Below are positions 1 to 64,000 of a DNA stretch of 64,000 bases, piece by piece. A program made the translations under genes and the position numbers. The notes under the pieces were generated by a model. It did no database searches. It was given only the letters and a program-made list of their open reading frames with translations, and was not told the DNA's origin. The first letter of the stretch is position 1, and each line of letters starts with the position of its first letter. The DNA is from Closterium sp. NIES-65 (lineage: Eukaryota; Streptophyta; Zygnematophyceae; Desmidiales; Closteriaceae), in NCBI GenBank assembly GCA_948144175.1, contig CANXME010002486.1, forward strand, positions 3,968,001-4,032,000, in the 5' to 3' direction.

Positions 1-495
1 GTCCCCGCCGTCGCCGCTTTCACTACTCTGCTACGTACATGCAGATAGCACGGGTGATACTGCAAACAAGTGTTCACGTACAGTATATATATTTCGTCTG
101 GAGCATGTTGGGACAATCTCTTGGCAGTCGTCAAAGCAGAAGATGATTGCTTTTTTGTCTGCAGATACAGAGTTCATCACTGCCTCCAACGCAACAAAGG
201 AGGGTCTTAACCATTGCGAGTTACTAAGTGAAACAAACTTAGTGGATGTGCCGCAATTCTAACTCCTCTAAAAATCGTCCGCAATTCGCATTGCTGGTTA
301 TGCCAACTGAACGAAACGCATTTCGCTACGCTACTTCTTCGTCATGCTACTTCTTGGTGAATGACAAAATCGAACAAGACAAGTTAGGTACGGCTTGCAT
401 ACTGTCCTTTGAGCAAAATTGCCGCAGATTTCTTGACCAAGCGACTACCTCGACCGAAGTCTCACTACTCCATGTTGCTGACTAGACTCTGCCAC
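1..495 (+). pseudogene. Decayed Ty1/copia RNase H fragment
   Basis: Translation in shifting frames gives the end of a copia RNase H domain. Near 105-170 there is an ISWQSSKQK-like block followed by a decayed copy of the usual S-x-A-E-(Y/F)-I-A motif. Near 285-340 comes a block reading RIAGYAN, then a stop, then TKRISLRYFFV. Near 395-490 comes RLAYCPLSKIAADFLTKRL, the usual end of copia pol. The order and spacing match the RNase H of the minus-strand copia element at 43187-49233, so this is a related lineage. Several frameshifts and stops show it is dead. The rest of the element lies outside the window to the left. Confidence 0.75.
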
Positions 496-747
496 ATCAT
501 AAACAACACCGGCAACATCGAACTTCGAAAGGGAGTATTGGAGTAAATAAATTGATTTATGGAATTCAATAGTTTGAATAGTAAATAACTATAGTAGTAT
601 CGTAGTATTATCATAGGTGAATGTTACTGTAGCATGTATCCCTTCGCATAAGTTACATGTTGTAGCGCAAACAGTTTTGTGACTGTTCGTGTGAGAGAGG
701 AAACATGTTAATTTTTTCAATTCCTTTCCTCGCCATCTACTCAGCAC
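496..747. other. AT-rich gap, nothing recognised
   Basis: AT-rich sequence between two copia fragments. It may include degraded LTR sequence of the first fragment, but no paired LTR or gene could be seen. Confidence 0.4.
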
Positions 748-1272
748 TTGAATGATGCGAAGCGTGTCCTGCGCTACCTCTCCGGCTCTAAATCTTTTGG
801 TCTCTTCTTTCATGGACATGAGCATGGTAGTGTCTTGCATGGTTTCACGGATGTGTATCGGGAAGGTCCTCTTTCAAAGCGGAATTCCACTGGACGCTAC
901 ATGTTTGTGATAGCGGGAGCAGCTATTTCTTGGCAATCGAAGAAGCAAGGTTGTGTGGCATTATCTTCAACGGAGGCGGAGTATATGACTGTGATGCAAG
1001 GAGCAAGAGAGGCTGTGTGGTTGCAAGGGTTGCTGACAGAGTTGGGTCTTCCCCAACATGAGCCGACCATTCTGCACATTGATAACACATTGGCGATCGC
1101 CTTGAGAAAAAATCCGGCCTTTCATGGATGCACAAAGCACATTGATACCTAGTATCACTACATTCGGGAGCTGATTAAGAACAAAGTTGTGACACCGGCC
1201 TACAGCAGCACCACGGACCAGGCTGCTAACTTTCTGACTAACATACTCCCCCGCCATCTCTTTCTTCTTGGC
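748..1272 (+). pseudogene. Second Ty1/copia RNase H fragment, different lineage
   Basis: An open frame (748-1152) and its continuation past one in-frame TAG (1150) encode the C-terminal part of a copia pol protein. In order it shows KRVLRYL, a fingers block with TGRYMFV and ISWQSKKQ, the SSTEAEYM active-site motif, a HIDNT block, KHIDT-stop-YHYIRE, and the terminal DQAANFLTNILPRH. The motifs differ from both neighbouring copia families, so this is a third lineage. No reverse transcriptase or LTR is attached. It is a truncated, inactive fragment. Confidence 0.75.
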
Positions 1273-2028
1273 CGCCACCGCGCCGGATTGATGTCGATCG
1301 ATTCTCTCGAGTGCTTCTGTATTGCTGTCTTTTCCGCTCCTTCATCTCGCTCTGAGGGTCAGCAGTGCGGGAGGGGTTTTGGAATGAGCTGCTGCTGCTG
1401 CTGCTGCTCGAGTGGCACCAGGGTGGTGGGAAAGTTTTCACGTGGCGAAAATTTTCGCCACAGTTTCCTCGTCAGCCAAAATTTGAATTTGCATAAAGGC
1501 ATCCAGCAACATTACCCATTCGCCACCTCACCGTCCTTAAACTCCAGTCAGCAAGGCACCATTCCATTTTCACCCAATATAAATTAATCAATCCTCCACC
1601 TCATCTCTTCTCCAGTCCTCTTCAACCTTCTCATCCCAAACTCCACCACTCAATCGAAAGATTTCCTCACCAAGCTTTAAATTCAAGGCCACATTCATTC
1701 CACTCACCAAGCCTTAAATTCAAGGCCACATTCATCCCACTCACTAAGCCTTCACTTCAAGGCCACATTCATCACCCCCACGTATCCAACTCAACCAATC
1801 ACAATCTTTCATCTCCTCATTCCTCATCCAACCTTAAACTCCACCAAATACAAGGAGGGTTCACCACATTCTTCACACCCAAGCTCTCTACAAGCTCCAT
1901 TACAAGCTCTCTCAAGGCCACCTTCAAAGTCCTTATGCCTAACTCCTAAGGCTGCACTCATACCACCAACCTCTCCCAACCCAAGCTCATAGCCATGTTC
2001 TCCAACTCTAGAGAAGTTTATGCTTCAT
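1273..2028. other. Non-coding stretch with short repeats
   Basis: No gene recognised. A (CTG)n run lies at about 1388-1408. From about 1660 to 1770 a unit of roughly 40 bp containing AAGCCTTAAATTCAAGGCC and ACATTCATCCCACTCAC is repeated about three times with small changes. The remainder is AT-rich, pyrimidine-rich sequence. Confidence 0.5.
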
Positions 2029-2158
2029 AGTCTTTCTTTTATATTGTCATTAATGGTTTCTCCTCAAGTCCATCAAGTTTAAATGTTCAACACCAATCTT
2101 TGTCTTTCTTATAATCAAGATCCAATCTCTACCTTTCAACACTCAAGCTTGGAGATTC
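2029..2158. repeat. Left copy of a host tandem duplication, split by element A
   Basis: The stretch from about 2029 to 2158 is about 90% similar to about 16410-16543, sharing ATATTGTCATTAATGG, TCCATCAAGTTT, TTATAATCAAGATCCAA and AGCTTGGAGATTC. Element A sits between the left copy and its right flank, which starts at 16365. The second copy reads straight through the insertion point (AGCTTGGAGATTCTTCTCC), so it serves as an empty-site reference. Confidence 0.8.
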
Positions 2159-2283
2159 TGTCAAATTTATATGACTTAGCTGCTGTAGGCTATAGTGGGG
2201 TAGCACATATGGGTTACAGCTTTCTAGAATTTTTACTTGTACCCAACTTTCCCTTAGTCTTTTCATTCTCGTTCAATTTCACA
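2159..2283 (+). repeat. 5' LTR of copia element A
   Basis: Length is 125 bp, short for copia. It contains GGCTATAGTGGGGTAG, a block shared with the LTRs of B and D and with the solo LTR at 39168-39290. Together these define one superfamily of very short LTRs. Confidence 0.9.
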
Positions 2284-2330
2284 TGGTATAGAGCAGGTTC
2301 CCCTGTGGGAACTCTTCCTAGGGCCCACAG
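2284..2330 (+). promoter_or_regulatory. Primer-binding site and leader hairpin of element A
   Basis: TGGTATAGAGCAGG directly follows the LTR. It matches the copia-type PBS complementary to initiator-Met tRNA (TGGTATCAGAGC) with one base missing. A hairpin with arms GTTCCC and GGGAAC follows at 2297-2312. The same hairpin is present in B, and in D with a matched shorter stem. Confidence 0.7.
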
Positions 2331-2339
2331 ATTTATTTA

Positions 2340-3060
2340 TTTTCCTGCCTGGAGCGCGCTCAGCCTCTGCCCGAGTCGCGCTCCCCTCTCACGACCCCGT
2401 CGCGCCGCCCTTACGACCCCGTCGCGCCGCCTTAGCGGCCCCGTCGCGTCGCGCCTCCTTAGCGGCCCCGTCGAGTCGCCCTTGCGACCCCGTCGCGCCG
2501 CCCTCGCGGCCCCATCACGTCGCGCCGCCCTCGCGGCCTCGTCGCGCCGCCCTTGTGACCCTTTCGCGCCGCCCTCCCGGCCTCTTTGAGCCGCCCTAGC
2601 GACCCTTCCACGCCGCCCTCGTGGCCCCGTCGCCTACCCTTGCGGCCCCGGCGCCGCTCTTCCGGCCCCACCGCCGCCTCTGCTGGCCCCGTCGCCCCAC
2701 CCTTGCGACCCCGCGGCTCCACCCTTAAGGCGCCGGTTGCCACCCTTTGTGGCCCCGCCGCCGCCCTCAGCGGCCTCGTCGCCGCCCCACCCGGCCCCGC
2801 CGCCATCCCTTCAGCGGCCCTGCCACACTACCCGGCCCCGCCGTCACCACCGAGCCGCCGGCGCCGCTGAGCCGCCGTTGCTGCTGAGCTGCCGAGCCGC
2901 CCGAACCACCCGAGCCGCCCGAGCCGCCGCTGCTGCCGAGCCACCCGAGCCGCCTGAGCCGCCGAGCCGCCGAGCTGCAGTTGCTACCGAGCCGCCGAAC
3001 CACCGAGCCGCCCGAGCCGCCCTGTCCGGTAAGAGCGGCACCTCTACCACTGCGCTGCCC
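2340..3060 (+). repeat. GC-rich repetitive leader of element A
   Basis: Between PBS and gag lies about 0.7 kb of short imperfect repeats, first built around GCGGCCCCGTCGCGCCGCC, then around GAGCCGCCC. Open frames on both strands encode only Pro/Arg/Ala or Gly/Ser low complexity and are not credible genes. B and D have leaders of the same type at the same place but with differently expanded units. Confidence 0.75.
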
Positions 3061-3096
3061 TTAGCCTACTGCTCGCGCTGCTAGTCTAGTGCTGTC

Positions 3097-4152
3097 ATGG
3101 CTACCCCCAGCGTCCTCGCTTTTGACGCTGAGGGTCGGGCCATTGACTTTGACGTCTGGGTAGATGACCTGCAGCTTTTCCTACAGTGCAATAGGGCAGA
3201 CGGTCTCTCCCTCTTTGACCTCACTTCTGGTGCCTCTCCTGCCCCTGCTGCTGATGCTGACGCCACTGTTTGCTCACAGTGGGCGACACGCGATGTTGCT
3301 GCACGTCTTGCTGTGCGTCGCCACTTGCCTACCTCTGAGCGTGCACACTTTAGCCAGTACAAGAGTGCTAGGACCTTGTACGACGCTGTAGTTGCACGCT
3401 ACTCTTCCCCTGCCACTGCTGCACTTAGCCGCCTCATCCTGCCGTACCTCTTCCCTGACCTTGCTGCTTTTCCCACAGTCGCTGACCTCATTACGCACTT
3501 TCGCACTAGTGACATTTGCTACCGCGCTGCCCTTCCCGCTGAGTTCTGCGCCAAGAACCCCCCCCACATGTACATCACACTCTACTACATAGTCACCCGG
3601 CTCCCTGACACCCTTCGCCCGGTCAGGGACCACTTCCTCTCTGTTTGCCCCACCACTCTCACCGTTGACCTCCTCGAGGAGCGCCTCCTAGCAGCAGAGA
3701 AGAGCATAGTCGCTGTAGGAGCCTCTCGTGGTGACCCTCGTGCCCTTGTCTTTGAAAGGTGCTCCCCCTCTCCTCTCTTGCCCTCTGTTGCCTCTGTTGC
3801 TGCGGCCAACCTCGTTGGTCTTGAGTCGGTCGATGCGGCGTCTGCCCCTAGCGGGAGACGCCGCACTGGCAAGGGCAAGGGGGGCAGGGGCGCTGGAGGA
3901 GCTAGCGGGGGCGGTGGAGGCGGCAGTGGAGGCGGCGGAGGGTGTGGGGGTGGCGGTGGGGGTGGTGGCGGGGGTGGGGCAACGGTGGCGGCAGTGGAGG
4001 CGGAGGAGGCAGTGGAGGTGGCGGAGGTGGCGGCAGTGGAGGTGGCGGCGGTGGAGGAGGCGGCGACGGAGGAGGTGGAGCTGGTCGGGGTGGCGCTGCG
4101 CAGAGGGTCGGCTCTGGTGGTGGTCAGCGTCAGCAGCAGCAGCAGTAGTAGT

Positions 4153-4189
<37 letters not shown>

Positions 4190-4463
4190 TACTCGTGAGA
4201 TCCCCCCCCCTTAGCAGCTTCGTGAGTGGTACGCTGCACGCCAGCGGGGTGGGGGTACTGGTCCATGCACCTACGTCCTACGCACTGGAGACCGCGCGGG
4301 TGAGCCGTGCGGGGGTGCGCACTCCACCCAGCGCTGCTTTGGCCGCCTGACGGACGCTTGGCGTCACCAGTTTCCTGAGGCCACTGAGATCCCTCGCTGG
4401 GGCGAGCTGTCTAGGGCGGGAGTAGCTATCTTTGACCTTGACTTTGATGCTATTCTTGCTGCC
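3097..4463 (+). pseudogene. Copia gag of element A, frameshifted
   Basis: The start MATPSVLAFDAEGRAIDFD matches gag of element B. The first 290 residues form the helical gag domain, open through the C-run at about 3557 that breaks B and D. A long Gly-rich linker follows (about 3900-4110). The frame shifts near 3970, and after a (CAG)n tract an in-frame TAG lies at 4212, where B has CAG. Beyond it are QLREWYAARQRG and a Cys/His cluster with C-x(14)-C-x(4)-H-x(4)-C spacing, which may serve as the nucleocapsid zinc knuckle. The product would bind element RNA and form particles, but this copy is broken. Confidence 0.85.
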
Positions 4464-5294
4464 ATGTATGCTGTGACTATTAGTGATCAGGGTGACTGTT
4501 ACCGGTGTTTTCCGCAGGACCCGTGCATTAGGACTGCTGCTCTAGGTACTGGTGAGGCTGCTGCTCTAGGTGCTAGCGAGGCTGCTGCTCTAGGTGCTAG
4601 TGCGTCTGCTTCCTCAGGTGCTGGTGAGTCTGCTTTCTCAGGTACTGCGTTGGCTTCGGCCTCCCACACCTTCGCCCTTGACTCGGGGGCTTCTCACTCC
4701 TTCTTTCGAGACCGCACCACACTCACGGCGCTTGGTCGGCCAGTTACAGTCTCTCTGGTAGACCCCTCTGGGGGTCCTGTCCTTGCTCACTTCTCCACTG
4801 TCCTCCCGTGTCCGGCGGCCCCCTCTGGCACCCTGTCTGGTCTTTACCTCCCCTCATTCTCTACGAACTTGGTGAGTGGTGCTGACCTACAGGATGCGTG
4901 GGTTCACCAGTTCACTCCTGCGAGCCAGCGGGTGACCCACTGCACGGATGCTCGGACGGGCCGACACTGGGCCACGTTTACACGTCGGCCGGGGTCGAGC
5001 CTGTGCACACTGACCGCTGAGTCTCCTCTAGTCACTACGTCTGGTCAGGCAGCTACGTCGGGTCAGGTGTTTTCTGCAGCGTCCAGGTCTGGTCCTGAGT
5101 CTGCCCCCTGCTTGTGTCGCCTCCTGTCTCACGAGACTCTCCTCTGGCACCACCGCCTTGGTCACCCCTCTCTGCCTCGTCTCCGAGGCATGGCGTCCCG
5201 TGTCCTTGTCTTCCCCTTGCGCACCAAGGGTGATGTCACTGAGGTGTTGAGCGACTGGATCCGCGCAGCTCGTCTTCCTTGGCTTCCCCCTTGA
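4464..5294 (+). pseudogene. Protease and GAG-pre-integrase part of element A pol, truncated
   Basis: MYAVTISDQGDCYRCF opens the protease region. The aspartic protease motif LDSGASHSFF is at about residues 72-81. The pre-integrase motif LLWHHRLGHPS is near residue 228. Compared with B, the sequence jumps from MASRVLV directly to FPLRTKG. It then jumps from AARL to the tail motif of integrase, ending in a frameshift at 5292. These two internal deletions remove the DDE catalytic core, so no working integrase can be made. Confidence 0.85.
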
Positions 5295-7862
5295 CGCACC
5301 AGGGTGGCAGTTCTACCACCCCACCTCTCGCCGTGTTCTGGCCTCCCAGGACGTCACGTTTGACGAGTCGGTCCCCTACTACCGTCTCTTCCCCTACCGC
5401 ACTCCGTCCCTCCCCCCGCCACCGCTCTAACTTGTGCCAGGTCCCCCCCCTGGTAGACCCCCTTCCCCCTCAGGGTCCTGCCCCTTCAGGTGTGTCCCAG
5501 GTAGACACAGTCAAGCCTGTGGAGGTCGCTGGTGACTCCGGTGCTGCTGAGGGTGCTGAGCCTGGGGGTGCTGACTCTGGGGGTGTTGAGCGTGTGGGTG
5601 TTACACCTTGGGGTACTAAGCCTGGGGGTGCTGAGCCTGAGGGTGCTACGACAGGGGGTGCTGAGCCTGGGGGTGCTACGCCTGGAGGTGCTGAGCCTGG
5701 GGGTGCGGAGCCTGAGGGAGCTGGGCCTGCTCGTGTGGCGTCTGGCGGTGCTGGGCCTGGAGGTTCTCCGGGTGCGGAGCCTGAGGGAGCTGGGCCTGCT
5801 CGTGTGGCGTCTGGCGGTGCTGGGCTTGGAGGTTCTCCGGGTGCTCCGTCTCGACGGGAGCCACTCTCTCCACAAAAGGTGCATGAGTGGTTTGCCCGGC
5901 GCTGGAGGCATGCTTCTGGAGCTGGAGGTTCTTCGGCTGCTGAGGGTGCTGGTGCCACGGGTCCCGGAGGTGTCCGTACTGGGAGTACTGGAGCTGCTGG
6001 GCCTGCAGGTACTACTGGAGCTAGAGCCACTGCGTCTTCTCGTGGTCCGACTAGAGCTGGAGCTGCTAAGGGTGTTGGCGCTGGCGGTATTGGAGGCGGT
6101 CCTGCTGGAGGTACTACTAGTGCTGCCGGAGGTCCTAGAGCTACTCGAGCTGCTGGGGGAACTAGAGCTAGAGGTGCTGCTGGCGCTGGTGCTACCGCTG
6201 GGGGTGCTGGAGCTTTCACTGCTGTGTCTGGAGTCACTGCGCGGCCTCGGCCGTACTTCGTTCCGCTCCTTGAGCAGGTTCTTGGTCTCCCACCTTCTAC
6301 TAGTCCTCCTCCTCCCTTAGAGTGTCCACAGCCTGTCCCGTCACAGTTACAGTTACAGCCGGCCTCCCCACTGCCTGCTCCTTCTCCCTACACTGGTCCT
6401 ACTGGAGGTCTTGCTGAGCGTCGTGAGCTTGCGTCTCGTCCTGCGTCGCTTGTCCGTGCTGCTCGCGCTAGTGGTTGTGGTTCGCGTCCGCGTCCTCCCC
6501 CTGTGCCCGGCACGCATCGGATGTCTCTCCGTCCGTCCACTGCTCCTCTGCGTGCCCCTTTGCCTTCTCCTCCTGAGTCCTCTCTTCCTGCTCTTGCTGA
6601 CCCAGAGTCGGACTCCCTTCGTGCTGCTAGTATGAGTGTCACGCGTCTCCTTGCTACTGTTGTCACTGACCCTTCCTTTGAGTCCACTTCTGCGTCTGCC
6701 CTAGTTGCTGAGCTCGTCGACTTTGCTGCTCGTTGTCGTCTAGACTACGCTGCTAGTCTTGTTGCTGCGTCTGAGTCTGTCTGTCCTCCGTCTGTTGGGG
6801 GTGAGTGTGCCCTTGGCACGGACGTCCTTGAGGATAGGTAGGAGGAGTTCCAGTGTTTGGCTGCTGCTTCACCTCATCTCGTGTCCGTACTGCTTACCCC
6901 TGAGGGAGACCCGGATGCACTTGACATCCCGACTCCGCGCTCTTACGCGGAGGCGATAGAGGGTCCCTACTCCTCTCAGTGGCAGGCAGCTATGGACGCA
7001 GAGATGGCTTCCTGGAAGTCCACAGGCACCTACGTTGACGACGTTCCCCCGCCTGGGGCGAACATCGTCAGTGGCATGTGGATTTTCAGGGTGAAGCGGC
7101 CGCCGGGTTCTCCGCCTGTCTTCAAGGCGCGTTACGTGGCTCGAGGCTTCAGTCAGCGGCAGGGAGCTGACTACTTTCAGACCTTCTCTCCCACCCCGAA
7201 GATGACCACTCTTCGGGTACTGCTGCACATAGCTGCTCACCGTGACTACGAGCTACACTCTCTTGACTTCAGCACTGCTTTCTTGCAGGGCAGCCTGCAC
7301 GAGGAGATCTGGCTGCGCCGCCCACTTGGCTTCACTGGGACTTTTCCTCCTGGCACCCAGTGGAGCCTCCGGCGGCCAGTCTACGGTCTCCGCCAGGCAC
7401 CGCGTGAGTGGCACGACACACTGAGGACTACGCTTGCGGCTCTTGGGTTTGCTCCCTCTACTGCCGACTCGTCGTTGTCTCTGCGCACCGACACTTCTTT
7501 GCCGCCGTTCTACATCCTTGTGTACGTCGACGACTTGGTCTTTGCCACTGCTGACACCGCTGGACTCGCCCACGTGAAGTCCGAGCTGCAGAAGAGACAC
7601 ACGTGCACAGACCTGGGTGAACTGCGCAGCTACCTTGGCTTGCAGATCACCCGGGACAGAGCACGCCGCACCTTTACCCTGACTCAGTCACACATGGTGC
7701 AGCAGGTTATTCAGCGCTTCGGCTTCACGTACTCCTCGCCTCAGGCCACTCCTCTGTCTACTCGCCACTCGCTCTCAGCTCTGCCTTCGGATGAGTCCGT
7801 AGAGTCGAGTGGCCCGTACCCAGAGCTTGTTGGCTGCCTCATGTACCTGATGACCTGCACAC
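5278..7862 (+). pseudogene. Integrase tail, linker and reverse transcriptase of element A pol
   Basis: The start carries the integrase C-terminal block (APGWQFYHP). A linker of degenerate GAEPGG-type repeats follows (about 5550-5850), then a Ser/Pro-rich spacer. After an in-frame TAG at 6839, where B has CAG, the frame stays open through the reverse transcriptase. Motifs are ANIVSGMWIFRVKR, FKARYVARGFSQ, LDFSTAFLQG, RQAPREWHDTL and the catalytic YVDDLVFA (about 7520-7543). The frame ends inside element B's 5' LTR and resumes after 15389. This is the best preserved part of A. Confidence 0.88.
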
Positions 7863-7995
7863 TGTCAGATGATTATATTGCTGATGCATATATTTAGGCT
7901 GTGGTGGGGTAGCCCATAGGGGGTACAACCCAATTAGGGTTGGTACTTGTACTCGTTTCATTTCATAGTGCATTCATTCCTCTCTCAACTCCACA
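7863..7995 (+). repeat. 5' LTR of copia element B
   Basis: Starts TGTCAGATGATTATATTGC and ends CTCCACA. It shares the GGGGTAGCCCATAGGGGGTA block with the LTR of D. Confidence 0.92.
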
Positions 7996-8045
7996 TGGTA
8001 TAGAGCGGGTTCCCTGTGGGAACTTTGCCTAGGGCCCACCGAAGC
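7996..8045 (+). promoter_or_regulatory. PBS and leader hairpin of element B
   Basis: TGGTATAGAGCGGG follows the LTR as an initiator-Met-type PBS. The hairpin GTTCCC-TGT-GGGAAC is at 8009-8023. It is followed by the conserved TAGGGCCCACCGAAGCGCGCC. Confidence 0.7.
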
Positions 8046-8089
8046 GCGCCCCGAGGCGCGCCAACTTTTTTTTTCTCTCGCTCGAGCGA

Positions 8090-9000
8090 CCCTCCGTGTC
8101 GCCCTTCCCTCGCGGCCCTGCCGCCCTTTCTGACGCGGCCCCGCCGCCATTTCAGCCGCGGCTCCGCCGCCCATCTCGAACGCGGCCCCGCCGCCTACTA
8201 AGACGCGGCCCCGCCGCCCACTCAGACGCGGCCCCGCCGCCTGCTCACCCGCGGCCCCGCCGCTCGCTACGACGCGGCCCCGCGGCCTGCTCTGCCGGCC
8301 CCGCAGCTGCACCTGACGGCCCCGCCGTCCCCTCTGCTAGCCCGCCGCTGCACCTGCTGGCCCGCCACTGCGCCTGACGGCCCCGCCGCTGCACCTGCCG
8401 GCCCGCCGCAGCACCTGACGGCCCCGCCACTGCACCTGCCGGCCCGCCGCACCACCTGCCGGCCCGACCGCACCACCTGACGGCCCGCCGCTGCACCTAC
8501 CGGCCCGCGGCACCACTTGACGGCCCCGCCGCTGCACCTGCCGGCCCGCCGCTGCACCTGACGGCCCCGCCGCTGCACCTGCCGGCCCGCCGCTACACCT
8601 GACGGCCCGCCGCTGCACCTGCCGGCCCGCCGCACCACCTTACGGCCCCGCCGCTGCAACTACCGGCCCGCCGCTGCACCTGACGGCCCCGCCGCTACGC
8701 CTACCGGCCCGCCGCTGCACCTGCCGGCCCGCCGCTGCACCTACCGGCCCCGCCGCCCCACCAGCCGAGCCGCCGTAGCAGCCGAGCCGCCCCAGCAGCC
8801 GAGCCGCCGTAGCAGCCGAGCCGCCCCAGCAGCCGAGCCGCCCCAGCAGCCGAGCCGCCCCAGCAGCCGAGCCGCCCCGAGCAGCCGTGCCGCCCCAGCA
8901 GCCGAGCCGCTCCGAGCCGCCGAGTCGCCCGAGCCGCCCAGCAGTCGAGCCGCCGAGTCGCCCGAGCCGCCCGAGCCGCCCGAGCTGCCCGAGCCCTCCC
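8090..9000 (+). repeat. GC-rich repetitive leader of element B
   Basis: This stretch is built from two repeat blocks. At about 8100-8755 the units resemble CGGCCCCGCCGCTGCACCTG (about 17-20 bp, variable). At about 8756-8990 the units resemble AGCAGCCGAGCCGCCCC. It lies between PBS and gag. Open frames through it are low-complexity by-products. Confidence 0.75.
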
Positions 9001-9064
9001 TGCCCTGCCCTGTCTGGTGAACACTGAGCTTTACTCTACGCACTGCCCTCTCTCTACTGCTGTC

Positions 9065-10427
9065 ATGGCTACCCCTAGTGTCCTCACTTTTGACGCTGAG
9101 GGCAGAGCCATCGACTTTGACGTGTGGGTAGACGATCTGCTGCTTTTCCTACAGTGCGATAGAGCTGACGGACTCTCTCTCTTTGATCTCACTTCTGGTG
9201 CCTCTCCCGCCCCTGCTGCTACTGAGGATGCCACTGTTCGCTCACAGTGGGCCACACGCGATGCTGCTGCACGTCTTGCTGTGCGTCGCCACCTCCCCCC
9301 TGCTGAGCGTGCACACTTTGGGTCGTACAAGAGTGCTAAGACCTTGTACGACGCCGTTATTGCACGCTACTCCACCCCTGCCACTGCTGCACTGAGTCGC
9401 CTCATGCTACCGTACCTCTTTCCCGACCTTGCTGCTTTTGCCACAGTCGCCGACCTCATTACCCACCTGCGCACTAGTGACGCTCGCTTCCGCGCTGCGC
9501 TTCCTGCTGAGTTCTGCGCCAAGAACCCCCCCCCCCAAGTACTTCACTCTCTACTACATTGTCACCCGCCTCCCTGACTCCCTTTGAGGAGTCAGGGACG
9601 ACTTACTCTCAGTCAGCCCCACCACTCTCACCGTTGAGCTCCTCGAGAAGTCCCTCCTAGCGGCCGAGAAGAGCATTCTCGCTGTAGGGGCCTCTCGTGG
9701 TGACCCGCGCACCCCCATCTTTGAGGGGTGTTCCCCCTCCCCCCTCCTGCCCTCTGTCGCCTCTGCTGCTACGGCCGACCTAGTTGGTTTTGAGTCGGTC
9801 GGTGCGGCGTCTGTTCTCAGTGGGAGACGTCGCTCTGGCAAGAGCAAGGAGGGCAGGGGCGGTGGGGGAGGCGGCGGGGGCGGTGGAGGCGGCAGTGGGG
9901 GCAGCGGAGGAGGTGAGGGTGGTAGCGGGAGTGGTGGCGGGAGTGGAGGTGTCAGCGGCGGCAGTGGAGGCGGGGGCGGCAGTGGCGGTGGTGGTGGGGG
10001 TGGAGGCGGAGGCGGTGGTGGCGGCAGCGACGGTGGAGGTGGCGGTGGAGGTGGCGGCGGCGGCGGCGGAGGAGGCGGCGGAGGGGGCGGCGTCGGTCGT
10101 GGCTCGTCGCGGAGGAGTGGCTCCGGTGGTGGTCAGCGCCAGCAGCAGGAGCGTGGTCAGGAGACCCTCTCCCCGCAGCAGCTCCGTGAGTGGTACGCTG
10201 CACGTCAGAGGGGTGGGGCAACTGGTCCGTGCACCTACGTCCTGCGCACTGGCGACCGTGCGGGTGAGTAGTGTGGTGGTCCACACTCCGTCCAGCGCTG
10301 CTTCGGCCGCCTGACTGACGCTTGGCGCCGCCAGTTTCCTGACGCCTCTGAGATCCCTCGCTGGGACCAGCTGTCTAGGGCAGGAGTAGCTATCTTTGAT
10401 CTTGACTTTGATGCTATTCTTCGTGCC
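9065..10427 (+). pseudogene. Copia gag of element B, frameshifted
   Basis: ATG at 9065 (MATPSVLTFDAEGRAIDFD). The gag helical domain is open to a run of 11 C at about 9526-9536, where the frame shifts by one relative to element A. The next frame has a TGA at 9585 (D has CGA) and continues through a Gly-rich linker (9860-10100). QLREWYAARQRG and a TAG at 10269 (D has CAG) follow. The Cys/His cluster follows and leads into pol in the same frame, so gag and pol were probably one polyprotein. Confidence 0.85.
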
Positions 10428-13400
10428 ATGTATGCTGTGACTATTAGTGAGGAGGGTGACTGTTACCGGTGTTTCCCGCCCGACCCGGGCATTGGTACTG
10501 CGGCTCTAGGTACTGTTGAGGCTGCTACTCCAGGTGCTGGTGAAGCTGTCGCTCTAGGTGCCAGTGAGTCTGTGTCCTCAGGTGCTGGTGAGTGTGCTCT
10601 CTCAGGTACTGAGTCGGCTCCGCCCTCTCTCACCTTCACTCTTGACTCAGGGGCGTCTCGCTCCTTCTTTCGAGACCGCACCACACTCACGCCGCTCAGT
10701 CGGCCAGTGGCGGTCTCCCTGGCGGACCCCTCTGGGGGTCCTGTTCGGGCTCGCTACTCCACTGTCCTGCCGTGCCCTGCGGTCCCGTCTGGCGCCCTGT
10801 CCGGTCTCTACCTCCCCTCGTTCTCTACGAACTTGGTGGCGGGTGCTGACCTACAGGATGCAGGGGTTGACCAGTTCACCCCTGCGCGCCGACGGGACAC
10901 CCACTGCACGGACGCGGACCCGGGTCGACACTTGACCACGTTCACACGTGGGCCGGGGTCGAGCGTGTACACACTCACTGTTCCGTCTCCTCCTCCTGCA
11001 TCTAGTCAGGTAGCAGCGTCGGGCCAGGTGTTTGCTGCAGCGTCCAGGTCTGGTCCTGAGTCAACCCCCTGCTCGTGTCGCCTCCTGTCCCACGAGACCC
11101 TCCTGTGGCACCACAGGATGGGTCACCCCTCCCTGCCTCGTCTCCGGGGCATGGCCTCTCGCCTTCTTGTCTCTGGTCTTCCCCGGTCCCTCCCTCCCCT
11201 TCCTCCGGGGCATGGTCCTCCCTGTGTCCCCTGTGTCGAGGGTCGCCTGCGGGCTACCCCTCACTCCTCCACCTTTCCTCCGACGGAGGCCCCGATGCAG
11301 ACGCTTCACATGGACGTGTGGGGCCCAGCCCGCGTCCGTGGACAGGGTCACGAGCGCTACTTCCTGCTGGTGGTTGACGACTACTCGCGTTACACCACGG
11401 TCTTCCCCTTGCGCAGCAAGGGTGAGGTCACTGAGGTGTTGATCGACTGGATCCGTGAGGCTCGTCTCCAGCTCAGGCGGAGCTTCGGCTCGGACTTTCC
11501 TGTTTTGCGTCTGCACTCGGACAGGGGCGGAGAGTTCTCCTCCGGCCTTCTGCGAGCCTACTGTCGTGCACGAGGCATCCGCCAGACCTTCACGCTTCCG
11601 GACTCTCCACAGCAGAATGGGATTGCTGAGCGCCGCATCGGCATTGTCATGGACGTCGCCCGTACGTCCATGGTGCATGCGGCTGCCCCCCATTTTCTGT
11701 GGCCGTTTGCGGTGAGGTACGTCGCGCATCAGATCAACCTTCAGCCCAGGGTCTCCAGACCGGAGACCTCCCCAGCTCTGCTGTGGACGGGGAAGGTTGG
11801 CGATGCGTCGGCGTTCCGTGTCTGGGGATCTCGGGCGTTTGTCCGCGACTTGTCTGCGGACAAGCTGTCCCCTCGTGCTGCTCCTTGCGTCTTCTTGGGT
11901 TTCCCCCCTGACGCACCTGGGTGGCAGTTCTACCACCCCACCTCTCGTCGTGTTCTGTCCTCCCAGGACGTCACGTTCAACGAGTCGGTTCCCTTCTACC
12001 GGCTCTTTCCCTACCGCACTCCGTCCCTTCCCCCACCGCACCTCTTCCTGGTCCCAGGTCCCCCCCCGGTAGACCCCCTCCCCCCTCAGGGTCCTGCCCC
12101 TTCAGGTGTGTCTCAGGTAGACGCGGTCGAGCTTGTTGAGGTCACTGGTGACTCTGGTGCTGCTGCGGGTGCGGAGCCTCGGGGTGCTGAGTCTGGGGGT
12201 GCTGAGCCTGGGGGTGCTGAGACTGGGGGTGCTGAGCCTGGGGGTGCTGAGATTGGGGGTGCTGAGCCTGGGGGTGCTAAGCCTGGGGTTCCTGAGCCTG
12301 AGGGTGCTGAGCCTGGGGGTGCTGAGCTTGGGGGTGCTGAGCCTGGGGGAACTGCGTCTGGGAGTGCTGCGCCTGATGCTTCTGTTCCTGGTGGTTCGAG
12401 CCGCGAGCCGCTCTCTCCTCTGGAGCTGCGTGAGTGGTTTGCCCGGCGCTAGAGGCGCGCTGCTGGAGCTGAGGGTGCTGCGGGTGCTGGAGGTTCTGTT
12501 GCTGCCGAGGGAGCTGGTACCACGGGTCCCAGAGGTGCTCGTACTGAGAGTACTGGAGCTGCCGGGCCCGGGGGTGCCTCTGGAGCTGGAGCTGCTGCGG
12601 GTGCTGGCGCTGAGACTAGGACTGTCGGTCTTGCTGAGGGTACTTCTGACGCTACTGGAGGTGCTGGAGTTGGAGCTGCTACTGGTACTGGTGCTGCCTC
12701 TGGAGGTGTTGGTGCTGTCCCAGCTGTCTTTGGCGGTACTGCGCGGCCTCGGCCGTACTTCGTTCCGCTCCTTCAGCAGGTTCTTGGTCTCCCGCCTTCC
12801 ACTGGTCCTTCTCCTCCCGTAGAGTCTCCACAGCCTATTCCGTCACAGTCACAATTACAGCCCGCCTCTCCCCTGCCTTCTCCTTCTCCCTACACTGGTC
12901 CTACTGGAGGTCTTGCTGAGCGTCGTGAGCCTGCGTCCCGCCCTGCGTCGCCGGTCCGAGCTGCTCGCCCTAGTGGTCGCGGTTCGCGTCAGCGTCCTCC
13001 TCCTGTCCCTGGCACACACCAGATGTCTCTGCGCCCGTCCACTGCTCCTCTGCGCGCCCCTTTGCCTTCTCCTCCTCAGTCTTCTCTTCCTACACTTGCC
13101 GACCCGGAGTCGGACTCTCGCTGTGCTGCCAGTCCTACTGTCACGCGTCTTCTTGCTTCTCTTGTCACTGACCCTTCCTTTGAGTCCGCTGCTGCGTCTG
13201 CCCTAGTTGCGGAGCTGGTCGACTTTGCTGCTGCGTGTCGTTTAGACTACGCTGCCAGTCTTGTTGCTGAGTCTGCTGAGTCTGCTGAGTCTGCGTCAGC
13301 TGCGTCTACGTCTGCCTGTCCTCCGTCCGTCGGGGGTGACAGTGCTCTTGGCTCGGACGTCCTTGAGGACAGGCAGGAGGAGTTCCAGTGCTTTGCCGCC

Positions 13401-15041
13401 GCTTTGCCTCATCTCGTGTCCATGCTTGTTGCCCCTGAGGGAGACCCGGATGCTCTAGACATCCCGACCCCACGCTCTTACGCAGAGGCGATGGCCGGTC
13501 CCTACTCCTCTCAGTTGCAGTCAGCCATGGACGCAGAGATGGCTTCCTGGAAGTCCACAGGCACCTACGTTGACGCTGTTCCACCTCCTGGGGCGAACAT
13601 TGTCAGTGGCATGTGGATTTTCAGGGTGAAGCGGCCGCCGGGTTCTCCGCCTGTCTTCAAGGCGCGCTACGTGGCTCGTGACTTCAGTTAGCGACAGGGA
13701 GTTGAATTCTTTCAGACCTTCTCCCCGACCCCGAAGATGACCACTCTTCGAGTTCTGCTGTACGTCGCTGCTCAGCATGACTACGAGCTACACTCTCTTG
13801 ACTTCAGCACTACTTTCCTGCAGGCCCGCCTGCACGAGGAGATCTGGCTGCGCCGCCCTCCTGGTTTCACTGGGTTGTTCCCTCCTGGTACCCAGTGGAG
13901 CCTCCGGCGGCCAGTCTACGGTCTCCGCCAGGCGCCGCGCGAGTGGCACGACACACTGAGGACTACACTTGCGGCTCTTGGGTTTGCTCCTTCCACTGCT
14001 GACCCGTCGCTGTTTCTGCGCACCGACACCTTGCTGCCGCCTTTCTACATCCTAGTGTACGTCGACGACTTGGTCTTTGCCACTGCGGACACTGCCGCAC
14101 TCGCCCACGTGAAGTCCGAGCTGCAGAAGAGACACACGTGCACAGACCTGGGTGAACTGACAAGCTATCTAGGCTTGCGGATCACCCGGGACAGAGCACG
14201 CCGCACCATTACTGTGACTCAGTCACACATGGTGCAGCAGGTCCTTTAGCGCTTCGGCTTCACGTACTCCTCGCCTCAGTCCACTCCTCTGCCTACGGGA
14301 CACTCGCTCTCAGCTCTGCCTTCGGATGAGTCCGTAGAGTCGAGTGGTCCGTATCCAGAGCTTGTGGGCTGCCTCATGTACCTGATGACCTGCACTCGAC
14401 CTCACCTCGCATACCCTCTCAGCATCTTAGCACGCTATGTCGCTCCCGGCCGTCACGGGAAGGAGCACATGGATGCAGCTAAGAGGGTGTTGCGCTACTT
14501 GTGCAGTACGTCGGGCATGGGGCTAGTGCTTGGAGGGCGTGAGCGGCCTGTGCTCACTGGGCACTCAGACGCTTCTTGGGCTGACGACCAGGCTACTCAG
14601 AGGTCGTCTCAGGGTTACACCTTCAGTCTTGGCTCTGGCTCTTTCTCTTGGCGCTCTACTCGCTCTTCTTCGGTTCTCGGCTCCAGTTGTGAGGCTGAGA
14701 TCTACGCCACGGCCATGGCTGCCCAGGAGCTTCGCTGGCTCACCTACCTGGTGACTGACCTTGGAGAGCGGCCTTGTTCTCCTCCAGTGCTGTACGTCGA
14801 CAACAAGGCAACCATTGCCTTGTGTCAGGAGCAGAGACTGGTGCACAGTTCGAAGTACATTGCTTTGCGCTACTTCCTTGCTCGAGAGCTGCAGCAGCGT
14901 GGTCAGCTTCGCCTGCGTTTCGTGGCCACTGAAGCCAACACTGCTGATGTGTTCACCAAGGCACTTCCGCCTCGTGACCATCAGCGCTTTTGTACTCTGC
15001 TAGGCCTTGTGCCCACTGGACCTCACTTGCTTACCTCTTGA
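10428..15041 (+). pseudogene. Copia pol polyprotein of element B, interrupted by three TAG codons
   Basis: A single frame runs from 10428 to 15041 with stops only at 12450, 13689 and 14247. Domains in order are: aspartic protease (LDSGASRSFF, about 10641); pre-integrase HHRMGHPS (about 11113); integrase core with DVWGPARV, VVDDYSRYT, LHSDRGGEFSS and SPQQNGIAERR; tail APGWQFYHP; GAEPGG repeat linker (12170-12360); reverse transcriptase with FRVKRPPGSPP and YVDDLVFA (about 14057); RNase H with GHSDASWADD, SCEAEIYATAM, VDNKATIAL and FTKALPP. Element A has a sense codon at all three stop positions. Without those stops it would be a complete copia pol. Confidence 0.92.
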
Positions 15042-15251
15042 CCTTGCTTGTACTGCTGCATATATATATTCTTGCTCTTGCTTGTTTAGCACTGTTATAT
15101 ATATATGCTGCATGTGAACTGGCCTTGTGGCCTTGACCTTGTGCTCGGAATTTGTGTGGTATCCTTGAGATCCACCCTGAGCTTGCTTTGCTTTGCTTTG
15201 CTTGACTGGTCTTGTGACCCCTTGCTCTCCCCCACTTTGCCTATGGGGGTG
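15042..15251 (+). other. 3' untranslated region and polypurine run of element B
   Basis: Contains TATATATATTC tracts and CTTTGCTTTGCTTTGCTT repeats. A purine-rich TATGGGGGTG stands next to the 3' LTR and is the likely plus-strand primer site. Element A has the same arrangement at 16034-16240. Confidence 0.6.
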
Positions 15252-15384
15252 TGTCAGATGATTATATTGCTGATGCATAAATTTAGGCTGTAGTGGGGTA
15301 GCCCATAGGGGGTACAACCCACTTAGGGTTGGTACTTGTACTCGTTTCATTTCATAGTGCATTCATTCCTCTCTCAACTCCACA
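15252..15384 (+). repeat. 3' LTR of copia element B
   Basis: 133 bp, matching 7863-7995 except for about three substitutions. Followed by target duplication CACAC. Confidence 0.92.
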
Positions 15385-15389
15385 CACAC

Positions 15390-16033
15390 GACCTGACCTT
15401 GCATACCCTCTTAGCATTCTCGCACACTATGTTGCTCGTGGGAGACAGAGACCGGAGCACATGGCTGCAGCGAAGAGGGTGTTGCGCTACTTGTGCAGTA
15501 CGTTGGGCATGGGGCTTGTGCTTGGAGGGTAGAGTCCAGTGGTCCTCACTGGGCACGCAGACGCTTCTTGGGCTGACGACCAGGGTACGCAGCGGTCGTC
15601 ACAGGGTTACACCTTCAGCCTTGGTTCCGGCTCTGTTTCGTGGCGGGCTACCCGCTCGTCTTCTGTTCTCGACTCCAGTTGTGAGGCTGAGATCTACGCA
15701 GGGGCCATGGCTGCACAGGAGCTTCGCTGGCTCACCTACCTGCTGATTGACCTCGGAGAGCCGCCTCATTCTCCTCCAGTGCTGTACGTAGACAACAAGG
15801 CCATGCTGGCCTTGTGTTGGGAGCAGAGACTGGAGCACAGAACGAAGCACATTGCTCTACGCTACTTCCTTGCTCGTGAGCTACAGCAGCGTGGACAGTT
15901 ACGCCTTGCGTACGTGGCCTCTGAGGCCAACACTGTTGATGTCTTCACGAAGGCGCTTGCGCCTTGTGATCATCAGCTCTTCTGCACTCAGCTGGGACTT
16001 GTGCCTGTCTTGCCTCACTTGCTCACTTCTTGA
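15390..16033 (+). pseudogene. RNase H end of element A pol
   Basis: Continues A's reverse transcriptase frame after the nested insertion: the residues TRPDLAYPLSILAHYVA correspond to B's TRPHLAYPLSILARYVA. One in-frame TAG is at 15530. RNase H motifs are GHADASWADD, SCEAEIYAGAM, VDNKAMLAL, HIALRYF and DVFTKALAP. It ends PHLLTS, as B's pol does. Confidence 0.9.
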
Positions 16034-16240
16034 CCTTGATTGTCCTGTCACTTATATATACTCTTGCTCTTGCTTGTTTAGCCTCTTATATATATACATG
16101 CTCCTGTATGTGAACTGGCCTTGTGGCCTTGAACTTGTGCTCGGAATATGTGGTGACGTTGTGATCCACCCTGAGCTTGCTTTGCTTTGCTTGACTGGTC
16201 TTGTGACCCCTTGTCCTCCCCCACTTTGCCTATGGGGGTG

Positions 16241-16364
16241 TGTCAGATTTATATGACTTAGCTGCTGTAGGCTATAGTGGGGTAGCACATATGGGGTACA
16301 GCTTTCTAGGGTTTGTACTTGTACCCAACTTTCCCTTAGTCTTTTCATTCTCGTTCAATTTCAC
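16241..16364 (+). repeat. 3' LTR of copia element A
   Basis: 124 bp matching 2159-2283, preceded by TATGGGGGTG. Followed by target duplication GATTC and the right half of the split host repeat. Confidence 0.9.
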
Positions 16365-16369
16365 AGATT

Positions 16370-17278
16370 CTTCTCCATACAACAACCAAAATCTACCATC
16401 CAACATTCAACCTTAGTCTTTCTCTTATATTGTCATTAATGGTTGCCCCTTTAGTCCATCAAGTTTTAATGTTTCAACACCAACCTTTGCCTTTCTTATA
16501 ATCAAGATCCAAGCTCTACCTTTCAACACTCGAGCTTGGAGATTCTTCTCCATACAACAATCAAGATCTACCATCCATTATTCAAGCTTGGAGGTGCTTC
16601 CCCACTCAACAATCAAGATCTACTATTCAACACTCAAGTTTGGATCCCATTCTCCTTTCAACAATCAAGATCCACAATTTAAGAGTGCCTTCTTCAAGGC
16701 ACAAAGCTCCTTCAATATAACAAGTAAGACTCTTTTACGGTAAGTCACTTCTTCTTTCGTTCTTATCAAGCTCCTCTGTTCGAGCTTATCTGTTCTATTC
16801 AAGTTTCTTCTCTGTTCAAGCTTCTTTGTTCTATTCGAGATTCTTCTCTATTCAAGCCTTTTCATTCTTATCAATTCTCCTTTCTTCTCAAATGTTATTT
16901 GATATTATCAAACTTGTTTCACTTTCAAGCCCCTTTATCTTTTCTTCAATCACTTATTCATCATCTTCCTTTTAGTTAATCTTTCTTTTCATTTAAAAGT
17001 TTTCATCATCTTTTAAGTTTGTTGATATTTTGTCTTTAACCTTCTCATTTATAAAGCCTTTATATTTTAATTCACTCTCTACTTCAAGAGTTTCTTAACC
17101 GTATTAACTTTGTCTTATTTCAATCTTAACTCGTTCTTCTACGTGTTTTCTTTCTTACTACTAGCTATTGATCCTTCCTCATCCTTTACTTCAATTTCAA
17201 GAGGACGCCCTACTCAGTGAGGGCGGCAGCACACGCTCGCGCGCGCCCTAGCCATGCGCGTCCCACAAGCAAGCTCTG
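16370..17278. other. AT-rich, pyrimidine-rich non-coding stretch
   Basis: The second copy of the host tandem duplication lies at about 16410-16543. Further AAGCTTGGA and CAACAATCAAGATC phrases repeat to about 16680. Beyond that the strand is rich in TTC/CTT, with phrases such as TTCTATTCAAG. No gene or RNA was recognised. Confidence 0.5.
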
Positions 17279-17625
17279 TCAGAATCCCAACCACTAGACC
17301 ATTGGGATAAAAGGGCTTGTTTGTGTAGCGGGTAAGTGCGCCCATAACCCCCCAGACCAACGTGCCTGTAACCCTTCCCTAGGATCAATCGGGGATCACC
17401 AGTGGACCTCTGACACCCCCCCGCACTGGGATGCCCGAGGTGCACACACCGGGATTCGAACCCGAGATCTTCGCTCTGATACCATGTCAGAATCCCAACC
17501 ACTAGACCATTGGGATAAAAGGGCTTGTTAAGTAGCGGGATAGTGCGCCCATAACCCCCAAGGCCAACGTGCCTATAACCCTTCCCTAGGATCAATCGGG
17601 GATCACCAGTGGACCTCTCACAAGC
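17279..17625 (-). repeat. tRNA-derived SINE-like tandem dimer
   Basis: Two units with a 208-bp period start at 17279 and 17487 (both TCAGAATCCCAACCACTAG). On the minus strand there is a polymerase III A-box-like TGGTCTAGTGG (about 17501-17511). About 40 bp later comes a B-box-like GGGTTCGAATCCC (about 17451-17463). Together these form a tRNA-like head with a D-arm and T-arm, but the acceptor ends do not pair. A SINE-type repeat is the best reading; a working tRNA gene is not supported. Confidence 0.65.
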
Positions 17626-18521
17626 TCATGGGCCTGTATGTTAGAGACTAAGGACGGGGTGTATGAAGAATAGGGGGCGAAATATCTCAAAATCGTTGGA
17701 CTAATTTCTGGACAGAACTATCGACTTCACAAAAAACATCGTCGACAAAAGTTCCACAGTTGAAATTTGAATAAATTTATACATGTTGTAGCTCTGGTAT
17801 GTAACTACAGTTCTCAATTTGAATCGTATTCAAAGAAGAAGTAAATCTTGAGTTATCAATTCCGGCGCACTAGGGGGTAAGCTGTTACAGGAACTTAACT
17901 CAATCAAAATTGTTCTCACAAGATCCACAAAGACAATTGAGTAGCTAGAAACCAGGTAGGAGGGGATGAGGAGGACGAAAGGGAAGGTCTTCAAGGAGTC
18001 CCCCTTCTCTATAGGAACCCAGTTTTCACCCTTGTCTTTTTCCCAACCTCTAAAATCCACTTCATCCACTTTATACACACTTGCCAACCTGGTTTGGCTT
18101 CTCCCAACCATTTGGCAGCAACTACAGTAAAAATGATGAACCTCTTACAAAGTCACCCGACAAATTCCCAAAGTTGCTGTATCCAAATATAATAAGCATA
18201 CGAACTTCAACTATTCGTAACTTTCTCGTTCGTGCTCCAATTGAAGCGATCCTTGGTCCGTCGAAATGCTCTCAAGCAGAGGAGTTACTTTAGATACCTG
18301 CTCAAGCCAAATAACATATACAATTACTCTGAAAATCCAAACCACGCATGCAACGCACGAACATAAGATGGGAGGCAAACAAACGTGAATGCAAATGATA
18401 GCATCACATAACACTGCAGTCGCCAAAGATGACGACAAAGTAGTCATCACTGCTATTGACGTGAGAGGATCGCGTCCCCCCCCTCCTCCCCCCCCCCACC
18501 CCAAAGCGGAGGGCGACAGAT
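17626..18521. other. Non-coding stretch, nothing recognised
   Basis: Moderately AT-rich sequence without repeats, coding signal or RNA-like structure that could be identified. Confidence 0.4.
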
Positions 18522-18848
18522 TTGCCTGCAACCGAGGAGGCGATGGCGAATCTTTCGCCCTCGCAGGTGGTAGCGTTGCTGGCGCTTCTCCAAAAGCAGG
18601 ACGCGACCCCCGTTACAACGCTGGCAGCTACAACGGAAGCGGAAAATTTCCCTTCCGCTAAAACAGCAAGGGTGCGCAACAACATCGCCACTTCCGCGCG
18701 GGTCGTCGCATCTCACCGCGCCGACAAGGGAAAGGCTCCTACCGTCGACGATGAACCCACTGCCCCAGATGACTCCGACTCCGATAGCGACGCGGGTGAG
18801 GAACCTGTTGGAAATGGACACTGGAATGGCCCGAAGTGGTCTCCCTAA
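18522..18848 (+). CDS. Short hypothetical open frame, 108 residues
   Basis: Starts MPATEEAMANLSPSQVV, with an alternative Met at residue 8. It shows an amphipathic LSPSQVVALLALLQKQD helix near the N-terminus, a Thr/Ala-rich middle and an acidic DDSDSDSDAGEE tail. Codon use is GC-rich, unlike the preceding stretch. It could be a first exon or the start of a retroelement gag. Function unknown; it may not be a gene. Confidence 0.3.
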   Translation: MPATEEAMANLSPSQVVALLALLQKQDATPVTTLAATTEAENFPSAKTARVRNNIATSARVVASHRADKGKAPTVDDEPTAPDDSDSDSDAGEEPVGNGHWNGPKWSP

Positions 18849-19205
18849 GGGCTACAGGTGTCGTCCTGGGGGGGTATAGCTGCGCTGACCCACCAAGGAG
18901 ACATGCCCTTTCATCCCAGTTGGTTAGCGAACTGGAGCTATCCTGCAGAACAAAACAACCCCATGCCTCTCTTGCCTAACGATCTCCTCCCCCCTCTCCC
19001 CTTCCCCCTCTCCCCTCTCCCCTCCCCTAAGAGAGAGAGAGAGAGAGAAGGGTAAGGGAAGTCAACGACCAACCCGATAGTACGAGAAACTCACAATGCG
19101 TACTTAGATGGCAAGGCATAATGAGTTCACGTTGGACAATAGTGCTTGTTGCTACCAAGCCATTGGGCTATCATGCCTTGAGAGAGGAAAAAGGGAAACA
19201 GGAAG

Positions 19206-19207
<2 letters not shown>
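18849..19207. other. Non-coding stretch with CCCCTC run and short GA tract
   Basis: Contains a CCCCTCTCC-rich run at about 18985-19028 and a (GA)n tract at 19031-19049. This is the left edge of the GA-bounded retroelement array. No gene was seen. Confidence 0.4.

Positions 19208-19274
<67 letters not shown>
19208..19274 (+). repeat. (GA)n microsatellite
   Basis: About 67 bp of pure AG/GA, flanking the left truncated retroelement fragment. Confidence 0.95.
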
Positions 19275-19276
<2 letters not shown>

Positions 19277-19491
19277 CTTCGCCTCGGACCCTCCCAGTTC
19301 TCCACCGCGGCATCCTTTCGCCTGGGACTGCCCCTACCTGTGCCAAGACGCTGCAACTGCACGGCACACTCACCGGTCGAAAACCTCAAAGCATATATTT
19401 CTATCCGCCATCCCGACACCGACGCAGTGTGGATCTGTGACATCACAGTCACAGACCCCGTCTCCCACTAGGACGAGTACGCTCGCAAGGC

Positions 19492-19493
<2 letters not shown>
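19275..19493 (+). pseudogene. Truncated non-LTR retroelement fragment (endonuclease region)
   Basis: 219 bp that appear identical to 35170-35388. Translation gives part of the C-terminal restriction-like endonuclease region of the array family, including a C-x-C pair and DAVWICDITVTDP, followed by an in-frame TAG. The segment between the Cys pair and that motif is deleted relative to the full copies. It is bounded by GA tracts on both sides, and its right edge cuts the fragment short compared with the copy at 35170. Confidence 0.85.

Positions 19494-19556
<63 letters not shown>
19494..19556 (+). repeat. (GA)n microsatellite upstream of retroelement copy 1
   Basis: About 63 bp of AG/GA directly before the 5' end of the first full-length copy. 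Confidence 0.95.
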
Positions 19557-19558
<2 letters not shown>

Positions 19559-19626
19559 CACCTAGTGACTTAGCCTCTCAAGCCTCCCCAAGCCTCCCCT
19601 AGCCTCCCTAGCCTCCCTAGTCCTAG

Positions 19627-19632
19627 TATAAA
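19627..19632 (+). promoter_or_regulatory. TATA-like box of retroelement copy 1
   Basis: TATAAA within CTAGTATAAAGG, about 220 bp upstream of the first sense ATG. The equivalent positions in copies 2 and 3 are TATATA within CTAGTATATAGTGC. Confidence 0.45.
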
Positions 19633-19691
19633 GGCCTCAGCAGGCCTTGTGGCCTCTTCATTATTCAGTTTTTGGTTGGGTTTCTCTCCTA

Positions 19692-19757
19692 ACCGAGCGG
19701 CTCGCGCCGGCCGCCTTCGGCGGCCGACGCTCGACAGCGCGGCCTGCGGCCGCGCGC
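19692..19757 (+). ncRNA. Conserved double-hairpin RNA structure, copy 1
   Basis: Hairpin 1 is GGCCGCC-TTC-GGCGGCC (19709-19725). Hairpin 2 is GCGCGGCC-TGC-GGCCGCGC (19737-19755). GAGCG upstream and CGCTC between the hairpins can also pair around hairpin 1. In copies 2 and 3 the stems are the same and the second loop is TTC. The block is much better conserved than the flanking leader. It could be a ribozyme, a protein-binding site or a translation element. Confidence 0.6.
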
Positions 19758-19867
19758 TTGGGACGACAAGGCAACAACAAGCAACTATACGGACCACTGC
19801 ATACATCCATGGCAAGCCACACAAGTTCCTAGGCAAGACTAAGCAATGGAGCAGGAGGAGGCGGCAA

Positions 19868-21283
19868 CTACATGCGATCCGCCTCAAGGGGACCGAGAAT
19901 CCCTGTCAGGGACCTCCACAACTCCCGTACCACCAACGAGCTTGCGCCGATCGCGTCGGCTGCAGACCCTGCGCGCAAACATCGCCGCAGACCACGAACG
20001 GCAGCGTCGAGCTGGCCCACAGCCCCAACGGCTCCCCGCGCGGGCGCAGCCAACACGGGCACCAGGAGGAGGGAAAGCTGCTCCGCCGCGTCAAGGCAAT
20101 CCTCCCGTTGACCGTCAAGGAGGATACCCAGGGGAGCCCGCGTCAGAGACGCGTGCGCCTGCACCTGAATCAGCAGGAGGGCACGTAGGCTCTCAGAGAG
20201 CCGCCACACCTGGCCAAGCGTCGCCTCCGGCACGCGCACCTGTGGGGGAGGAGCCCCTAGGGCAGGAAAAGGAAAGTGAGCAGCGACGACAAGTGGAGCA
20301 GCATCAGACGAGTGAGTCGCCACCGCCCCTCCCGCCGCGGACTCAGCCTCCAGGCCCGCCACAGGAGGCACCCGCGGCAGCCGAAGGTGCGCCCCAGGTG
20401 CGGAGGTTGACGCAGCAGGAGCAGGAGGAGGAGGACGAGGAGGAGGAGCCACAGCAGGATGCACGGCCACAGGAGGTGCGGCAAGGGGAGCCACAGGCGC
20501 GGGCGCGATATGCCGCGAACTGCCCCAGCTGGCCTGCTCAGCCCTCCCCTCGCGCATTGCAGCCGAAACGACCCGCTGAACATCCGCAAGCGTCAGCGGT
20601 GGCTCATACGCCCCGCCACCACGACCGCGACCACCCCTCCAACCACCGCGACCTCCACGGTGGGCAGGCCAGTCCGCCTGCGAATGGCGACGCCGAGGAG
20701 AATCACGACGGCGTCGCGACGACTCCCGCTCATCCCGCGGCAATGGCGAGTGAGGTCGAGAGGGACGGCGATGTGGGGACGGATGACGCTGAGCCGGCCG
20801 GGCAGCAGGGGATGACGCAGGAGCCGACGGCGAAACGACATCCCCCGCCTGGTACAGGACGGCGCTGGTGGCTGGAGGCGGCTGGTAAGACGGGTCAGCA
20901 GCAGCAGCAGAAGGCGCCCCGGCGGGCGCAGCCCGTGGCGGCACGGAGGCCGCCACAGCAGCCGCATACGAAGACGCAGCAGCGGGCGCAGGAGGTTGGG
21001 CCAGGGCAGGCGCCGCGGCAGGCGCAGGAGCAGACGCGGCTGCCGGCACCGGTGCAGTCGCCGCAGCAGGCGCAGGAGCAGACGCCACACCGCGTGCTCC
21101 AAGGTGCGCAACTTCAGGAGCAGGAGCTGTCACCACAGCAGGCGCAGACACAGGATCAGGAGGGGGCGACATCCCCGCAGGCGCCGGAGCCGGTGCCGAT
21201 ACAGCGGGAGGGGCAACGACTGCTGACGCCACGGCAAAGGGCCTTGGCGAATACACGAGATAGTCCCCAAGCGCGACAGGCAT
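19868..21283 (-). CDS. Conserved antisense protein of retroelement copy 1, 471 residues
   Basis: Unrecognised family. Features in order are an Ala/Pro-rich N-terminal half, an SR segment (SRPHSPLPRDERESSRRRR) and an RGG segment (RGGRGGWRGGRGRGGG). These are followed by the motif YEPPLTLADVQRVVSAAMREG, a Pro/Ala spacer, and a C-terminal predicted-helical region with VPEATLGQVWRLSESL, CLDAAEQL and VVRELWRSLTGIL. Copies 2 and 3 encode homologues with the same order. Among copies most codon changes here are silent in this frame. SR and RGG tracts suggest RNA binding, so a gag/ORF1-like role is plausible but inferred. Confidence 0.75.
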   Translation of the reverse strand: MPVALGDYLVYSPRPFAVASAVVAPPAVSAPAPAPAGMSPPPDPVSAPAVVTAPAPEVAHLGARGVASAPAPAAATAPVPAAASAPAPAAAPALAQPPAPAAASSYAAAVAASVPPRAAPAGAPSAAAADPSYQPPPATSAVLYQAGDVVSPSAPASSPAARPAQRHPSPHRRPSRPHSPLPRDERESSRRRRDSPRRRHSQADWPAHRGGRGGWRGGRGRGGGAYEPPLTLADVQRVVSAAMREGRAEQASWGSSRHIAPAPVAPLAAPPVAVHPAVAPPPRPPPPAPAASTSAPGAHLRLPRVPPVAGLEAESAAGGAVATHSSDAAPLVVAAHFPFPALGAPPPQVRVPEATLGQVWRLSESLRALLLIQVQAHASLTRAPLGILLDGQREDCLDAAEQLSLLLVPVLAAPARGAVGAVGQLDAAVRGLRRCLRAGSAADAIGASSLVVRELWRSLTGILGPLEADRM

Positions 21284-21525
21284 CTCAGCGAGGCCGAGGC
21301 GCGGGGCAGCGGAACACGGGTGGACGAAACGGCGGACCGGAGAACGGGTTCCAACGAGCAGCGCGAAGGGCTTTAACTCGAGAAGCAGCTAATGAAGAGG
21401 AAGCTTGAGACGCTACTTATATTCCCACAGAGGTAGCTGAGTCCTCAGAGGAAGACGCAGCCGTAGAGGAATCGAGCCTGCCAGGGGAGAGAATCGCAAC
21501 ACCAAGCCAAACCGCATCGAGAAAT

Positions 21526-24500
21526 TTGGCCGGCCCCCGAAACCGAACCGCATCTGGACAAATTTCCCGCTCCCGAGCCGCGCCAAATTCTGCGCCAACA
21601 GGTCGGCACGCCCCTCCTGGCCGAACCCAACCCACCACCACCCAGCCAACGCTCCCAACACCGCTGGAGGAAAAATCGCCAGAGGCACTGGCTGCTGATA
21701 ACACGCTTTTCGCGGCCGTGGAAACTTGGGACTTGACGAAACTCTGCGACACTCGCAACGCACCCCTGCCACGCCACCTCCCACAGGACATCCGCCCAAT
21801 TTTTGCGACTGCGCTGCTAGCCCCTCTGCTCCGACTGGCTGACAACCCAGAATCACTGACAGCATGGACAGTTTTCCTGTTCCTCGCACGCCTGACGCTG
21901 AGACAACACACTCCTCAAAAACCGGATTGGCCAGCAGTCAGAGAAAGATTACGACAGTTCTTGGCGGGGGAGTGGAGCGCACTGTACTCTGACTTGCTCG
22001 ACTCTCTGACCAACCCTCAAGCGCCCAGGCATACCCCCGACGACCTGGGAGTGATTGCAAGGGCAGAAGGCCTTGCGCGACGTGGCAGCCTAAGGAGAGC
22101 GGTTCTTGCCCTGGAGGCGACGCCGGTGTGCACCCCGTCACCAGCAATCCTGGAAGCACTACGCGCCAAGCACCCACCTGCTCCTGAAGCGCCCCTCATT
22201 TGGCCGGTACCTGACCCCAACGCCCACTTGACAGCCACCCTGCCTGAGTTTCTCAGAGTTCTGTCACGCTGTGACAATGGGATTGGGGCGGGCCCATCAG
22301 GTCTGACATTCGAGCATGTGCGAGAGGCGTGTCTAGTCAACCAGTCAGTAGCGACAAACATCCACGCAATGGTCAACACCATTCTGACAGGGAAACTGCC
22401 ATCCCCAGTCGCCAGGCTCCTCACAGCGTCTCGCCTATTGGCTCTCTCCAAACCAGACGGAGGGACAAGGCCGATCGCTATTGGTGAAAGCATCACCAGA
22501 CTCGCCGCCAAAACAGCTCTGATGTTGACAGCAGGGGCGGCAAGAAAATTCTTCATGCCACACCAGTTCGGCGTGGCGGTGCCCGGGGGAGCGGAGGCGG
22601 TTATCCACATCACCCGCGCCTACCTATCTGAAAATCCTCACGCACTAGTCCTCCAGGCAGACCTAGCCAACGCCTTCAACAGTGTCAACAGAGCTGCAAT
22701 AGCATCCGCGCTAGACAACTCGGCTCTAGCACCACTACTACCACTAGTACAGCTCACCTACGGGGCCCCCTCACCGCTCTACCTGGACGAGGGCTTCAAG
22801 CATGAGCCCCTGCTAAGCACGACGGGAGTTCGGCAGGGAGACCCTCTTGGGCCACTGCTGTTTGCAGCTGCAATCAATCCCGCGCTACAAGCTACAGCCC
22901 AGGCCTTCCCTACTGTAGCCTGCCTAGCGTACGCAGACGACGTCACCTTCCTAGGGGAGCAATCTACCTGCGTTGCAGCGTTCCAGCACTTCACTGAGAG
23001 CCTCATGCCAATTGGCCTGCATCATAACCCATCTAAATGCGCGGCTTGGTCACAGTCAGGCATCCCCACCTCTGCCCTACCCCAGGGCGTCCCGTTCACT
23101 GGAAACGGCGTGAAGCTGCTAGGCAGTTTCATAGGCTCCGATGAGGCCACAGCAGACTTCATCCGTTCAAACCTTAGCTCCATGGCGGCACCTCTTGGCC
23201 TGATAGCACGGATGGAACCTCAGCTGGCTGCCCTGCTACTCGCCAGGTGTATCTCAAGACGAGTTTCTTACCTCATCCGGACCACACCCCTCATGCATAT
23301 GCCTCTGTATGAGTGGTCCGGTTGGGGCAGGCAGTTGTTTGAGACTCTGTTAACGGCATGTGGCATTAGTCATCCGCGGGGTGATGCTGAGATCTCTCGT
23401 ACATGGTCCCAAGCTTCGCTGCCAGTATCACTTGGGGGCCTCGGAATCACTGACCCCGCGGTCGAGGGCAGCTACAGCTACCTAGCTAGCTTTACCCAGG
23501 CACAGCAGCTGCTCTCAACCCTCGAAGATAGCCAGCTGGGGCCCCTGACAGGGACACGGGTGCAGATGATGGGACCGTATACAGACTCCTGCGCTCTCTA
23601 CCGCTGGCTAGCTCAGTGCGAGGCAGACCTACCGAGTGATGCCGGGGAGCTACTACAGAGTGACAGGGCTGCTCCCACGGGTGTGAAGCTGCAACAGGGG
23701 CTAGCTTTGGCAGTTCAGGGCAGAAGGTATGCTAACCAGGTGGAGAGCACAAGGGGCATGACCCCAAACCCCAATAGCGGCCATACGCAGCGCCTTCTCT
23801 CTTTGTCAGGGTACGGAGCCGGGGACTGGCTCCATGCAGTCCCGCTCATGCCCTCCCTGAGGCTCGACGGTCCCCAGTTTGCCACAGCCCTACAGTTCAG
23901 GCTAGGACTACCATTTTCAGCCCCCGGCGCTTGTGACTGCACCAAGCAGGTTCCCATCCCAGACAATCGGCTTCCAAACCATCTGCTACGCTGCGCCACA
24001 GGAGGGGGAAGGACAAATACTCACAACGAGCTGAGAGATGAGTGCATTAGGATGGCACAGTACGCCGGGTTCATGGTGCACAAGGAAACGTCGGAGTTCT
24101 GCCCGGTCACTAGGAAGACAGCGGACCTCGCCATTCGTGAACGGTCTTCAGGGGCAGTATGGATCGGGGACGTCACCATCACTGACCCCATCAGCACACG
24201 TGACCCCAATGCGGTGAAAGGGAGGGGGTGGGCTGCCAGGGAAGCCGCTGACAAAAAAATCTCAGACTACAGCAGCTCCCCGGCAGCCTACGTCTCATTC
24301 GTACCCCTCGCAGTCGAGACTTATGGCTGCCCATGCGCAGAGGTCCCCGCTTTCCTCAAGCTCTTGGCTCACACGGCTGCACGCAAGCTCTTCAACGCCG
24401 ACCCTTCAACCTACCAGGCGGCAAAACTACTCAACCAGTTCCGCCAGAGATGGTCGGTCGCCCTTCAGCGCGCGCAGGCCGTAAGCTACATGGCCAAGTG

Positions 24501-24606
24501 CAACATGGCAGCAGAGGCCCAGAACCCTCTTGTCGGGGCCCCTGGCGAGGAAATGTCCCTGGGGGACTGTTTTGTGGTGCTCGAACCTACTGCTGAGCCC
24601 CCTTAG
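21526..24606 (+). CDS. Reverse transcriptase / restriction-like endonuclease, copy 1
   Basis: 1026 residues from the first Met after an in-frame TGA at 21406; the same frame is also open upstream from 19846. RT motifs are RPIAIGESITRL, LQADLANAFNSVNR (about residue 376), GVRQGDPLGPLLFAA, the catalytic AYADD (about 468), HNPSKCAAW and GVKLLGSF. The C-terminus has CDC, NHLLRC and THNELRD (about 803-836). The nuclease block ADLAI and IGDVTITDP follows (about 875-885), fitting a CCHC finger plus PD-(D/E)XK fold. It would nick the target and copy element RNA. Homology to copies 2 and 3 extends upstream of 21526 to about 21226, so the true start may lie further left. Confidence 0.88.
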   Translation: MAGPRNRTASGQISRSRAAPNSAPTGRHAPPGRTQPTTTQPTLPTPLEEKSPEALAADNTLFAAVETWDLTKLCDTRNAPLPRHLPQDIRPIFATALLAPLLRLADNPESLTAWTVFLFLARLTLRQHTPQKPDWPAVRERLRQFLAGEWSALYSDLLDSLTNPQAPRHTPDDLGVIARAEGLARRGSLRRAVLALEATPVCTPSPAILEALRAKHPPAPEAPLIWPVPDPNAHLTATLPEFLRVLSRCDNGIGAGPSGLTFEHVREACLVNQSVATNIHAMVNTILTGKLPSPVARLLTASRLLALSKPDGGTRPIAIGESITRLAAKTALMLTAGAARKFFMPHQFGVAVPGGAEAVIHITRAYLSENPHALVLQADLANAFNSVNRAAIASALDNSALAPLLPLVQLTYGAPSPLYLDEGFKHEPLLSTTGVRQGDPLGPLLFAAAINPALQATAQAFPTVACLAYADDVTFLGEQSTCVAAFQHFTESLMPIGLHHNPSKCAAWSQSGIPTSALPQGVPFTGNGVKLLGSFIGSDEATADFIRSNLSSMAAPLGLIARMEPQLAALLLARCISRRVSYLIRTTPLMHMPLYEWSGWGRQLFETLLTACGISHPRGDAEISRTWSQASLPVSLGGLGITDPAVEGSYSYLASFTQAQQLLSTLEDSQLGPLTGTRVQMMGPYTDSCALYRWLAQCEADLPSDAGELLQSDRAAPTGVKLQQGLALAVQGRRYANQVESTRGMTPNPNSGHTQRLLSLSGYGAGDWLHAVPLMPSLRLDGPQFATALQFRLGLPFSAPGACDCTKQVPIPDNRLPNHLLRCATGGGRTNTHNELRDECIRMAQYAGFMVHKETSEFCPVTRKTADLAIRERSSGAVWIGDVTITDPISTRDPNAVKGRGWAAREAADKKISDYSSSPAAYVSFVPLAVETYGCPCAEVPAFLKLLAHTAARKLFNADPSTYQAAKLLNQFRQRWSVALQRAQAVSYMAKCNMAAEAQNPLVGAPGEEMSLGDCFVVLEPTAEPP

Positions 24607-24764
24607 GAGCTCCCAGTGGAGGGGGGGTGGCTGGTGGGTAGGGTTGTAGGTTGATCTTCGGATCTGGGTTGCTGCTAGGTTGTTCTTTTAGTCTCTAGTG
24701 TTGCCTGTTTCTATTCTGCCTCGATCGTTTGTACTCACCCGTTATATCAATACAAGGACCGCTT
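24607..24764 (+). other. 3' untranslated region of retroelement copy 1
   Basis: Short tail ending ATATCAATACAAGGACCGCTT and then GA. The A-TATCAATA-x(3-4)-GGACC end is shared by all copies and is the likely RT start signal. Confidence 0.6.
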
Positions 24765-24787
24765 GAGAGAGAGAGAGAGAGAGAGAG
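24765..24787 (+). repeat. (GA)n between copies 1 and 2
   Basis: 23 bp of GA. It is both the 3' flank of copy 1 and the 5' flank of copy 2. Confidence 0.95.
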
Positions 24788-24832
24788 GCCCTAGGAGCTA
24801 GTCCTTAGCCTCTCCAGCACTATTCAGCCTAG

Positions 24833-24838
24833 TATATA
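24833..24838 (+). promoter_or_regulatory. TATA-like box of retroelement copy 2
   Basis: TATATA within CCTAGTATATAGTGCTCC, 45 bp from the 5' boundary of the element. Confidence 0.4.
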
Positions 24839-24897
24839 GTGCTCCTCTGCAGCTAGTTCTCTTCATTGTTCGGTTTTCTTCTCAGTTGTTTCTCCTA

Positions 24898-24963
24898 ACC
24901 GAGCGGCTCGCGCCGGCCGCCTTCGGCGGCCGACGCTCGACAGCGCGGCCTTCGGCCGCGCGT
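24898..24963 (+). ncRNA. Conserved double-hairpin RNA structure, copy 2
   Basis: Hairpin 1 is at 24915-24931 and hairpin 2 at 24943-24961, both with TTC loops. The paired arms are identical to those of copies 1 and 3. Confidence 0.6.
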
Positions 24964-25077
24964 GAGGGAACGACAAGCACACAACACACAGAGTTACTAA
25001 CAAGAGGCATACAAACATGTCAAGCCGTACAGCGGCCTAGCCGCGCAAACCACTAATGGCAGAGCCGGAGCCCGCGC

Positions 25078-26514
25078 CTACAAGCGGTGAGCTCCAAGGG
25101 CATGGAGAATGCCCGTCAGGGAGCGCCACAGCTCCCGGACCACAATTGTGCTTGCGCCGATCGCCGCGGCTCCAGATCCAGCGCGCAAGTGCCGCTTCAA
25201 GCTCCGAACAGCCTCACCAAGCTGTCCCGCGGCAGCAGCGCCTCCCTCTGCGGGCGCAGCCAGCACGGGCGCCAGCAGCTCCGCGAGCTGGTCAGCCGCG
25301 TCGAGGCATGGGTCACGCAGGTGGCTGCGAAAGGACTCGGGCGGGACAGCAGGGAGAGACGAGTGCGCAAGCACTTGAATCAGAAGCAAAGCATGCAGGC
25401 TCTCCGCGAGACGGTGAAGCTGACCAAGCGTGGTCTCAGGAACGCGCGTCTGCGGAGGCAGCAGAGCCGCCGCCAGGAACCGGAGAGACGCATCAGCAGC
25501 GTTCGGAGCCGCATCCGCGCCACTACCCGCCGCCACGAACTCTACCCCCGCGACAGGCGGAACAGGTGGCAGATGAAGGCGGGAGCCAGTCGCCGGCGTC
25601 GCAACAGAAGGATAAGGAACGGACGGGGCAGGGACATGAGGAAGAGGAGCAACAGCCGGCGGAGGGGCTACATGATGCACAGGCGAACGAGGAGCAACGG
25701 GCTCTGGAGCAGCCGGCCGCGAATTGCTCTGGCCCGGCGCTGCCCTCCCTTGACGTACGGCACGCGACACCTCCCGAGACACCTCGCGCTGGAGGTCCGC
25801 CAGCGTCACTGGCGGCCGATACGACCCGCCTCCACCGCGCCCCGTGGGGCCCCGCCATCCCCGACTGCCACCCGAGTGCGTTGGCCACTGGGCCTGCTGC
25901 TGGTAGCGCCGGGGGGAGTTCCGCCGGCGCCGAGACGTCTCGCGCTCCTGCGGTGGCGCGGGAGAATGGGGCCGGGACAAGCGGCGGTCAGGCGACGGGG
26001 GACGAGACGGCGGAACAACCGGAGCCGCAGGCGGTGGAACGGGAGGAGACTGATCCGCGCTCGGAAGAGCAACCACCGAGGGCGGGCCGCCAGTGGTGGC
26101 GGACACCGCAGGCGACGAAGAAGCAGACGCCAGCATCGGCACGCCGGGGACAGCACCGGCAGGTGCAGCTGGAACGCCAGGCCCTGGGACAGGATGAGCG
26201 GCGACCCCCCCGGCAGGAGCAGATGCCGCCAGCGGCACGGCAGGAACAGGGAGAACAGGCGGAGAGGGGGCGACAGGCGGAGCGGGAGGAGCAACCATCG
26301 GCTTAGACGGCTCAACCCCGTTCACGACGAGAGGACGTGCGGATACGAGGGGAGGAGTCTTTTCAGCGGCTACTAGGCCGGGCGGCAGAACAGACAGTGG
26401 CGGGGAACCCGTCGCCTCGGTCCTCGCTCCTGAGGCAGACGACGGCCTTTCGAGTACAACCGACGCGGCGCCAACGCGCATTGGCGAATAATCAGTCACA
26501 CCAGCAATCACCAT
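25078..26514 (-). CDS. Conserved antisense protein of retroelement copy 2, 478 residues
   Basis: Starts MVIAG, as copy 3 does from an internal Met. It has the same layout as copy 1: Pro/Ala/Val-rich N-terminus, RPPSPDRRLSRPHSPAP, SRRRRNSPRR, GGSRGWRGPTGRGGGGSY, PPVTLADLQREV, HLPPVPPVAGVEFVA, then VPETTLGQLHRLAESLHALL, CLDAADQLAELLAPVLAAP and VVRELWRSLTGIL. In the block 25360-25450 against copy 3, about 16 of 20 changed codons are synonymous in this frame. The protein is unrecognised; nucleic-acid binding is suggested by the SR and RGG parts. It ends 22 bp inside the sense ATG, as in the other copies. Confidence 0.78.
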   Translation of the reverse strand: MVIAGVTDYSPMRVGAASVVLERPSSASGARTEATGSPPLSVLPPGLVAAEKTPPLVSARPLVVNGVEPSKPMVAPPAPPVAPSPPVLPVPAVPLAASAPAGGVAAHPVPGPGVPAAPAGAVPGVPMLASASSSPAVSATTGGPPSVVALPSADQSPPVPPPAAPVVPPSRPPSPDRRLSRPHSPAPPQERETSRRRRNSPRRYQQQAQWPTHSGGSRGWRGPTGRGGGGSYRPPVTLADLQREVSREVSRAVRQGRAAPGQSNSRPAAPEPVAPRSPVHHVAPPPAVAPLPHVPAPSVPYPSVATPATGSRLHLPPVPPVAGVEFVAAGSGADAAPNAADASLRFLAAALLPPQTRVPETTLGQLHRLAESLHALLLIQVLAHSSLPAVPPESFRSHLRDPCLDAADQLAELLAPVLAAPAEGGAAAAGQLGEAVRSLKRHLRAGSGAAAIGASTIVVRELWRSLTGILHALGAHRL

Positions 26515-29500
26515 CGCGAGGACAGGAAGCGCGAGGCGATGGGCGGGCAGCAGGTAGCGGTCGAGGAGGTGGGCCAGAAAATGGCTATCAGAGGGAGGCC
26601 AGAAGGGCTTTAACTAGGCTACTTAATGACGAAGAAGAAAATGACCCCTCTTATAGAGAAGAGCCAACCCCATCCAGTACGGAGGAAGGGTCAGAAGCAG
26701 AGGAAGGGGCAGAGGAGAATGGGAGAAGGACAGGAGCGAGAACAAGGCGGTCCCGAGGAGAGGGAACGACCACCGCGGCTGGACCGTCCGATGGCAATCG
26801 TACGGGCGAAATTCCAACCGCACCATCACAAGCAAGGCCGGGCCGCACCGGGAGAAATCGGGCCGCGACGGCAGGGGCATCGGTGCGAGACAATCCCAAT
26901 CCCCCGCGCTATTTTACGCCAGAGGAGTTGGCGACGCGAGCAGATCTGTTCGCTGGCGTCGAGAACTGGGATATCCCAGCCCTCTGCGATAGTCGACAAC
27001 CATCCCTGGCAAGGCGGTTACCGCCCAATTTGTGCCAGTTGTTTTCGCTGGCGCTGCTAACCCCGTTACTCAACCTGTCACGAAACCCGGAAGGAGAGGC
27101 AGGTTGGCACCTACTCCTATTTCTGCCACGTCTGACGCTTCGCCAGACCTCGCCACGGAAACCAAACTGGCCCCAGATCAAGGCCCGGCTCCGAGCCTTC
27201 CAACGTGGCGAGTGGGGTCAACTGTACCAGGATGCGATCGAAGCAGTCAACACTCCAACGCCTCCACGTCACATGCCCGACGCAACCGGGGTCATCAGCA
27301 GGGCCGAGGGCCTGGCGAAACGGGGTAGCCTACGACGCGCTGTGCTGGCGTTGGAGTCAACGCCAGTCTGCACCCCAACTCCGGAAATTCTGGAGGAGCT
27401 TCGACAGAAACACCCGCCAGCCGAAGCAGGGGAGACGACGTGGCCACCCTCGCCTGAGTCAAAATTGTTCATCACCCAGGCTGACTTCGCCAAACTGTTG
27501 GGAAGGTGTGAAAATGGGGTCGGTGCTGGGCCATCGGGAACGACATTCGAACACATGCGCGACGCGGCAATCACGAATAGACGAGTTAGCACCCATCTGC
27601 ACGCCTTGGTTAACACCATTTTGGGGGGCAACCTTCCAGCACCGGTGTCGGACCTACTGACAGCTTCACGGCTCATTGCCCTGGCCAAACCCGGTGGGGG
27701 GGCTCGACCAATCGCCATTGGCGAATGCATCACGCGGCTGACTGCCAAAGCAGCCCTCGCAGCCATGGGAGAGGCCGCGCGGGCCTTTTTCCTACCTCTA
27801 CAGTATGGCGTAGCCGTGCCTGGAGGAGCCGAGGCAGTCACCCACGTGGCACGGGCGTATCTGGACAAGCTTCCCAACAGCCTCGTGCTGCAAACCGACA
27901 TCTCAAATGCATTCAACAGTATTTCACGGCAAGCCATCGCGACAGCGTTACAAGGACCAGAATTGTCGCCACTACTGCCGCTGGTGAAACTGACATACGG
28001 TAACGCGTCGAAATTATTCGTCGACGCGAATTTTGGATCGGACCCACTGATCCGCGAACGGGGCGTGCGCCAAGGGGACCCACTTGGCCCACTACTGTTT
28101 GCGGCAGGTATGCACACTACACTCCGCGACACTGCTGCAGCACACCCCCAGGTGCTGTGTCTGGCATACGCCGACGACGTCACATTCCTGGGGGAGGCGA
28201 CGGCTACTGTAGCAGCCTTCAACCATTTCACCGAGCAGCTGGCACACCTGGGGTTACGGCATAATGCGCAGAAATGCGCAGCTTGGAGCACACAAGCAGC
28301 AGTAAAGGATCTGCTGCCGCACGACGTACCATTCTCCCAGGATGGTGTTCGCTTGCTCGGAAGCTTTGTGGGGCCTGACAGTGGGGCGTCACAGTTCCTG
28401 TCGGGTCAGCTGCAGGAGATGGCCAAACCCCTGCCACTGCTCGAGAAAGCCGACCCGCAGGTAGCCTCGTTATTACTCACCCGCTGCATTTCGAGGCGTG
28501 TGGCATACCTTACCTCAACAACACCGCTCTCCCTTTTGCCGCGAGAGACCTGGAGCCAGTGGGGGACAGACCTGCTAGCGGCCCTACTCACAGCATGCCA
28601 CCTTCGCGTCCCCACCTGCCGTACCGAGCAAGCACGTGTCTGGGCGCAGGCGTCCCTGCCGCCGTCTTTGGGAGGGATAGGCATTACTGACCCGCTGGTC
28701 GAGGGTGTTTTCGGGTTCGCAGCGAGCTTCACGCAGGCGGCGCTTTTCATCGCATCACTAGACGGCGCTCCTGAGGGCGCGCTGGCGCAGGCGCGGGACC
28801 ACATGCAGTTGCCTGCTGACACCACCACACCCCTTCACACGTGGCTGTCGGAGTGTGAAGCATCGTTACCCGACGATGCGCGAGAAGTCCTGGAGAAAGA
28901 ACGGCTGGAGCGAACTGATGTGAGGCTCCAGCACGCATTGGCGCTAAGGGTGCATGGGAGTAGATATGCGGCGCAGGTGCAGGCGACGAGGGAGATGGCG
29001 GTGAACCCCTTATGCGGACATACGCAGCGGATGTACTCAATGACGGGGTACGGGACTGGGGATTGGCTGACCGCTATCCCGATTGCGGCCAACAGGAGGA
29101 TAGGGCCCACTCACTTTTCCAATGCCGTACGTTTCCGGCTGGCCCTCCCCTTCTCCACGCCGAAGATTTGCGACTGTGCGGACCACACAGAGATCACAGA
29201 CCCCCGCCTCCCGAATCACCTTCTCCGCTGCGGCACAGGCAAGCATCGCATCAACACCCACAACGAGCTGCGCGATGCCTGTGTCAGCATGGCCCAGGAC
29301 GCGGGTTTCATCGTTCACAGAGAATCCTCAGCGCACTGCCCCGTTGAGGAACAGACGGCAGATTTTACAATGACGGACAGAAGCAGTGGGGCCGTCTATG
29401 TATGTGATGTCACCATCACCGACCCCATCAGCACAAGGGACCCGGAGGCACAGAAGGGCAGGGGCTGGGCGGCCCGGGAGCAAGCGGACAAGAAAATCCA

Positions 29501-29837
29501 GCACTATGCCTCCCTACCAGAGACGGTGACCTTCCTCCCCCTGGCTGTGGACACCTATGGCTGCCCGTGTGCGGAGGTCCCAGCCTTTTTGAAGCTCTTA
29601 GCGGACACTGCAGCTCGGCGACACTTCAACGCCGACTCTAAATCGTTCTATGCTGCAAAGTTCCTGCACCAGTTCAGGCAGCGCTGGTCTGTGGCCCTGC
29701 AAAGGGCCCAATCTGTAGGCCTCCTGCTAAAGCTTGGGGAGGCGGCGGCGGTTGAGAACCCGCCGGTGGGAGGAATTGGGGATGAGTTGCATCTAGGGGA
29801 CTGCTTTGCAGTGATTGAGCCCCTCGTAGAGCTGTAG
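26337..29837 (+). CDS. Reverse transcriptase / restriction-like endonuclease, copy 2
   Basis: 1166 residues from the first Met after the TAG at 26304. The same frame is open from 25056 upstream, with only that stop. N-terminal blocks shared with the other copies are RQRALA and GGPENGYQREARRAL. RT motifs: RPIAIGECITRL, LQTDISNAFNSISR (about residue 519), GVRQGDPLGPLLFAAG, AYADD (about 610), HNAQKCAAW. Nuclease region: CDC (about 945), NHLLRC, THNELRD, ADFTM, VCDVTITDP, then GWAAREQADKK. All catalytic residues appear present, so this domain looks intact. Confidence 0.88.
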   Translation: MRIRGEESFQRLLGRAAEQTVAGNPSPRSSLLRQTTAFRVQPTRRQRALANNQSHQQSPSRGQEARGDGRAAGSGRGGGPENGYQREARRALTRLLNDEEENDPSYREEPTPSSTEEGSEAEEGAEENGRRTGARTRRSRGEGTTTAAGPSDGNRTGEIPTAPSQARPGRTGRNRAATAGASVRDNPNPPRYFTPEELATRADLFAGVENWDIPALCDSRQPSLARRLPPNLCQLFSLALLTPLLNLSRNPEGEAGWHLLLFLPRLTLRQTSPRKPNWPQIKARLRAFQRGEWGQLYQDAIEAVNTPTPPRHMPDATGVISRAEGLAKRGSLRRAVLALESTPVCTPTPEILEELRQKHPPAEAGETTWPPSPESKLFITQADFAKLLGRCENGVGAGPSGTTFEHMRDAAITNRRVSTHLHALVNTILGGNLPAPVSDLLTASRLIALAKPGGGARPIAIGECITRLTAKAALAAMGEAARAFFLPLQYGVAVPGGAEAVTHVARAYLDKLPNSLVLQTDISNAFNSISRQAIATALQGPELSPLLPLVKLTYGNASKLFVDANFGSDPLIRERGVRQGDPLGPLLFAAGMHTTLRDTAAAHPQVLCLAYADDVTFLGEATATVAAFNHFTEQLAHLGLRHNAQKCAAWSTQAAVKDLLPHDVPFSQDGVRLLGSFVGPDSGASQFLSGQLQEMAKPLPLLEKADPQVASLLLTRCISRRVAYLTSTTPLSLLPRETWSQWGTDLLAALLTACHLRVPTCRTEQARVWAQASLPPSLGGIGITDPLVEGVFGFAASFTQAALFIASLDGAPEGALAQARDHMQLPADTTTPLHTWLSECEASLPDDAREVLEKERLERTDVRLQHALALRVHGSRYAAQVQATREMAVNPLCGHTQRMYSMTGYGTGDWLTAIPIAANRRIGPTHFSNAVRFRLALPFSTPKICDCADHTEITDPRLPNHLLRCGTGKHRINTHNELRDACVSMAQDAGFIVHRESSAHCPVEEQTADFTMTDRSSGAVYVCDVTITDPISTRDPEAQKGRGWAAREQADKKIQHYASLPETVTFLPLAVDTYGCPCAEVPAFLKLLADTAARRHFNADSKSFYAAKFLHQFRQRWSVALQRAQSVGLLLKLGEAAAVENPPVGGIGDELHLGDCFAVIEPLVEL

Positions 29838-29927
29838 ATTGGCGAGGTTTGCAACCGGCATGCTTGTTATCTAGGCCACTATAACTTGCCTGCCTGTACT
29901 TGACTGCTATATCAATAAAAGGACCAT

Positions 29928-29928
<1 letters not shown>
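29838..29928 (+). other. 3' untranslated region of retroelement copy 2
   Basis: Only about 90 bp, ending ATATCAATAAAAGGACCATT before GA. Confidence 0.6.

Positions 29929-29984
<56 letters not shown>
29929..29984 (+). repeat. (GA)n between copies 2 and 3
   Basis: About 56 bp of pure AG/GA. Confidence 0.95.
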
Positions 29985-29985
<1 letters not shown>

Positions 29986-30029
29986 CCCTAGGAGCTAGCC
30001 CTTAGCCTCTCCAGCACTCTTCAGCCTAG

Positions 30030-30035
30030 TATATA
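30030..30035 (+). promoter_or_regulatory. TATA-like box of retroelement copy 3
   Basis: TATATA, same context as copy 2, 45 bp from the element's 5' boundary. Confidence 0.4.
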
Positions 30036-30093
30036 GTGCTCCTCTGCAGCTAGTTCTCTTCATTGTTCGGTTTTCTTCTCAGTTGTTTCTCCT

Positions 30094-30160
30094 AACCGAG
30101 CGGCTCGCGCCGGCCGCCTTCGGCGGCCGACGCTCGACAGCGCGGCCTTCGGCCGCGCGT
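30094..30160 (+). ncRNA. Conserved double-hairpin RNA structure, copy 3
   Basis: Hairpins at 30112-30128 and 30140-30158, identical to copy 2. Confidence 0.6.
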
Positions 30161-30252
30161 GGGGGAACGACAAGCACACAACACACAGAGTTACTAACAA
30201 GAGGCATACAAGGATGGCAAGCCCTACAGCGGCCTAGCCGCGCAAACCACTA

Positions 30253-33200
30253 ATGGCAGAGCCGGAGTCCGCGCCTACATGCGGTGAGCTCCAAGGGCGT
30301 GAAGAACGCCCGTCAGGGAGCGCCACAGCTCCCGGACCACAAGCGTGCTTGCGCCGATCGCAGCGGCTCCAGACCCAGCACGCAAATGGCGCCGCAAGCC
30401 GCGCACAGCCTCATCAAGCGGCCCCGCCGCCGCAACGCCTCCCTCGGCGGGCGCAGCCAGCACGGGCGCCAGCAGCCCTGCAAGCTGATCGGCGGCGTCC
30501 AGACAAGAGTCGCGGTGACGATCCAGGAACAACTCAGGGGGGGTCGCGGGGAGGGACGAGTGAGCAAGAACCTGTATCAAGAGCAGAGCGTGAAAGCTCT
30601 CTGCGAGACGGAAGAGCTGGCCGAGGGTCGCCTCCGGAACCCGGGCCTGAGGGGGTTGCAGCGCCTGCGCAAGGAACTGGAACGGCTCCACTACGGCAGG
30701 AGAAGCCGGGCCAACTGCCGTCACCGCTCCGCCTCCCACAGCCACAAATTCTACTCCCGCCACGGGCGGGACTGGCGGCAGATGCAACCGCGACCCTGGA
30801 ACGGGAGCAGTCGCAGCAGCAGCGGGAAGCGATGAGGCCGGAACACGGGAGTGGACGAGTGCAGCAGGGGGCGGAACCTCATGAGGCGCCGCTTGACGCT
30901 GGGCGGCATGGGCGACGGCAACGTGCGAGCTGCCTTGTGTCTGAGCAGCCCTCTCTTCACGCATCGCGGTCGTTACCGCACGTTGCAGATCCGCCATCCT
31001 CACGGGCGGATCATACGACCCTCCCCCATTGCGACCACGAGAACCCCACCAGCCGCCGCGACCGCCACGGCGAGCTTGCCACTGACCCGATTGCTGATTG
31101 CGCCGGGGAGAATTCCGCCGGCGCCGGGAGGACGCCCGATCCTGTTGGGGCGCTGGAGAATGAGGGCGAGATAGGCGACGGTCCGGCGAGGGAGGACGTG
31201 ACTGCGACGTTGGTTGCGTCGGCTGAGCCACGGGAGGCGCAACGGGAGCAGACGGGTCCAATGCAGGGGACACAATCAATTGCGTCGGGCCGCCAGTGGT
31301 GGCGGACGTCGGCTGCGGGGACGAGGCAGGCACAGAAGTCTGCGGCTTGGGGCCCGAAGCGGGGGGCCCAACGGGTGCAGGAGCCGGGAGCGCGGCGGCA
31401 GACCCTGACGGGCCATCGGGCGAAGCCTGGGGAGCAGTTGGCGTGGACGGAGCGGATTTCCCAGCAGCAGCAAGAGCCACAGACTGAGCGGCAGCTGCGG
31501 CAAGGGGAGCCTCGGGTTCGGGGTGAGGAGGCTTTTCAGCGGATGTTGTCGAGGGCTTCGGAGCCGGAGCCACCGGGGGCTTCTTCGCCGTGGTCGCCTT
31601 TCCGGCCTCAGACTGAGGCTTGGCGACCACTGCCGACCAGGCGGCAGCGCGCTCTGGCGACGGCTCGGGAGCTCCAGCAATCACCATCACGAGGTAGTGC
31701 AGCACGGGAAGAAAGGAGGCAGACGGTTAGCGGAACTGGCGGAGGGCCTGAGAATGGGTTTCAGGCTGCGGGACATCGGGCTTTAATTGCTTTGGTAGCG
31801 GCTAATACAGAAGGGGACAGAAATGACCCCTCTTATACTACGGGAGTGGAGCCAGACAGCGAAAACGAGGAAGAAAGAGACGGAGCGGAGGCAACGAGAG
31901 TAGGGACAGGGAGGAGAAGACCTGAGACAGCCAATTTACCCACAGTGGGAACAGAAAGGCGTGCAGGGCCATTGGATGCCGATCGGACGGATGAGAATCC
32001 AACTCGGCAGCAGTCAACGCCACCGAGTCGCGCACGCAGACATCGAAACGCTTCCCTCCACCCAGTGTCAGGATTGGCCCCGCAGCGCCCGCGCTATTTT
32101 TCGCCAGTGGAGCTAGCGGAGATGGGGGATAAATTCGCCGACATAGCGAACTGGGACATCTCCGCCCTCTGCGATAGTCGCCAACCGCTGCTGTCAAGAC
32201 GATTACCGCCTAACCTGTGCCAGTTATTCTCGCTGACACTCCTGACCCCGCTACTTCACCTTTCGCGAAACCCTGACTCCGAAGCGGGTTGGACGCTGCT
32301 TCTCTTCCTCCCACGTCTGACCCTTCGCCAGGCTTCGCCAAAGCACCCAAATTGGCCACAAATCAAGGCCCGTCTTCGGGCATTCCAGCGAGGCGAGTGG
32401 TCACAGCTCTACCAGGAGGCGATAAACGCGGTCAACGCCCCTCCGCCCCCACGTCACCAACCCGATGTGACAGGTGTCCTGAGCAGAGCCGAGGGGTTGG
32501 CGAAACGTGGCAGTCTGCGTCGAGCCGTGTTGACGCTCGAGTCAACACCCGTCTGTACACCGAGCCCAGAAATTCTAGACGAGCTGCGACAAAAACATCC
32601 ACCGGCGGGAGACGACCAGCTGACCTGGCAGTCAGCCGATGCTAAGCCCCTGTGCATTTCCCACGCAGAATTTGCGAAGCTCCTTGGGAGATGCGAGAAT
32701 GGTGTTGGTGCCGGACCGTCTGGCACAACATTTGAGCACCTGCGCGACGCGGCAATAACCAATGCATCCGTCAGCACCCATCTGCACGCCCTCGTGAATA
32801 CAATTCTGGGGGGCAACCTCCCAGCTTCGGTTGCGGACCTGCTTACTGCGTCCAGACTCATCGCCCTGGCCAAACCTGGGGGGGGGGTCCGACCAATCGC
32901 TATCGGAGAATGCCTGACTCGGCTGGCTGCCAAAGCTGCGCTGTTGGTCATGGGGGAGGCTGCACGTGACTTCTTCCTACCCCTACAGTTCGGAGTGGCG
33001 GTGCCTGGTGGGGCGGAAGCGATAATTCACGCCGCCCGAACGTACGTGGACTGCCACCCAAACAGCCTGGTACTACAGACCGACATTGCGAATGCTTTCA
33101 ACAGCATTTCGCGACAATCCATCGCAGCGGCATTACAGGAGCCAACTCTATCGCCACTACTCCCACTGGTTCGACTGACCTACGGTAACCCGTCGCGACT

Positions 33201-35022
33201 CTACATGGACTCGACCTTTGCGAGCGGACCCCTACGCAGCGAACGTGGCGTTCGCCAGGGCGACCCACTTGGCCCGCTCCTGTTTGCGGCGGGAATACAC
33301 CCTACACTTCGTGACACTGCAGCAGCTCACCCAGGGGTGCTTTGCTTGGCCTATGCTGACGACGTGACATTCGTGGGTGCACGAAGTGCCACTGTAGCCG
33401 CGTTCAACCACTTCACCTCCAAACTGGAATCACTAGGCCTGAAGCACAACCCGCAGAAATGCACGGCATGGAGCGCCACTGCGTGCGACTCTGCTGGGTT
33501 ACCTCCAGGGGTGCCGTTCTGCACAGACGGCATCCGCTTGCTTGGGAGCTTTCTGGGGGCGGCCAACGGCGCAGCTTCTTTCTTAGCGGGCCAGCTGAAG
33601 GACCTGGCGAAACCCTTACACCTCATTGAGCGGGCAGATCCTCAGGTGGCCTCGCTGCTGATCACACGCTGCATCTCTCGGCGCGTGTCCTATCTAACTC
33701 GAACAACTCCTCTCAACCTCGTTTCACGAGACACTTGGACGGAGTGGGGTCGTGACCTCCTCCTGGCACTCCTTACCTCGTGCAGCATTCATGTGCCGGC
33801 GGGTAGAGCGGAACAGGCACGCGTCTGGGCGCAGGCCTCCTTGCCCCCCTCTCTAGGGGGAATAGGTGTTACTGACCCCCTTGTTGAGGGAGTGTACGGT
33901 TTCGTCGCAAGCTTCACACAGGCGGCTCTGCTTTTCTCTACGCTCGCGCTAGATCCGGACACCGCCCTCTCCCACGCGCGCTGCCATATGCTACGGCCCA
34001 CGGATGAAAACACACCGCTTCGCTCCTGGCTCACAGAGTGCGAGTCCGCCCTGCCTTCGGATGCGCGAGAGCTACTGGAACGGGAACGACTTAAGCGGAC
34101 AGATGTCAAACTACAGCACGCCCTTGCCCTACAGGTTCACGGTAGCCGCTACGCCGTGCAAGTACAGGCAACGAAGGACATGGAACTGAATCCGCTAGCA
34201 GGCCATACGCAGCGGATGTTCTCCCTAACCGGCTATGGCACAGGGGACTGGCTGACAGCCATCCCTATAGAAGCAACCAGACGCCTAGGCCCGGTACACT
34301 TCGCAAATGCCGTCAGATTCAGGCTCGGGCTGCCCTTCTCCACCCCGAAAAACTGTGATTGCTCTGATCACACCGAAATCCTAGACCCCCGCCTCCCGAA
34401 TCACCTCCTACGCTGCGGCACTGGAAGGCAGCGCATCAACACCCACAACGAGCTCCGAGATGCCTGCATTAGTATGGCACAGGATGCGGGGTTTATCGTC
34501 CACAGGGAGTCGGCTGCCCACTGCCCTGTCGAGGAACAAACAGCCGACTTCACCATGTCGGATAGGAGCAGTGGGGCGGTCTGGGTGTGCGACGTGACCG
34601 TGACAGACCCCATCAGTACCAGGGACCCACAGGCACGGAAAGGGAGGGGATGGGCAGCTAGGGAACAGGCAGATAAGAAAACCCAGCACTATGCAAACAG
34701 GCCTGAGACAGTCGGCTTCTTTCCACTGGCAGTGGAGACCTACGGTTGCCCATGTGCAGAGGTCCCCGTCTTCCTCAAACTGCTGGCAGACACCGCGGCT
34801 CGGCGCCACTTCAACGCCGACTCTAACTCCTATCATGCCGCCAAGTTTCTGCATCAGTTCAGGCAGCGGTGGTCGGTTGCCCTTCAGAGGGCGCAGTCAG
34901 TGGGCTTGCTTATGAAACTGGGTGAGGCTGCAGCAGCTGAGAACCCTCCGGTAGGGGGTATTGGGCATGAGCTACACCTAGGGGACTGCTTTGCTGTTTT
35001 GGAGCCACTGGTGGAACTCTAG
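30253..35022 (+). CDS. Reverse transcriptase / restriction-like endonuclease, copy 3, 1589 residues
   Basis: One uninterrupted frame from MAEPESAPT. The first 480 residues overlap the antisense gene and are low-complexity and poorly conserved between copies, so they may not be functional protein. From RQRALA onwards the protein is conserved. RT: RPIAIGECLTRL, LQTDIANAFNSISR (about 941), GVRQGDPLGPLLFAAG, AYADD (about 1034), HNPQKCTAW. Nuclease: CDC (about 1370), NHLLRC, THNELRD (about 1398), ADFTM, VCDVTVTDP (about 1446), GWAAREQADKK, QFRQRWSVALQRAQ. It would act in target-primed reverse transcription at GA sites. The initiating Met is uncertain. Confidence 0.9.
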   Translation: MAEPESAPTCGELQGREERPSGSATAPGPQACLRRSQRLQTQHANGAASRAQPHQAAPPPQRLPRRAQPARAPAALQADRRRPDKSRGDDPGTTQGGSRGGTSEQEPVSRAERESSLRDGRAGRGSPPEPGPEGVAAPAQGTGTAPLRQEKPGQLPSPLRLPQPQILLPPRAGLAADATATLEREQSQQQREAMRPEHGSGRVQQGAEPHEAPLDAGRHGRRQRASCLVSEQPSLHASRSLPHVADPPSSRADHTTLPHCDHENPTSRRDRHGELATDPIADCAGENSAGAGRTPDPVGALENEGEIGDGPAREDVTATLVASAEPREAQREQTGPMQGTQSIASGRQWWRTSAAGTRQAQKSAAWGPKRGAQRVQEPGARRQTLTGHRAKPGEQLAWTERISQQQQEPQTERQLRQGEPRVRGEEAFQRMLSRASEPEPPGASSPWSPFRPQTEAWRPLPTRRQRALATARELQQSPSRGSAAREERRQTVSGTGGGPENGFQAAGHRALIALVAANTEGDRNDPSYTTGVEPDSENEEERDGAEATRVGTGRRRPETANLPTVGTERRAGPLDADRTDENPTRQQSTPPSRARRHRNASLHPVSGLAPQRPRYFSPVELAEMGDKFADIANWDISALCDSRQPLLSRRLPPNLCQLFSLTLLTPLLHLSRNPDSEAGWTLLLFLPRLTLRQASPKHPNWPQIKARLRAFQRGEWSQLYQEAINAVNAPPPPRHQPDVTGVLSRAEGLAKRGSLRRAVLTLESTPVCTPSPEILDELRQKHPPAGDDQLTWQSADAKPLCISHAEFAKLLGRCENGVGAGPSGTTFEHLRDAAITNASVSTHLHALVNTILGGNLPASVADLLTASRLIALAKPGGGVRPIAIGECLTRLAAKAALLVMGEAARDFFLPLQFGVAVPGGAEAIIHAARTYVDCHPNSLVLQTDIANAFNSISRQSIAAALQEPTLSPLLPLVRLTYGNPSRLYMDSTFASGPLRSERGVRQGDPLGPLLFAAGIHPTLRDTAAAHPGVLCLAYADDVTFVGARSATVAAFNHFTSKLESLGLKHNPQKCTAWSATACDSAGLPPGVPFCTDGIRLLGSFLGAANGAASFLAGQLKDLAKPLHLIERADPQVASLLITRCISRRVSYLTRTTPLNLVSRDTWTEWGRDLLLALLTSCSIHVPAGRAEQARVWAQASLPPSLGGIGVTDPLVEGVYGFVASFTQAALLFSTLALDPDTALSHARCHMLRPTDENTPLRSWLTECESALPSDARELLERERLKRTDVKLQHALALQVHGSRYAVQVQATKDMELNPLAGHTQRMFSLTGYGTGDWLTAIPIEATRRLGPVHFANAVRFRLGLPFSTPKNCDCSDHTEILDPRLPNHLLRCGTGRQRINTHNELRDACISMAQDAGFIVHRESAAHCPVEEQTADFTMSDRSSGAVWVCDVTVTDPISTRDPQARKGRGWAAREQADKKTQHYANRPETVGFFPLAVETYGCPCAEVPVFLKLLADTAARRHFNADSNSYHAAKFLHQFRQRWSVALQRAQSVGLLMKLGEAAAAENPPVGGIGHELHLGDCFAVLEPLVEL
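30275..31705 (-). CDS. Conserved antisense protein of retroelement copy 3, 476 residues
   Basis: Starts MLHYLV; MVIAG at residue 7 matches the start of copy 2 and may be the true start. It has the same block order as copies 1 and 2, including RPPSPDRRLSRPHSPAP, SRRRRNSPRR, RGGRGGWWGSRG, PPVRMADLQRAV, HLPPVPPVAGVEFVA, ATLGQLFRLAESFHALL, CLDAADQLAGLLAPVLAAP and VVRELWRSLTGVL. Against copy 1, six of seven changed codons in the last block are silent in this frame, while nine of the overlapping sense codons change residue. No known family recognised. Confidence 0.78.
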   Translation of the reverse strand: MLHYLVMVIAGAPEPSPERAAAWSAVVAKPQSEAGKATTAKKPPVAPAPKPSTTSAEKPPHPEPEAPLAAAAAQSVALAAAGKSAPSTPTAPQASPDGPSGSAAALPAPAPVGPPASGPKPQTSVPASSPQPTSATTGGPTQLIVSPALDPSAPVAPPVAQPTQPTSQSRPPSPDRRLSRPHSPAPQQDRASSRRRRNSPRRNQQSGQWQARRGGRGGWWGSRGRNGGGSYDPPVRMADLQRAVTTAMREERAAQTQGSSHVAVAHAAQRQAAPHEVPPPAALVHSRVPASSLPAAAATAPVPGSRLHLPPVPPVAGVEFVAVGGGAVTAVGPASPAVVEPFQFLAQALQPPQARVPEATLGQLFRLAESFHALLLIQVLAHSSLPATPPELFLDRHRDSCLDAADQLAGLLAPVLAAPAEGGVAAAGPLDEAVRGLRRHLRAGSGAAAIGASTLVVRELWRSLTGVLHALGAHRM

Positions 35023-35097
35023 AGGGATTAGTCTGAATCTCACATGCTCGTGGAACTATATGTCTGTACCTTTTTGCCATATCAATATACGGACCAT
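35023..35097 (+). other. 3' untranslated region of retroelement copy 3
   Basis: About 75 bp, ending ATATCAATATACGGACCATT before GA. Confidence 0.6.

Positions 35098-35169
<72 letters not shown>
35098..35169 (+). repeat. (GA)n after copy 3
   Basis: About 70 bp of AG/GA. Confidence 0.95.
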
Positions 35170-35171
<2 letters not shown>

Positions 35172-35892
35172 CTTCGCCTCGGACCCTCCCAGTTCTCCAC
35201 CGCGGCATCCTTTCGCCTGGGACTGCCCCTACCTGTGCCAAGACGCTGCAACTGCACGGCACACTCACCGGTCGAAAACCTCAAAGCATATATTTCTATC
35301 CGCCATCCCGACACCGACGCAGTGTGGATCTGTGACATCACAGTCACAGACCCCGTCTCCCACTAGGACGAGTACGCTCGCAAGGCGCCCGGGTGGGCGG
35401 CCAGGATGCAAGCGGACAAGAAGGAGACCAAATATGCCGGGCAGAGCCCGTGGGTGGGCTTCTACGCCATGGCCGTGGAGACTTACGGCTACCCCTCACT
35501 TGGAGTCCTCGATTTCCTTCGCAGCTGCGCGGAGCTGGTGGCAACGCGGCAGTTTAACACCTCCCCAAAGTCAAGGGAGGTGGCGAAACTACTCACCGAG
35601 TACCGCCAGCGCTAGAGCGTGACCCTGCAGAGAGCCCAAGCCAACGCCCTCAGGGATAAGACCCATGAGGCTCTTACCGCGGATGTGCTAGGCCTCCAGG
35701 GACCGTTCACTCCACTGAGCGAGGGCCAGCTGTACCAATTGATAGAAGACCCCTCCGGCCACTAGGGCCGGAAGGGAAAGGGGGCGGCTATAGTTGTGTT
35801 GGGATAGGAGATTGATACAGTAGCTTTGCTGTGTGTGGTTTGCTGCTTTACCCTGTGTGTACCTTGGTGATATTAATACAAAGGACCGTTCA
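35170..35892 (+). pseudogene. Truncated fourth retroelement copy (endonuclease end)
   Basis: Begins with the same 219 bp as 19275-19493 and continues to a full 3' end, GATATTAATACAAAGGACCGTT, before GA. The translation has C-x-C, DAVWICDITVTDP, a stop at about 35366, then GWAARMQADKKETKY, FYAMAVETYGYPS and YRQR. The final TAG at 35613 stands where full copies have TGG. It lacks RT and the whole 5' region. It represents a more distant subfamily. Confidence 0.85.
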
Positions 35893-36679
<787 letters not shown>

Positions 36680-37255
36680 ATGGCGCTCTCTTTCAGCCAT
36701 CAACTCTTGGCACTCATCAATGAGGCGCCATCATCGGACGCGCGAGTGACCCTGACCTCGGAGGTTCACTACGAGCTCCAATTCTGGCTTGAGCATTTTG
36801 ACCATTTTAACGAGGCTCCGTTGCACATGCCCCACAGCCTGGATACGGTCATTCACGTTGACGCTAGCGCGCACAGCTGGGGTGCGACCCTTTCATCCTT
36901 CCCCGGTGGAAGCTCGCAAGGAAGCAGCCCCATGCCAAAAGAGCTTCTCTCCACATCGAGCACACGCAGAGAGCTCGAGGGAATGTTATGGGCGCTGCGA
37001 ACAATCTCGGACCAGATCCAAGGTCGCCACGTCCTCATTCGAGTAGACAACCAAGGAGTCTTCTTCATTCTTCGCAAAGGTGGCTCTAGGCAGCCCGGGC
37101 TCACTCTTCTCTGCAAGTCCATCGTCGCAATTTGCATGGTGCACGAAACCCGATTGGCCATCGAATGGATTCCACGTGCCCTCGATGCGCATGCAGACGC
37201 AGTGTCCAGACTGGAAGACCACAATGATTACTTGCTCAAGCTCCCTTGGTTTTGA
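36680..37255 (+). pseudogene. DIRS-like RNase H domain
   Basis: 192 codons. An IHVDASAHSWGATL block (first catalytic Asp) is followed by RRELEGMLWALRTI (Glu), LIRVDNQGVFFILRKGGSR (Asp) and a terminal WIPRALDAHADAVSRLED. This is the RNase H form of DIRS/Ngaro retrotransposons, which follow it with a tyrosine recombinase, as is the case here. All acidic residues seem present, but no upstream RT remains. Confidence 0.75.
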
Positions 37256-37689
37256 TTATTGGAAAGGCGTTGGGGATCACACACCATCGATCTGTTCGCG
37301 AACGCCAACAACACACAACTCTTGCGCTTTTGCTAAAAAAATCCGCATCCACGTGCAACTGCCATCAATGCATTCTTGCTCGATTGGGGATCAGAGCACG
37401 GCTTCGCATTCCCGCCGCCAAGCCTTATCCCAGCGACCCTACACCATGCCGCACAAACGATCGCCACGTTGACGCTAGTCATTCCCAAATTGGACAGGCG
37501 GCGCTTGGTGGTCCCTAATCCAGCCCTCCCCACACACCTGGGCAATCGGCATCTCCTCCATCCTATATCTTGCTAGTGGTAGTCAATGCTTGCAGGTGGG
37601 CTCACATCAACGTGCATTCTCGGGCGCTGGTTTTCCAGTCAGTCAAATCCTAGCACTGAAAGTCAATTACAAAGATTGATGTACCATTC
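37256..37689. other. Spacer between RNase H and recombinase, decayed
   Basis: Short frames such as one around 37376-37576 probably continue the RNase H polyprotein in shifted frames. No motif could be named. Confidence 0.35.
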
Positions 37690-38893
37690 GTGTATCCTAT
37701 GATTACAGACATGCTTCCAAGGCTGCACCACCACCTACTTCATATGACAGCCAAGGCACAATCGGAATCAACAATCAACACATACGAGCCATACTGGGAG
37801 AAGTTCCGTGGTTTTTGCATGAAGGCCAAAGTGGAATTTTCGCCCGCTGCGGACCTAACACTAGAACACTACTTAGTGCACGCCATCAACCACAAGGCCA
37901 CAGTCTCCAGCATACAGCTCATATGCGCAGCAGTCAGCTTTGCCCACCAAATGACAGGGTCGGCCAACCCAACGAACGGCCCTTTCACAATGCAAGTACA
38001 AGAGTTTGCCAAAAGACGCTGCCCTCGGGCCAACATGAGTGAAAGAGCCCGTCTCCCTTCATCAAGTCCAGACAATGGCAGGACCCTTCCTCTAGTCAAG
38101 CGAACTGGGCACCTACCAGAAAGGCCTCATCGTGTTGCTCATGTAATCGGCCTTTTTTTGCTTCTCCGACCTGGTGGCAATCCAGTGGGAGGACATCCAA
38201 TTCGAGGCCACGGCAATGTCGCTCCTAATCCCACACTCAAAAACCGACCAGGAGAGCAAGGGCTTATGGGTCCCTGACGCCACGGCTGACAGACCATTCC
38301 GCCCCGTGCGGTGCACCAGGCACTTCATCCAGCTGGCACGGTATGGGCCAAATACCAAAGGCGCGTTGATTCGTATATTTTGACGCAACTCCCCGCCATC
38401 CTCGCAGGATACCACCCCATCATACCCCATTGTCCGCATGTGGTGCTTGCATGCATTCCAAGCAGCCGACATCGACCCTACACACCTCGGCACCCATTCA
38501 TTCCGCAAAGGAGCAGCAACAGTTGCTGCCAGCATGGGCATCCCGGACCGCCTTTTCAAAAGACTGAGGCGCTGGCGGAGCGAAACCGCAAAGGACCTCT
38601 ATGTCACCATATCACACGATCATCTCCTTGCTGCGTCGCGTCGCCTCTACGACCAGGTGCATGTTCCATCCCCCTCGCAGCACGAGCATGCCCTTACTCG
38701 GCATCGTCAACAAGCACTCACCACGTATCAGGACGCGGTAAAAGTGCTGGTTTTGGGGGAGATCGATTCGGTCACCGCACTGAACCCCGCGTTTTGCCTA
38801 CGAAGAGTACGAAACCCTTTACAACCGCGCGAAAATACGATCTCTAGGCAATCGATTCTCCACTTTTACCGCGTCCTCAGAAGACCCAATTGA
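37690..38893 (+). pseudogene. Tyrosine recombinase of DIRS-like element, broken
   Basis: The N-terminal core-binding part has ESTINTYEPYWEKFRGFC. The frame shifts at a T-run near 38153, after which comes FCFSDLVAIQWEDI, where related enzymes carry the first catalytic Arg just before the F/L-S-D. An in-frame TGA is at 38381. The C-terminal catalytic part then reads THLGTHSFRKGAATVAA (H-x-x-R), RRWRSETAKDLYV (Trp/His position and Tyr). Such recombinases integrate DIRS elements in place of a DDE integrase. The frameshift, stop and missing Arg make it inactive. Confidence 0.75.
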
Positions 38894-39386
38894 AATGAGT
38901 CGTTGCATTTCCAAGGCAAATAGCAAGCCTTTATAGTATGTAATCTTCGAAAGTGTGTAACACCTTCGAAAACTGCGTATTGTGAACAGCGATGATATTT
39001 GTACCGAAGAAAAATGCTTCGGCGAACTACTACTTCCCCTCTATTTTCGGCATAAAAGTGGGGGCGAGCGAAGGCCATATGGCCTTCACCAATGTTTTTC
39101 ATTTCAAACTTTCAGCTATCAAGTTCCCTGCCCTCCAACCCTAGTTTTATATGGGAATCTATTGTTTGTGAAGAATGAGGAATGAATGAACTAGCACAAG
39201 GTTGGGTACAAGTAGGAAACCCTAGGAAACTGTACCCAATAGTGTCTACCCCACTATAGCCTAGACAAGCTATATGATATGAGTTTGACATTGTTTTCAT
39301 ATTGTAAAATGCTTGGACGATAAAAAATCCCGTACTTGCTAGTTGAAATGAGACGTTGCATTTGCAAGACAAATAGCAAGCTTTCA
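38888..39386. repeat. Pair of about 45-bp direct repeats around the solo LTR
   Basis: 38891-38937 and 39342-39386 share TTGAAATGAG, CGTTGCATTT and CAAATAGCAAGC. They may be terminal repeats of the DIRS-like element, into which the solo LTR later inserted. Confidence 0.45.
39168..39290 (-). mobile_element. Solo copia LTR
   Basis: 123 bp on the minus strand, starting TGTCAAACTCATATC and ending TCTTCACA. It has the GGCTATAGTGGGGTAG and GGGTACAG blocks of the element A LTR. The 5-bp duplication TTGTT is at 39163-39167 and 39291-39295. It was left by recombination between the two LTRs of an earlier full element. Confidence 0.85.
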
Positions 39387-40433
39387 CAATTTACTCCTCC
39401 ATAGATTGGACTCGATATTTAGTCCGTTTAGTGAACTTTTATGTCACCAAATAGGTACTTTACGAGACTGTATTTCTTGTACTTTTTATTATTGTCAATT
39501 GTTGTTCTCACACATACCCAAACAACCTCCCTAGCCTGTGTTTGGGAATCTGTAGAAAGTCCCTTTATTTCACCTTTAAACACAGAAGAATTTTGATAGG
39601 TACCTCCTTGGATAGAGTTCCCTAGTTGTTTTTGCCCTTTCAAGAGTTGGGTTGGGGCACATGGGCATATAATCTATGACCTGGGAAAAGTGCTAGTGAG
39701 GCATGTGGGGGAGGGGCAGGCCCTCAGATTGCAGGAATTTTACCCTCATTCGGGCTTTGAACACTGATTTTCAGGGTTTTTTTTCTGCCCCAGCGCTGAT
39801 GAGAAAGTTTTTTTTCAAATGTCTATCCTGATTTTCCTGCTAACTTTTGCGTACCAGGCCTGAATTTCCAGCGTGATTTTGCTTGGGGACCCTGAATCGA
39901 ATCATACAGTACAGGGTACAGGTATATTTGCGGAAATGCCTAGATTCAGTTTATCTGGAAAATAAATTTTCGCGCCAATCCGCCGTCACCGTCAATCACG
40001 GGAATATGGCATCTTCACTGTATCCACACCACCACACACGTTCCTGACTTGATGTGTTGTCGCCATCACCAGGATAGCTGGCAAGTGATTAAGCAATTTC
40101 AGGTGATCACACGCCGTGCCCAATCATTTGGCCAGGGCTGGCAAGATTCCACTGCGTCACTATTGTAAACCGTGAAGCTGTTGAATCGTGCCGAAAAAAG
40201 GAGCGCATCCATCCCATTTCGTGGATGGCCCATAGGGGACCATCCACGCACGCCTGCATGGTGGGGTTTGTTGAGGCTGTCATCAACCAATCACCGACAA
40301 GGTGTGGTGACCCTCCCTTCCCCATCCCTTTCACCCCATTCTTGAGCGCCGTGTTAGGTTAGTTGAGCTTCGTTAGTGCTGTTACTCGGCTGACTCACCA
40401 CTCCACCCTCCTAGAGATGTCTTTACTCCCACC
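39387..40433. other. Non-coding stretch upstream of hAT-like pseudogene
   Basis: No gene. A sentence-like block AACACTGATTTTCAGGG at about 39761 recurs as AACACTGATTTTCCAGGG at about 49828, outside the hAT-like gene on the other side and in the same orientation. Confidence 0.4.
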
Positions 40434-43186
40434 ATGGCTGGACCCGTTGATGGTGCTGCTGCCAACGACGGAGCTGACGACATAGAGATGGAGATAGCAC
40501 GCACGGGTCTAGACCTGCTGCTGTGTTTGTTATCGAAAGCACCCATTCCACCGCGTAGCAAGAATCCACCCGTTACTTCTGCGACGGCTATTCCCACCGT
40601 AACTTCCGCCCCACCAGACTCAATTGTCGCCCCAGTTATTAACACCTCAACGCCACTCGATGTCACCGAAACTGTACCCACGACGGTACATGTTTCGCCG
40701 TCAACACCAGCAGCACCGTCCCCGGCTTCTCCTATGGTTACTACTCCGGATCAACCACCAGGCTTTGAGATGGCTTCCCCGGCATCTCGGCCCGTACCAC
40801 CTGCATCGCAACCTACTGCTCCCGAAGTGGCGTCCCCTGTAGACCGGCCCGTTCCACCTGCATCTCACCCTCAGGCAGCTAGATCGGCGTCCCCGGTTGC
40901 TCGGCTCGTACAGTCGAAGTTGAAATTCCTTCGACCTTCATCAGCGCCACCGACGGCACCCACCAACGTTCCCACTCCGCCTGTACTCGAAGCTGCAGCC
41001 TCAAACCAGCCGTCAGCTAATGTCGAGGAGCCTTATGTCGTTGCTCTTGATAGGTTCAAAACACGGTGGCAATGTCAATTCGCCTAGCTGCAGCTTGTCA
41101 AAACTTCAACTGGTCTCCCTGCCTTCAAGTGTTCTGTGTGTCTGGAACATGCAGGGTTGTCTGGTAAGACCGGCAAGCATACGGAAGGTGCACTCGACGT
41201 TCAAAAGTAGGCATTCATGCAACACGCTGCCACCAACAAGCACAAGCTTGCGAAACAACGGCAGGATCAGCTCGTAGGAGCGACGAGGTAGCCGCGGATT
41301 GACGAGCATCCACTCGCGCACGATAGCGAAAAGGTCCGAGTGGTGTCACTGATGGACGCTCTACTCTTTGTCAGCAAGCAAGATGCTCCCATGGAGATGT
41401 GGGTGGGTTTGGTCCGTTACCTTGCTGAGAAGGGAGTCCCCGGATTCCCAAAGAAAGGATACGGGACATACTACACGACGTAAGTCATTATCCTAAGATT
41501 GGTTGCAATTTATCTGCTTGCGATGGCCAGGGCTAACCTTCATGTTCTTGCTTAATTGTCAGGTATGGCTTTGGGGAGTTGACTCAGTCTATGGCAACGT
41601 GGCTGCAGACAACACAGCTCGAGGAGGTTCTGGCAAGTCCCTACCTCGGCATATCGTGCGATGAGAGCCCCGATCGCTGCATTGGCAAACACCTCATCCT
41701 GTCCGTGACGTTCATTCGCAACTCATGCCTCACCACCGAGTTCATGGCGCTCCTGACGGTCGACAAGGCGGATGCGGCCTCGTTGTTGCAGTTGTTTTTG
41801 TCCCATCTGCAGGTGTGTGGCGTTGACCTGAGGCGTATCGTAGGCATCAGCACGGACGGGGCTTTCGTGATGATGGGATCACGGTCGGGCTTGGTTGCGA
41901 GGCTTCGGCTTCGCATACCTCACCTCGTCACTTGTCATTGTATTGCACACCGGTAAGTTGGAAACGTGTGTGTATGCGTTGTCTGCTTTATTCATTCATC
42001 ATGTTCTAATACACTTTCCCTGTGAGTGTGTTCGCAGGGAGGCCCTTGCCGCCACTGATGCTGCCGAGAGCTTACCTGTCTTCAACATGATTGACAATAC
42101 CATCCGTGCCATCGCCGAGCATCTGGGCCGTTCAGGTCCATGGCATCAGCGCTTCAAGGACCTTCAGGAGGTTTTCACCGAAACTTTTCTGGAGCTGCAG
42201 GGAATTCACAGTGTTCGGTGGCTATCCCATGGTGATGCCATCGCCAGGTTTGTGGCGGTCCTGCCGGCAGTCATCATAATGCTGAAGGAGTGGAACGAAA
42301 AGCTGTACTTGGTGGTGACATCGTACCGGTTCCACTTTCTCTTGTTCTTCCTTTCCGACGTGCTTGACCAGATGAACGTTCTGAGTAGGACGTTCCAGCA
42401 TCGAGAGGTGCGTGTACATTTGCAGGACTTTCATGTCCATTGTCTATGTGTTCGGTTTGTCTACTCTCAGGTGTTTATTTTAAATTTGTCATGCCCTCCT
42501 TCTTCTACCTTGTTTCCATCCCCCGCAGCTCGATCTGTCAGCTGTGCATACGCAGATTCGCCGTACAGCTGGACATCTGGAGGCCCATTACATCGACTGC
42601 GGGGATGAGTTTGGCGGCGGTCTCAGTCCGAGGCTCTCACCATGGTTGGAGAAGCATGGTCCTGAAGACAAGCGGGAAGTGAACATCGAGGGCAGCGACT
42701 CCGACGGGCATGCATGCACCTTCACATTCACACTGCATGAAGATCGGCTTGCGGACTACCCTGGACCTGGGCACCACAATGCATGCATAGACATTTGCAC
42801 CGAGTTCGCTGAGCTCATCGTGGCCAACCTCCTGGATTGCTTGGGCGACCTCGACATTCTCTCGGGCGTGAGCTTGTTCCTTCACGACAATTGGCCGTAC
42901 GGCAGGCACGAGCGCCAAGCGAAGTGTCAGGAGCATCTGGAGGCGCTGATCACTCTCTTCCAAGCGGAAGAGAGCGAAGAGATCGTACCTGGTGAGCCTA
43001 TAACCTTTAATGTGTGTGCCGTGCCTCTAAATCCTTGTGTCATGTAACATTTCATTGATTTCAACAATGTTCTTAAATGTATGCTTGTTTTTTCTGACTG
43101 CAGGGGTCGACAAGAAGAAAGCAGTCAAGGAAGTGCAACTGCTGATCCTCGTCCTTTCACATGCACCGAAGGGTGAGCGAGGATTC
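40434..43186 (+). pseudogene. hAT-transposase-like gene, 5' part (five exons, split)
   Basis: Exons with GT-AG junctions and matching phases: 40434-41479, 41563-41952, 42038-42407, 42529-42991, 43104-(43186). Exon 1 has a Pro/Thr-rich N-terminus, then a zinc-finger-like FKCSVCLEH and MQHAATNKHK region crossed by in-frame TAGs at 41085, about 41208 and about 41289. Exon 2 encodes LGISCDESPD and ISTDGAFVM, then CHCIAHR, the RNase-H-like core pattern of KIAA1586/ZNF862-type hAT proteins. The last exon is cut by copia element C. Its introns and length fit a once-resident or domesticated hAT gene, now dead. Confidence 0.75.
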
Positions 43187-43619
43187 TGTTGGGCTGAGGG
43201 GCCCTAGGATCTTTGTAGAGTTAAAGTCTGAGTAGAATGATGTAATAGCGGAAGCGTTGAATAAAGTCTTTGAACCACCTTGCACTAGTATGTGAGGGCA
43301 AAGTAAGTTAATTAAAACAAGCAAATACAAAAGGTTTATATAAGAGTACAGAGAATACGAAGAGATATAATTAAACTGTTTTACTGTTGCGGTTCAATAC
43401 AGTGCGACTCGGGCAACTGCTCAATGTCGAGTCAGTTGTGTGTCCTTGCTGTCGCGCTGCATTTGTCAAGTCAAAGGTCGCTGACCTTTTACCTTCGTGT
43501 AACCTCCAGCGGTTACCTTAACCTCCGAGGGTTGACTCGCGGTGCTTCGATTTGAGCTGCTTCGCTTGTGTCTTGGGTTCCGACACGACAGAGGCGCTAA
43601 AGACTTTTTGTTCCCAACA
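43187..43619 (-). repeat. 3' LTR of copia element C
   Basis: 433 bp, ending TG/CA like its partner. The RNase H reading frame runs on into it before stopping near 43466. Confidence 0.92.
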
Positions 43620-44644
43620 CTCCCCTTCGCTTCTGGAGTGTCGTCAATGGTGACGTGGCCTTGTCCAGTCAGCAGTATGCAATACTCGAACTTCTGTTTT
43701 CCGAGCTTCTTGGTCAAGTAGTCAGCTGCCATCTCGGACGTGGGATAGTAGGATAGTTTGAGTTTCCCTTTCTCGATCTCGTCTTTCACGAAGAAGTATC
43801 GCAGGGCGATATGCTTCATTCTGTTTGCGAATCCGCTCTTGTTGGCGATGCGAATCGCAGATTGGTTGTCGCAGAACAGAGTGAAGTTGGGTAACTCGGC
43901 TAACTTTGCTTCTTCCAGCAGCTCGCGAAGATAGAGTCCTTCCTTGGTGGCTGAGCAGAGGGCGATATATTCTGCTTCAGCTAAGGAGAGAGCGATTAGT
44001 TCCTGCTTGCTCGATTTCCAGGAGATGGGTCCGATAGGTTCGAGGCGGTAGATGTAGCCAGTGCGGGAGCGCCTGTTATGTGAATCGCCGGCGTGATCGG
44101 CATCGACGTAGCCGATTAGTTTCGTCGGTGTAGTTTTACTCTTGTAGTAGGTCAGGCCGATCGTCGAGGTGCTCACGAAGTAGTGTAGTGCGCGGTCAAG
44201 CTCCGCCAGGTGCTCTGCTTCGGGTCTCTTGAGGTAGGTGGCGAGTTGACTTGCGGAGTAGGACAGATCTGGTCGGCAGGTGACAGCTGCAAATAGAAGG
44301 CAGCCCAGCTTCCTTTGGTAGTCGCGTATTCCGGCGGTTTTGAGTAGAGCGGAACTTCTCTTGTCGTTCCCTGCCGTGTAGCGGTATGGCGTGGAGATGG
44401 CGGTAGGTGTGAGCGAAAAGCGCTTGGCGATAGTGTCGGCACACTTTTCGGCGCTGAGGTAGATTGCGTTTTCTTCTTCGCGGATGTTGAGTCCGAGGTA
44501 CTGAGCGACGGTAGAGGAGACCGTGAGTGTGAGGTCCGTCTGCAGCTCCCCTTCGAACCAGGTTGTGATGTCGTCAGTGGAGCCAATGTAGAGTAGGTCG
44601 TCGACGTAGACGATCGGCGGGATATAGTCGGCGTTTTTGGTGAG
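43466..44644 (-). pseudogene. RNase H and end of RT of copia element C
   Basis: Directly after a TGA at about 44642 the frame gives the catalytic YVDDLLYIGS block of reverse transcriptase (about 44580-44610). A frameshift lies within 44173-44586. RNase H then reads LIGYVDADHAGD, GPISWKSSKQELIALS, AEYIALCSATKEG, CDNQSAIRIANK, HIALRYFFVKDEI and AADYLTKKLG. Decay is moderate. Confidence 0.88.
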
Positions 44645-46385
44645 TCAGTACATCCCTTGGTCGTGAGGCAGTTGGCGGAATCCGATGCGATTGAGGCAAG
44701 TGTGTAGATGCTGTTGCCACAGCCGCGGGGCTTGTTTGATTCCGTAGAGCGATTTCAGCAGCTGGCAAACCTGATTAGGTTTCCCGTGGGTACCGTGTGG
44801 GAGCTCGACGTAGATTTCGGCGTCGACGGGTGCGTAGAGGAACGCGTTGGCAACATCAATTTGTCGCAATTTCTTCTTCTTCATGGCGGCAATTGCGAGA
44901 AGAATTCGGAGTGAGGTATGTCGGCTAACCGGGGCGAATGTCTCTGTGAAGTCCCGTCCGTGCTCCTGGTCGAATCCACGCACGACCCAGCGTGCTTTGA
45001 ATTTCTCGATTGTCCCGTCTGCTTTCGTTTTGATGCGGAAGACCCATTTCCCGGTGACGATGGTCTTGTTCCTTGCCACGCTTGCGGAAACGACTTTCCA
45101 GGTGTTGCGTTCCTCCAGCGCCTTTAATTCTCTGTCCATGGCTTCACGCCATTTCTCCCTGTGTTCCCCCCCCAGAGCCTGCTGAACCGTCGCAGGCTCT
45201 TTAGGAAGAGCATTGCCGTGGACTGCGGTGACGAGGCCGAGAATCTGCAGTCGAGTCTGTGAGTAGCGGGGGAGTGTTGTGTCCTCGGGATAAGCTGCTT
45301 CGTCTCCCGCTTCTGGGTCGGGTATGAAATTCGGCCCTATCAGTTCTGCTTCGTTTGTGTTGACTGTCGCAGGTGTTACGTAACCGTTGTCGGCGAAGTG
45401 GTAGAAGACTTCGGCGTTGACACTGTCGCGAGGATTTTCTTCGTCCATGGGGACGTTCACGGAACAGAACGGTAGAGGTCCGGCTTCTTCCGATGCGTTG
45501 TCGACGTTCTGCTCGTCCCAGTGTGCTCCGTCCGCAGCTGAGGCGAAGGCTCGGTCACCATGAAAGCCACCTGTGAGGTCCTGATTTTCGTGCAAATTGG
45601 CGAGGTACGTCTGAAGCGTGAGTCGTTCGTAGAAGATCACGTCACGTGCTGCTACTGTTTCCTTGGAGTGGACGTCGAAAATTTTCCACGCGTTGTAATT
45701 CTTTTCGATGCCGAGGTGCAGTCCCCACTGTGCCCGTTGTGAAAATCTTCCCGCTCGTGCTTCTGGGAGTCGGTACTGTACCATGCACCCAAAAACTCGT
45801 AACATTTTTGTGCTGCCCTGCTTCCCTGTCCACAGCAGATGCGGTGATGTGTTGTTTGGAAGTGAGGACGAGGACAACAAGTTGTGCAGCATGACAGCAT
45901 GGTCCATTGCTGCAGGCCACTGGTGGTTGGGTAGCCGCATGCCACGTAGCAGTTTGCGCATGCTGTTCTGTAGGGTCCTGTTCATTCTTTCTGCGACACC
46001 TTGCTGCTGATGGGCGTAGGGAAGGGAGAGAAGCTGCTTGATCCCCCTTTCCGCCAGGTATTGCTTGAATCGCTGAGAGGTGTATTCTCCTCCTCCGTCT
46101 GACTGGAAGCTTTTCAGCTGTGTTCCCGACTCTCTCTCTGTTACTGGTAGCCAGGCGGCGAACGCTGCGAGTGCCATGTCGCGGCTGGGTAGGTTTACGT
46201 GCCAGACCTATCGAGTGGCGGCGTCGATGAAGGTTATCGTGTAGTTGTAAGTAACTTGTCATAGTTCTCGATTGAAGAGAATATCGCTGTACACCTTCTC
46301 GAGTGGTGCGTACGCGGGTGCGCTCGGGTTGTGGTGAGGAGTAAACGATCGATGTGGTAAGTCGGCTTCGGGTCAGATGAGGCAA
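44645..46385 (-). pseudogene. Integrase and RT of copia element C
   Basis: The main frame is 44645-46177, 510 residues. The integrase acidic residues are visible in FQSDGGGEYTSQRF and AHQQQGVAERMNR, with the first Asp in a more decayed part near 46220. The integrase tail reads HLLWTGKQGS and RVFGCMVQYRLP. RT then reads RNTWKVVSASVARNK, KWVFRIKTKADG, KARWVVRGFDQEHG, QIDVANAFLYAPVD and LYGIKQAPRLWQQHL, up to the TGA. Confidence 0.88.
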
Positions 46386-47344
46386 GTTCCTCGTGCCCGT
46401 TGAAGTTCTCTGCCGTCGGGTAGTAGTAACGAATCCTTGTCTAGGACTCCTGCTCCTATTGTATTATTTAACACGGTGTTACTTGGATGTCCTGTGCGTG
46501 CCAGATTTCTTCGGAGGCGCGATGTCCGGGTGAGCGTTGATACGCGTCGGAGTTGGAGTAGAAGCTGGCGACGAAGTTCGCGCTTCTGTGGACTTCTCGT
46601 TGAGTTGGGTTCAGCTGCTGTGCGGGTGTTGGTGGTGCTTCGTCGACGAGGACTGGTGTCGTTGTTTCTGCTGCTGCCGATGATGTCTCTGCTACTGCCG
46701 GTGTTGTCCCTGCTGCTGCCGATGTTGTCTCTGCTGCTGCCGATGTTGTCTCTGCTACTGTCGAATGCTGAATTGTTGCTAACGCGCGTGTTCGTTCTGC
46801 TTCAGGGATGGTATGCGAATACCATAAGCCCTCCGGGCTGAAGTCGGGGTCGAGATCCGGGGGATCTGTCCAGTCGGCGAAGTTAACGATGGCATCGCTG
46901 TCTGCAGTGCCTAGGTCTGGGACGAAGTCAAGGACAAACACGTTGTTCTTCAAGACCGCCTTTCCGATGTAGAGGCCGCCCTTCCCGTGGTATAGCTTGA
47001 ACTCCTGGGTGGTACTGTCGGCTTCCAAGTGGATGCCTTTCGCCATCAACTGGCTAACGCTCAGTAAGTTGTAGCCGAGTCCCTCCGCGATTAGCACTTT
47101 TGACATGTGCAATATAACATTTGTCTCTCGTGACTGAAGTTGTACTACTCCTTGTCGTCGTGTGCGCAGATTCTGGTTGTTGGCGACTGTGATGACGACC
47201 TCTCGTTGAAGTCGATGTTCGCGTTGAACGAAGCGTCCTGAGGAGCACATGTGTTGTCCGCAGCAACTGTCCAAGAACCAAGAGTCTTGTCCGGACGGTT
47301 CGCTTTGAGCGATGGCAGCGTACGTCGGGTTCGGTTGAAGTGAC
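46386..47344 (-). pseudogene. Protease region and spacer of copia element C
   Basis: The aspartic protease motif WFLDSCCGQHM (about 47260) has DSC where active copia proteases have DSG. SQLMAKGIHLEADS and the pre-integrase-like KLYHGKGGLYIGKAVL follow. A tandem peptide repeat AETTSAA lies at about 46670-46780. The frame ends at about 46468, before a recognisable pre-integrase His-Cys motif. Confidence 0.75.
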
Positions 47345-48737
47345 TCACGGCGAGGCGTGCTGTTGTCGAGTTGTTCCTCTGGTGAGTAGTGTGGTGGTGA
47401 CTTGGTTGTGCAGGAGTCTGTTATCTTCACCATGCAGTTGACGATGTTTCTTGCTCCTTGTGCAGGTTGTCCTGTTGGAGTCGTTGAAGCTTGGACTGAA
47501 GTTGTCGGGTTTGATTGCGTTGAAGTGACTTGGGAGCTTGAAGGCCGAAGTTGTCGCTGTGGTGTTGTCGATTGCTGACGAGACGGGCAGTGCGTACCAG
47601 GATGTCCTGAAGTCTTGCAGATGTGGCAGAACGGAGGTACTGGTTTCACTTGTTGTTGTTGCCGGTTGTTGTTGTTGTTGTAGCGTCGCTGAGTGTGAAA
47701 TGCGAACTCTGGTACTAACGTTTTCTTCTTGTGTCGTTCTTCTTGCATCCATGTCCTGCTGCTCGGCATGGATTTCGGCGCAGAGTGCTGCTTCGGAGAT
47801 TCTCCCGTGTGCCCGTAGTATGGCGCGAGTGGAGCGCCAGTGGGGGCCAAGACCACCGATGACGACCGTGACGAAGGCGTCTTCTGAAATCGATCCTCCA
47901 CATCGAAGGAGCTTGTCGCACAGCTCGCGGCATCGACTGATATATGCCATGCCTTTCTCGCCTGGTTTCATTTCGATTGTTGTCAGCTGCGCCATTAACC
48001 GGCTTTGGTTTACACTGTCTGTTGCTTGATACAGGTTCTTCAAATGGTTGTACGCGAGCTCTGCGGAGTTCGTAACCTCGGTAAGTCCTGATGTTCTGCT
48101 GTTGAGTCGGGGTGATGTTCCTCAGCAGTATTGTGTACGCCATCATCGATTGATAGGTGTACTGCTGCTTCTCATACTGCGTGCCGTTTGTTGGATATGG
48201 CAGGGTCCCGTCGAAGAAGCCAAGAATCTGTGCTCCTTCCATCATCAGCTCGAATTCGAACGACCAGATGAAGAAATCCTTCCCGTCGAAAGGTTTTGTC
48301 GTTTGTAGTTTTAGAACATGCGCGAATTGCGACTAAACTTGTAATGCGTCCAGTGCTCTTTCTTGTCCCGGTGCAGGTTGTGGTTGCGGCATGAAGCTGA
48401 CGGAGCCACGCTGGGGCTCATACGGAGCGAAGGTAGGTTGTTGTTGTTGTTGATTCCCACGTGCGTAGGATGAGCCATCGAGGCTCATGGGCATCACGTT
48501 GTTGTTGTTGCTGTTGTTTGACTGCGCAGGTACTCCTTGCTGATGCTGCACGTAGAAGGACATGAAGGAGAAGAATTTCTCCATCATACTTGGATCGAAG
48601 CCCGCGGGTGTTTCCGTAGACCCAGCTGCTGGTCTCATTGTCGTCCCTTCCTCTATCTGTAGGCCAGAGACAGGAGGTGGAGTAGGGGTAGTGCCGGGAG
48701 AGCCGTTGGAGGAGCTCCTCTCCTTTCTAGCAGACAT
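47345..48737 (-). pseudogene. Gag of copia element C, frameshifted
   Basis: ATG at 48737 (MSARKERSSSNGSPG). A TAA is at about 48333 and the same frame continues as KPFDGKDFFIWSFEFELMM. Frameshifts near 48060 and 47860 follow, with the UBN2-type gag core (NLYQATDSVNQSRLMAQL, GEKGMAYISRCRELCDKLL) between them. The zinc knuckle is CHICKTSGHPGTHC (about 47590-47630), preceded by poly-Asn and poly-Gln tracts. It is clearly a copia gag. Confidence 0.85.
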
Positions 48738-48783
48738 GTCTTCTTTGTATTGAGTGTTGAAGAAAAAGAGTAACTTTGAACTC

Positions 48784-48801
48784 TAACTTGCTCTCGTACC
48801 A
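48784..48801 (-). promoter_or_regulatory. Primer-binding site of element C
   Basis: TGGTACGAGAGCAAG directly follows the 5' LTR. It resembles but does not match the initiator-Met PBS, so the primer tRNA is uncertain. Confidence 0.5.
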
Positions 48802-49233
48802 TGTTGGGCTGAGGGGCCTTAGGATCTTTGTAGAGTTAAAGTCTGAGTAGAATGATGTAATAGCGGAAGCGTTGAATAAAGTCTTTGAACCACCTTGCGC
48901 TAGAATGTGAGGGCAAAGTAAGTTAATTAAAACAAGCAAATACAAAACGTTTATATAAGAGTACAGAGAATACGAAGAGATATAATTAAACTGTTTTACT
49001 GTTGCGGTTCGATACAGTGCGACTCGGGCAACTGCTCAATGTCGAGTCAGTTGTGTGTCCTTGCTGTCGCGCTGCATTTGTCAAGTCAAAGGTCGCTGAC
49101 CTTTGACCTTCGTGTAACCTCCAGCGGTTACCTTAACCTCCGAGGGTTGACTCGCGGTGCTTCGATTTGAGCTGCTTCGCTTGTGTCTTGGGTTTCGACA
49201 CGACAGAGGCGCTAAAGACTTTTTGTTCCAACA
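48802..49233 (-). repeat. 5' LTR of copia element C
   Basis: 432 bp, about 98% identical to 43187-43619 by eye. Confidence 0.92.
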
Positions 49234-49662
49234 GATTCCACATTGGGCTTACCGCCATGCTCAAGACCAACGACTGGCAGGAGCACTACCGGAACATGAT
49301 GCGGCTGTGGGTAGCGGTGGCGGTCCTGCCATTGAGCACAGTCGAATGCGAGCGCGGCTTCTCGCGGCAGTACGTCATAAAGTCCTGGCATCGAGGCAGC
49401 CTCAAAGATGGCTTAGTGACTTAATGTGCATGTCGCTGCTCCGTTACAAGCCTAACTGGGACGAGATCGTGGAGATCTGGCATAACTACAAGAAGCGGAA
49501 GCCGCTCAACACCTGCAACCTCGCCAGGAAGGAGGCAGATAGGAGGCGTCGGGGGAAGGAGGAGGCAGAGGCAGGAGGAGACCAGGACAACCCAGTAGAC
49601 CTAGATGAAGATGATGTAGGTGTAGCAAACAGTGGTGGTGATGATGAGGATACGATGTGGTA

Positions 49663-49666
<4 letters not shown>
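49234..49666 (+). pseudogene. hAT-transposase-like gene, 3' part (dimerisation domain)
   Basis: Continues the exon cut at 43186 in the same frame once element C and one GATTC are removed. FHIGLTAMLKTNDWQEHYR leads to VLPLSTVECERGFSRQ, the hallmark hAT C-terminal dimerisation motif. A one-base frameshift near 49410 then changes frame to RWLSDLMCMSLLRYK, followed by a basic and then acidic tail ending DEDTMWY. The frameshift shows the gene was probably already decaying, or has decayed since. Confidence 0.78.

Positions 49667-49712
<46 letters not shown>
49666..49712 (+). repeat. (TG)n microsatellite
   Basis: About 46 bp of TG directly after the hAT-like stop codon. Confidence 0.95.
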
Positions 49713-49714
<2 letters not shown>

Positions 49715-49876
49715 CGCTTGCTGAACTATAATGAAAGCCTTTCATTGGTTCATCTGGTGAGGTGATGCAATCAATCAGCCAGTTAAATGTTATGAACACT
49801 GATGTGAAAGATTTTTTTCCAGATACAACACTGATTTTCCAGGGTGTTTTCACGTATGGACGCTAGAAAGTTTTTT

Positions 49877-52703
<2,827 letters not shown>

Positions 52704-52810
52704 CTAAGACGATTTCGTCGCCTCTTGTTTTTTTTTGTACCAACACTGACCAGAAAGTGTTGCCTAAAACCAATCTGAGGGCCTGGGGAGGGGGCAGCGG
52801 CGGCGCAGGT

Positions 52811-55800
52811 TCAGAGCTCGCTCTCGAGCAGGTCGTGCAGCACATGGGGCGCGGGCTGTGTGATGTTGTTGAGCGCCACATAGAAGTCCATGGCGTATAT
52901 GCTCTTCACCGCCTCGTATGTGTCCTGCACCATGGCAGCATGGCATCAAGGAAGCATGGCTTTAAGGAAGCATGGGAGCATGCCAGCATTGCAGCATCAC
53001 ATCATGGCATCATGGCATCATGGGGCATGGCAGCAATGCAGCAATGGAAGCAAGAGGTCTGCGGCCAGCACATAGCAGTGCCTTGCCTTGTCACACAGCC
53101 GTGCCTTGCCTTGTCATACAGCCGTGCCTCACCTTGTCATACAGCCGTGCAAGGCTGGCATCAGCGTCTGCACCCTTCCCTGTGCCGTCCTCCTCAAAAA
53201 TCTCCAGCTGTGCGTTTTGCCCCGCGCCGCCCACGCGGTCCACGACAGCGCGGGCGTCGTCCAGCAGGCTCTCGACGCGGCCCACCACGTCGTACTTGAT
53301 GGTCGACAGCGCACACACGTCCACCTGCCACCCGCCCCACACCCACGCACCATGCACGGGGGTGAAGGGAGTGAAGGCACATGCGTCAAACAAGACACCG
53401 TTAGCTCCACTTGACCCTCCCGTCACACTTGGTCACCATCACCATGATTCTCATCGGTTCATATAAGCAGCACGAATCAATGCTTTACAACCGGCATACG
53501 CACTCATTCTAGAGTATTTTACTTGTCAATGACTAATTGTACAATGTTTTCATACACGCAACTACATGCCCACCTGCCATGACATCCTCACCACCTCAAC
53601 CACCTGTGACTCGCATCCCAGTATCGCTCGCCTAGCCCAACGCCTGTGCCAAACCGCTTGTAATCTGCTCAGGCACAGCATTCCCACCTGAGCGATAACA
53701 ACCCCACCAGGGGCACCCCCACCTGGCGCACCCCCACCTGGCGCACCCCCACCTGGCGCACCCCCACCTGGCGCACCCCCACCTGGCGCACCCCCGCCAG
53801 GGGCACCCCCGTGCTGTTATTTTCCTGGGGCGCAACACCCCACCTGAGGCGCAACACCCCACCTGAAGCGCAACACCCCACCTGAGGCGCAACACCCCAC
53901 CTGAGGCGCAACACCCCACCTGAGGCGCAACACCCCACCTGAGGCGCAACACCCCACCTGAGGCGCAACACCCCACCTGAGGCGCAACACCCCACCTGAG
54001 GCGCAACACCCCACCTGAGGCGCAACACCCCACCTGAGGCGCTATGCGGGAGTCCATGAGGGGGCGGCTGTGGTCCATGAGGCGGCCCACGAGGCGCACG
54101 AAGGACGGGAAGGACAGCTGCCCCTCGCCCTCCCGCACCACCGCCTCCACTATGGGCCGCACCGCCCGGAACAATGCCTGCTCACACACACACGCACGCA
54201 CGGAGGGGTGGTGAGATGGAGCGGGTTGAAGAGAAGTTTGGGGAGAGAGGGTGAGAGGAGAAGCTTGCAGGAAAGCAGAGAAAAATGTGCTTGCCTTTGC
54301 TTGAATCTCCCCCTCTCGCACCCCACGGCCCCAGCACCACAACTACATCCCCACATCCCGCTCCCCACATCCCCCACGCCGCATGCATGCGCCTATGGCA
54401 GACATTGCCCTGCCTCACATTGCCCCCCTGCCTCACATTGCCCCCCTTCCTCACAATGCCTCTGGCTGAACTCCCCCCCTCACATTGCCCCCCCCTCACA
54501 TTGCCCCCTCCTCACATTGCCCCCCCCTCACATTGCCCCCCCCCTCACATTGCCCCCCCCTCACATTGCCCCCCCCTCACATTGCTCCAGTGGTCGCGCG
54601 AGGTGGGCGCGAGGCTGTGGTGGGAGGCGAGCACGGTGGAGCGGAAGGTGGAGGCGAGGCGCGAGAAGGGGTTGCGCACAAACGTGAAGCGCAGCAGGTC
54701 CGGCCGCGTGATGATGCGCACCTGGTGGGGGCCGAGGGGGACACGGCAGGTGGCAAGGGGGGTTGTTGCGGGGAAACCTGGAACAGTAGCGGTAGCTTGT
54801 GGATGAAGATATTCGCGTAAGTACAGCGCTGGGAAGTGGTGAGGGACACAGTTAGGCACAACACGTGCGGGGGGCGCAGCGGAATGGAAATGGATGGGAA
54901 CGAGAGAGAAGATTGGGTGGCAGCGAGAGAGGCAGTGGAGTGGGTGAGGCAAGGAGGGGGCGGACGGACGGCTTGGGCCTCGGTGAAGTGCAGCGCGAGC
55001 TCGTGCAGCCCGCCATCGCGGTCGTCCACCGCCACGTGGCCCTCTCGTTCCGAGGGCAGCCCCAGGCGCGCGCGCAGCCACGTGAGCCACGCCGTGGACG
55101 CCACACTGGGCACCCCGCAGTACATCACTCCCAGGCGCTCTGCGGGGGCACACACGAGGAAGGCAGGGGCAGTGGGGTAGAAGACGAGGCAGGCAGCAGT
55201 ATGAGAGAGCATGGTGCACGGGGTGCAGCATGGCATGGTGGCAGCATGGGAGGTCGAGAAAAGGCAGCAGGATGGCGACATCATCGAATGGTCACATGGC
55301 AAGGGGAGTGGTGGCATGGCAAGGGAAGTGCAACTGTTGCAGAAATGGAAGGGAGGCGGTCGGCCACGAGGGTGGGGAGTGGGAGAGTGACGGCTAGCGG
55401 AGATGACGGAAGGAGTACAAGAGTACAGCGTTTAGTAATAGCATGCGGGTAATCGAAAGCAAAGAAGCAAAGAATCTCCTTTCCTCCTTGGTCACCCACC
55501 TTCCACGATGGTGTATTTAGCGAACTTGAGGTGGGTGATGGGGCGCAGCGGCGGCGAGTCACACACGGCTCGCTGCACGCGGAAGAGCTCGCTGGCAGCG
55601 CTGCCGTGCGCCGCAATGAAGCGCGCCTCGGCCGACGACGAGTTCACCGCGATGAGCCCCCGCGTGCGACTCAACGCATACAGCTCCGCCACCTGCCCAC
55701 CCGCACACACAGGAAAGGAGCAGATGGCAGGAGGGGGGGGGGAGGAAGGGTAGTGGAGACAGAGAGATTGGTGTCGGGAGGGGTGCGATATTGAGTGGAA

Positions 55801-58800
55801 GGGTAGTGGAGAGAGAGATTGGTAGTGCATACTCGTACCCGTGTATGCACACTTGTACCCGTGCATGCACACTCATACCCGTGCATGCAGGCACAGCAGC
55901 AGCTGCTCCGGTGTGACGCGGTTGTTGAAAGGCAGCAGCACCGCCACCTCCTCCCCCCCTCCACTGCCGCCCCCATCGCCTGCTCCTCCGCCACCCCCTG
56001 CCACGGCGCCTGCCAGCAGTGCCTGCAGGGCGGCTGCACTGGTCCCCGGCGGCAAGTTCTGCGGGCCGGGGGCAGCGGTGACGTGCTCGCCGAAGGGGCA
56101 GGTGGTGGCGCGCAGCAGCGTGGCGTGCAGCAGGGCGGGCGCACGGTGCGGGTGGAAGAAGTCGGCGACGGCAGCGGTGTGGTGGGGGTTGGAGGCGGCG
56201 AGAGTGAAGCCCTTGGAGGGGTCCTTGAGGAAGCTCATGGTCACGCGCCGCATCACACACTCCACCGCCGTCGACCCGTTGCTGCTCGGACACCCGCTGC
56301 ACCCCGCTGCTGCCAGCGTCTGATCGGGACAAGAGAGCAAGAGAGGCAGGGAGGGGCGGATGGCGGGATGCGTGGTTAGACGGGTGACAGCGAGTCCATG
56401 GCTCTCACTGCCCCCACCCCACCCACTCCCACTCACTCGCCTTCTACTCTCCCCACCTCCTGCCCCCTCCCCTCGTTGAGCTGTGCGTTCCCCGTTTCCC
56501 TCCATCCTCCTCCCCCACTCACATCCACGAAGACGCCATAGGAGGCGTGCAGGCGCGTGGCGTTCTCTTGCTGCAGCAGCTGCTGCACGGGCGGCGAGGG
56601 GTGCAGCGCCGCCATGCACGCCCCCATGGCGCGCTCAAACGCACACGCGTCCGGCAGCGACTGGCGGGCAAGGGGCACGGCGAGAGGGGCAGGGTGAGAG
56701 GGGCAGGGCGAGAGGGGCAGGGTGAGAGAGGCAGGGAAGGGCATGGAGAGAGTGGAAGCGTGGAAGACGAGGAGCATTCTGATGCGAGGTGCATTGCTAC
56801 ACAGCAGGTGTGCATGGGAGGCAGGTGCGCATGGGAGGCAGTGCGCATGGGAGGCAGGTGCGCATGGGAGGCAGGTGCGCATGGGAGGCAGTGCGCATGG
56901 GAGGCAGGTGCGCATGGGAGGCAGTGCGCATGGGAGGCAGTGCGCATGGGAGGCAGGTGCCGGGGGGGCAGTGCGCATGGGAGGCAGTGCGCATGGGAGG
57001 CAGTGCGCATGGGAGGCAGTGCGCATGGGAGGCAGTGCGCATGGGAGGCAGTGCGCATGGGAGGCAGTGCGCATGGGAGGCAGTGCGCATGGGAGGCAGT
57101 GCGCATGGGAGGCAGTGCGCATGGGAGGCAGTGCGCATGGGAGGCAGTGCGCATGGGAGGCAGGTGCGCATGGGAGGCAGTGCGCATGGGAGGCAGTGCG
57201 CATGGGAGGCAGGTGCGCATGGGAGGCAGGTGCGCATGGGAGGCAGTGCGCATGGGAGGCAGTGCGCATGGGAGGCAGTGCGCATGGGAGGCAGTGCGCA
57301 TGGGAGGCAGTGCGCATGGGAGGCAGGTGCGCATGGGAGGCAGGTGCGCATGGGAGGCAGGTGCGCATGGGAGGCAGGTGCGCATGGGAGGCAGGTGCGC
57401 ATGGGAGGCAGGTGCGCATGGGAGGCAGTGCGCATGGGAGGCAGTGCGCATGGGAGGCAGTGCGCATGGGAGGCAGTGCGCATGGGAGGCAGTGCGCGGA
57501 TGGCAGCGGAGGTAGGAGGGAGGGAGTGGGGCTCACGAGGCCGAGCCAGTTGACGGCGTCCGGCGACAGGAAGAGGTGCACCGCCGTGCTGCCCCCCCCC
57601 CCGCCCCCTCTGCTGCCCCCCGCCCCCCCGCCCTGCGCCTCCGCCGTTGAGCCCTGCGGACACCCCGGTATCACCACCTGGCCGCCATGGGGGGAGGAGG
57701 GGGAGTTGGAGGCGGGAGTTTGGGATAAAGCGGAGATAGGGGGAGGTAGGAGAGAGTGGGAGTGGCAAGCACGAGGGAAAGATGAGATGAGATGTGATGT
57801 GATGTGAGCACGCACAGAGGTCAAGTGGACGACGCTGCCCGGTGGGACGCAGGCATGCACGCGTGGAGGAGGGGTAAGTGACTGCGGGGAGACAAGCGGT
57901 GGGTGAGGGGTGAGGAGGGGTGAGTGAGGTGCGAGGATGAGTGTGAAAGGGGAGAGGGGTGGCGGCAACGGCAAGGAGGTGTACCGTGCGCCTGGCAAGG
58001 TTGAGCCCGCTCCTCCACGCCGCAGCAGGCAGCGCTGACTCGCGCACCCACACTCGCCGCTCCGGCCCGCCCACGAACGCACTCTTCCTCTCCCCTCTCG
58101 CCCCCCCGCCAGCCCCCGCCGTGACGTTGGCAACAGGCGTGGCAGGGGTGTCGGCAGAAAAGGAGGCGGGCGCGGGCGGCGTGAGGGAGAAGAGGTGGGA
58201 GAAGCGGACGTGCGGCATGTGGCGGTCGGCCGGCCAGACGGCGAGCGTGAGCAGCGAGCTCAGCGCCGTCATGGCGGACGCCGCGCACACCGCGTGCACC
58301 CTCTCGCCCAGCTCGCCCTGCGACGCGCGCGGCGCATGGGCATGGGGGGCGGTGGTGGGACGAGAATGAGCGAGGAGAGTGGGCGAGGAGAACGATTGAG
58401 AACTGTTGAGTGAGTGAGTGACACGAAAGAGTGGAATGCGGGAGAGAATGGGGCGGGACAAAGTGGATTGGGCGCGCGGAGGCGGAAGGGGAGGAAGGTA
58501 TGCGGACATATGGGGGGAGAAGGATGGCGGTGAGGGATGGGAAATGAGATGGAGCTGACACGCACATCCGCAACGACTACAGCGTCCACGCGCTCGCAAC
58601 CGTTAGATTTCGTCCCTGGAGCGCATCCACGGCTCATCTTCGTCTCCAACGTCCAGAGATCATCCGGGCCGTCATCATCCAGCTCATCAAATAGCATGCC
58701 GCGTGGTCGCAAGCCCGCATCGTCGTCCTCGTCATAGTCGGTCGCGATATCGAGCGCAACCAGCGCGAGCGCCATCAGCACCCCCGCCGCCAAGACTCGC

Positions 58801-58910
58801 CTCCAGCCGCACGGTGCGCATCGCAGCGCCGCCATGCGGCGCCCCATGGCGGAACGTACGGTTACTGCGCGCAATTCGGTGCCGATGGGTTTCGAAGTAC
58901 AGCGTGGCAA
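52811..58910 (-). CDS. Type II membrane carbohydrate-sulfotransferase-like protein, 11 exons
   Basis: Exons on the minus strand, all GT-AG and phase-matched: 58566-58910, 57985-58317, 57537-57677, 56523-56660, 55879-56319, 55500-55692, 54970-55139, 54581-54721, 54034-54177, 53133-53324, 52811-52924. Together they give 783 residues. A short basic N-terminus precedes one membrane helix (VLAAGVLMALALVALDIA), giving a Golgi-type II protein with an acidic stem. The C-terminal third matches the Sulfotransfer_2 pattern: PAPS 5' loop CGVPSVASTAWLTWLRA, 3' site FTFVRNPFSRLASTFR, LSFPSFVRLV, then VDVCALSTIKYDVVGRVESLL, and near the end YEAVKSIYAMDFY. It probably sulfates a cell-wall or secreted glycan. 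In the 5' loop the usual Lys is Ser, so activity is uncertain. The 300 residues before it are unrecognised. An alternative start is Met22 (58847). Confidence 0.85.
53080..53148 (-). repeat. 23-bp repeat copying the exon 10 end and splice donor
   Basis: Three units of GCACGGCTGTATGACAAG plus 5 bp. The exonic unit is followed by the real donor GTGAG; the two intronic units have GCAAG. Confidence 0.8.
53700..53815 (-). repeat. 15-bp repeat with CAG/GTGGGG donors in intron 9
   Basis: About six units of CGCCAGGTGGGGGTG on the gene strand. Confidence 0.85.
53829..54040 (-). repeat. 19-bp repeat copying the exon 9 end and splice donor, 11 units
   Basis: On the gene strand each unit is CCTCAGGTGGGGTGTTGCG. 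The first unit contains the real junction CCTCAG/GTGGGG at 54034/54033; ten more copies follow inside the intron. Confidence 0.9.
54412..54588 (-). repeat. Repeat of about 16 bp copying the exon 8 end and splice donor
   Basis: About ten copies of CAATGTGAGGGGGG on the gene strand. The real junction is AGCAAT/GTGAGG at 54581/54580. Confidence 0.88.
55827..55888 (-). repeat. 20-bp repeat copying the exon 5 end and splice donor
   Basis: Three units on the gene strand: TGCATGCACGG followed by GTATGAG (real donor), GTACAAG and GTACGAG. Confidence 0.85.
56808..57497 (-). repeat. 16/17-bp minisatellite in intron 3
   Basis: About 42 units of GTGCGCATGGGAGGCA (plus strand) in two lengths that differ by one G, interspersed irregularly. 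All six frames are nearly stop-free, giving false frames of 250-600 codons. It lies about 40 bp inside the intron and does not contain the donor sequence. Confidence 0.92.
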
Positions 58911-60194
58911 CTAGCGCGGCACTCAGCACGGTCGAAGCGATGGTGCATCGCGGCAACGCATGGTGGTGAAAGAGATGCTACGGCTACGAGCGTCGCGCTG
59001 TCGTCGTGCGACGGCTCTTGCGACTGCTGCGACACACCTCGATGCGAAGGCGAGCTTGGGCACGTAAGTCAGGGGCAGTCGAGTGGCAACAAAGCGTGGG
59101 GTAGGCGACGCGCGTAGTGCGGCAGATTGAGTTGACGAATGAACGGGGACGAACGAGTAGAGGCCGTAAGATTCGGGTGTCAGTGATGCGCTTGTGGTTT
59201 GCCAGCCTGTTCTGACATGGGGATAGTAACGCGACGTGTTCTTACTGTTATGGGAGAGAGCGAGAATTGCACTATCGAAGCAAAACATGACATCTAGCGA
59301 AGGAATGAGCTGATTAAATGGCTGTAATGAATATACAATTCATTACTGCCGAAGCTGCCCTTAGCGAGGACAGCCCCGAACACTGCGCGCAAGTTTCCGG
59401 TTCGGCCTACATTTCGGCCCGACCACTGCCGATTCGCCCCGCACCAATCACGACACATCCAACCCTCGCACGTCACGAGGTTCTCGCCTAGCACGTATTC
59501 GCCCTATAAATGCTCGCCTTATTCATTATATCCTCATTCTGTAATTTTATATATATTTATATAAAGTCTTCTGCGCACTCTGTTTAGTACAACTCATAGC
59601 GCTTGGTATCAGAGCTTCTTTCCTACCTCACCCCGTTTTTAGAGTGTAATACCCCTTGGAGGGGGGGGGGGGGAAGACAGGGAATGAATGATGCCATGAG
59701 GTCCAGGAGTTGCGCGAGAGCCGGCCAGGAGAATGGGTAGTTGCTCCTAGCGGTCATGAAATTACCAGGCGCTCCTTCAGCATCGATGGATCCTTGCCCT
59801 CAACGGTCAAGATCGACCATGACCCATCCTTCACTACGGTTGGTGGACAACTTTTGGTGTCGTCTCATTAAATGCGTGCGTTACAGCCCGAGTTCCACAT
59901 GGCCCTTTTCAAATTCAAGATTCTTGAATATGAACTCGCCAAAAACCAGGTAACCACCCGAGGGAAAGCTTCCCGTCGCCTCCCAGAGGTGGTGACTTCA
60001 CCACTCTGATAGCTGATTGGCCAGCAACAAAACAAGTACTCCGCGTGAAGTGTGAAGGGGAGTTGGAGCACTATTCACTTATTGTAAACTTGAAAACCAA
60101 GTTGTACTAATGTGCAACCATATTGAGCCTAAGATACTAGTGCTCTAAAGGGCGTAAGATCTCACGTGGACACTGGCAGCGAGATGTCTGTATC
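58911..60194. other. Intergenic stretch with a possible LTR/PBS remnant
   Basis: It should hold the promoter of the minus-strand sulfotransferase-like gene. On the plus strand CCCTATAAATG (about 59502), a TATATATTTATATAAAG run and then TGGTATCAGAGC (59604-59615) resemble a 5' LTR end followed by an initiator-Met PBS. No partner LTR was found. A G13 run is at about 59660. Sequence at 59740-60060 has short open frames but no recognised domain. Confidence 0.4.
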
Positions 60195-60324
60195 TGTCAG
60201 AACATTATAGCTTATGCTGTTGTGTAGGCTATAGTGGGGTATCCCATAGGGGGTACAGCCCATTAGGGTTTCATATTTGTACTCACTTCATTCATAGTTC
60301 ATCATTCTCGTTCTCATTTTCACA
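60195..60324 (+). repeat. 5' LTR of copia element D
   Basis: 130 bp sharing GGCTATAGTGGGGTA and CCATAGGGGGTACA with the LTRs of A and B. Confidence 0.85.
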
Positions 60325-60380
60325 TGGAATCAGAGCAGGTCCCCTCCTAGGGACTGTTCCTAGGGCCCACCGAAGCGCGC
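60325..60380 (+). promoter_or_regulatory. PBS and leader hairpin of element D
   Basis: TGGAATCAGAGCAGG is the PBS. The hairpin GTCCC-(6)-GGGAC is at 60339-60354, with one base pair fewer than in A and B but removed from both arms. Confidence 0.65.
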
Positions 60381-60399
60381 CTCGAGTCGCGCTCTCCCT

Positions 60400-61050
60400 T
60401 TTCTTTAGCGGCCCGTCGTGTCGCTCCTAGCGGCCCGTCGCGCCGCCCTTACGGTCGCATCGAGCCGCCTTAGCGGCAGTGGCGCGCCGCCCTTGCAGCG
60501 GCCTGTCGCGCCGCCCTACCTCGCGGCCCCGCCGCCCCATCGCGCGGCCTCGCCGCCCTACTCACGCGGCCCCGCCGCCCTACTCCTACGGCCCCGCCGC
60601 CCTACGTCGCGGTCCCGCCGCCCTACGCCGACGGCCCTGCCGCCCTACTCACGCGGCCCCGCCGCCCTACTCCTGCGGCCCCGCCGCCCTATGTCACGGC
60701 CCCGCCGCCCTACGCCGACGGCCCCGCCGCCCCACCTCTCGACGGCCCCGCCGCCCTAAGTCGCGGCCCCGCCGCCCTTCTCGACGGTCCCGCCGCCCTA
60801 CTTCTCGACGGCCCCGCCGTCCTACGTCGCGGCCCCGCCGCCCTCCTCAGCGGCCCCGCCGCCCTTCTTGACGGCCCCGCCGCCCTACCCCTGCGGCCCC
60901 GCCGCCCTACGTCGCCGCCCCGCCGCCCGACGTCGCGGCCCCGCCGCAGGAGCAGGAGGCGGGCGGCGGGGCCGCGACGTAGGGCGGCGGGGCCGCAGGG
61001 GTAGGGCGGCGGGGCCGTCAAGAAGGGTAGGGCGGCGGGGCCGCTGTTCT
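60400..61050 (+). repeat. GC-rich leader of element D with terminal inverted duplication
   Basis: Units such as GCGGCCCCGCCGCCCTAC repeat to about 60950. From about 60958 to 61045 the sequence is the reverse complement of about 60860-60950, making a palindrome of roughly 85-bp arms. The gag frame resumes directly after it. Confidence 0.85.
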
Positions 61051-62409
61051 TACAGTGCGTTAGGGCAGACGGCCTCTCTCTCTTTGACCTTACCTCTGGC
61101 GCTTCCCCTGCCCCTGCTGCAGATGCTGACACCACTGTTCGCTCCGAGTGGGCCACGCGCGACGCTGCTGCACGTCTTGCTGTGCGTCGCCACCTCCCTA
61201 CCTCCGAGCGTGCGCACTTTAGTCAGTACAAGAGTGCTCAGACCTTGTACGACGCTGTAGTCGCGCGCTACTCCTCCCCTGCCACTGCTGCACTGAGCCA
61301 TCTCATGCTACCGTACCTCTTCCCAGACCTTGCTGCCTTTCCCACCGTGGCTGACCTCATTACGCACCTCCGCACTAGTGACACCCGCTACCGCGCTGCA
61401 CTCCCTGCTGACTTTTGCGCCAAGAACCCCCCCCCCCATGTACATCACTCTGTACTTCCTAGTCACTCGCCTTCCTGACTCCCTTCGAGTAGTCAGGGAC
61501 CACTTTCTCTCAATCTGTCCCACCACACTCACTGTCGACCTCCTCGAGAAGGCCCTCTTAGCAGCGGAGAAGAGTATAGTCGCTGTAGGAGCCTCTCGAG
61601 GTGACCCGCGCACCTCCATCTTTGAGGGGTGTTCCCCCTCCCCCCTGCTGCCCTCTGTTGCCTCTACTGCTACGGCCGACCTCCTTGGTCTTGAGTCGGT
61701 CGGTGCGGCGTCTGCCCCTAGCGGGAGACGCCGCCTTGGCAAGGGCAAGGGGGGCAAGGGAGCTGGAGGAGCGGGCGGTGGAGGTGGAGGTGGAGGCGGT
61801 GGGGGGAGTGGGGGTGGCGGTGGGAGTGGAGGTGGGTGTGGGGGGGTCGGTGGCGGCAGTGGAGGCGGAGGCGGCGGCGGCGGTGGCGGTGGGAGCGGAG
61901 GTGGCGGAGGAGGCGGCGGTGGAGGCGACGGCGGAGGCGGCGGCAGTAGCGGAGGCGGCGGAGGCGGCGGAGGCGGTGGGGGTGGCGGTGGAGCTGGTCG
62001 CGGGTCTTCGCAGAGGAGTGGCTCTGGTGGTGGCTCGCGCCAGCAGCAGCAGCGCGGTCGTGAGACCCTGTCCCCTCAGCAGCTCCGTGAGTGGTACACT
62101 GCACGCCAGCGGGGTGGGGGTTTTGGTCCGTGTGCCTACGTCCTGCGCACCGGCGACCGTGCGGGTGAGCAGTGTGGGGGTGCGCACCCCACCCAGCGCT
62201 GCTTTGGCCGCCTGACGGACGCGTGGCGTCACCAGTTCCCGGAGGCCTCAGAGATCCCTCGCTGGGGCGAGCTGTCTAGGGCGGGTGTTGCCATCTTTAA
62301 TCTTGACTTTGATGCTATTCTCTCTGCCATGTATGCTGTGACTATTAGTGATGAGGGTGACTGTTACCGCTGTTTCCGCCCGATCCGGGCATTGAGTCTA
62401 CTGCTCTAG
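61046..62409 (+). pseudogene. Gag of element D, 5' truncated and frameshifted
   Basis: Begins within the gag domain at FLQC-VRADGLSLFDLTSG, so the first 30 or so residues and the ATG are missing. A run of 11 C at about 61427-61437 shifts the frame as in B. The next frame runs from MYITLYFLVTRLPDSL through the Gly-rich linker, QLREWYTARQRG and the Cys/His cluster. It enters MYAVTISDEGDCYRCF and is then lost by a 1-bp deletion near 62372. Confidence 0.85.
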
Positions 62410-64000
62410 GTACTGGTGCAGCTGCTGCCCTAGGTGCTTGCGACGCTGCTGCTCTAGGTGCTAGTGTGTCTGCGTCCTCAGGTACTGGTGAGTCTGCGCT
62501 CTCAGGTACTACGTCGGCTTCGGCCTCCCTCAGCTTCACCCTTGACTCTGGGGCGTCTCGCTCCTTCTTTCGGGACCGCACCACACTCACGCCGCTCAGT
62601 CGGCCGGTTGCGGTGTCTCTGGCTGACCCCTCCGGGGGTCCTGTACTGTCTCGCTTCTCCACAGTCCTCCCGTGTCCGGCGGCTCCCTCTGGCACCCTGT
62701 CTGGTCTTTACCTCCCCTCGTTCTTGACGAACCTGGTGAGTGGTGCTGACCTACACGATGCAGGTGTCCACCAGTTCACTACTGCGCGTCAGCGAGTGAC
62801 ACACCGCACAGAGGCTAGCACAGGCCGCCACCTGGCTACGTTCACCCGTCAGCCGGGGTCGAGCCTGTACACTCTGACCACTGCGTCTCCTCCAGTTGCT
62901 GAGTCTGGTAGGGTAGCTACGTCGGGTCAGGTGTTTGCTGCGGCGTCCAGGTCTGGTCCTGAGTCTTCCCCCTGTTCGTGTCGTCTCCTGTCTCACGAGA
63001 CTCTCCTCTGGCACCACCGCCTTGGCCACCCCTCTCTGCTTCGGCTCAGAGGCATGGCCTCTCGTCTTCTTGTGTCTGGTCTCCCCCGGTCCCTCCCTCC
63101 CCTTCCTCAGGGCCCTGGTCCTGCCTATGTCCCCTGTGTCGAGGGACGCCAGCGTGCTGCCCCTCACTCCTCCCAGTTTCCTCCGACAGAGGCCCCGTTG
63201 CAGACGCTTCACATGGACGTGTGGGGCCCAGCCCGCGTCCGTGGACAGGGTCACGAGCGCTACTTCTGCTAGTTGTTGACGACTACTCGCGTTACACCAC
63301 AATCTTCCCCTTGCGCAGCAAGGGTGATGTCACTGAGGTGCTGATCGACTGGATCTGCGCTGCTCGTCTTCAGCTCAGGCAGAGCTTTGGCTCGGACTTA
63401 CCTGTTCTGCGTCTGCACTCGGACAGAGGCGGAGAGTTTTCCTGTGGCCTTCTGAAAGCCTACTGTCGCGCTCGGGGCATCCATCAGACCTTCACGCTTC
63501 CGGACTCCTCGCAGCAAAATGGGATTGCTGAGCGCCGCATTGGCATGGTCATGGACGTCGCTCGTACGTCTATGATGCATGCGGCTGCCCCCCATTTTCT
63601 GTGGCCGTTTGAGGTGAGGTACGCGGCGCATCAGATCAACCTCCACCCCAGAGTCTCCAGGCCGGAGACCTCCCCAGCCTTGCTATGGACGGGGAAGGTT
63701 GGCGATGCGTCAGCGTTCTGGGTCTGGGGATCTCGGGCGTTTGTCCGTGACTTGTCTGCGGACAAGCTGTCCCCTCGTGCTGCTCTTTGCGTCTTCCTGG
63801 GGTTCCCCCCTGACGCGCTTGGGTGGCAGTTCTACCACCCCACCTCTCGACGTGTTCTGTCCTCCCAAGACGTCACGTTTGACGAGTCGGTCCCCTACTA
63901 CCGCCTCTTCCCCTACCGCACTCCGTCCCTCCCCCCACCCCCACTCTTCCTTGCACAAGGTCCCCCCCAGGCAGACCCCCTTCCCCCTCAGGGTCCTGCC
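62410..64000 (+). pseudogene. Protease and integrase of element D pol, frameshifted, cut by window edge
   Basis: The protease LDSGASRSFF is at about 62544, and the pre-integrase HHRLGHPS at about 63017. DVWGPARVRGQG follows, then a 1-bp deletion near 63268. In the next frame the integrase core carries VDDYSRYT, LHSDRGGEFS, SQQNGIAERR and the WQFYHP tail. The integrase is complete in content, unlike that of A. Confidence 0.87.

Follow-up and report, generated by a model that had tools for sequence, protein, structure and literature searches.

Antisense genes of retroelements

Primate L1 carries ORF0, which is short and located in the 5' UTR, and the non-LTR element analysed here likewise has a protein frame on its antisense strand. 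Whereas ORF0 stays within the 5' UTR, the present frame of 470-480 aa runs through sense codons and ends with its stop 22 nt inside the sense ORF, which places it outside the ORF0 type. An antisense promoter is present in the 5' UTR of L1, according to the part of PMC7746726 that treats it. Antisense genes have also been described in plant LTR elements (Grande gene23, RIRE2, and Retand TRP28), that of Grande with its own promoter (passages in PMC7264820 and PMC11963269), and in retroviruses (HTLV HBZ and the like; PMC11963269 and PMC10186651). However, the plant frames are located between pol and the 3' LTR, and the retroviral genes belong to another element class and have their promoter in the 3' LTR. 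The present element does not fall into the plant class, whose LTR elements have gag, integrase, and RNase H: Pfam at E ≤ 0.01 gave RVT_1 only, and the antisense ORF lies across the 5' portion of a non-LTR element's sense ORF.

Elements with a restriction-like endonuclease (the R2 group: R2, R4, NeSL/Utopia, HERO) have, like this one, a long sense ORF with reverse transcriptase (RT); candidate C-terminal CCHC/endonuclease-like motifs, judged by eye, would be a further resemblance. Simple-repeat targeting is shared with the Togen families, whose insertion is (TG)n-specific according to the portion of PMC4640811 that covers them; the word "antisense" is absent from the main text of that article, whereas the sense N-terminus of the present element is overlapped by an antisense protein of 470 aa. 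Among the open-licence papers listed for retrotransposons of Closterium, ambisense retroelements, antisense ORFs in non-LTR elements, elements with specific targets, and overlaps in antisense, no title or abstract opening mentioned such an element.

The window, a stretch of 64,000 nucleotides from the freshwater green alga Closterium sp. NIES-65, holds three head-to-tail copies of one non-LTR retrotransposon with an R2-like RT, lying in AG microsatellites:

19494..19556, plus strand, (AG)n tract at the 5' end of copy 1
19846..24606, plus strand, sense ORF of copy 1, one in-frame stop at 21406
25056..29837, plus strand, sense ORF of copy 2, one in-frame stop at 26304
29929..29984, plus strand, (AG)n tract separating copies 2 and 3
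30253..35022, plus strand, sense ORF of copy 3, uninterrupted, 1589 aa counted from the ATG
32869..33474, plus strand, RT domain (RVT_1) of copy 3, E 7.4e-19, converted from residues 878-1079
35099..35169, plus strand, (AG)n tract at the 3' end of copy 3

Sequence of an older lineage is seen at 35169-35747. The sense ORF of copy 1 consists, in order, of a little-constrained N-terminus, a linker, the RT, and an endonuclease-like C-terminus. RVT_1 was matched in all three copies (E 2e-18, 3.6e-19, and 7.4e-19) and was the only Pfam domain found in the sense ORF at E ≤ 0.01. Among the six solved sequences matched, the RT is closest to R2 proteins (best E 1.9e-9), with group II intron-like RTs next (6e-7). 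In the C-terminus, CDC...HLLRC followed by TAD was spotted by eye, which may represent a CCHC and a PD-(D/E)XK endonuclease motif; the alignment of that part to R2 scores -2.2 bits. Where enough flank was fetched, (AG)n adjoins the 5' end in 37 of 39 genomic copies and the 3' end in 16 of 21; the element inserts target-specifically into a repeated sequence, AG microsatellites.

Selection on the two frames

In all three copies an antisense ORF of 470-478 codons runs through the opening 1.4 kb of the sense ORF:

19868..21283, minus strand, antisense ORF of copy 1, 471 codons, ATG at 21283, stop TAG at 19868
25078..26514, minus strand, antisense ORF of copy 2, 478 codons, ATG at 26514, stop at 25078
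30275..31687, minus strand, antisense ORF of copy 3, 470 codons, ATG at 31687, stop at 30275

The sequence-only reading had proposed that the antisense frame is open in every full copy, with fixed ends relative to the sense ATG, and both points stand. The sense ATGs (19846, 25056, and 30253) each lie 22 nt before the antisense stop, a distance kept in 44 of 50 genomic copies. The span given earlier for copy 3 (30275-31705) has the right stop but the wrong start, 31705 being a GTG, and the ATG aligned with that of copy 2 is at 31687. When the sense protein was held fixed and synonymous codons were shuffled, 4.2, 3.7, and 6.9 antisense stops were expected in the three overlaps, and none was found in any copy (P 0.007, 0.015, and 0.0006).

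From the relation of the two frames, the wobble base of an antisense codon is the second position of a sense codon. Differences in the overlap at sense positions 1/2/3 were 155/252/179 (461 codons), 155/243/158 (450), and 122/217/128 (468) in the three comparisons (chi-square across codon positions, p = 1.4e-10, 1.1e-10, and 1.5e-12), as against 407/277/720 (1096 codons), 407/293/720 (1096), and 223/169/615 (1103) in the remainder of the sense ORF. The earlier claim that the copies differ mainly at antisense wobble positions is thus borne out by the counts, and its two worked examples hold in the main. In the VVRELWRSLTG block, copy 1 against copy 3, 6 of 7 changed codons are antisense-silent as claimed, though the sense residue changes in 6 of 12 codons rather than in nine; in 25360-25450, copy 2 against copy 3, 15 of 19 changed codons are silent where about 16 of 20 had been given. 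Both blocks exceed the average of the whole ORF (122 of 351, 134 of 351, and 135 of 317).

Within the window, antisense dN/dS is 0.31-0.33, sense pN/pS is 1.00-1.31, and the unused frames are near the sense value (1.18-1.41). Across the genome we compared 50 distinct copies (1225 pairs), of which 579 pairs were scored (antisense pS ≥ 0.15). Over three divergence classes the median dN/dS was 0.41, 0.33, and 0.31 for the antisense frame and 1.07, 1.07, and 1.24 for the sense frame; all 579 pairs fell below 0.7 in antisense and none did so in sense. The contrast is smaller in the cleanest site classes (omega 0.59/0.65 antisense, 0.90/0.96 sense), and regional omega values scatter (0.31-1.10 and 0.70-1.93, respectively). 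On the internal branches of a tree of the 50 copies, stop-creating changes numbered 3 against 25.7 expected in antisense (16.3 if the expectation is position-matched) and 10 against 33.9 in sense (30.1 if position-matched); antisense stops are under-counted among these loci because the antisense protein served as the query for fetching them and most belong to one subfamily, which leaves the window copies unaffected. The opposite strand carries RT sequence at all 60 fetched loci (50 places). An antisense dN/dS near 1, or a lower value in sense, had been named beforehand as contrary evidence, and neither appears in the 579 pairs. These comparisons support purifying selection on the antisense residues of this element.

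One could instead envision that the sense N-terminus is the selected product, with the openness and conservation of the antisense frame as a mere by-product; the sense frame is indeed nearly stop-free, and parts of it occur in two predicted proteins. We find this scarcely credible, because the sense dN/dS never falls below 0.7, the changes accumulate at sense second positions, and internal branches carry far fewer antisense stop-creating changes than expected. As a full explanation, a shadow cast by the sense frame is rejected by the codon-position pattern and by dN/dS.

The sense frame across the overlap

The converse proposal, that the sense N-terminus is a shadow of the antisense protein, holds for its residues, as the dN/dS medians indicate, but not for its frame, which is nearly free of stops, if less decidedly under a stricter null. 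Sense stops in the overlap average 0.82 per copy against 10.2 expected over the 50 copies, and in window copies 1, 2, and 3 they number 0, 1, and 0 against 6.7, 11.6, and 10.2. The RT, used as a control, has 47, 37, and 37 stops against 51.2, 37.8, and 40.9, without overall depletion, although one of six blocks of 470 codons reached P 0.015 and TA at codon junctions is slightly scarce in the RT as well (24, 20, and 28 against 37.5, 29.2, and 33.3). Base composition or TA avoidance is rejected as the source of the open sense frame, since the RT control lacks overall stop depletion. The per-copy strength of the depletion depends on the null, because preserving codon-junction dinucleotides leaves P at 0.03, 0.045, and 0.2, a null that absorbs part of the signal.

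Alternatively, the antisense gene could be real and the sense overlap open by composition or chance, with synthesis of the RT beginning at an internal, non-AUG, or spliced start. In favor of this, there is hardly any constraint on sense residues, copies 1 and 2 contain one sense stop each, the strictest null yields only the P values just given, and antisense-silent changes on the tree show no more than a mild shortage of sense stops (3 against 6.9 on internal and 11 against 12.5 on terminal branches). However, the depletion over 50 copies has no counterpart in the RT, and a sense linker, GGPENG, is conserved directly beside the antisense start. The next in-frame sense Met lies 362, 253, and 145 codons past the overlap in copies 1, 2, and 3; the shortest of these distances, in copy 3, would favor an internal start, but all lie beyond the conserved linker, so that the simplest route to a linker-RT protein would be to start at the sense ATG and translate across the overlap. 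We regard a chance-open sense frame as improbable and a sense frame translated through the overlap as the likelier arrangement. Because sense residues are nearly free and yet the frame is almost without stops, the overlap reads as dual-coding under unequal constraint, with antisense residues kept and sense stops scarce, a reading that weakens under the stricter null.

The antisense protein and its putative promoter

Upstream of the antisense ATG lie three blocks, TATAAG, ATT, and TTAAAGC, inside the sense linker; in copy 2 a leader is conserved before the sense ORF:

21416..21421, minus strand, TATAAG, candidate antisense TATA box of copy 1, 138 nt before the antisense ATG
26650..26655, minus strand, TATAAG, candidate antisense TATA box of copy 2, 141 nt before the antisense ATG
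31832..31837, minus strand, TATAAG, candidate antisense TATA box of copy 3, 150 nt before the antisense ATG
24788..25055, plus strand, conserved 5' leader of copy 2, with TATATAG (24833), two GC-rich hairpins, and a 7-codon uORF (25017-25040)

TATAAG is kept in 48 of 50 copies, in 43 of them exactly 150 nt before the antisense ATG, and together with the two further blocks it looks like an antisense promoter. In 11 subfamily representatives the sense codons at the blocks are frozen (TAT 11/11, TCT 9/9, AAT 9/9, GCT 11/11, and TTA 11/11). A sense-strand signal (splicing or RNA structure) or a conserved sense protein could produce the same picture: the blocks fall at conserved residues of the sense ORF (D-P-S-Y and A-L), and 7 of the 12 frozen sense codons in the region fall outside them. 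Against this, third bases are frozen in the blocks but vary in the adjacent conserved GGPENG codons, and in order and spacing the blocks read as a minus-strand TATA box plus initiator, situated 138-159 nt upstream of the antisense ATG in 48 of 50 copies; we consider the sense-strand account rather unlikely, and a candidate antisense promoter remains our preferred reading.

The antisense protein is mostly disordered and rich in RS/RGG, with a predicted C-terminal four-helix bundle (block pLDDT mostly 86-96). It matched no family in Pfam or NCBIfam and no relative among PDB sequences (best E 0.12); a weak MIC19 match occurs in 19 of 64 family members (best E 0.0027), and the predicted bundle gave generic four-helix-bundle matches alone, without known relatives. 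Nothing in the Pfam, NCBIfam, or PDB results lends support to a particular function. The search against predicted proteins that had been proposed with the sequence-only reading, run with a profile of three antisense sequences, returned 234 proteins, all from Closterium among the 120 matches listed, and in the public Closterium predictions the protein is present many times as "unnamed protein product". The two matches to the sense N-terminus do not make a fair contrast with these 234, because they come from a single-sequence query in which the length of hits was limited to 0.55-1.75 times 1589 aa.

We infer that the antisense protein most likely acts as an RNA-binding, self-associating, ORF1p/Gag-like partner of the element RNA, in which the RS/RGG region would bind RNA and the helix bundle would mediate assembly. 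The main alternative function, which we regard as a serious if less favored possibility, is that of a regulator, be it a repressor, a transcription factor, or a silencing suppressor. A presumed regulatory role is ascribed to the antisense ORFs of plant LTR elements and of retroviruses (passages in PMC7264820 and PMC11963269), and antisense RNA across the sense start could by itself dampen sense expression; size, conservation, and an RS/RGG stretch beside a helix bundle nevertheless suit a nucleic-acid-binding assembly protein equally well.

Taken together, this is very probably a non-LTR element of a Closterium-like alga that inserts into AG microsatellites and carries, within the same 1.4 kb, one protein gene on each strand. 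The sense RNA would yield a single protein of ~1590 aa, comprising an N-terminal extension, the conserved linker, the RT, and the endonuclease-like C-terminus, and the candidate promoter within the linker would drive an antisense mRNA translated into the 470-480 aa protein, with the facing sense frame mainly held stop-free. On the fuller reading our judgment is evenly balanced: an ambisense element whose full-size antisense gene has its own promoter, keeps its residues, merely forbids stops in sense, and supplies an antisense-transcribed ORF1p/Gag function. Under that ambisense reading, with antisense residues kept and sense stops merely forbidden, the N-terminal third of the sense protein would be a by-product of the antisense gene.

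It is difficult to prove that both frames of a long antisense overlap are coding; in this case dozens of genomic copies, though related, act as replicates from which selection can be read per frame. If the reading is true, one stretch of DNA is readable on both strands, with a second gene running backwards across the start of the gene for the copying enzyme. A non-LTR element would then have an ambisense layout, a lineage usually regarded as single-ORF would have a second protein, and a long protein stretch would be dictated by the opposite strand; the antisense protein may then provide the ORF1p/Gag function otherwise lacking in single-ORF elements of the endonuclease type. It would also be a warning that ORF calls made on the sense strand alone overlook a gene.

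The element and its opposed reading frames

At 19494-35169 one element is present in three head-to-tail copies (copies 1, 2 and 3), with (AG)n tracts between them. The long sense ORF of each encodes an RVT_1 reverse transcriptase (RT), to which R2 proteins are closest in sequence among solved structures (E 1.9e-9), and carries a C-terminal CCHC/endonuclease-like motif, judged by eye. Its first 1.4 kb is faced by an antisense ORF of 471, 478 and 470 codons in copies 1, 2 and 3; the sequence-only reading had described this frame as open in all three copies, with equal ends relative to the sense ATG, and so we found it.

19846 (ATG), + strand: sense ORF of copy 1, single in-frame stop at 21406
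25056 (ATG), + strand: sense ORF of copy 2, single in-frame stop at 26304
30253 (ATG) to 35022, + strand: sense ORF of copy 3, fully open, 1589 aa

A search of the 874-Mb assembly with the copy-3 antisense protein gave 129,900 first-look candidates and 90 scored matches, from which 60 loci (L009-L068) were taken, representing 50 places, copy 3 among them. RT sequence stood on the opposite strand at all 60, its later part only in some (L052, L060). Removal of repeated places and addition of the window's three copies yielded 52 copies, 50 of them distinct in sequence. In this set, whose genomic loci were picked through the antisense protein and which one subfamily dominates, the antisense frame has no stop in 40 copies, one in 10, two in one and three in one. 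The distance between sense ATG and antisense stop is 22 nt in 44/50 copies and 31 nt in 4; in the other 2 no sense ATG was located. Among copies with enough flank, an AG tract precedes the 5' end in 37 of 39 and forms the 3' end in 16 of 21, so insertion appears to be specific to AG microsatellites.

The array is flanked by an identical 286-bp direct repeat (19208-19493 and 35103-35388). It consists of an AG tract and a fragment of the RT C-terminus from an older, fourth element (35169-35747), which shares 34-37% identity with the others; this long feature resembles a target-site duplication. At 2000-16500 and 60200-64000 lie blocks of a further repeat family, about 80-85% identical and with repeats inside them.

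Selection in the overlap

The earlier claim that differences between copies fall mainly at antisense wobble positions (second positions of sense codons) was borne out: the peak there is confined to the overlap, outside it the sense third position leads, and the switch is located near the antisense ATG. For the three window pairs, antisense dN/dS (NG86) was 0.33, 0.32 and 0.31 (0.27, 0.24 and 0.16 over the last 160 columns); sense pN/pS in the same columns was 1.19-1.31 (1.00-1.12 in the sense alignment), and that of the unused frames of the antisense strand 1.18-1.41. The same pattern held over many copies, as 579 of the 1225 pairs of distinct copies, scored where antisense pS was at least 0.15 and not independent of one another, gave medians in three divergence classes of 0.41, 0.33 and 0.31 (antisense) vs 1.07, 1.07 and 1.24 (sense) and 1.29, 1.45 and 1.58 (control frame), with dN/dS below 0.7 in every antisense comparison and in no sense comparison.

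On the internal branches of a tree, antisense-synonymous changes numbered 557 vs 332.8 expected, nonsynonymous changes 544 vs 745.6, and stops 3 vs 25.7; the terminal branches gave 785 vs 539.4, 987 vs 1208.3, and 21 vs 45.4, respectively. The contrast was smaller in the cleanest site classes (omega 0.59/0.65 antisense and 0.90/0.96 sense, internal/terminal), and regional omega, on small counts, ran from 0.31 to 1.10 (antisense) and from 0.70 to 1.93 (sense).

When synonymous antisense codons were shuffled in the three window copies, 6.7, 11.6 and 10.2 sense stops were expected vs 0, 1 and 0 seen (P 0.0003, 0/3000 and 0/3000). Of the other frames, one is unaffected by the shuffle and three are altered by it; none of the three showed stop depletion in any copy (lowest P 0.07). 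The same test on RT found no such depletion (47, 37 and 37 stops seen vs 51.2, 37.8 and 40.9 expected). The mean over the 50 distinct copies was 0.82 vs 10.2 expected, although these are not 50 independent tests because the copies are related. On the tree, sense stops numbered 10 vs 33.9 expected (internal) and 45 vs 69.0 (terminal), or 3 vs 6.9 and 11 vs 12.5 among antisense-silent changes only. Each stop codon was depleted among sense codons (TAG 1 vs 18.0, TAA 0 vs 6.2, TGA 0 vs 4.2); CCG, AAG and CCA were likewise low, and under a null fixing junction dinucleotides the sense-stop depletion reached only P 0.03, 0.045 and 0.2. Our conclusion is that selection keeps the sense frame open across the overlap. 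The next in-frame sense Met past the overlap comes 362, 253 and 145 codons on (copies 1, 2 and 3), beyond the conserved linker between overlap and RT, which speaks for a sense protein that would be translated from the sense ATG through the overlap.

Sense leader and candidate antisense promoter

In 38/40 copies with enough flank, a 7-codon upstream ORF (MSSRTAA*, MASHTSS*, MASPTAA*) begins 37-39 nt ahead of the sense ATG, a placement suggestive of translational control over the sense ORF. The leader also has its own TATA-like motif, some 45-70 nt inside the element, which alone could not yield RNA extending to the conserved 5' end.

25017-25040 (copy 2), 19809 (copy 1), 30214 (copy 3): upstream ORF, before the sense ATG
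24833-24839 (copy 2), 19627-19633 (copy 1), 30030-30036 (copy 3): TATA-like motif, sense leader

Two GC-rich leader hairpins (24890-24970 in copy 2), nearly invariant across the three copies, are both capped by UUCG in copies 2 and 3, the second by UGCG in copy 1; the leader's folding z is -2.58, and no Rfam family matched the hairpins at gathering score. AG tract and 5' leader are 98% identical between copies 2 and 3 (24765-25064, 29962-30261), their RT ORFs about 73% as protein, which may reflect recent conversion or strong leader constraint.

Upstream of the antisense ATG, TATAAG occurs in 48/50 copies at 138-159 nt (exactly 150 in 43), followed after ~28-31 nt (spacing counted by eye) by an initiator-like CATTA/TATTA, with CATTGG and CATTCG variants in a few copies. 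This region sits in the sense linker, whose GGPENG(Y/F)Q residues are conserved while third bases vary. Among 11 subfamily representatives, 41 sense codons of this region have a residue common to at least 8, and 12 of these use a single codon. Five of the 12 lie in three blocks, TATAAG (TCT 9/9, TAT 11/11), ATT (AAT 9/9) and TTAAAGC (GCT 11/11, TTA 11/11), which we read as the putative TATA box, start site and downstream element of an antisense promoter. Five more are at or within the antisense start and two elsewhere (AGC 10/10, GAT 9/9); because seven of the twelve thus fall outside the blocks, we have come to regard the possibility that these are not a promoter as slightly less improbable than before, though still unlikely.

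The antisense protein and other antisense genes

A profile search with the antisense protein, proposed earlier as a check, matched 234 proteins. Every one of the 120 listed comes from Closterium, a genus of zygnematophytes (strains Naga37s-1, NIES-53 and NIES-54), with identity to the copy 2 protein reaching 91% among them, from which we infer a Closterium origin for the window. No relative was found in Pfam, NCBIfam or PDB sequences, and 19/64 members gave a weak MIC19 match. Model confidence is low over the N-terminal half, which is rich in A and P. Residues ~164-225 form a conserved stretch with many RS and RGG motifs; a helix is predicted at 231-252, as is a four-helix bundle at 352-464. 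Folded alone, the C-terminal piece had a block pLDDT of 86-96 over most of the predicted bundle, which matched only generic bundles. Our best guess is an RNA-binding, self-assembling, ORF1p/Gag-like role, the main rival being that the protein acts in regulation.

Antisense ORFs are established in retroviruses, and L1 has one in ORF0. Those established in plant LTR elements sit between pol and the 3' LTR (PMC7264820, PMC11963269), and an antisense promoter is described for L1 (PMC7746726). Our search of open-licence papers found no 1.4-kb sense-antisense coding overlap in a non-LTR element. The element itself appears to be an ordinary endonuclease-type retrotransposon; its ambisense gene layout is new to us.
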